NCBI GenBank assembly: GCA_003559575.1
Contig: PWKZ01000244.1
Span: 1-33,714 of the forward strand
Direction of reading: 5' to 3'
Source of the DNA: Bradymonadales bacterium
GTDB lineage: Bacteria; Myxococcota_A; UBA9042; PWKZ01
Length of the DNA stretch: 33,714 nucleotides
Of the stretch, positions 1-33,714 are shown piece by piece. Under the pieces are notes generated by a model that was given only the letters and a program-made list of their open reading frames with translations, searched no databases and was not told the origin of the DNA. Each line of letters begins with the position of its first letter. The stretch's first letter is position 1. The translations under genes and the position numbers were made by a program.

Positions 1-120
1 CACCTTCACCAAATCGATGCTCGACGTAGCGCTGCTACGACTGCGCTCGATTTGGCTTGTTTCCTTGCACTTGCACCCGCCTCACTCCCCTCGGTCCACG
101 GACGCGGTGGAGGATTGAGG
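1..120 (+). repeat. Dispersed structured intergenic repeat, copy 1 (hairpin region 9-55 plus 67-bp conserved block 54-120)
   Basis: Bases 54-120 are identical to the reverse complement of 33594-33660. Adjacent hairpin: CCAAATCGA (9-17) / TCGATTTGG (47-55) with inner stem CGTAGC (25-30) / GCTACG (34-39). Confidence 0.93.
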
Positions 121-255
121 GTGCGCGAATCCCTGGATGGGCCGACGATTATGGTGTTACCCTGGACACCGTCAAGGCTCCCCTGGGAGACTGCACTCAC
201 TCCCAAACGCAATGGCACGCACGGTCTTTCGGGGGGGGAGGCGGTGAGTAGCGCT

Positions 256-1749
256 ATGTTGAACAGTCGGTTCGGTTTACTGCTCCCACTCCTGCTGGGC
301 GTAATGTTGTCCCCCGCGGAGGCGACCTCCGGCGCGGTTCACTCTCCCGCCTCCTACCCCGGACCGGCGAACGTCGCCGTTGTCGCCAACGCCGACTCCG
401 CCGCCTCTCTGCGAATCGCACTGCGCTATAAGTTCGTGCGCCGACTGCCGCCCGAGAACATCTGCGCGCTGCCTCTCCCCACCGAATACACCATCACGCT
501 CGAGACGTTCGAGGAGGTGCTGCGCGCACCCCTGGCCGAGTGTCTTGTGTCGCGCGGCATCGAAGAGCGGGTGCTATTTTTGGTCCCCACCTGGGACGTG
601 CCCGCCATGTTGCGCCTCCCCGACGGGGAGGTGCGCGCCTTGGACTCATTCCTCACCGACTTGCGACACGAGCTGCCCGCGGCTCACAACCCCTACCACC
701 GCAAGACCGACTCGTTCCTGCGGGAGAACGGCTACCGCGGCTACTTAGTCACCCGCCTCGACGGCCCCACGGCCGAGTCCGCCGCCGCGCTCGTGGACCG
801 CGCGGCGATGGCCGAGCTCCAAGACGGGATGACCTCCGGCATCGGATACTTCGACCTCGAGCCCAACGGCCTGAACCCGCTGCACGAGATCGTGATCTCC
901 GGCGCGGGACACATCGGCAACCGCCAGATTCGAGACGCCCACGACATCGTCGCGGCCGCGGGTTGGCCGACCGTGCTCGACGAGCACGACGAGGAGTTCG
1001 GCACCCCTCCCGCGCTCGCATTCTGTCCCACCGCGCGCTTCTATCTCGGCTGGTACAGCCTGTACAACTACAACGACGCCTTCGAGTGGCTGCCGGGCGC
1101 CGTCGGGGTCCACATCGACTCCTTCTCGGCACTCAACTACCGCCACCCCTCCCACGGCGCCTGGACGGCAGGGGCCATTTGGCGCGGTATCACCGCCACG
1201 GCGGGCGCCGTCGCAGAACCCACGATCCAGGGTTTCATCGAAGGCGACGTACTCTTCGAAGCCTTCGTGGCCGACGGCGTCTCCTGGGCCGAGGCGGCTT
1301 ATCGCGCCATCCCCCGCCACCAATGGATGATGGTGGTCTTCGGCGACCCACTGCTCAGCCTCACGCGCCGCTACCCGGGCACCCGCCTGCCACCGCCCGA
1401 TTTCCTCGGGCCGGCGAAGGAAGCAATCGAGCACGGCGCGCACCACGAGGCACCGTCGCAGCGGTCGCGCGAGGCCGCTTCCTCAGTGCGGTCAAAGGAA
1501 GCAGCGGCGGCAATCCCCCGAGAATCTCCGCCCGGACTGTCACCCGTCTTCGCCGGTGACATCGAGGAGCCACTTGACACGTACCCCGGCGACGCGAGAG
1601 AAATGCCGCCCGCGCGAAGCGGATCGAGCAACTGCGCTCACGGGAGCGCGCCGGAGAGGCCCGTTGCTCCGCTCCCGTGGCTCCTGATCCTCCTTGCTGT
1701 TGCCGCTGCCAAGTGCCGCTGCGCACTTAGGGCCGGAGCCAGGGATTGA
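256..1749 (+). CDS. TIGR03790-like secreted protein with a C-terminal Cys-TM-basic (MYXO-CTERM-like) tail
   Basis: ORF 52..1749; ATG at 256 gives a signal peptide (MLNSRFGLLLPLLLGVMLSPAEA) after a G-rich RBS. N-terminal 'NVAVVANADSAASLRIALRYKFVRRLPPENICALPLP' resembles TIGR03790. Tail is 'NCAHGSAPERPVAPLPWLLILLAVAAAKCRCALRAGARD'. Confidence 0.75.
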   Translation: MLNSRFGLLLPLLLGVMLSPAEATSGAVHSPASYPGPANVAVVANADSAASLRIALRYKFVRRLPPENICALPLPTEYTITLETFEEVLRAPLAECLVSRGIEERVLFLVPTWDVPAMLRLPDGEVRALDSFLTDLRHELPAAHNPYHRKTDSFLRENGYRGYLVTRLDGPTAESAAALVDRAAMAELQDGMTSGIGYFDLEPNGLNPLHEIVISGAGHIGNRQIRDAHDIVAAAGWPTVLDEHDEEFGTPPALAFCPTARFYLGWYSLYNYNDAFEWLPGAVGVHIDSFSALNYRHPSHGAWTAGAIWRGITATAGAVAEPTIQGFIEGDVLFEAFVADGVSWAEAAYRAIPRHQWMMVVFGDPLLSLTRRYPGTRLPPPDFLGPAKEAIEHGAHHEAPSQRSREAASSVRSKEAAAAIPRESPPGLSPVFAGDIEEPLDTYPGDAREMPPARSGSSNCAHGSAPERPVAPLPWLLILLAVAAAKCRCALRAGARD

Positions 1750-1771
1750 TCGAGGCGAGGAGGCTTTTGCG

Positions 1772-3202
1772 GTGTTAAACAGCTTGCAACTTCGTCGAGT
1801 CCCGTCACTCGCTCTCCTCGCGCTCGCGATCGGGTGCGCGAATGAGAGCGCTTCACTTTCCGCAGACGCGGATAATCCTCCCGCCCCCGACGCCGTGGCG
1901 AGTGATACAGCGTCACCAAGGCCCGACACGTCGTCGCCGAGCGGCGACGTGGCCCCACCCGAACTCTCCCCTCCGCCGCCGGATCTCGTCGGCCCGCCGG
2001 AGACCACCGGAGACGCGGAGGAGCCGCTCATCGAGCCGGTGTGCGAGGGCATATTCACCCCGCGCGAGCATGTTGTCCGACCCGACCAAACCTTCCGCCG
2101 CGGCCCCTACCTGCAGTCCGTGCTCGATGACTCAGCCGTTATCGTCTGGCATATGGGCGGGCCTTCGCCCAAGGCGCAGGGGTGTGTCGTTTATGAGGTG
2201 GATCACTCGACGCACGAAGCATGTACGGCAGCCGACGAACACGGACAATTCGTCGTGCGGCTGACGGATCTACCGCCCGAGTCGCCCGTCGATTACCGGG
2301 TGCGCGTGATGCTTTCCTCCGAGGAGGGCGAGCCGGAGCCAGCGCTCCTCGTGGCGGGGCCGTTCCGCTTCGAGAGCGCGGCGCCGCACGAGCGCCCCAT
2401 GCGGCTACTCGTGTTCGCCGACGCTCACGCGAACGAGACGAGCATGCGCGCCATCTCCGAGGCGGCCCTCGCCGCCGGCGTGCACGGTGCCATCGGCGTC
2501 GGCGACCTTGTCAACGAACCGGAGGAGGATCAGTGGGACTCCTTCTTCGAGGGGCTGCGCGCGCTCGGCCATCTCGTCCCCTTCTGGCCGGTCATCGGCA
2601 ACCACGAGCGTCTGCACGAGAGTTATTTCCGTTCGTTCGTGGTGCCGGGAGCGGCGCCACCGCCCCACGAGCCTGGTCTGTTCTACGCCGCGCGCCAGGG
2701 CAACGTCTGGTTCGCCGCCCTGCATCTCTATGAGTTCCACCTCTCCGCCATCGGCGGGGGCTATCCCACCCCCCAGGTCGCCTGGCTGCGCGAGCAGCTC
2801 ACGAGCCCGGAAGCCCGCCTGGCCCGTTGGCGGTTCCTCCTCATCCACGAGCCGCCGTACGCCCAGGGGTGGGGCAGGTGCGACCACTACCGGGGCGAAG
2901 TGTCGTTGCGCCAGGTCCTCGTCCCGCTCGCAGCCGAGCTGGGCGTGCACGCCATCTTCAGCGGCCACGTCCACGGCTTCGAACAAGGCGAGCGGGACGA
3001 CGTGCTGCTCGTCACGACTGGCGGGGCGGGCGGTAATCCCGACATCCCCTGTGACCCCTTCGACGGGCTCCCCGACCCCTGGCTCACGATCTACGAGAAG
3101 CACTATACTCTCGTGACCGCCGAGTGTGATCGGCTGCGCATCGAGGCGATCGCGCTCGATGGGACTCCGCTCGCGGTGGTCGAGACCGATTCGACCCGGT
3201 AA
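1772..3202 (+). CDS. Calcineurin-like metallophosphoesterase lipoprotein (purple acid phosphatase-like, N-terminal FN3-like domain)
   Basis: GTG at 1772 in ORF 1694..3202; lipobox-like LALAIGC; FN3-like 'RRGPYLQSVLDDSAVIVWH'; motifs FADAH, GVGDLVN, VIGNHE, FSGHVHGFE. Confidence 0.85.
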   Translation: MLNSLQLRRVPSLALLALAIGCANESASLSADADNPPAPDAVASDTASPRPDTSSPSGDVAPPELSPPPPDLVGPPETTGDAEEPLIEPVCEGIFTPREHVVRPDQTFRRGPYLQSVLDDSAVIVWHMGGPSPKAQGCVVYEVDHSTHEACTAADEHGQFVVRLTDLPPESPVDYRVRVMLSSEEGEPEPALLVAGPFRFESAAPHERPMRLLVFADAHANETSMRAISEAALAAGVHGAIGVGDLVNEPEEDQWDSFFEGLRALGHLVPFWPVIGNHERLHESYFRSFVVPGAAPPPHEPGLFYAARQGNVWFAALHLYEFHLSAIGGGYPTPQVAWLREQLTSPEARLARWRFLLIHEPPYAQGWGRCDHYRGEVSLRQVLVPLAAELGVHAIFSGHVHGFEQGERDDVLLVTTGGAGGNPDIPCDPFDGLPDPWLTIYEKHYTLVTAECDRLRIEAIALDGTPLAVVETDSTR

Positions 3203-3251
3203 CCCCTTCAATCCAACTGAACGAAAGCAAAAAACGCGTGGGCGGAGAGAG

Positions 3252-3281
3252 CCCGGCGCGCCGCATGAGCGGCGCGCCGGG
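3252..3281. terminator. Perfect 13-bp GC-rich hairpin (4-nt loop) between convergent genes, putative bidirectional terminator
   Basis: CCCGGCGCGCCGC-ATGA-GCGGCGCGCCGGG between the stop at 3202 (+) and the stop at 3287 (-). No immediate T-tract. Confidence 0.55.
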
Positions 3282-3286
3282 TGATG

Positions 3287-6200
3287 CTACGGGGCCACTT
3301 CGAAGAAGACGTGGAGCGGCTCGTACTGCGCGTCGCCGTCGAGGTCCGCGAGGTCCGCGAATAGGATAGCGCCGTAGAAGACGTCCGGCGTGAAGTCGTC
3401 ATCCGCCGTGAAGCGGACGATGGTTCCGCCGCCCTCGAGGCTCACCACACCCGGCACCCTCGTTCCATCCTCAACCTCATACACCCACAGCGTATCGCTG
3501 TGGAGCGAGGCGGGATCCACCGGCTCGTTCAGGTGGATGTCCACCGTGTGGTCCGCCACCGTGAGCGGCACGGCGGCGCACAACGCCACCGGGCCATACG
3601 AGTCGCCACCCACCGTGTCAAAGTCGAAGATGTAGTCGCCACCCGGCAACGGGTTGCCCCCGAGGTCGGTGACGAATTCGCGCACCGTCCCGGTGAACAC
3701 CATCTCGTCGATGAGGTGGTTCGGGTGCTGCGGCACGAAGGTCATCCGTCGTCCCCGCGCGTCGAGCGAGACGCAGCCAAACAGCTCGTCGCGCACGTTC
3801 GCGTTGCACTCCAGCGGCGGCTCGTAGCCCACCGTGAACGTGCCCTCGCGCCACACAGTCGAGCCAAAGAGCGACAGTGGTTCCATCGCCTTGTCGAACT
3901 CGACCGTAATGACAGCGCCCACACTCACTCCGGAGGCCCCATCGGAGGGCATCGTCATCAATACCGAGGGCGCGGTTGAGTCGATGGAGAACGACGTCAT
4001 GGCGGCCGCGGCCATCGGGTTGCCCGCGGCGTCCGTCACCGCGGTGGTCGCCGTCAGCGTGTACGGACTCAGGGGACTGAGGAGCGGCGCCGCCGGCGTG
4101 AACACGACGCGGTTGTTTTCCACCTCGAAGGTGCCGCGCACATGCTCCCCGTCGTTGTCCTCCAGGGTGATGCTCGCCGCGGTAACCGACTCCTCCGCAA
4201 TCCCCTCGCTGAACAAGAGAGTCAGCGCCGTTTTCGGCAAAACATCCGTGCGACCGTCGAGAGACACCATTGCGTCCGCCAGGGCGTCGCCGTAGACGCC
4301 CTCGAGAGTCGGCGCGGTGGTCTCCACCGTATAGCTGTACGTGTTCGTCACGGTATAGGCGAACGTGTACATGTTAGTGATCTTCGTCGTGTCCACGATG
4401 AGCCGCGTTGGCTTCCCGGCCAGCATGCGGTCCACCGGGATGAGGTCCACTGAGGTGCCGCCACCGGCGTCCGCGAAGTAATCCACCCCGTAGCGAATCG
4501 GCACCAACAGCTCCCAGCCGAGCCCGGTCTCGCTCGACGCGAACTCCGCCGCGAGACGCACCGCGGAGCTGCTCAATACCGCCTCGATCACGTAGTACCC
4601 GTTCTGGCCCTGCCCGGATACGGTCACCCGAAGGAGCCGCCCTTCGTCGCGCCCCACTTGGAACGGATTCGCCGCCGTCACTGAGAAGATGTCGCTCCCG
4701 GCGCTGACCGATCCGCCGCCGCCTGTCGACACCTCCTGGAGGAGCCGCACCGACTCATGGTTGATGGAATTCGGCATCATACGCGTGCGGTTGTTGCCGG
4801 CGTCTGTCCAAACCAAACGGAAGCTCTCCTTCCCTGCAATCGAGCCGCCCCCCGGCGTGACACTCGGAGCTCTGTCCGGCGCGATGGCCGCCGACGCAGG
4901 CGCGCCGCCGACAATGCCCAAGTTGTGCTCGGTGGCGTTCACCGGGTTGCCCCGGAAGTCTATCACGTCACTCGTAATGTTTACGCGCGCATTGATCCCG
5001 TCGCGGAGCGCCGGCACCGGGAACAAGGTCACGGTGTCGGGCCGCGAGACGATGAAGCTCGGCAACGCTTCCACCTTCGTCGTGCCTTGCATGAAGTACG
5101 CCGTCTCGTTCGTCACGCTGTCGAAGCGCACCGTCCGCGAGAACAGGACGCCCGGGTTCATGAGCGTCTGAAGCCCCCCCAGCGGGACCACAACCACGAG
5201 CGTCTCCGGGCTAGTCACGAACCGGAAGCGCCGGTTGCCGGCCAGCGGGTTACCCAGGGTATCCCGGAGATAGTCGGCGGGCGAAGACACACTACGTCCA
5301 ACAAGCACCAGCTCGTGATAGTCGCGGTCATCCGACAGCGACCAGGACAAGTTCGTCCCGGAGGCATCGAACGCCGGACCGTCAACCGTCACGCTATTCG
5401 CCCCCTCGTCCACCGCGACGATCCGCGCGGCGCGGTTACTCGCAAGCGGCACGCCGGTCAAGGTGATGATGCGACCGAGGTCGCGATCCTCCCGGAACCG
5501 GAAGTTGGAGTTCGCAAGACTCACGGCAACAGTGTCGCCGCCTGCCGTCACCGCCGCGTAGCGGCCGCGGTAGTCCGCATGCCGGTTGAGCAACATGAGC
5601 GGACGCACCCGAACACCCCGGCCCCCGGAGGTGACCTCGAGTTCGTAGTGCACGCTCTCCGAAAGACGCCGCTCCCAGAACAGATCGCCCTCGGCCGCCG
5701 CAAACAGCCCGCCCCCGGCGAGCGTGACCGTACGGTCGTCGACCACCGTGACAATCTGGTACTCACCGTCGTTGCCATGCTGCGAGCCGGAGATGGCGAT
5801 CCGCTTGCCGAGGTCGCGCGGCGCCGAGAAAATCCCCGGCGCGTCCACCTCGAACTGGGCCGTGCCCTCGATCACCCGCCCGTCAGCGCCACGGCCGTCG
5901 GCCAGGTACACCGTGGCCTCGCTTACGCTGGCGGCATCAACCGCGCCCGTCAGCGCAACGTCGAACCAAGAGTTCACCGGCACCTCGTCGGCGCCCCCGA
6001 GCTTGTTCGGCCCGAGCAACGGGTTCGTGTAACTCACCCCCGCGACAAGCGTGTCGCCGCCGGTCGTGAAGTTCATGAGGTACTGACGGTCACCCGCCGA
6101 CGGCCAGACGTTCTCAGTACCGTCGGCGCTCGTGATGGCCGTCGAGAGGTGTGCCGTGAACACCGTGTTGAGCGGCAGCGCGTTCGAGGTGAGCGTCAGG

Positions 6201-9200
6201 CTCCAAGAAAGGTTCTCCTCCGTGGCGAACCCGCTGCCCGCGAGCACCGCCAAACCACCCGACACATCGTCGATGCGGAAGCTGCCGTTGTTCGCAGCGT
6301 AGGAGTCGCTCGCGAGGAATACGTACTTGCCCACGTCATTCGCCGTAAAAACGTAGGACGCCGTGGCGAAGTTGCGCGTGCCCGACGTCAATGCGCCGTC
6401 CGTGCCGACAAGCTCGGCCGTGAGAGAACCACAGGTGAACAACGCCATGAGGTCCGGGACGAGCGTCGCCGCGTCGCAGTGGAGGCTCCCCGTCTCCGAC
6501 GGGTCGCACTCCTGAGCGGGATCCTGGCTCCCAACCGACACCGTCGCCGGAATGAGCCTTGTCGCCCCAAGCTCGTCCTCGTAAGTGAGGTAGAACGTGT
6601 TCTCGTTCACGAGAGACACGTCCACCTCATCGGTGAACCGCGCCCGCAAGTAAAGGTCGTTCACGTCCTCGCGGTTGTGCACCGTGAGATCACCCAGCAA
6701 CCCGCCCGGCGTCGTCTTGAAACTCGACGAATAGAAGCTCAGGAGACGCATCCCGTTGACATCCTCGATGTCGCGCGACACGACAAACGTGTACCAGGTG
6801 TCAGGATTCAACGACTCGAGCGGCTGCAGCGTCACGACCCGGTCGGCGTCCGAGAACACATACTCAACATCAACCGCCTCGGGCAAAGAACAGTCCGTCA
6901 GATCGCGCCCCTCGATTAGGCAGATGTTCGGCTCCACTCCGTCCGGCTCCGGGTACAGCGGGTTGGTCGGCGGTATATCCTCCTCCACCGTCGCCTGCCG
7001 AATACTGTTGCTGAACGTCACATACGGCTGGATCAGCGTCGAGACACCCTCCGTGTTGGCCGCGGGGTAAAGCGTCGCCGTGAGTTCCGGCCGCCCTTCC
7101 GTGCGGAAGTTGAACGTCACTTCCGGCGAAGGCAAACAACCGTCATCCGTCACGTCGCGCTCATCCTTCTCAGGCACGCAGATGCCCTCGGAACCGCCCG
7201 CGAGCACAAACGTGTATTCGGTGTCGTAGCACAGTCCTATTCCGTCGCAGCGATCTTCCTCGGTGTCGTCCACCGCCGCTATCTCAACGGTCGCCGCCGT
7301 GTCACCATCACAGAACACCTCCGCCTCAAGACGCCCCTCGTAGTCGGCCTCGAGGCCGCGATTGACAAAGAACGTCTCCGGCGTGATGCGCGCACAGTCC
7401 ACCTCACGGTCGAACGCCACCACGATCCGCCGAATCCGCTCGAAGGAGACCGAACCCGCCGCGTTCGTGGAGATTATCTGCAAGAGTCGAATGCGCTCAG
7501 TGCTGAACCCAAACTGATAGGCCGGAATGAGATGGCCCTGGTCCGCATCGTTCGCGTTCGCAGCCCCATCCTCGGCGCGTACGTCGCGAATCTCTTCGCC
7601 CAACGAGACGAGAATGTAGCGCCCCCAACCAAACGGCTCTGTCGCGGTGAATACCACCGTCGCCGAACCATCCTCACAGGACCAGCTACCAGCGATGGTC
7701 GTCCCGCTCGGATCCAGCGGATCCTCCGTAAACACCCCTGTGTCGTAAGACACCACGAGGTTATCGCTCGTGATAGTCGCGCACGAAGGCGCCGCCGAGA
7801 ATGTAACGGAGATGCTTTGCGTCATTTGCGACACCTCGGTCGAAAGATGGCCCGGGCTCGTCCCACGCACAAAAAGCTCCGGCAAGCGCTCCACGCGGAA
7901 AATCAGGACCACGTCCCGCGGGAGTTGACCGCCACGCACGGTGGCGCGGTCCGAGTGCAGCCCCGGATCCGCCGAGTCGGGCGACCCCTTGAGCGTCACG
8001 CGCAGCCAGGTCCCGTAGGGCAAAAGCTCATCCGGGACGAAACGCAGCACATCGTCATCACCGATGAGGTCATCGCCCACCGGCGCATCGTCGCTGTTCC
8101 ACTCGAGACTACCGGCGATTGAACCATGCGACGGATCCGTCAACGGCGACTCGAGCCCTGTCACATCCTCGATAACGACCGTCTCGCCAAGAGACGCGCT
8201 CGCCTGCGCGACACCCTCCGTGAACACTGCCACGATGGCATCCCCGCGCAGTAGCAACGACTCCCCGCTCTCGCTCGAAACCGACACCACACCGAGGAGC
8301 GGCGGGTTGACCGTGCTGTAGCCACCAGCCCAGCCGTGGCGCAAATGTCCCTGCAGCGGGTCGGCTTCGGGATGCGCCGGATCATCGGCCGCGCGGAAGC
8401 TCCTCACCTCATCGGTTAGCTCAACGACCACGTCCCGGCTGTACTTGATGTGTTCGGTCGGCGTAAAGACGACCGTCTCTTCGGCGTCCGTGCATGTGAG
8501 CGCGCCATGAACCGGCGTGCCAGGCGCCTCCGGATCGGTCGCGGCGAAACTCACGAGAAGACCCTCCTCGACGCTCGCACAATCCACCCCTTCCGAAAAC
8601 ACGAGCTCGATGGACTGATCAATGGGGATGTTTTGCGCCTCCGCGCTCGGAGTCGCCTTCACGAGAGTCAGATCAGGGAGCGTCTCGACACGGAAGTAGT
8701 GCGACTCGTCCATGGGGAGCTGTCCGCCACGTGCCGTGGCGCGATCCGACTCCAGCCAGACCGGGTTGTCCTGCGCGCCCTTGAGCGTCACGCGCACTCG
8801 CATCCCCCATTGCCACCAGGTGGCCGAGGTGAAGACCACTGTGTCGTCGGCGCCGATGAGCGCGTTCTCGTCGGCCCAATCGAGGTCGCCCGCGTTCCAG
8901 GCGAAGCTCCCCTCGACCACGCCGTGGCTCTCGCCCGCCGCCAGGGCGGCTTCGTCGAGACCGGTGATATCCTCGATCAACAGACGCTCCAGGATCGCGG
9001 CCGGATCAATCTCACCCGTCTCCTCATCGGTGTAGCGGCACACACCCTCGGAGAAGCGAATCACGATGGACTCCGGATCCACCGTCGCAGGATCTCCGTC
9101 GACATCGCGCAGCAGCGACACTGAGCCTGCTGCGCCCTTCACCGACTGAACCGCGAGCGGCGGCGGGTCGAGCGTGCTGAACCCAAACTCGTAGGCTCCT

Positions 9201-11308
9201 CGCAGATGCCCCTGGAGCGGGTCGTAGTGAGGATTGATGTCGCGCGCCCGGACACTCATCACCGCCTCGCTCAGCGCCACCTGCACGTCACGGCTGTACT
9301 TGAGGTCCGGCGCCGGCACGAACGTCACCACCGTATCGCCCTCCTCGCACGCCGGGTCGAACCCACCCGCGACGGGCGCCTCCGGCGTTTCCGGGTCCGT
9401 CGCCGCGAAAAACACGAGGAACGAACCGCTCTCGGGCGTGAGGTCCAGCGATTCGCAAGCCACCGCCTCGGAGAAGCGCACGGTTACCAACGGGTTGAGC
9501 CCGACTCCGGCAACCCCATCGCCAGGCTGTGTCGTGAGTACTGTCAAGTCGGGGATCGTCTCCACATCGAAGAGGTACTTCTTCACCTCGGGAAGCTGAC
9601 CGTCGCGGAACGTCGCCCGGTCGCTGCGGAGCCCCGTCAGAGACGGCGCCGGGGCGCCGTGCAGGGTCACGCGGATGCGTGTCCCGTAACCAAGCGGCGC
9701 GTCCGGCGTAAATACCAGCTCATTGTCCTCGCCGATGAGATCCGTGCCCGGCGGCGCGTCGGCCGCGTTCCAGGCGAACGAACCCGCAATGGACTCATGC
9801 GCCGGGTCGCTCAGCGGATCGCTCAACCCCGTCACGTCCTCAAAGGTGACGAGCCCCAACGCAGCGAGATCGTCCTCGCCGCTGCGATGCACGCCCTCGG
9901 TGAATTCGATCACGATGGAGTCCGAGACCCCTTCGATCTGGCGGCGCAGCGGTAGATGGCCGCTGCCCGAAACCACCGAGACCACGCCGAGCGCCGGCGG
10001 ATCCTGTACGCGGAAGCGGTAGACGATGGTATCGGGGAGTTGCCCGCCGCGATTCGTCGCGCGGTCCGACAGCACCACGTCGGAGAGCGGATACTCTGCC
10101 GGATCGCTGTCGCCCACTATGGTCACTCGCAGCAAGCGGGAGTAGTCGGGGATCTCGACCGGTGTCAACACCAGGGTGACGTCTTTCCCCACGAGGTAGG
10201 ATTCGTACGGCTGATCCGCCGGAGGCGCATCGGACGCAGGCTCCCCATCAAGATTCAGCCACTCGATATGACAGGGGACCACGACCGGCTCGGCGAGATC
10301 CTCGCTGACGTCCTCGACGAGGATCACGCCCTCGTCCTCGCCATCCAGGATGCCGTCGCCGTTCGTGTCGATGAGCGACTGCTGGACGCCTTCGCTGAAG
10401 GTCAGCACGATGGGGGCCGCGATTCCAGAGTTGGGGCTCGTCTCCCGCGGCGCCGCCGTCACGTCCGCGCCCGGGACCGCGTTGACGAGCGCGAGGGGCG
10501 GCGGATCGATTGTGGCGAACGGGATCGTCACCTCAGTCTGCAGAAAGCCGCCGGAAGGAGTCGCGATTGGGGTACGCACCGCCTGTGTCACAGTGACACG
10601 CAGGTTCCGCGTGTAGCCGTAAGCTGCAGCCGGCGTGAAGGTCACGATCTTGTCGTCGGCACTCCAGACGAGACCGGAGTCGTCCGGCTCCACTTCCACC
10701 GGGTTGGCGACGTCCGTAACGTCTTCGACGACGAAAGAACCACCGTATGTAACGGAGCTCGTGTCGATGGGGTGCGAGAATACGACCCGCACCGGTTGCG
10801 CCACCGAGACCTTCCAGCTCCCCGCCCCGGGATGGGTGTGGACCACCGTCAGCTCATCCGGATCCACGGTGCGGAACGTCGCCTCCACCGCGATCGCCAA
10901 CTGTCCCCCAAACGAGTGCTTCGTGTCGGCCTTCTCGATGGCGGTCGTGAGAGAAATCGAATACGTTGACGAGTAACCCCACGGCGCATCCGGCGTAAAC
11001 ATCGCCGTGCGTGTCTCCTCGTCGTAAGCGATGCTGCCCGCAACCCGACTCGGATTCTCAGGGTCCGTGACGTTCTCGACGAAGAAAGCGTCCTCCACAG
11101 TCAAGGACTCCGGCACCACCGCCTCCGAAAACGACACAGTCACGGGAAGATGCAGCGACACCGCCGTCGCACCGTCCGCCGGAGACAGGTGGAGCACCCT
11201 GAGGGGCCGGTCCACCGAAACCACGAAGTCCTGCTCGCTGCACGCGAAGAGCGACAACGACCAAGCCACCAAGATGACTGTCCGCACGACTCTGGACGAT
11301 GTACTCAT
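3287..11308 (-). CDS. Giant multi-domain Ig-like (Big_5/SbsA-type) repeat surface lipoprotein (~2.67k aa)
   Basis: ATG at 11308 with RBS AGGGAGGGGG; lipoprotein signal 'VVRTVILVAWSLSLFAC'. More than 10 copies of '..L.V....P.....V......v.v.FSEgV....'. Confidence 0.88.
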   Translation of the reverse strand: MSTSSRVVRTVILVAWSLSLFACSEQDFVVSVDRPLRVLHLSPADGATAVSLHLPVTVSFSEAVVPESLTVEDAFFVENVTDPENPSRVAGSIAYDEETRTAMFTPDAPWGYSSTYSISLTTAIEKADTKHSFGGQLAIAVEATFRTVDPDELTVVHTHPGAGSWKVSVAQPVRVVFSHPIDTSSVTYGGSFVVEDVTDVANPVEVEPDDSGLVWSADDKIVTFTPAAAYGYTRNLRVTVTQAVRTPIATPSGGFLQTEVTIPFATIDPPPLALVNAVPGADVTAAPRETSPNSGIAAPIVLTFSEGVQQSLIDTNGDGILDGEDEGVILVEDVSEDLAEPVVVPCHIEWLNLDGEPASDAPPADQPYESYLVGKDVTLVLTPVEIPDYSRLLRVTIVGDSDPAEYPLSDVVLSDRATNRGGQLPDTIVYRFRVQDPPALGVVSVVSGSGHLPLRRQIEGVSDSIVIEFTEGVHRSGEDDLAALGLVTFEDVTGLSDPLSDPAHESIAGSFAWNAADAPPGTDLIGEDNELVFTPDAPLGYGTRIRVTLHGAPAPSLTGLRSDRATFRDGQLPEVKKYLFDVETIPDLTVLTTQPGDGVAGVGLNPLVTVRFSEAVACESLDLTPESGSFLVFFAATDPETPEAPVAGGFDPACEEGDTVVTFVPAPDLKYSRDVQVALSEAVMSVRARDINPHYDPLQGHLRGAYEFGFSTLDPPPLAVQSVKGAAGSVSLLRDVDGDPATVDPESIVIRFSEGVCRYTDEETGEIDPAAILERLLIEDITGLDEAALAAGESHGVVEGSFAWNAGDLDWADENALIGADDTVVFTSATWWQWGMRVRVTLKGAQDNPVWLESDRATARGGQLPMDESHYFRVETLPDLTLVKATPSAEAQNIPIDQSIELVFSEGVDCASVEEGLLVSFAATDPEAPGTPVHGALTCTDAEETVVFTPTEHIKYSRDVVVELTDEVRSFRAADDPAHPEADPLQGHLRHGWAGGYSTVNPPLLGVVSVSSESGESLLLRGDAIVAVFTEGVAQASASLGETVVIEDVTGLESPLTDPSHGSIAGSLEWNSDDAPVGDDLIGDDDVLRFVPDELLPYGTWLRVTLKGSPDSADPGLHSDRATVRGGQLPRDVVLIFRVERLPELFVRGTSPGHLSTEVSQMTQSISVTFSAAPSCATITSDNLVVSYDTGVFTEDPLDPSGTTIAGSWSCEDGSATVVFTATEPFGWGRYILVSLGEEIRDVRAEDGAANANDADQGHLIPAYQFGFSTERIRLLQIISTNAAGSVSFERIRRIVVAFDREVDCARITPETFFVNRGLEADYEGRLEAEVFCDGDTAATVEIAAVDDTEEDRCDGIGLCYDTEYTFVLAGGSEGICVPEKDERDVTDDGCLPSPEVTFNFRTEGRPELTATLYPAANTEGVSTLIQPYVTFSNSIRQATVEEDIPPTNPLYPEPDGVEPNICLIEGRDLTDCSLPEAVDVEYVFSDADRVVTLQPLESLNPDTWYTFVVSRDIEDVNGMRLLSFYSSSFKTTPGGLLGDLTVHNREDVNDLYLRARFTDEVDVSLVNENTFYLTYEDELGATRLIPATVSVGSQDPAQECDPSETGSLHCDAATLVPDLMALFTCGSLTAELVGTDGALTSGTRNFATASYVFTANDVGKYVFLASDSYAANNGSFRIDDVSGGLAVLAGSGFATEENLSWSLTLTSNALPLNTVFTAHLSTAITSADGTENVWPSAGDRQYLMNFTTGGDTLVAGVSYTNPLLGPNKLGGADEVPVNSWFDVALTGAVDAASVSEATVYLADGRGADGRVIEGTAQFEVDAPGIFSAPRDLGKRIAISGSQHGNDGEYQIVTVVDDRTVTLAGGGLFAAAEGDLFWERRLSESVHYELEVTSGGRGVRVRPLMLLNRHADYRGRYAAVTAGGDTVAVSLANSNFRFREDRDLGRIITLTGVPLASNRAARIVAVDEGANSVTVDGPAFDASGTNLSWSLSDDRDYHELVLVGRSVSSPADYLRDTLGNPLAGNRRFRFVTSPETLVVVVPLGGLQTLMNPGVLFSRTVRFDSVTNETAYFMQGTTKVEALPSFIVSRPDTVTLFPVPALRDGINARVNITSDVIDFRGNPVNATEHNLGIVGGAPASAAIAPDRAPSVTPGGGSIAGKESFRLVWTDAGNNRTRMMPNSINHESVRLLQEVSTGGGGSVSAGSDIFSVTAANPFQVGRDEGRLLRVTVSGQGQNGYYVIEAVLSSSAVRLAAEFASSETGLGWELLVPIRYGVDYFADAGGGTSVDLIPVDRMLAGKPTRLIVDTTKITNMYTFAYTVTNTYSYTVETTAPTLEGVYGDALADAMVSLDGRTDVLPKTALTLLFSEGIAEESVTAASITLEDNDGEHVRGTFEVENNRVVFTPAAPLLSPLSPYTLTATTAVTDAAGNPMAAAAMTSFSIDSTAPSVLMTMPSDGASGVSVGAVITVEFDKAMEPLSLFGSTVWREGTFTVGYEPPLECNANVRDELFGCVSLDARGRRMTFVPQHPNHLIDEMVFTGTVREFVTDLGGNPLPGGDYIFDFDTVGGDSYGPVALCAAVPLTVADHTVDIHLNEPVDPASLHSDTLWVYEVEDGTRVPGVVSLEGGGTIVRFTADDDFTPDVFYGAILFADLADLDGDAQYEPLHVFFEVAP
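4502..6372 (-). repeat. Four copies of a ~60-aa 'DxGk.i.i.g....G.y.I..V.....v.L....f.....l.W' module inside the giant protein
   Basis: Approximate copies 6191-6372, 5667-5857, 5332-5526 and 4502-4689. Aligned cores: NDVGKYVFLASDS, RDLGKRIAISGSQ, RDLGRIITLTGVP, RDEGRLLRVTVSG; each ends in LSW/LFW/LSW/LGW. Confidence 0.7.
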
Positions 11309-11375
11309 ATCCCCCTCCCTATGGAAACTAACCGTTCGAAGCATCGCAAATATCTTCACGTCGCGATCCCGTCAC

Positions 11376-12017
11376 TCAGAAAATGTAGCGATACCCCACA
11401 CGCACGGAGTGACCGCCTATGTCCCCAGGCTCCAAGTTGTACTGGGGATAACCGAAGTCCAGGAAAGTGCCCGTGTACCGGTACTGACCAAGCACCCCCC
11501 CAAAGCGACCGAAACGGAACTCCACCCCACCACCGAGGTAGTAACCGTGCGCCACATCCGACTGCTTCGTGGTAGTGCCGAAACTCTTGCCCCGCGACCA
11601 CGCGAAAATGGCCGTATAGCCAACCTCACCAAACGGAACGAGCCACGGAATACCAGTGGGAATGTCCACCTGCGGCCCGATACTCAAGGGCATGAGATGC
11701 AGCCGCCAGGAGTAGTCGTAGAGCCCGATCTGCGCGTCCATGTTCTGACCCTCGCCCCACATCGGGTAGTAGCCAAGGTCGAAACCGAACGACAGATTGG
11801 GGTTCCACCACGGAAGGAGGTAGCGGAGACCGAGGTGTATCGCGAACGTCGAGTTCACGTGACTCGTCGGCACCAACAAATCCATCTTCACAGCGGCGCT
11901 GACGTACTTCAGTGACGCCTCGCCGTCAGCCCCATGCGCGTCGCGCGCCGGAAGACCCGCCAGCACGACCAGAGCGAATAACAACAAGGAGATCCTGCGT
12001 AGGCTAACCATGCTCAT
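11376..12017 (-). CDS. Outer-membrane beta-barrel protein
   Basis: Signal peptide 'LLLFALVVLAGLPARDAHG'; alternating aromatic/glycine strands; C-terminal 'VRVGYRYIF' ending in Phe. Confidence 0.75.
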   Translation of the reverse strand: MSMVSLRRISLLLFALVVLAGLPARDAHGADGEASLKYVSAAVKMDLLVPTSHVNSTFAIHLGLRYLLPWWNPNLSFGFDLGYYPMWGEGQNMDAQIGLYDYSWRLHLMPLSIGPQVDIPTGIPWLVPFGEVGYTAIFAWSRGKSFGTTTKQSDVAHGYYLGGGVEFRFGRFGGVLGQYRYTGTFLDFGYPQYNLEPGDIGGHSVRVGYRYIF

Positions 12018-12033
12018 CCCTCCTTACGGACGC

Positions 12034-12849
12034 TCAAGCCGCGTCTTCCTCGTCCGAGAAGTCGCTGTCCTCACCGGCATCCGGCAGCACATGAAACGAA
12101 AACGGGACCGGCGCGTCGAGCGGCAAGCCCGCCTCGTCGCAAACAGTCGTGGTCACGAGTCCCCGATACGTCCGGTGCGGGACCAGGGGCTCGTGAAGCA
12201 CGAAATCGGCCCGCAATTCGGCTGCGTCATAAAACACGTCACCCTGCACGTCGTAGAGAAAGAAGCTGCCCGCATGCAAACTCTCAGGGTCCATCGGCTC
12301 CGAGAACACCACCGAGACGCGGTCGAGCGACGACGAAACCCCAAACGCACCGTCCTCCGGGCTTATCGAAACCACGTACGGAATGGACGCGAACGCACGA
12401 AAATGAACAATCTGCGCCCGGTCCACCCCTTCAAGCCACAGCGGCTGCCCCTCCTCATCCTGGAGGCCGCGTGTCACCACCACCTGATAGAAAACGCCCT
12501 CGAACCAGTCGACCGAGGGCGTGAACGTCACCTCCATGAGATCCTCGGACAGCGAGAGCTCCCCAGACACGGGATCGCCCCCGAGGGCCTCCACTCGCAA
12601 CGACTGCGGCGTGACGCTTGATGGCAAGAGAGGCTTTGAAAACGTCACCCGCACGACGGCCTCGAGAGGCACCCCCGTCTCCCCGTCGAAAGGCGTGGTA
12701 CCCACCACCTCCAACGGCGCGAGGTCGCTTACCGGCTCGAAATCCGGTACGCACCCGCCCGGCACAGGCACGGCACAAAGGCACAGTAACGTGAGAAAAC
12801 AGCCCCGGATGCCCGACCTACCTCGCGACGACTGCATGCTCGCCTCCAA
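12034..12849 (-). CDS. Lipoprotein with two Big_5/Ig-like domains
   Basis: Lipobox-like VPGGC; two domains starting 'LEVVGTTPFDGETGVPLEAVVRVTFSKPL' and 'PYVVSISPEDGAFGVSSSLDRVSVVFSEPM'. Confidence 0.8.
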   Translation of the reverse strand: MEASMQSSRGRSGIRGCFLTLLCLCAVPVPGGCVPDFEPVSDLAPLEVVGTTPFDGETGVPLEAVVRVTFSKPLLPSSVTPQSLRVEALGGDPVSGELSLSEDLMEVTFTPSVDWFEGVFYQVVVTRGLQDEEGQPLWLEGVDRAQIVHFRAFASIPYVVSISPEDGAFGVSSSLDRVSVVFSEPMDPESLHAGSFFLYDVQGDVFYDAAELRADFVLHEPLVPHRTYRGLVTTTVCDEAGLPLDAPVPFSFHVLPDAGEDSDFSDEEDAA

Positions 12850-12968
12850 TCGATTCTCAAGCAGTGTGATCCATGTCGGTTAACACGGCCCGGCACATGA
12901 CGAACCGGCCCCGCAGCGTATTATCGCCCCTGGTGTATTAAGAATGTATGAAAACCGGAGGGAGTTTT

Positions 12969-12985
12969 GTGAAGACTCGGTGAAG
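12969..12985. promoter_or_regulatory. Candidate OmpR-family response-regulator site: GTGAAG-N5-GTGAAG direct repeat (11-bp period)
   Basis: GTGAAGactcgGTGAAG upstream of the Big_5 operon (starting at 12849, -); the same pattern occurs at 21490-21506. Confidence 0.45.
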
Positions 12986-13036
12986 CTGGCGCCGCGGATT
13001 GCCCGTAGCGGTCATGCGAACGCCGCCACAGGGGGA

Positions 13037-13678
13037 TCAGGGGCGCTTGCCCAATCCCTCGCGCGCGGAGGCGTGGTTCGGAGCGACCTGCAACACACGC
13101 TCGAACTCCTTGCGAGCGTCCTCTTGCTTCTCCTGCCGCAGGAGACTCCACCCCAGGCCGGCGCGCATCTCCACATTGGATGGATAGCCGGCGAGCGCCC
13201 GCCTGTACCAGGACTCGGCCTCCTCGTATTGACCCTGCTGGTAGTGGATAAACGCGATGCGGCTCTGGGCGGTGAAGTCCCCAGGCGCCTTTTTGAGGAC
13301 CTGCTCGCCCAGCGTGAGGGCCTCACCCCACTGGCGCGCGGCCATGAGCGAAAGCATCAGCCCAAGCCGCGGCTCGATGGCGTCGGACTCCAGACTCAGC
13401 GCGGCTCGATAGGATTTGATCGCTTCGTCGTACTTTTCACTCAGATACTGGAGCCAACCCGTGCGAAGATGGGTGACGTAGTCGACATGTCCGAGCGCGC
13501 GGATCTCCGCCATCGAAGACAGCGCAGAGCTGTAATCGCCACGCGCTTCGGCCAGATAGGACTTTTGGTAGTGCTCCGATACGCTCCCCGAAGTATCGCC
13601 CCAGGCCAACGGCACGCGGCACACTATGATGAGCATCAAGCCTGCCCGCCAAGTCATCCTCCATTTCGCATCCATCAT
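13037..13678 (-). CDS. TPR-repeat periplasmic/secreted protein
   Basis: ORF 13037..13693; ATG at 13678 preceded by AAGGAGG; TPR helices 'EARGDYSSALSSMAEIRALGHVDYVTHLRTGWLQYLSEKYDEAIKSYRAALSLE', 'GQYEEAESWYRRALAGYPSNVEMRAGLGWSLLRQ'. Confidence 0.85.
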   Translation of the reverse strand: MMDAKWRMTWRAGLMLIIVCRVPLAWGDTSGSVSEHYQKSYLAEARGDYSSALSSMAEIRALGHVDYVTHLRTGWLQYLSEKYDEAIKSYRAALSLESDAIEPRLGLMLSLMAARQWGEALTLGEQVLKKAPGDFTAQSRIAFIHYQQGQYEEAESWYRRALAGYPSNVEMRAGLGWSLLRQEKQEDARKEFERVLQVAPNHASAREGLGKRP

Positions 13679-13693
13679 TGCCTCCTTCAGCAC

Positions 13694-15169
13694 TTATCGC
13701 ACCCGAAACCCAAAGCCCAAAACCAGTCCATGAACATGACCGGTCCGGTATCCTCCGTCACCCTCTCTCGCGGGCGTGAGAAGCCGGTCGAACTCGTATG
13801 ACGCCAACAGGACGAACCCCCGCCCCACGTCGGCCGACAACCGCGCCCACGCGCTCCCACTCGGGCGATCCACGGTGTTGTAGATGACGCCACGGTCAAG
13901 CTCCACGGGGCGACATCGGGTGCCCACCCGCCCACCGAGCGCGAGAGCCCAGCCTGTCCCCGAGAACCCCAACTCAGCGCCGCCGCTCGACCAAAATCGC
14001 CCATCGGCGACCTGCCCTTCGAACATTCCAAGAAGATCTAACCAGGACAAGAGCGGAAGCCGGATCCCCACCTGCATCTGCGCGACATCAAAGTCGTCAT
14101 GAAAAGACCAGCCGGCCGAAAGCTGAAAGTCAGCCCAGTGCCGGAAGCGTCCGGCCAGGGCCGCCATCCCGGCGTGTGCGGCAGGCCCCGCGGAGTTCTC
14201 TCCATCGCACCGCCGGTCAAACAGGTAGGCACCGTGCCCCGTGAACCCCCAGACGGGCCCGTCAAAGCCTCCGGCGAGGTGAAGCTCGTGTTGGCCGATG
14301 GCCATGCGCTCCCGGCGCGGGGTCTCCGACCACGGCGCGCCGGACGCCGGCCCCACGGTCGGCTCGCGCCCACCGACGTGCAAGTAGCGATACGCCGACT
14401 CCACAAGGAACCGCTCCTCGAAACCGAGGCGCAGTCCGAGCGTTCCGGCGCCGTACCATTCCCGCCATGGGTGCCCATCATGGAGCGCACCGGCCAAAAC
14501 GAGCCACGGAAAGACGCTCGTCAGGGTCCGCGCGGCGTCAAGCCCCTCCCGCGCGCGCTCGTCTTCCGGGGCCAGCGCGGCGGCCCGCCGGAACAAGGTC
14601 CGCGCCGCGGCGCGGCGGCCTTCCCGCAACGCACAGAAGCCGAGTCCCAGGAGCGCGTCGACGTTGTCCGGGGCGCGCTCGTGGATCGCCTCGTACTCGG
14701 CTCGCGCCACGGCATGATCCCCCGCCTGAAACCGGTTGTACGCCCACCGCAGCCGCGCCTTCACGGACCACGGGCGCTCCTCACGCAGCGCTCGGTACAG
14801 CTCCGCGGCCGCCGCCGCGCGCCCCTGCCCCGCGAGCGAGTCGCCCACCCCCAGCCGGGCCGTAAAGCTACCGCCGGAGACGGTGGCCGCGACGCGGTAG
14901 CTCGCTTCGGCCTCCGAAAACTCCCCCGCTCGAAGATGATAGTAGCCGAGCGTGAGGTGCAGCGTGTAGTCCTCCGGGCACTCCCCGCTCACGGCGGCCA
15001 GCCTCGCCGCCGCCACGCCGAACCGCCCTCCGGCAGCCTCGCCGCCGGCCTTCTCGAGCGCCGCGCCGCAGGGATCTCCGCGCCCCGGTTGAGCGGCGAC
15101 GGCATAAGCCGCCATGACCAGGAGGGTCACCAAGCCGGCGATGACACATGTGACCGGGCGCCCCATCAA
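13694..15169 (-). CDS. TPR-repeat protein with C-terminal beta-barrel-like domain
   Basis: Signal peptide; TPRs ('LHLTLGYYHLRAGEFSEAEASYRVAA'); C-terminal half with amphipathic strands, ending 'GLVLGFGFRVR'. Starts with a 4-bp overlap with the upstream gene's stop. Confidence 0.8.
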   Translation of the reverse strand: MMGRPVTCVIAGLVTLLVMAAYAVAAQPGRGDPCGAALEKAGGEAAGGRFGVAAARLAAVSGECPEDYTLHLTLGYYHLRAGEFSEAEASYRVAATVSGGSFTARLGVGDSLAGQGRAAAAAELYRALREERPWSVKARLRWAYNRFQAGDHAVARAEYEAIHERAPDNVDALLGLGFCALREGRRAAARTLFRRAAALAPEDERAREGLDAARTLTSVFPWLVLAGALHDGHPWREWYGAGTLGLRLGFEERFLVESAYRYLHVGGREPTVGPASGAPWSETPRRERMAIGQHELHLAGGFDGPVWGFTGHGAYLFDRRCDGENSAGPAAHAGMAALAGRFRHWADFQLSAGWSFHDDFDVAQMQVGIRLPLLSWLDLLGMFEGQVADGRFWSSGGAELGFSGTGWALALGGRVGTRCRPVELDRGVIYNTVDRPSGSAWARLSADVGRGFVLLASYEFDRLLTPAREGDGGYRTGHVHGLVLGFGFRVR

Positions 15170-17340
15170 CCGCTCCCGTCGCCACTGTCACCCCTGCCTG
15201 GAGGGGCCACGAAGCGCACGATCCGCGCGCGCAAGGTCCCCTTGCCAACCGACACGGAAATCCGGCTCGGGCCCTCTTCGCCGGCAAAATGGGCCTCTGT
15301 CACGATGGGAACCGCCCCTGCCGTCCCCTGGCCCCGGATCACGAGCGTGGCCCCCTCCCACTCTGCGCGGTACTGCATGAGAACATTGTCGGCCGGCAAG
15401 AACGGGGAGACGAGATCGAGCATGGACGCGACCAGGGGCCAACGGATATGACGCCGCGGCAGGACATCGTCCCATCTCAGCTCGTCGCGCTGTTCGTAGG
15501 GGACACGCGGCGCGGCCAACGCCAGGAGAGCGGGCACCCCGTCTCGGGGTCCACGTTGGTCATAGGTTACGAACTGGTTGTTCTGGTTCTCGAAAAACAG
15601 CCGCGCGCCCGACCCCTTCGACTCCAGGTACAGGTTGTTGTACAGGTCAACCCCCGAGACCACCTCCTCAATCCGGGTCTTGCCCCTCGGGGGCGTGACT
15701 TCGAACCGCCAGGTCGCGCCGATGAGGAAGGAGAACCGCTCCGCGACATCCGCCTGGCGTTGCAGGGTTCGAACCGTATCGCCAAGGGCCGGCACATGGA
15801 AGCGATACAAAGCGGCCTGTGGATTGCCCGCCACCACGTCGTGGAACTCCGACTCGACAGTCGGCGCGCCGATACGTGGTGTACTCTGAAAATGAACGTG
15901 GAGATGCGGCACGAAAGAGCGCCCGCTGTTGCCGCACAGCCCGAGCACCATTCCCTTACGAACGAACTGTCCCTCGACCACCCGTACGGAGTCGAGCGCG
16001 AGGTGGCAGACGAACGAGAAGAGATCGCCACCGTGCTGGATGAGCACCAGATTGCCCCAGGGATCGCGTGGGTTGCGATTGCCCACCGGGTTGTCGGGCA
16101 CATTCCGCACGGCGTTCACCACCGTCCCGTCGGCTATCGCCAGGACCGGCAGTTTGTAGCAGTGATATTGCTCGACGAGGCTCCCGTCACCCTCATGCGA
16201 TCTTCCCGCGCTGTCGAGAACCTCGAAATCCCACGCGTGGCGCCACTGCTCACGGTGCGTGTGCTCTCCCTCCACACCCTGCGTGACCGTCCAGGCGCCC
16301 TGGAACGGCAGACGGAGACGAAGGGGAAACCGCGCGCCAAACCGCAAACTCCGGGTACGCCAGTAGTGGAGGCTCGCCTCCGGGCTGGCGGAGACGAACT
16401 CCACCGACTTCGGCGCTTCATCGCGCACCCTCTGCCGCATGGCAAAGAGAGTCACGCCCACCGTCAGGTTGAACGGGAGGATCAGCGCGGGCAGCCCGTG
16501 GCGGCCGAGTACTACAATCGTCGCCACCGTGACGACGCCGGCGATCAGGCTACCGCCTGTGGCCAACGCGAAAGCGCTGCGCCCCGGCACGAACCAGAGG
16601 CCGCCCAGGGCAATGACGGTCAGGACCATGTTACACCCGACAATTAGACCACCGAGCGGAGTGGGAAAGCCGAACACCCAGACGAGCAGGCCATAGCTGA
16701 CGGCGGCCCCAATGAATGAAAGGAGCAAGGCGATGCGGCTGAAGAGCAGCAGGGCCACCATGACCAAAAGTCCGGAAACCAGCTCGGGCTGGAAGAAGAT
16801 GGCACCCAGGGTGCGGAGGTAGTATTCGCCCCAACTTGGCAGCCAGCAGAGCCCCCCCATCTGCCAGGGTTCGTTGAACGAGACCGGCTCGACACCGGCC
16901 ACGAGCGGGACCACGGCCAGCAGAGTCAGCGTGACGAGTACGAACGGTAGCGACAATACCGGGAGCCGTAGCAAATCCCTCAGCAGCGATTCAAGCGCTG
17001 CCTGGACGAAAACCACTGCCGCCGCCCCGAACACGACCAGCGCGACCGTGGCGGGGCTAGGTTCCAGGAACGCGCCCAGTGCGAGTCCCACCAGGAGCGG
17101 GTTGTACCCGAAAACACCGTCGCGGGCGAACACGGGGCTGAGGCGCAGCGCGCGGACGATCAGGAAGGAGACCAGCACCGAGAGGAGGCCCATGGCCCCC
17201 AGTAAGGGCTTGATGAGTGTCGCGAGCAAGAGCGCGAGCCCCACCAGACGATTACGTGTGAAAAGCACCTGCGAGTAGGAGAAAAGTACCGGCTCGACCA
17301 CCGCGAACCGGCGCGTGGTTCGGGGACGCTCTGCCGTCAC
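15166..17340 (-). CDS. Urea transporter (UT family) fused to a C-terminal M23-type peptidase domain
   Basis: ORF 15166..17349; the GTG at 17340 gives a GTGA overlap with the upstream stop. N-terminal half is polytopic with UT signatures ('GVFGYNPLLVGLALG', 'PFVLVTLTLLA', 'NVxx-like PTPLGGLIVGCNMVLTVIALGGLWFVP'). C-terminal 'WRHAWDFEV...VVNAVRNVPDN...VPHLHVHFQS' is M23-like. Confidence 0.8.
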   Translation of the reverse strand: MTAERPRTTRRFAVVEPVLFSYSQVLFTRNRLVGLALLLATLIKPLLGAMGLLSVLVSFLIVRALRLSPVFARDGVFGYNPLLVGLALGAFLEPSPATVALVVFGAAAVVFVQAALESLLRDLLRLPVLSLPFVLVTLTLLAVVPLVAGVEPVSFNEPWQMGGLCWLPSWGEYYLRTLGAIFFQPELVSGLLVMVALLLFSRIALLLSFIGAAVSYGLLVWVFGFPTPLGGLIVGCNMVLTVIALGGLWFVPGRSAFALATGGSLIAGVVTVATIVVLGRHGLPALILPFNLTVGVTLFAMRQRVRDEAPKSVEFVSASPEASLHYWRTRSLRFGARFPLRLRLPFQGAWTVTQGVEGEHTHREQWRHAWDFEVLDSAGRSHEGDGSLVEQYHCYKLPVLAIADGTVVNAVRNVPDNPVGNRNPRDPWGNLVLIQHGGDLFSFVCHLALDSVRVVEGQFVRKGMVLGLCGNSGRSFVPHLHVHFQSTPRIGAPTVESEFHDVVAGNPQAALYRFHVPALGDTVRTLQRQADVAERFSFLIGATWRFEVTPPRGKTRIEEVVSGVDLYNNLYLESKGSGARLFFENQNNQFVTYDQRGPRDGVPALLALAAPRVPYEQRDELRWDDVLPRRHIRWPLVASMLDLVSPFLPADNVLMQYRAEWEGATLVIRGQGTAGAVPIVTEAHFAGEEGPSRISVSVGKGTLRARIVRFVAPPGRGDSGDGSG

Positions 17341-18683
17341 CGTAACCACTCGGGGACCTCCTCCAGGGACACCAGGGTGTCGAGGGTCTCCGCGTGCCGG
17401 ATGAGGGCGGTCTCACCGCTGGTCGACACGAGCACCACCGCCGGCCGCGCCGTGATGAACTGTAGCCACTGTGTGACGTTGTAGGCGCCCACGCTGCGAA
17501 AGACCAGCCGGGAGCCTGTCTCCATCGGCGGAAAGAGCAGATGCTCCCGCATGGTATCGATGTTCATGCAAAGTGGACCGTGGATGACCGTCGCTTCCGG
17601 TGTCCCCCGAAACTCGGCCGCCGGCACCACATCGTGTTTGTACCAGAAGGCCGTAAACAACAGGTTGACGCCGGCGTCGATGACGAGGGACTTGCGCCCG
17701 TCCGGCAGTCGCTTGTTGGCGTGCACTGTCGCGATGAGATAGCCGGCCTCATCGACGAGCGACCGGCCGGTCTCGAGAAACAGTGTCGGCTCGTGGCCCG
17801 GCTCCACCACCAGGGAATCGAGCCCCTCCGCGACCGCCTCCGCGTACTGTCCGAAGGAGGGGGTCGTCTGCTCCCCCGGGAGGTACTGGGCGTGCAACGT
17901 ATTGCGCGACGCGAAGCCTCCCCCGATGTCGATGGCGTCTACCTCGATCCCGAGCTCGGCCTTCAACTCGTTGGCAAAGACCGCCAGATTACGCGCTTCG
18001 TCGCGATACGCCTCGGTGTCCTGGATAAATGTCCCGAGGTGACAGTGCAGGCCCGCCACGTCCAGCATCCCGCCCGTCACGATGCGCCGCACGGCATCCA
18101 ACGCCTGCCCATTTTCGAGGTTGAACCCGAACCGCCCCCAGAGTGGAACACCTGCTACCGTCATGTTCAGGCGGATCGTGACCTTCGGGCGCACGCCGAT
18201 CTCGCGCGCGACCTTCTCGGCGCGCTGGATCTCGTCGAAATTGTCGAGATGCACGCGCGCCCCGTCACGAAACGCCTTGGCGAGCGCGTTCTCCGGCTTG
18301 AACGGTCCATTGAACAGGATCCGCGACCCGGGAACTTCAAGCCGGCGCGCCTTGTCGTACTCCAGCTCGCTCACCACTTCGGCCCACGCGCCCGCGCGGT
18401 GAAAGACACGGCAGATCGCGTCGAGGTAGTTGGTCTTGTAGGACCAGGCGGTCTGGACTTTCGGCCACCGGCGCCCAAAAGCACCCTGGAGATCCGAATG
18501 CCGCGCCTTGAGCGTTTTCTCGCTGAACACGAACAGCGGCGATCCAAAGCGCTCGACGAGTGCCTCCACCGCGACGCCGTCGATGTGCGTCATCGGCTGG
18601 ATGGACTTCGCCCGCGCCAGCTTGTTCATCATGCCTCTCGCATGTCGCGCGATGGTGGGCGGCTCGTACCGCGGTTTAGTCAT
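17337..18683 (-). CDS. Type III PLP-dependent decarboxylase (Orn/DAP/Arg decarboxylase family 2, LysA-like)
   Basis: PLP-Lys region 'AWSYKTNYL'; 'LHCHLGTFI'; 'IDIGGGF'; 'LETGRSLV'; 'HGPLCMNIDTM'; 'VGAYNVTQ'. Confidence 0.88.
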   Translation of the reverse strand: MTKPRYEPPTIARHARGMMNKLARAKSIQPMTHIDGVAVEALVERFGSPLFVFSEKTLKARHSDLQGAFGRRWPKVQTAWSYKTNYLDAICRVFHRAGAWAEVVSELEYDKARRLEVPGSRILFNGPFKPENALAKAFRDGARVHLDNFDEIQRAEKVAREIGVRPKVTIRLNMTVAGVPLWGRFGFNLENGQALDAVRRIVTGGMLDVAGLHCHLGTFIQDTEAYRDEARNLAVFANELKAELGIEVDAIDIGGGFASRNTLHAQYLPGEQTTPSFGQYAEAVAEGLDSLVVEPGHEPTLFLETGRSLVDEAGYLIATVHANKRLPDGRKSLVIDAGVNLLFTAFWYKHDVVPAAEFRGTPEATVIHGPLCMNIDTMREHLLFPPMETGSRLVFRSVGAYNVTQWLQFITARPAVVLVSTSGETALIRHAETLDTLVSLEEVPEWLR

Positions 18684-19732
18684 CGAACTTTCTCCCCTGA
18701 GGTCGCAAGGGCCTCAAAGTCCTCGATCGAAGCGAGCTGGTCCAGCGCAATCCGTACGAACATGGCGCCGGCCTTGAACCCCGAGAACGGCTCGACACGT
18801 TCTCCCATCGCGAGCCGCGCCACGGCCCACGGGAGGTTCTGCCCCGCGCCAACCGAGAGGTATGTCCAGGCCGGGAAGCGAGGGTTGATCTCGAGCAAAA
18901 GATACCGCCCTTTCGGGGTCTTCAGAATCTCGACCTCGCACGGCCCGCGCCAGGATGTCGCCGCCATGAACCGTCGTGTAAGCTCCAGCAGCATGGGATC
19001 CTTGACCGCCACTCCGGCCCAGCCCTTGCCCTTGTCGGTGAACGTGGTCTTTCGCATGGGGACGGCGCCGACGAGCCCGCCGCGGCCATCCCCCACCGCC
19101 ACGACATCGTATTCTTCGCCCTCGTAGTACTGCTGCGCGATGACGGGCAGACCCCAAATCGCGGCCGTGCGATGAAAGGCCGCCACGGCTTCATCCGCGG
19201 TGTGGCAGATGGTAGCGCCATAGAAGATCCCTTTGATGACGAGGGGGTATGAGACACGCTGATGGATCTCGAAGAGCGTGGCGGCGTCGTTCACCGTCTC
19301 GCCGCGCGGCACATTGATCTCAGCGCTTTCCCCAAGGCCCATGAGCTGGGTCTTCGCGCGGAGATCGAGCTGCGCCCGCGTCGGCAAGAATGTTCGAATG
19401 CCGAGTCGCTGGAGGTCGTCCTCGAGCGAGATCAAGGCGGGCAACTCAGAGTCGAGGGTCGGGATCAGCACGTCGATCCGCGTCCGCTCGTGGATGTATG
19501 AAAGTCTCGCCAGCAGGGCGTCGGCGCCCTGGTCGGGATATGGGAGGAGGAAAGCCGCCATGAGGTCGAGATCGGCGCAGTAGAGACCGGGGTCGAGGGT
19601 GTCGTACGCCAGGCCGACAAGCTCGCCGTTGAAGTCGCGAGCGTGGCGTAGCGCGCGCATCACCGACACACCCGGCCCGGGATTGTCCGTGGCATTGAGC
19701 CCCGTGACCGCCACATGTAGATCCTCTCGCAT
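18680..19732 (-). CDS. ATP-grasp domain ligase (CarB/PylC-like)
   Basis: ATG at 19732; 'VAVTGLNATDNPGPGVSVMRALR', 'PLVIKGIFYGATICHTADEA', 'QQYYEGEEYDVVAVGDG', 'GPCEVEILKTPKGRYLLLEINPRFPAWTYLS'. Confidence 0.87.
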   Translation of the reverse strand: MREDLHVAVTGLNATDNPGPGVSVMRALRHARDFNGELVGLAYDTLDPGLYCADLDLMAAFLLPYPDQGADALLARLSYIHERTRIDVLIPTLDSELPALISLEDDLQRLGIRTFLPTRAQLDLRAKTQLMGLGESAEINVPRGETVNDAATLFEIHQRVSYPLVIKGIFYGATICHTADEAVAAFHRTAAIWGLPVIAQQYYEGEEYDVVAVGDGRGGLVGAVPMRKTTFTDKGKGWAGVAVKDPMLLELTRRFMAATSWRGPCEVEILKTPKGRYLLLEINPRFPAWTYLSVGAGQNLPWAVARLAMGERVEPFSGFKAGAMFVRIALDQLASIEDFEALATSGEKVR

Positions 19733-19745
19733 CGTGCCCACCGTG

Positions 19746-20012
19746 TTACACCTCGGAGTCGCGCGGCAGGATACCCTGTTCCTTGAGCGCACGCAGGAAT
19801 TCATTCAAATCGCGAACCAGGTCATTGCGGTCGGTCGTGTCGAACTCCTCGCGTAACGCTTCGATCACCCCGTCTGCATCCTTGCCGTCGCGGAGCCGCT
19901 CCAGGATGAAAAGGCCCGTCGGACTAACGCTGAACGTGAGCCCCGTGACGGGGTCGAACACGAATCCGCTCTCGCTCAACGCGATCTCCTTGAGTCGCTG
20001 TTCCACGCTCAT
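19746..20012 (-). CDS. PqqD-family protein (RiPP recognition element-like fold)
   Basis: 88 aa: 'SESGFVFDPVTGLTFSVSPTGLFILERLRDGKDADGVIEALREEFDTTDRNDLVRDLNEFLRALKEQGIL', the typical PqqD/RRE arrangement. Confidence 0.85.
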   Translation of the reverse strand: MSVEQRLKEIALSESGFVFDPVTGLTFSVSPTGLFILERLRDGKDADGVIEALREEFDTTDRNDLVRDLNEFLRALKEQGILPRDSEV

Positions 20013-20040
20013 CGCGCCACCTCTCGTTCAAAAACTCGCA

Positions 20041-21222
20041 CTAAGGACGCCCCGGAGCGAACGAGGTGCAGACCCCGTCCGCACGACAGACGTACTGCGC
20101 GCCGCAATCCCATCCCTCGTTCTTGCAGCTCGGCAGGCACGCCTCAAAGTCCGGATCACATGCGTAATCCGTTCGGCAATCGCCTCGCTCCGGCAGGCCG
20201 GGCAACGGCCATGCGGCCGGCGTGCACGACGGCAGACAGTATCCGACGCCTTCGAGCACCGCGCAAACCGCTCCCTCGGGACACGCCCCCGCGGCACACG
20301 GCACGGTACACATTCCCCCTACCCAACCGGTGGGCGATCCATCTTCCGTGGCCGAAAAACACCAGCCGGTCTCACAGTCCACCGCGGAGTCACAGGGGCC
20401 TCCCAGAGCTTCGAGTGGCGGCGGAGCGAAGTCGCAGCGTCCATCAGCGCCGCAGACGAGCACGGCGCCGCAGTCGAACCCGAGGCGACAGTCCGGCATG
20501 CAAGCCTCGAAGCCCGCTTGACAGAGATAGCCTTCACGGCAATCGGTGTCGGCCGCGCACGCGGAGAGACACCAGCCAACACCGTCGAGCGGGGCACAGG
20601 TCATACCCTCACCACAAATACCGCCGGCACCGCAAGGTTCTGAGCAAAAGCCACCCGGCCAGCCGGTCGCAAGACCATCCCGCGTTTCCGCAAAGCAGAT
20701 GCCTGAAGCGCAGTCAAGCGCCCACTCGCACGGTTCCCCGAGCGCTCTCAGTTCCCCCGGTGAAGCGACGCACACCCCCTCCTCTCCACAGGAGAGAAGC
20801 GGGCCGCAGTCGAAATCCAACCGGCAGTCGGGCAGACACGCCCCAAAGGCCTCGTTGCACACGTAGCCTGCGCGACAATCCGCGCTGGCGCGGCACGCCG
20901 GGAGACACCAAGCCCCCCCATCGAGCGGGGCGCACGCGAGCCCCTCCGCACAGCCACCACCAGAATCACACGGCCGCGTGCATAGCCCCTCATCCCAACC
21001 CGTCACCACCCCGTCACGGACCGCGGCGAAGCAGATCCCGGAGGCACAGTCCCAATCTTTCTCGCATGACCCGCCATCCGCGACAGCGCTCGGCCAATCG
21101 CTCCCCGCGGGCTCGACGCAGCCCAGGAGCATCATCGCAAGAATCGCCGAAAAAAAGCGCGCGCGGCGAAAAAGGGCGCTCGTTGTAGCGAAACGCGTTG
21201 CTGTTGAGTGTTCGCGTTGCAA
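20041..21222 (-). CDS. Cys-rich secreted lipoprotein with three ~105-aa tandem repeats
   Basis: TTG start at 21222; lipobox-like MLLGC; repeated 'L.G.PC..A.DC.SG.CF...DG..TGW..G.C..PC....C.EG..CA.L.G..WCL..C....DCR.GY.C...FEACLPDC...FDCG'. Confidence 0.8.
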   Translation of the reverse strand: MQREHSTATRFATTSALFRRARFFSAILAMMLLGCVEPAGSDWPSAVADGGSCEKDWDCASGICFAAVRDGVVTGWDEGLCTRPCDSGGGCAEGLACAPLDGGAWCLPACRASADCRAGYVCNEAFGACLPDCRLDFDCGPLLSCGEEGVCVASPGELRALGEPCEWALDCASGICFAETRDGLATGWPGGFCSEPCGAGGICGEGMTCAPLDGVGWCLSACAADTDCREGYLCQAGFEACMPDCRLGFDCGAVLVCGADGRCDFAPPPLEALGGPCDSAVDCETGWCFSATEDGSPTGWVGGMCTVPCAAGACPEGAVCAVLEGVGYCLPSCTPAAWPLPGLPERGDCRTDYACDPDFEACLPSCKNEGWDCGAQYVCRADGVCTSFAPGRP

Positions 21223-21228
21223 GAATGC
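21188..21228 (-). repeat. Dispersed motif family 2, copy A
   Basis: Minus-strand GCATTCTTGCAACGCgaacaCTCAAcAGCAACGCGTTTCGC matches plus-strand 26763-26803 at 36/41 positions, ungapped. Confidence 0.7.
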
Positions 21229-21238
21229 ACCCTCGGAT

Positions 21239-21259
21239 CCGACACCTGACAGGTGTCGG
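21239..21259. promoter_or_regulatory. 21-bp perfect palindrome CCGACACCTG-A-CAGGTGTCGG (putative operator or small hairpin)
   Basis: Perfect inverted repeat 17 bp upstream of the TTG start of the Cys-rich gene. Confidence 0.5.
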
Positions 21260-21459
21260 GCCCACCAAAGAGGTTTGCGCTCGAAAGAAGCGTCGGCGCC
21301 CCTATGTCCAACAATAGGGTAAATTCGTCACGAATCCCCTGAGTATCCACCGCCGGAGACCTCAGTGCCGCATCCCTGTGGAGTTTCCCGAGAGCAGCAT
21401 CCACTCGCTCGCCCGCGTAGGAGGCCGGCAACACGCCATACACTTATATCGCACCGATG

Positions 21460-22998
21460 TTAACGCGGATTTAAGATCACCGCTGGTTTGTGAAGATTTT
21501 GTGAAGACGCAGGCAACCACATCGAAATCGCGAACCCTTGGGGGCTGAGGTTGCGTGCCTGAACAGTCCCCCCGCAGGCAGTGACGACGCTCTTCACGAT
21601 GGCGAGGCCAAGCCCCGCCCCGCCGGACTCTGCAGTACGAGCCTCTTCGGGACGGAAAAACGGTTCAAAGATGCGCCCCAGCACTTCCTCGCCGACACCG
21701 GGGCCACTATCCCGCACCTCCAGCCGCACCATCCCGCCTTCTCGCTGCGCCTCGACCACGATGGGCCCCTTGTCTCCGGCATAGCGAAAAGCGTTACGCA
21801 AAACGTTTCCGAGCGCCCGGACCAAAAGGTCTTGGTCGGCCATGACTTTCAGACCCGCGGGCACCCGCGCCTCCACCGCCGCGCCCTGCTCCGCTTCGCG
21901 CCTGAGAGCGCGCGCGACCACTCCATCAACCTCGAAGGACACAAGGTCGGCCTGGTGGGGCGCCACCTCCGCGCGCGCGAAAACGAGGAGCTCCTCGACC
22001 AGCTCGGACATGTACTGGACGTCCTCCTGCACATCCCGTAGCTCTTCGACCAGCGCGCCCCGCGAACGACTCGCGATAATCTCGAGCCCCAAGCGAATCC
22101 TGGCGATCGGGGAGGCCAGCTCGTGTGAGACGTCCCCGAGGAAGCGCTTTTGCGCGCGCATGTGACCGTCGAGGCGCGCCGACATTTCGTTGATGGCACG
22201 TCCGAGCCGCCCCAACTCATCACCGCGCTCTGCCTCGACACGCGCCTCGAATCGCCCGTCGGCAATCGCGACCGCCACCTCGGTCATCCGCTGGATGGGC
22301 TGCGCTATCCGCCGCGCGATGCCGAGCCAGAGCAACACCACGGCACCCCCAACGCTGATGACCAGCGCGATGAAAGGCTGCGGCTGCCACTGGATGCCCC
22401 GGCCTGCAAACGCGCGGGACACGGCCAACAGCGTGGCGGGCACCGCTGGACTCCCCGGCGCCTCCACCACCGCCATTCGCACGCCCGCCCAGTATCCGCC
22501 GGACCCGCTCGTGCGCAGGGCGAAAAGCGGCGCCTCAAGCGCCTGCGCACCCTCCCCGGCGAGCCCACGCGTCGGCGGTCCGTTCAGCGAGTGCGGCGCC
22601 CGCTGGGAAACGGGCGGGGGTACCGGTTGCGTGCCAAGCTCCGCTATCACGCCCCGGGTTCCTCTTGAAGAACTCGTCAAGACCTCGAACACTTCAGGGG
22701 GAAGCTCATCGGCGCGCCCGGCGAGCCGCCGCCCGGCGTTCGAGTAGAGGGACAGCTCCAGACCGGTTTCCGAGGAGTACCGCGCGAGGACCGCTTCCCA
22801 CTCAGCGGCGGGCGACGAGGAAAGCTCACCGGCCACGCGACCGGCCATCACGAGCAGGCGGGGGGTGATGTCCAGGCGCAACGGCGAGTCCGCCGGGAGG
22901 AGGGACTGCACAGCGACAAAGCCCGCAACGACCCCTCCGATAACCGACAAGGTGACGATGAGACAGAGTAGCAGCCGGTGAAACAACGAAAATCGCAA
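21460..22998 (-). CDS. Sensor histidine kinase (HAMP-HisKA-HATPase_c, CpxA-like)
   Basis: Two TM segments; HAMP 'RRIAQPIQRMTEVAVAIADGRFEARV'; H-box 'FLGDVSHELASPIARIRLGLE'; N-box 'ALGNVLRNAFRYAG'; G boxes 'VRDSGPGVGEE', 'GGAGLGLAIVK'. Confidence 0.93.
   Translation of the reverse strand: MRFSLFHRLLLCLIVTLSVIGGVVAGFVAVQSLLPADSPLRLDITPRLLVMAGRVAGELSSSPAAEWEAVLARYSSETGLELSLYSNAGRRLAGRADELPPEVFEVLTSSSRGTRGVIAELGTQPVPPPVSQRAPHSLNGPPTRGLAGEGAQALEAPLFALRTSGSGGYWAGVRMAVVEAPGSPAVPATLLAVSRAFAGRGIQWQPQPFIALVISVGGAVVLLWLGIARRIAQPIQRMTEVAVAIADGRFEARVEAERGDELGRLGRAINEMSARLDGHMRAQKRFLGDVSHELASPIARIRLGLEIIASRSRGALVEELRDVQEDVQYMSELVEELLVFARAEVAPHQADLVSFEVDGVVARALRREAEQGAAVEARVPAGLKVMADQDLLVRALGNVLRNAFRYAGDKGPIVVEAQREGGMVRLEVRDSGPGVGEEVLGRIFEPFFRPEEARTAESGGAGLGLAIVKSVVTACGGTVQARNLSPQGFAISMWLPASSQNLHKPAVILNPR
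21490..21506. promoter_or_regulatory. Candidate OmpR-family response-regulator site: GTGAAG-N5-GTGAAG direct repeat (11-bp period)
   Basis: TTGTGAAGATTTTGTGAAGA inside the 3' end of the kinase gene, upstream of the Cys-rich/PqqD operon; matches 12969-12985. Confidence 0.45.
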
Positions 22999-23004
22999 AT
23001 CTTC

Positions 23005-23721
23005 CTACTGTCCCGTGGTCGGCTTCAAGAGAAACTGGTAGCCGACCGTCCGTACGGTACGAATGAAACGAGGCGCTTGGGGGTTGTCGCCAAGCTTCCT
23101 CCTGAGCGATGAGACATGCACGTCCACTGTGCGGTCGAAGACGTCGGAGTAGCGCCCCGCGAGAAGCGCAATGAGTCGCTCGCGCGAGAGAACTCGGCCG
23201 CTCGCGCTCGCCAGCGAAAACAACAGATCGAACTCCGTCGGCGTCAAGTCCAACGGCGTGCCGGCCAGAGTCGAAAGCCGAGCATCGGGGTCGATCACCA
23301 GGTCTTCGACCACGATCGTGCGGGAGGCGCTCTCGCGCGGCGGAACGCGCCGAGCGCGCCGGGTGACCGCCCTGAGACGCGCGAGCAGCTCACGCGTTGA
23401 AAAGGTTTTGGGGAGATAGTCGTCCGCGCCAAGCTCGAGGCCCACGATACGGTCCGTCTCATCACCCCTGGAGGTGAGCATGAGCACCGGTACGTCGCAG
23501 CGCCCACGCAGGTTCCGTAAAACCTCGAACCCATCCATGCCGGGGAGCATCACGTCGAGAATCACGGCATGATAGTCCCCGGTGGCGGCATGCTCGAGCC
23601 CTTCGGGGCCGGTGTAAACGAGTGAGACCCGATATCCGACCGACTCCAGATAGCTCCGGATCAACCCGCAGAGCTTGCGATCGTCGTCTATCACGAGGAT
23701 GTGTTCGTTAGCGGCCACCAC
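23005..23721 (-). CDS. OmpR-family response regulator (receiver + winged helix, CpxR-like)
   Basis: ORF 23005..23844; GTG at 23721 with AAGGA-type RBS gives ~238 aa. 'HILVIDDDRKLCGLIRSYL', 'VILDVMLPGMDG', 'LTSRGDETDRIVGLELGADDYLPKTF', winged helix 'LDLTPTEFDLLFSLA...VDVHVSSLRRKLG'. Confidence 0.92.
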   Translation of the reverse strand: MVAANEHILVIDDDRKLCGLIRSYLESVGYRVSLVYTGPEGLEHAATGDYHAVILDVMLPGMDGFEVLRNLRGRCDVPVLMLTSRGDETDRIVGLELGADDYLPKTFSTRELLARLRAVTRRARRVPPRESASRTIVVEDLVIDPDARLSTLAGTPLDLTPTEFDLLFSLASASGRVLSRERLIALLAGRYSDVFDRTVDVHVSSLRRKLGDNPQAPRFIRTVRTVGYQFLLKPTTGQ

Positions 23722-23886
23722 GAATCCATCCTTTTCAAGCAGGCGGCCCAAGTGGATCTCGGCAGGCTCGCCTGAATGACCGACGTTACGGTCGCGACAA
23801 TCCGTTTGGGCGCGCGGCATCGGTCCCGGACATAGAATGTTCAAGTTGCCCCAACCCCGCCTCCACTGTCAACTGGCGTGATCCGT

Positions 23887-23907
23887 CCATAATCGTCGGT
23901 TCGTTCT
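23887..23907 (-). repeat. Dispersed motif family 2, 21-bp box, copy C
   Basis: Reverse complement AGAACGAACCGACGATTATGG is identical to 26807-26827. Confidence 0.7.
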
Positions 23908-23936
23908 GAGGAGCCCGAATGAGAGCCGCGCGGCTC

Positions 23937-25556
23937 CTATTCGGCCAGCGCAGCTCTGAGCCGGTCGCAGTCGATGGGCGGCTCGCCCGCCGGGTTCTTG
24001 AACGGGGAGGCGCAGTAGGTGAACAAAAGACCCATGTCGTAGGGCGGCACCCACCAGCGCCGCGTGCCGTCCTCCTTCACCGCGTGCGGAGGGCGCCAGC
24101 GATGCTCGCCGTCCGGCACCGCCTCGTCCCAGAGATTCCAAAGCGGCCAGGCGGCATAGCTCTTAGCGGCGTACAAAAACAGCGCGTGGATCTCGCGCAC
24201 CTCGTCGGCCGTGAGCGGATAACCCACCACGGCGGCGGCGAGCCGGTTCGTCGCCATCTCACCGAACCACCGCGCCTCCGCCATCCCGACGTCAGTCCGG
24301 TCCAGCGCATAGTCGCGCTCGAACCGCTCTTCGAGCCCTTCGAGCGCCCGCTCCGCCCGCCCTAGATCGCCCGCCAAGAGCGCCAGCCGCACCACGCTCA
24401 TGTGAAAGAAGCGCAGCACATGCGCGTTGGGCGGATTGTTCTCGATGGCCAGCTGCTCATAATCCGGGTGCCCCCCGAACGGCGGGCAGACCGTGGTGAC
24501 GGAGGCCGGATCGGCCATCAACTCCGTGGCCTGCATGTGGTTGCACTCCGACCCGGGGAACAGCACATCCCAGAAGACGAAGGAGGCCAGATCGACCGTC
24601 CGGGCCTCCGGCGGCCCCGTCGTGTTGGACGGCGTGTACACCTCCCCGTTCGCATCCTTGGTGCGGATCTCGTAGCCGTTGTCCACGATGTCCCGTGCGA
24701 AGGCGCGGACCAACGCGAGCGTCTCCGCGCAAGCGTCTCGAACCGTGCAAGCCCCCTCCTCCGCACCCAAGTCCAACAGCGCGGCGGCGGCGAAGTACAG
24801 GTAGCCGAGGTCGTCTTTGGAGCGGGTATTCGTGACCCAAACCGGACCCCAATAGGGGTTTTGAGCGTACAGGAAGCGAGAACAGTTCCAGCGATCATAG
24901 CTGAAAAACCAGTTGGAGGCGTCCACTATCTTCTCATAGCCGTCGTGGGTCGTGTACTCGTGGTTCGGCATGACCACGCTGCGAGCCATCAAATGCGGCA
25001 GCGGATCCTCCTCGTCGTAGACCATCCCGAGCATGCTGGAAGAGATCCCCTGGCAGTATTGGGCCGTGAGCGTCGCCGCCACCGGGTCACCCGTGAACCG
25101 GTAGGCGTCCGCCGCGGCGCTCAGGATCTTCGCGTTGGCGACCAGGCTATTGTGCGCCCCGTGCTCCGGGAGCGAGTCGTGGACGATTGTCACCGTCGCG
25201 CCCGCCTTGACGGCGTGGGTCTCTTCCCACCAGAGCTTGAAGTCTCGCCGCGGGTCGGCCGCGCCGTGGAAACCGTGGCTCATGCGCAAAAGCCACCCAA
25301 GATAGTCTTGCTCCACGTAGAAGGCGGCCATGCGATCCGTGAACGCCGCGCGCTCCTCATCGGTGACGGGGGCGCCGGCGGGCTCACGCGTAAACACGAA
25401 CGGAAGTTCCGCCGGGGCGGAGGGATCGGCCTGCACTGTCTCCGTGTCGTATCCCGACGTATCACGTCCCGCGTCGCCCTGAACGGAGCCTATCTCCCCA
25501 CAGGCCGCGAGCGCCAGGAGAGCCGGCACCAACATCCGCCATCGCCAGTCAATCAT
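23937..25556 (-). CDS. Predicted lipoprotein of unknown function (~539 aa)
   Basis: ATG at 25556; lipobox LLALAAC; long helix-rich, Trp/Tyr-rich body without a family I can name. Confidence 0.7.
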   Translation of the reverse strand: MIDWRWRMLVPALLALAACGEIGSVQGDAGRDTSGYDTETVQADPSAPAELPFVFTREPAGAPVTDEERAAFTDRMAAFYVEQDYLGWLLRMSHGFHGAADPRRDFKLWWEETHAVKAGATVTIVHDSLPEHGAHNSLVANAKILSAAADAYRFTGDPVAATLTAQYCQGISSSMLGMVYDEEDPLPHLMARSVVMPNHEYTTHDGYEKIVDASNWFFSYDRWNCSRFLYAQNPYWGPVWVTNTRSKDDLGYLYFAAAALLDLGAEEGACTVRDACAETLALVRAFARDIVDNGYEIRTKDANGEVYTPSNTTGPPEARTVDLASFVFWDVLFPGSECNHMQATELMADPASVTTVCPPFGGHPDYEQLAIENNPPNAHVLRFFHMSVVRLALLAGDLGRAERALEGLEERFERDYALDRTDVGMAEARWFGEMATNRLAAAVVGYPLTADEVREIHALFLYAAKSYAAWPLWNLWDEAVPDGEHRWRPPHAVKEDGTRRWWVPPYDMGLLFTYCASPFKNPAGEPPIDCDRLRAALAE

Positions 25557-26580
25557 CGTGTCGTCCTCTTCGGTCGTCGTAAAGATCAAAGGTGGCACGC
25601 GCGGCGGCGCGCATCTCTTCACGCAGCGCCGGCGGCGCCAGCACCTCCACATACGGCCCGAACCCCCTCAACCATGCGCGGAGTTGGTTCGTGTCGGCCA
25701 CGGTCGCGACCACGTGCAACCGCCCGTCTTCGAGCGCGGAGGCGCATTGGTCGTCCGACAGCGGCGCCTCCACGATGCTCGGTATGACCTGCGGCGCGAA
25801 ACAGGCCTCCAGCACGATGGCCTCTTCCCCCACCGGAAAGTCGAACGCGCCGCCTTGAATGTATTGGTCTATGTCGAACCCGGAGCGCTCGTGGCGCGGC
25901 TCATCCAGCATCTCGGCCTCGTCGATGCGGTGCAGCGCGAGCTGGATGATATCGTCGTAGTCACGCGCGGTGGCCACGAGATAGGCCACCGTCTCGCGGT
26001 GTACGAGCGCCAGCGGGCTCACATCGAACTCGCGCGCCGTGGTCTCGCCGCGGCGCCGATAGCTGACCCACAGACGCCGCTCGCGCAGGAGCGCCGACTG
26101 GACCGCCTCGTTCACTTCGGCGTCGATCGGGGGCGCCACGCGCGCCAGCCCCGCCGCGATGACCCGCACTTTCGCCGGCCACGAGCCAAGAATGCCACCC
26201 ATCTTCTCGGTGTCGAGTCGGTCGAGGACACCCGTCGCCCGGCGAAAGTACGGCTCCAGGTAAGAGCGCGTGGTGGCGGGCAGCAGGTGCGCCAGGTGTT
26301 CGGCCGCCAGTCGGAACGAGAGCGCGCCGTGGGCGTCCATCCCCGGTAAATCAAACGGATCGGAGTCCCGCAACCAGGACCAGCCGTAGGGCTTCGACCG
26401 GTCGTCGCAAATGAGCGGGAAGAAACTGGAGAGTTTGACGAGATCGCGCTGGATGCTGCGCCGGTCGACGGTGAACCCGCGCTCCTCGAGAATCTCTCCA
26501 AGCCGGCTCACCGCCACCTTGCGCGGCGCGCGGGGGATAAATCGCAGCATGTGCCAGTGACGCAGGATTGTATCGGGCAT
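25549..26580 (-). CDS. WYL-domain transcriptional regulator
   Basis: ORF 25549..26964; ATG at 26580 starts MPDTILRHWHMLRFIPRAPRKVAVSRLGEILEERGFTVDRRSIQRDL (HTH); then 'LWVSYRRRGETTAREFDVSPLALVHRETVAYLVATARDYDDIIQLALHRI' (WYL). Confidence 0.88.
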   Translation of the reverse strand: MPDTILRHWHMLRFIPRAPRKVAVSRLGEILEERGFTVDRRSIQRDLVKLSSFFPLICDDRSKPYGWSWLRDSDPFDLPGMDAHGALSFRLAAEHLAHLLPATTRSYLEPYFRRATGVLDRLDTEKMGGILGSWPAKVRVIAAGLARVAPPIDAEVNEAVQSALLRERRLWVSYRRRGETTAREFDVSPLALVHRETVAYLVATARDYDDIIQLALHRIDEAEMLDEPRHERSGFDIDQYIQGGAFDFPVGEEAIVLEACFAPQVIPSIVEAPLSDDQCASALEDGRLHVVATVADTNQLRAWLRGFGPYVEVLAPPALREEMRAAARATFDLYDDRRGRHDD

Positions 26581-26762
26581 GGCCGAACCTCCGAGATTGC
26601 CGAAGTCGCAGGAGAGATGGCGCCGGAACTTCAAGAGAGCGCCCACCTCCATGGGGCCAGACCACCTGTTTAAAGCGATCCCGAACGGTCCGATTACGAC
26701 GCCGCTCCTGGCGTCCACATCCTTGATGGGCCCGTCACGCTCCGAGGGTCGGCTCCAAGCGC

Positions 26763-26827
26763 GCATTCTTGCAACGCTGCCCCTCAATAGCAACGCGTTT
26801 CGCCATAGAACGAACCGACGATTATGG
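26763..26827 (+). repeat. Dispersed motif family 2, copy B (contains both boxes)
   Basis: Bases 26763-26803 match copy A; 26807-26827 match copy C exactly. Confidence 0.7.
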
Positions 26828-26901
26828 GTTTCGGCCGGCAGCTCTTGAAGCACCGTGATCTCCAGCGCCAATATGGGTGTGAGGACAAGGAAAACGCAGG
26901 A

Positions 26902-26930
26902 TTGACAGCAGTCGGTCCTCATCATAAGTA
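26902..26930 (+). promoter_or_regulatory. Sigma70-like promoter for the symporter
   Basis: TTGACA (26902-26907), 17-bp spacer, TAAGTA (26925-26930), ~80 bp upstream of the GTG at 27012. Confidence 0.55.
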
Positions 26931-27011
26931 TTTTTGTGACAGTCATGCTTCTCCGTGGTCCCATCTCTCACGCGCGGCACGGCTAAGACACACAACGCAA
27001 AGGAACTAAGC

Positions 27012-28652
27012 GTGCATCCAGTCGATCTCACCATCATCATCGTCTATCTCATTGGGATGCTCTCGTTCGGCTTTTGGCTCTTTCGGAAAAACACCGGCGG
27101 TGACGACTACTACGTGGGCGGGCGACATATGGGCCCCGTCCACATCGGACTGTCGGTCGTGGCCACCGACGTCGGTGGAGGGTTCTCGATCGGGCTCGGC
27201 GGGCTCGGGTTCATCATGGGGCTGGCCGGCTCGTGGATGTTGTTCACCGGCCTTGTCGGCGCCTGGCTGGCGGCGGTCTTTCTGATCCCCAAGGTCAAAG
27301 GGAACCCTGCGTTCGCCCGTTTCCTGACTTTCCCGGAGGTCTTCGGCCACTACTTCGGCGCGCGCGTCGCGCTCACCGCCGGGATCATCTCGGCCATCGG
27401 CTACGCCGGGTTCACCAGCGCCCAGATCCTCGCCGGCGCCAAGCTCGCCAACGGGACCTTCGAGAACCTCGACCTCAACACCGCCCTGCTGCTCATGGGG
27501 ATCGTCGCCGTGGTCTACACCGTCCTCGGCGGGCTGAAGGCCGTCATCTACACCGACACCATCCAGTGGGCGATCCTCCTGCTCGGGTTGACCTTCGTCG
27601 GGATCCCATTTGCCTATTTCGCAGTCGGCGGGTGGTCGGCGGTCCAGGAAACCGTCAGGCCGGAGATGCTCTCCGTCTTCAACATCGAGTGGTATCAGCT
27701 CGTCAACTGGGGGGTCACCATCATCCCTATCTGGTTTGTCGGGATGACACTCTACCAGCGCATCTACGCCTGCCACGACGTCCGCACCGCCAAGCGTGCC
27801 TGGTACCTGGCGGGCCTGTTCGAGTACCCGGTGATGGCCTTTATGGGGGTCATCCTCGGTCTGCTCGCCCGGGTGGCGGCCGATCAAGGGATGTTTGCCT
27901 ATCTCGGGTACGTGGACATCGCCGACACCGACCCGGAGACCGGCCTCCCGATGCTGCTGCGCACCGTGCTCCCGGTGGGCTTCATGGGCGTCGTCATGGC
28001 GGCCTACTTCTCAGCGGTGTTGTCGACCGCCGATAGCTGCCTGATGGCCTCCTCGGGCAACGTGGTCTCCGATATCATCGGGTACTTCAAGAAGCTCACC
28101 CCCGAAAGCAAGTACTTCATCCGGCTCTCGCAGCTCACGACTCTCATAATCGGAATAGCCGCCCTGGTGCTCGCGAGCACGATGGAGAACGTCCTTGACC
28201 TCATGCTCCACTCATACGCCTTCATGGTCTCAGGGCTCTTCATCCCGATAATCGGGGCGCTCTATTGGCGACGCGCCGCCCCCGCCGGTGCCCTGTCGGC
28301 CATGATAGCCGGCGGTGGCACGACCATGTTCCTGCAGCTCCACCAGTGGGGCGTGACGAGGGACATGGCCCAGGAGGTTTTGGTCGAAAAGGGGCGCTCG
28401 ATAGCCCACTTGGTCCCCGCGCTCGCCGACAATGAGTGGACCTCGCTCTCCCAATTCAAACTCTATCAGCACCTCAACGAAGTCACCGAAGGGATCCGCA
28501 TCTTCGACATCTCGTGGCTCAACACCCGCCTGGCCGTTCCCCTCGATCTCGATCCCAACATCTACGGTATCACCGTCTCGTTGCTGTTTTTCGTCGGCTT
28601 GTCACTCGCCTTCCCCAAAAACCGCGAGTCACTCACGGCCCCCAAAAACTGA
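27012..28652 (+). CDS. Sodium:solute symporter (SSS/SLC5 family)
   Basis: GTG at 27012 with AAAGGA RBS; ~13 TM segments; 'DDYYVGGRHMGPVHIGLSVVATDVGGGFSIG', 'AAYFSAVLSTADSCLMASSGNVVSDI'. Confidence 0.92.
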   Translation: MHPVDLTIIIVYLIGMLSFGFWLFRKNTGGDDYYVGGRHMGPVHIGLSVVATDVGGGFSIGLGGLGFIMGLAGSWMLFTGLVGAWLAAVFLIPKVKGNPAFARFLTFPEVFGHYFGARVALTAGIISAIGYAGFTSAQILAGAKLANGTFENLDLNTALLLMGIVAVVYTVLGGLKAVIYTDTIQWAILLLGLTFVGIPFAYFAVGGWSAVQETVRPEMLSVFNIEWYQLVNWGVTIIPIWFVGMTLYQRIYACHDVRTAKRAWYLAGLFEYPVMAFMGVILGLLARVAADQGMFAYLGYVDIADTDPETGLPMLLRTVLPVGFMGVVMAAYFSAVLSTADSCLMASSGNVVSDIIGYFKKLTPESKYFIRLSQLTTLIIGIAALVLASTMENVLDLMLHSYAFMVSGLFIPIIGALYWRRAAPAGALSAMIAGGGTTMFLQLHQWGVTRDMAQEVLVEKGRSIAHLVPALADNEWTSLSQFKLYQHLNEVTEGIRIFDISWLNTRLAVPLDLDPNIYGITVSLLFFVGLSLAFPKNRESLTAPKN

Positions 28653-29632
28653 AAACTTGTGAGTTCATCCTCGACTACGCGCTCGCAGAGCGCGACCAAA
28701 GCCTCCTCCACGGCCGGAGTCGTCCGGGTGCGCGAGAGCGGGATGTGCTCGCGCCGCGCCCGCCTATCAAAATAAAAGCGCCCCCCGGCATCGGCCGCCT
28801 CCTCCGCCGCCACCAACCAGACCGCAGTGTCGGCGCCCTGGGCCGGGTCGCGCAACAGGGGACGCAGGAGACGGTGAAACCGTGGCAACGCGCGCTTGAC
28901 CCCACCAGTCTTGGCCCACCCGGGGTGCATCGCGGCCACCACGACACCAAGGGGCGCGAGGCGCTTGGAGAGATGTCGCGCGAGCACGACCTGAGCCCGC
29001 TTGGCCTGTGCGTAAGCACGCATTCCGTCGTACGGGGAGGGGCCGTGCTCCAAGGCCGCCGGATCGAGTTTGGCGGTGTACATGCCACCCGAGGAGACGA
29101 ACACCACCCTTGACGGACGGGCGCGCTCCAGCGCCGGGGCGAGCGCGCGGGTGAGCAAGAACGGCCCGGCGACATGGGTCGCGAAAGTGCGCTCGTGCCC
29201 CTCGGAGGTCTCCTCCCGCGCGTGCAACAGCACCCCGGCGTTGTGTATAAGCCCATGCAGTCCGCCGGGGAGGAGCGACCCGAGTTCCTCGGCGAGCGCG
29301 CGAACGGAGCCAAGCTCCGCCATGTCGGCCAGGTGCAGATGGAGATTGTCGTTGCCCGTCTCTCGGGCGAGCGCGGCGCGCGCCTCTTCGCCCCGCCCGC
29401 GATCGCGGCAAACCATATGGACAGCTCCCCCGCGTTGCAAAAGAGCGCTGCACATGGCCCGCCCCAGCCCCGCGTTGGCGCCGGTGACGACGAACGCGCG
29501 GCCGCTGAGGTCGACCGAGAGAGCGGGATCACTCCACGACCTCCGCCGCGCGCGATAACCGGGCGCACCAAAACCGGGGACCACGAGAAAATCCAGCGTC
29601 CCTGCCAACAAACGCCACATTTGCTTGCCCAT
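28562..29632 (-). CDS. Short-chain dehydrogenase/reductase (retinol dehydrogenase-like)
   Basis: ATG at 29632; 'GRAFVVTGANAGLGRAMCSALLQRGG', 'GLIHNAGVL', 'RVVFVSSGGM', 'YAQAKRAQV'. Confidence 0.88.
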   Translation of the reverse strand: MGKQMWRLLAGTLDFLVVPGFGAPGYRARRRSWSDPALSVDLSGRAFVVTGANAGLGRAMCSALLQRGGAVHMVCRDRGRGEEARAALARETGNDNLHLHLADMAELGSVRALAEELGSLLPGGLHGLIHNAGVLLHAREETSEGHERTFATHVAGPFLLTRALAPALERARPSRVVFVSSGGMYTAKLDPAALEHGPSPYDGMRAYAQAKRAQVVLARHLSKRLAPLGVVVAAMHPGWAKTGGVKRALPRFHRLLRPLLRDPAQGADTAVWLVAAEEAADAGGRFYFDRRARREHIPLSRTRTTPAVEEALVALCERVVEDELTSFQFLGAVSDSRFLGKASDKPTKNSNETVIP

Positions 29633-29757
29633 CACTTTACCTTTAATCAACCAATCACTTGTCTTGAATACACAACCGCAAATCCACCCTGCTGGTGTCA
29701 CGATGATGCCACTCATGGTGCCACAAAAACCAGCGCTTGTACCCGATTGCGGGGGTC

Positions 29758-29795
29758 CCTCAATCCTCCACCGCGTCCGGGATAGGGGAGTGAGG
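29758..29795 (-). repeat. Partial/degenerate third copy of the window-end repeat
   Basis: cctcaatcctccaccgcgtcc (21 bp) and ggggagtgagg (11 bp) are identical to 33594-33634 in the same order; the middle is diverged. Confidence 0.75.
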
Positions 29796-29894
29796 GCTGG
29801 GGAGGGGGCGGTAGTCAAGCGCGCTCTGTTGGTCTACTCTTGCTTCGACGTGCGCCCGTTCTACGACTTGCCCGTGGGCGACTGAGGAGAAGCA

Positions 29895-32105
29895 ATGTCC
29901 ACTTGCCAACACTGCGGTCGTGAACACGACGCCAACGCCGAATCCTGCCCTGATTGCGCGGCGCGCGACGAAACCACGCGAGAGAACACACCCTCCCCCC
30001 CGACGCCCGAGCCAAACACTGAGAAGGAAGACGGCGCGGATCAGGAAGACGGCGTGGTGGACCCGGCCCACCCGCTGCCGGCGCTCCCGCCCTACCCGTT
30101 CGAGGCCGCCGCGCTCAAGCCCACACCAAAGCCACCAACCAGCCTTTTGCGCGCGATTTACTACGGGCTGAGGACCCTTGGGTTGCGCTCCAGGCACGCC
30201 CGCTGCCTCAACACCGTCAAGCTCCGACGCGAGGCTCTCGCCCGCTCCCTCGAGAGTCTTTTGGTCGAGATCGGGCGCACCGCTTGGAAAGACAGGATCT
30301 CCACTCCCGCTCTCGACGTCCACCGCGACGCCATCGAAGGCGCACAGCGCAAGAGGGCCGATCTGAAAGACCAAGTGGCGACCCTCGAGGAGGAATTCGA
30401 GCACGAACGTCAACGAGCGCGAGAGCAAATCGCCGCCCACGAACACAACATCGACGGCCTCGAGCGCCAACACAAGGAGCGCGATCACGTCTACCAACAA
30501 GTGGCGCGCGACCTTCGCGAAGCACAAACGGTGTTGCGCGAAGTGCAAAAAGAGGTGGCCGCGGCGCAAAAGAAACGCGACCGCCTCCAGGCGCTGCCGA
30601 CGGAAAAGCACACAGGCGAGACCGAACAGCAAGTGCACGAGATCGAGCGCGAGATAGACGAGATCCAGTCCGGCATCCCGCAGCTCGAGACGAGGGTGGT
30701 CAGCCTCACCAAAACGAGCGAGGAGCGCAAAGCCGAGGTCATGGCCTTGCGCGCCGAGCTTCGCGAGGAGCGCGCGACACTCACCAAGCTCCAACGCAAA
30801 ATGGACAAACGGGAGCGTGATGTCGAGACGCAGCAGAGCACGCTCCTCGGAGAGCAGCAGGGGACCGAATCGGCCATGCGAGGTCCATTCATGGAGGCCG
30901 GCCGAGAGCTGACGCGGGCGCGCGCCGAGCCATCGTTGCGGGGCCACTTCGCCGCTTTCGAGGAGCACGCCGCGGCGCTGGCCGCTGAAGAGACCGCGAC
31001 CCACGCCTTCAACACCGCCTTCGCCACGTTCGACCGCCAGGGGGCCCGCCGCGGCCGACTCCTGGCGTCCATGATTTTGCTCACGATCATGCTGGTGGTC
31101 GCCTCCGCGATGTTCATCTCGAGAGCTTGTGGTCAGAGCTCGCCCGGCGTGCGACGCGCCCTCTCCACGGCGCTGCCCCACGACTTGAGCGCGGTGTTGG
31201 CTCTCAATGTCGCCGAGGCACGCCGGGCACCTCTACTTCGCCCGTTTATCGCCGATATCGACACCGTGATCGCCGCCCACGATCACTACCCTCCAGTCCT
31301 CGCCACCGCGAGCGAGAAACCGAGCGGCTTTCACACCTTGGCGGTCGGCGCCCGGATTCTCGGGAGCGGAGTACCCGCTCTGCTGGTGACCATCGGCGGT
31401 ACATTCGATCAAGAGCAGGTGATCGCCACTTTGCGTTCCGAGGAGAGTGAGGAGCGCGTCACCGACACCGGCGCGCGACGCTTTATCGCGCGCGAGCGAG
31501 AGGTTCTGGTCGCTCACGAGCTAATCCTTTTCGCCACCGGTAAAGGTGCTGCGATCCTCAGCGATTCGCCCCTCTCGAGAGCCGAAGGTACCCGGAGCGC
31601 AGCCGAGAACACCGCTCTCAGGCGCACACTGCGGCTGGTGGACGCCACAGCGACGGCGTGGGCAGTGATGCTCATCGACCCCGAGTCGCTCGCCCTCGTG
31701 CGCGCCTTGCGGCCAGTGGCCGACTGGCCGCTTGCGGCGGGCGACCAGCTAGCGATCTCGCTCGATGTGTCCTCGGGAATCACTCTAAGCGTCGCCGCGC
31801 GCCTGACACAGGCCGAGCGCGCGACACAGCTCGGGGCCCAGCTACGCGCCGGACTTCGGGGGCTCAAGACCGGCCTCGGAGCGCTCCCCTCGACCTCGCC
31901 CCGGCTCGCGACGCTGGCCCAAGAGCTTGCCGCGCTCATCGACCACGCGACTTTGACAACCGACAGAGAGACAGTTCGATTGCTGATCGAGGTGCCTCGA
32001 AAGACCGTCCGGAGCGCAACCAAGCTCCTAGATGCTCAACTACGACAATGGATCACCGAGACACTCCGCGAATTTGACCGTGTTGGGCACACTTACCCCC
32101 GGTAA
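29895..32105 (+). CDS. Zinc-ribbon / long coiled-coil / TM protein with C-terminal extracytoplasmic domain
   Basis: 'CQHCGREHDANAESCPDCA'; heptad-rich ~aa 110-330; TM 'LLASMILLTIMLVVASAMFIS'; C-terminal ~320-aa domain. Confidence 0.8.
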   Translation: MSTCQHCGREHDANAESCPDCAARDETTRENTPSPPTPEPNTEKEDGADQEDGVVDPAHPLPALPPYPFEAAALKPTPKPPTSLLRAIYYGLRTLGLRSRHARCLNTVKLRREALARSLESLLVEIGRTAWKDRISTPALDVHRDAIEGAQRKRADLKDQVATLEEEFEHERQRAREQIAAHEHNIDGLERQHKERDHVYQQVARDLREAQTVLREVQKEVAAAQKKRDRLQALPTEKHTGETEQQVHEIEREIDEIQSGIPQLETRVVSLTKTSEERKAEVMALRAELREERATLTKLQRKMDKRERDVETQQSTLLGEQQGTESAMRGPFMEAGRELTRARAEPSLRGHFAAFEEHAAALAAEETATHAFNTAFATFDRQGARRGRLLASMILLTIMLVVASAMFISRACGQSSPGVRRALSTALPHDLSAVLALNVAEARRAPLLRPFIADIDTVIAAHDHYPPVLATASEKPSGFHTLAVGARILGSGVPALLVTIGGTFDQEQVIATLRSEESEERVTDTGARRFIAREREVLVAHELILFATGKGAAILSDSPLSRAEGTRSAAENTALRRTLRLVDATATAWAVMLIDPESLALVRALRPVADWPLAAGDQLAISLDVSSGITLSVAARLTQAERATQLGAQLRAGLRGLKTGLGALPSTSPRLATLAQELAALIDHATLTTDRETVRLLIEVPRKTVRSATKLLDAQLRQWITETLREFDRVGHTYPR

Positions 32106-32270
32106 AAGTCATCGATCTTCACACGATTTCAACGAGATTGAAGGGTTTTTGCCTTGCGCCGGTGAACGACGATATGGTAGACAACCAAACTCGTCGGGCG
32201 AACCCCGGCAAACGAGCCTGAGTCGCTTGCACCCGGTGCGAGCGATCGGCGCTGGAGAGGCGGCAGTCCA

Positions 32271-32438
32271 ATGGAGTTGGTAATTATCGCATTATTGATG
32301 CTCTTGGGCGCTTTGCTGGCCATAGGCCTGTCCATGCTGGGACTCCAGTTGATCTTCTCATTCGTCTCCCCTCCCCCCGCCACGCCCCAGCAGGTAGTTC
32401 GCGGCGCCGAGATCGCCGGCAGGGCCATGCACAGATGA
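32271..32438 (+). CDS. Small membrane protein, 55 aa (not in the supplied ORF track)
   Basis: MELVIIALLMLLGALLAIGLSMLGLQLIFSFVSPPPATPQQVVRGAEIAGRAMHR; GGAGAGG upstream; ATGA overlap with the next ORF. Confidence 0.55.
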   Translation: MELVIIALLMLLGALLAIGLSMLGLQLIFSFVSPPPATPQQVVRGAEIAGRAMHR

Positions 32439-32812
32439 TCTTCGCGGTCCGCATGGCCGTTCTCTTCTCTTTCGTGGCGCTACTCAGCTGCTCAGACCCC
32501 CCTCCCTCCGGCTGCCCGGAAATCTGCCTTTGCACCACCGACGGCTGCCCCGATCAAGTCTGCGGCTTTGAGTTTTCCTTGGGGCAAAATTGTGCCGAGC
32601 TGGAGCCCAGGGTTGAGCTTTTCGTCGCCGGCTGTCTCGAGACGCGCGATCTGACCACCGCCGCTCCTCTCGTGGCGTGCGGCACCCTGGCTGTCGGCGA
32701 GACCGGCAAACTAACGGCGCGTGGCCATGACTTCCAGTGGGGCCCCGTGGAGCAAAGCTGTCCCAGCCCGGGCGGCTTGTTTCCCGTCACTCTCGATTGC
32801 GAACCTCTCTAA
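32435..32812 (+). CDS. Small Cys-rich lipoprotein
   Basis: Lipobox-like VALLSC; 'SGCPEICLCTTDGCPDQVCGFEFSLGQNC'. Confidence 0.7.
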   Translation: MIFAVRMAVLFSFVALLSCSDPPPSGCPEICLCTTDGCPDQVCGFEFSLGQNCAELEPRVELFVAGCLETRDLTTAAPLVACGTLAVGETGKLTARGHDFQWGPVEQSCPSPGGLFPVTLDCEPL

Positions 32813-32888
32813 ATAATCTGTTATTCTTGAGTTCGCCGCGGACCACCCTCGCGAGCGACGCGCAAAGGTCGCGCGCCCGAGGAGGCTC

Positions 32889-33482
32889 ATGGAGGTTCAT
32901 ATGTTTCAAGCCCGTCGTTTAGGATTACCGCTCTTCTTCGTTCTTTCGAGTCTGGCCGGCAGCCTTGCCGGCGGCTGCGGCCCGCTGCCCGGCGACGCAC
33001 CCGGCGACCGCGCCGTGCGCGTGCCCGAGGTGGTCATGGTTCGCACCGACCACCCGGGCTACTCCTACCTCATCGACACTCGCCGCCACCTTTGTTTCAT
33101 CGCCGACCGCTACAGCGGGCGGCTGACCCGCCTGGACTGCGAAGACCTCCCGGAGGCCGTCGATCTCCTCGGCCTCGACACCTGGTATGACGACGACTCT
33201 CCGGTCTCGGATCCGGCGCGCACCCCAGAGGAGCCCAGCGAGGACCCGATCGCGCCCCCCGACTACCAGGAGATTGAGGCATTCAAGAGAGCCTATGTGG
33301 CGATCTTCTGTGCCCAGAAGACCGCCTCGCGCGACAAGGACTCGGCCCCTCCGTCCGAGACCGAGTTAGTGGAGGCGGAAGGGCTCGCGCTTGATCGCTA
33401 CCATGAAATCCGCCGGGTGTTGTCACGCGACGCCGAACAGTGGCGCGCGCTGAGTGAGAGATCCGTGAAGTCCTGCCCTTGA
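32889..33482 (+). CDS. Predicted lipoprotein
   Basis: Signal peptide and lipobox-like 'LAGSLAGGC'; acidic Pro-rich linker; stop at 33482. Confidence 0.7.
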   Translation: MEVHMFQARRLGLPLFFVLSSLAGSLAGGCGPLPGDAPGDRAVRVPEVVMVRTDHPGYSYLIDTRRHLCFIADRYSGRLTRLDCEDLPEAVDLLGLDTWYDDDSPVSDPARTPEEPSEDPIAPPDYQEIEAFKRAYVAIFCAQKTASRDKDSAPPSETELVEAEGLALDRYHEIRRVLSRDAEQWRALSERSVKSCP

Positions 33483-33593
33483 CACCGCGGACGGCTCCAA
33501 CCCGAGCACTGGGGACGTGGAAACAAGTTTACGTTACGAGCGAGCGAGTCGATCGGTGAAGCTGACGCCGTCGCGAACAAGCGGATGCCGGTG

Positions 33594-33714
33594 CCTCAAT
33601 CCTCCACCGCGTCCGTGGACCGAGGGGAGTGAGGCGGGTGCAAGTGCAAGGAAACAAGCCGAATTAGGCGGAGGCGTAGCAGAGCTACGTCGAGCACTAA
33701 TTCGGCGCAGGTGA
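33594..33714 (-). repeat. Dispersed structured intergenic repeat, copy 2 (inverted relative to copy 1)
   Basis: 33594-33660 is the exact reverse complement of 54-120; hairpin CCGAATTAG (33659-33667) / CTAATTCGG (33697-33705), inner CGTAGC/GCTACG (33675-33680/33684-33689). Confidence 0.93.

Follow-up and report, generated by a model that had tools for sequence, protein, structure and literature searches.

What does a PqqD-type RRE bind in a gene cluster that has an ATP-grasp ligase and a PLP decarboxylase but no conserved precursor peptide? RREs normally bind precursor peptides (PMC12710340). The question is raised by a run of minus-strand genes in the window, the whole 33,714-nt stretch of contig PWKZ01000244.1 (Bradymonadales bacterium) analysed here, which contains the following features.

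13037..13693, minus strand: secreted TPR protein, final gene of the core; probable start ATG 13678
13694..15169, minus strand: outer-membrane protein with a TPR superhelix and a 14-stranded β-barrel (AlphaFold2 pLDDT 91.2)
15166..17349, minus strand: UT–M23 fusion, start GTG 17340 or 17349 (Pfam UT 1.3e-48, Peptidase_M23 4.5e-13)
17337..18683, minus strand: fold-type III PLP decarboxylase, N-citrylornithine-decarboxylase-like (Pfam Orn_Arg_deC_N 2.6e-30)
18651..18668, minus strand: leader-like tag YEPPTI, decarboxylase residues 6–11, predicted RRE ligand
18680..19732, minus strand: ATP-grasp ligase, CPSase-like/ATPgrasp_Ter-like (Pfam ATPgrasp_Ter 7.7e-10)
19746..20012, minus strand: PqqD-type discrete RRE, lasso B1/LppB-like (Pfam PqqD 1.2e-11)
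20041..21222, minus strand: Cys-rich repeat lipoprotein, lipobox MMLLGC, without a Pfam match
21460..22998, minus strand: histidine kinase, directly upstream, forming a two-component system with 23005-23844
23005..23844, minus strand: response regulator (receiver and Trans_reg_C)

All seven ORFs of the operon on the minus strand were confirmed, and the tight packing described in an earlier note on this DNA was borne out, with 28 bp between the Cys-rich and PqqD genes, 13 bp from PqqD to the ATP-grasp gene (ATG at 19732), a 4-bp ATGA overlap between the ATP-grasp and decarboxylase genes, and 15 bp from the TPR-barrel gene to the last TPR gene, whose ATG 13678 is preceded by AAGGAGG. The overlaps of the UT–M23 and TPR-barrel genes depend on the start codon: the decarboxylase/UT–M23 junction is a 4-bp GTGA overlap with GTG 17340 or 13 bp with GTG 17349, and the UT–M23/TPR-barrel junction is 4 bp with TTG 15169 or 1 bp (TGATG) with ATG 15166. 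The earlier note had also considered that internal promoters or terminators might split the unit; inside the operon, neither promoter-like patterns (1 versus 1.2 in shuffles) nor terminator-like patterns (5 versus 6.6) exceeded the shuffled background. The upstream histidine kinase is a possible regulator of the cassette and belongs to a recurrent type of neighbour, as response regulators and kinases were found upstream of other cassette loci in 10 and 7 of 56 cases, respectively.

Six core genes, encoding the PqqD-type RRE, the ATP-grasp ligase, the PLP decarboxylase, the UT-fold/M23 fusion, the TPR protein with a 14-strand barrel and a further TPR protein, keep an about constant order in ~80 loci from Myxococcota, Bacteroidota, Proteobacteria, Gemmatimonadota, Neomarinimicrobiota and other phyla, decisively answering the earlier concern that the orthologues might never co-occur elsewhere. 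About one tenth of the genomes sampled from the phylum of the window contained the cassette, which also occurs in many further phyla. Its carriers include a cultured Mucilaginibacter, and locus L115 comes from Mucilaginibacter phenanthrenivorans BJC16-A38. The gene arrangement is not due to chance because it is kept across phyla. Among loci with room, the RRE co-occurred in 74 of 75, adjoining the ATP-grasp gene, the decarboxylase in 74 of 75, UT–M23 in 60 of 62 and TPR in 41 of 47; the envelope part is linked less strictly to the cassette, because six such loci had no TPR match and two had no UT–M23 nearby. In addition, the cassette proteins coevolve, with distance-matrix correlations of 0.66–0.87 for five proteins (distances uncorrected for shared ancestry) that were matched in 0 of 200 permutations. 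The proposal of a seven-gene operon stood for the ORFs but not for the conserved unit, which comprises six genes, the Cys-rich lipoprotein being an accessory. Its homologues lie at the start or the end of the cassette (beside L036/L091, L041, L047, L078, L081, L084, L088, L102 and L128), and it was rejected as a universal substrate, being restricted to some Myxococcota cassettes.

A search of the open-access literature found neither the cassette nor a UT–M23 fusion described, and it gave nothing usable on the Ter-operon lead from the Pfam ATPgrasp_Ter match. No NCBIfam model scored over its own cut-off for the cassette, plasmid tblastn yielded nothing but remote ATP-grasps (<30% identity), and the UT–M23 query found no match in an initial scan of genome contigs; a role as a defence system was rejected, given that PADLOC had no match to the cassette. 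The locus is thus, as the earlier note had supposed, a coherent cassette pairing RRE, ligase and decarboxylase with an envelope module, and it is apparently undescribed.

The decarboxylase contained invariant residues K83, H213, GGG254-256, E304-x-G-R307 and C372-M373, and the active-site C-M pair is that of 7kh2. It scored 326 bits against N-citrylornithine decarboxylase, 235 against DAPDC and 146 against BtrK, and fell below the cut-offs of both NF041039 (N-citrylornithine decarboxylase FslC; 222 bits, cut-off 500) and TIGR01048 (DAP decarboxylase; 208.6–209.7 bits, cut-off 297.9), suggesting that it works like FslC but forms a separate subfamily. A housekeeping DAP decarboxylase was ruled out by the latter score, by the invariant C-M in place of the Glu expected after the active-site Cys in LysA, and by a separate true lysA in the genome. 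The earlier expectation of an enzyme acting on DAP, Orn or Arg accordingly gave way to N-citrylornithine decarboxylase as the closer relative; FslC-like decarboxylases act on various conjugates. In the neighbouring ATP-grasp ligase, K167, E266, E268, E281, N283 and R285 were invariant in 81 loci.

All 79 decarboxylase orthologues, with 73 distinct tails, carry an N-terminal [Y/W]xxPx[I/L/M/V] tag, a motif found within the first 30 residues of only 6 of 798 neighbouring genes, in 0 of 81 ATP-grasps and at 0 of 59 UT–M23 N-termini. The tag resembles the LPP leader consensus YxxPxVLxHQ (PMC13381572), with H at position 9 in 60 of 79, and it is the motif by which lasso/LPP-type RREs recognise their leaders. 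Both partners persist in two genomes in which the cluster is split: in that of L087 the RRE sits on another contig, and in that of L075 a decarboxylase with YERPSI adjoins UT–M23 on another contig.

The leader contacts of the RRE are conserved as well. A profile of the RRE family best matched TbiB1 (5v1u/5v1v; 3.9e-11), TfuB1 (6jx3; 6e-10), PbaB1 (9x90) and LppB (9x8z) in the PDB, discrete RREs whose structures were solved with Y/WxxPx[L/V/I] leaders (PMC13381572). Three leader-contact residues of LppB were compared individually: N33 is N in 71 of 77 RREs, D70 is D in 73, and F74 is F, Y or W in 73, while most leader-pocket positions are hydrophobic in >90%. The RRE in the window has Ser at the N33 equivalent, as do 5 of the 77.

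The earlier note had allowed for a peptide or cell-wall substrate, but no conserved peptide substrate is encoded nearby. No conserved short ORF or separate precursor peptide was found in or near the cassette in 80 loci; the gaps between ATP-grasp and decarboxylase genes in some Bacteroidota held no conserved ORF, short ORFs upstream of PqqD were not conserved, and nearby short ORFs with a YxxP motif were unrelated to each other. The cassette thus has the leader-binding domain of a RiPP cluster and lacks the separate ribosomal precursor, and its only conserved leader-like sequence is the decarboxylase N-terminus. Taking these observations together, we consider it slightly better than an even bet that RRE–leader recognition has been reused to dock a tagged decarboxylase with an ATP-grasp ligase, in an undescribed envelope-linked cassette of several phyla. 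To our knowledge, such recognition is otherwise known from RiPP biosynthesis only.

The tail might instead be the substrate, with the RRE presenting it, the ATP-grasp adding an amino acid, for example to the Lys of the conserved NKFG that follows the tag (K in 76 of 79), and the enzyme decarboxylating its own cargo. The leader-like tag before NKFG and the presence of both ATP-grasp and RRE fit this idea, which has parallels in BtrJ/BtrK acting on the carrier BtrI and in precursor–enzyme fusions such as borosins, and BtrK-type decarboxylases do act on carrier-bound Glu (PMC7857480). However, stand-alone N-citrylornithine decarboxylase has this Lys too (NK/SK in the alignments), so the residue looks structural, and BtrK is the more distant match, leaving a self-modifying enzyme unlikely. 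A classical RiPP pathway, its precursor encoded elsewhere in the genome and the decarboxylase tag a mimic or regulator, would suit the usual ligands of RREs and could employ M23 as its protease; with no conserved short ORF and with a tag that is universal and retained in split clusters, we regard it as quite unlikely.

The remaining core proteins point to the envelope. UT–M23 comprises a urea-transporter fold, an M23 metallopeptidase and a C-terminal β-rich domain for which no match was found by sequence or fold. Its AlphaFold2 model (pLDDT 91.6) matched dvUT (Foldseek 1.5e-15, TM 0.85 of target) and the LytM domain of DipM (1.2e-6), and the zinc/catalytic residues H365/D374/H449/H482/H484, those of an M23 peptidase, are invariant in 59 orthologues. 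Among the residues that we take to coordinate urea in dvUT (Q24, E187, T130 and T294), the equivalent of Q24 is Q in 38 of 59 UT–M23 proteins, that of E187 is lost in all (Ala/Ser in 56 of 59) and that of T294 is mostly Ile, Ala or Val (Thr/Ser in 10 of 59). The UT/M23 fusion recognised earlier thus retains its UT fold and M23 centre, whereas it has lost the urea site. The TPR-barrel protein matched BcsC (1.8e-13) and also the OmpG barrel by Foldseek, and the last TPR protein is probably periplasmic. As in Slam, a TPR domain is joined to a 14-strand barrel; no match to the Slam barrel family was found, and lipoproteins, which neighbour the cassette in a minority of loci only, were rejected as universal cargo of the TPR-barrel.

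These parts would also suit a modification of the cell wall, in which the enzymes make an amine-bearing group, UT–M23 attaches it to peptidoglycan or trims it from there, and the TPR/barrel proteins link the wall to the outer membrane. The invariant M23 centre, the fold matches to peptidoglycan endopeptidases, the secreted TPR protein and the outer-membrane barrel all agree with it; alone it cannot explain the RRE tag, which makes it improbable as the full account, and it may be compatible with the docking explanation. A siderophore- or metallophore-like pathway with envelope export, combining an FslC/PvsE-type decarboxylase with a PvsA-type ATP-grasp and an RRE that merely stabilises the decarboxylase, is very doubtful: among characterised decarboxylases the nearest one belongs to siderophore synthesis, and ATP-grasp ligases occur in siderophore pathways (vibrioferrin), but no NIS synthetase (IucA/IucC-type), NRPS or TonB receptor was recognised among recurrent neighbours, and UT–M23 and the TPR barrel are not siderophore-transport parts.

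Returning to the docked complex, we infer that the RRE would bind the [Y/W]xxPx[I/L] tag on the decarboxylase N-terminus and probably also contact the ATP-grasp ligase, by analogy with RREs that contact their own modifying enzymes, such that ligase and decarboxylase could act together in a single complex that needs no precursor peptide. The ATP-grasp would join a carboxylate to the amine of an amino acid, and the decarboxylase would then strip the carboxyl from the conjugated amino acid to leave an amide-linked amine, which the UT-fold protein with its periplasmic M23, the TPR protein and the TPR/barrel protein may move, attach or release at the wall or outer membrane. For this scheme as a whole, an RRE-docked ligase/decarboxylase biosynthesis and envelope cassette across phyla, we put the chances at even. 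If true, a familiar recognition module would have gained a new role, with peptide-leader binding redeployed to bring enzymes together in a complex. Genome mining could then not take an RRE beside an ATP-grasp enzyme as proof that a RiPP is made. The cassette would represent a pathway that extends to the outer membrane and that could be tested directly using short peptides and two small proteins.

Several known systems resemble parts of the cassette. The TPR-barrel protein resembles BcsC, PgaA and Slam in its periplasmic TPR superhelix followed by a β-barrel, of 14 strands as in OmpG and Slam rather than the 16 of BcsC, and differs in having no sequence-family match to the three and no polysaccharide synthase or defined cargo. 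UT–M23 shares the fold of dvUT, yet the E187 equivalent and most T294 equivalents are replaced, and M23 and an unassigned C-terminal domain are fused to it. FslC/FigC of rhizoferrin biosynthesis provide the closest decarboxylase, alike in the C-M pair and an N-terminal arm with Lys; by contrast, the leader-like tag is missing from FslC, whose model begins at residue 19 of the decarboxylase in the window, and no NIS synthetase was recognised in the cassette. The butirosin side-chain system BtrJ–BtrK–BtrI is alike in principle, in that an ATP-grasp enzyme ligates first and a type III PLP enzyme then decarboxylates the conjugate, but its decarboxylase is only distantly related and its scaffold is the carrier protein BtrI, whereas the cassette has an RRE and no carrier. 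Closest in recognition are the lasso/LPP systems (TbiB1, TfuB1/FusB1, PbaB1 and LppB), which share the RRE family, the leader-contact residues and the [Y/W]xxPx[L/V/I] ligand motif; in those systems the motif lies on the precursor peptide, whereas in the cassette it lies on an enzyme, and in place of their B2 protease, cyclase and kinase the cassette has an ATP-grasp ligase and a decarboxylase.

The window corresponds to contig C76, one of 306 contigs making up a 3.9-Mb draft genome, and the seven tightly packed minus-strand ORFs described by an earlier note were recovered at the same junctions, with gaps of 28, 13, −4, −4 (or −13), −1 to −4 and 15 bp. Pfam and NCBIfam models recognised PqqD, ATP-grasp, a fold-type III PLP decarboxylase and two TPR proteins, and placed UT and Peptidase_M23 on a single polypeptide. 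Promoter- and terminator-like patterns, which might have split the proposed single unit, showed no excess within the operon over shuffled sequence. Two-component genes, common upstream neighbours of such cassettes, are also present here. A WYL-domain regulator adjoins a divergent sodium:solute symporter gene (25549-28652). Immediately downstream of the operon, also on the minus strand, are a small Big_5 protein (12034-12849) and one of 2690 aa that carries seven Big_5 Ig-like domains (3287-11359); an OMP_b-brl barrel protein (11376-12017) is encoded between the two, and the three possibly form a separate surface-adhesin unit.

Nine same-class relatives carry UT-M23 orthologues, adjoined by the full gene set wherever the contig is long enough. 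In a collection scan using an ATP-grasp alignment (180 relatives, 80 kept), the neighbourhood check proposed earlier revealed the same genes in many phyla in the order RRE (the PqqD-type leader-binding protein), ATP-grasp, decarboxylase, UT-M23, TPR/barrel and TPR, with the barrel gene occasionally shifted to the front. By record title, where MAGs are possibly misassigned, these are Myxococcota/'Deltaproteobacteria', Gamma- and Betaproteobacteria, Gemmatimonadota, Neomarinimicrobiota, Spirochaetes, Planctomycetota and Bacteroidota, the last including cultured Mucilaginibacter phenanthrenivorans. Among loci with enough flank, RRE and decarboxylase were each present in 74/75, UT-M23 in 60/62 and TPR in 41/47, and pairwise distances of five cassette proteins were correlated (rho 0.66-0.87; 0/200 permutations). 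Distribution is patchy, with the ATP-grasp in 27 of 284 genomes of the window's phylum. We are nearly certain that the cassette exists and is coherent.

The Cys-rich lipoprotein occurs in some Myxococcota only, at either end of the cassette; at three other loci (L072:16769-17857, L115:16407-17519, L124:15649-17541), unrelated lipoproteins occupy the slot past the last TPR gene where the Cys-rich lipoprotein stands in other Myxococcota. In Neomarinimicrobiota/FCB-type cassettes, a secreted ~150-residue protein lies immediately 5′ of PqqD (L108:3888-4367, L110:9260-9739, L114:1508-1939, L085:1474-1932, L145:9459-9944), with a barrel-like protein ahead of it in several, and looks like a lineage-specific component in place of the TPR barrel.

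No conserved short precursor gene was found in the ATP-grasp/decarboxylase gaps, upstream of PqqD or by all-against-all comparison of neighbouring ORFs. All 79 cassette decarboxylases carry [Y/W]xxPx[I/L/M/V] in an N-terminal extension ahead of the catalytic fold, with invariant Pro, 70 Tyr and 9 Trp at the first position, and 73 different tails. Elsewhere, the first 30 residues contain the motif in 6 of 798 other neighbouring genes, in none of 81 ATP-grasps and in none of 59 UT-M23 proteins, and the NCBIfam FslC (N-citrylornithine decarboxylase) model aligns from residue 19, past the motif. Two split clusters were completed from other contigs, one by the missing RRE (L087 genome), the other by a decarboxylase bearing YERPSI and adjoining UT-M23 (L075 genome). 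Across 141 genomes of the phylum, 12/12 strong FslC-like matches lay inside a cassette.

Among solved structures, the RRE profile matched best the very lasso/LPP-type RREs that recognise leaders with this motif, namely TbiB1, TfuB1, PbaB1 and LppB. LppB contact residues were placed on chain numbering by one constant offset, from the alignment and published text (PMC13381572); D70 bonds the leader Tyr and F74 divides the pocket (PMC13381572). Equivalents of N33 and D70 are kept in 71/77 and 73/77 cassette RREs, 73/77 have an aromatic at the F74 position, and the leader pockets are mostly hydrophobic. The RRE would physically bind this N-terminal tag, and such recognition of the decarboxylase is probable.

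With N-citrylornithine decarboxylase (7kh2) the decarboxylase profile reached 326 bits, compared with 235 for M. jannaschii DAPDC and 146 for BtrK. All cassette copies retain the catalytic Lys, His, Gly loop, E-x-G-R and Cys; this active-site Cys is invariably followed by Met, matching 7kh2, and not by the Glu of DAPDC. The genome has a separate lysA scoring above cut-off; its true DAP decarboxylase (contig C185) is an apparent bifunctional aspartokinase-DAP decarboxylase fusion with an open frame >1000 aa. Enzymes of the clade use conjugated amino acids, namely citryl amides/esters, carrier-bound Glu and modified microcin C (PMC7857480), and the ATP-grasp, closest to CPSase-like ligases, retains its Mg/ATP residues; together these make it likely that ligation precedes decarboxylation of the conjugate, an order we slightly favour by analogy with BtrJ/BtrK and FslA/FslC.

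The confident UT-M23 model (pLDDT 91.6) matches dvUT, a bacterial urea transporter, and LytM domains, with M23 ligands and catalytic residues invariant among orthologues. Ala or Ser stands in place of dvUT E187 in 56/59 of them, and T294 is mostly replaced by Ile, Ala or Val, so urea is, on these residues, an unlikely cargo. The C-terminal ~215 residues had no Pfam match and no PDB fold match among the matches listed, and are a candidate new domain:

15205-15849, minus strand, UT-M23 C-terminal beta-rich domain (residues ~501-715, confidently folded)

The outer-membrane protein combines a TPR superhelix with a 14-strand barrel, nearest among PDB structures to BcsC overall and to OmpG for the barrel alone. 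From these component parts, the envelope genes might act at the cell wall or in export, the latter a tentative reading.

The cassette was rejected as a RiPP cluster on the defining precursor, and as LysA, FslC, an NIS siderophore cluster or a urea transporter on the defining test of each. No NCBIfam equivalog or PADLOC model covers it, and no description was found in the open-access literature; within that scope, an RRE with a conserved ligand on a metabolic enzyme is unreported. Discrete lasso RREs bind [Y/W]xxPx[L/V/I/F/A] (PMC13381572, PMC12710340), and LPP leaders, related to lasso leaders, carry YxxPxVLxHQ (PMC13381572); the cassette tag is the same motif as the lasso RRE ligand, but is sited on the decarboxylase.
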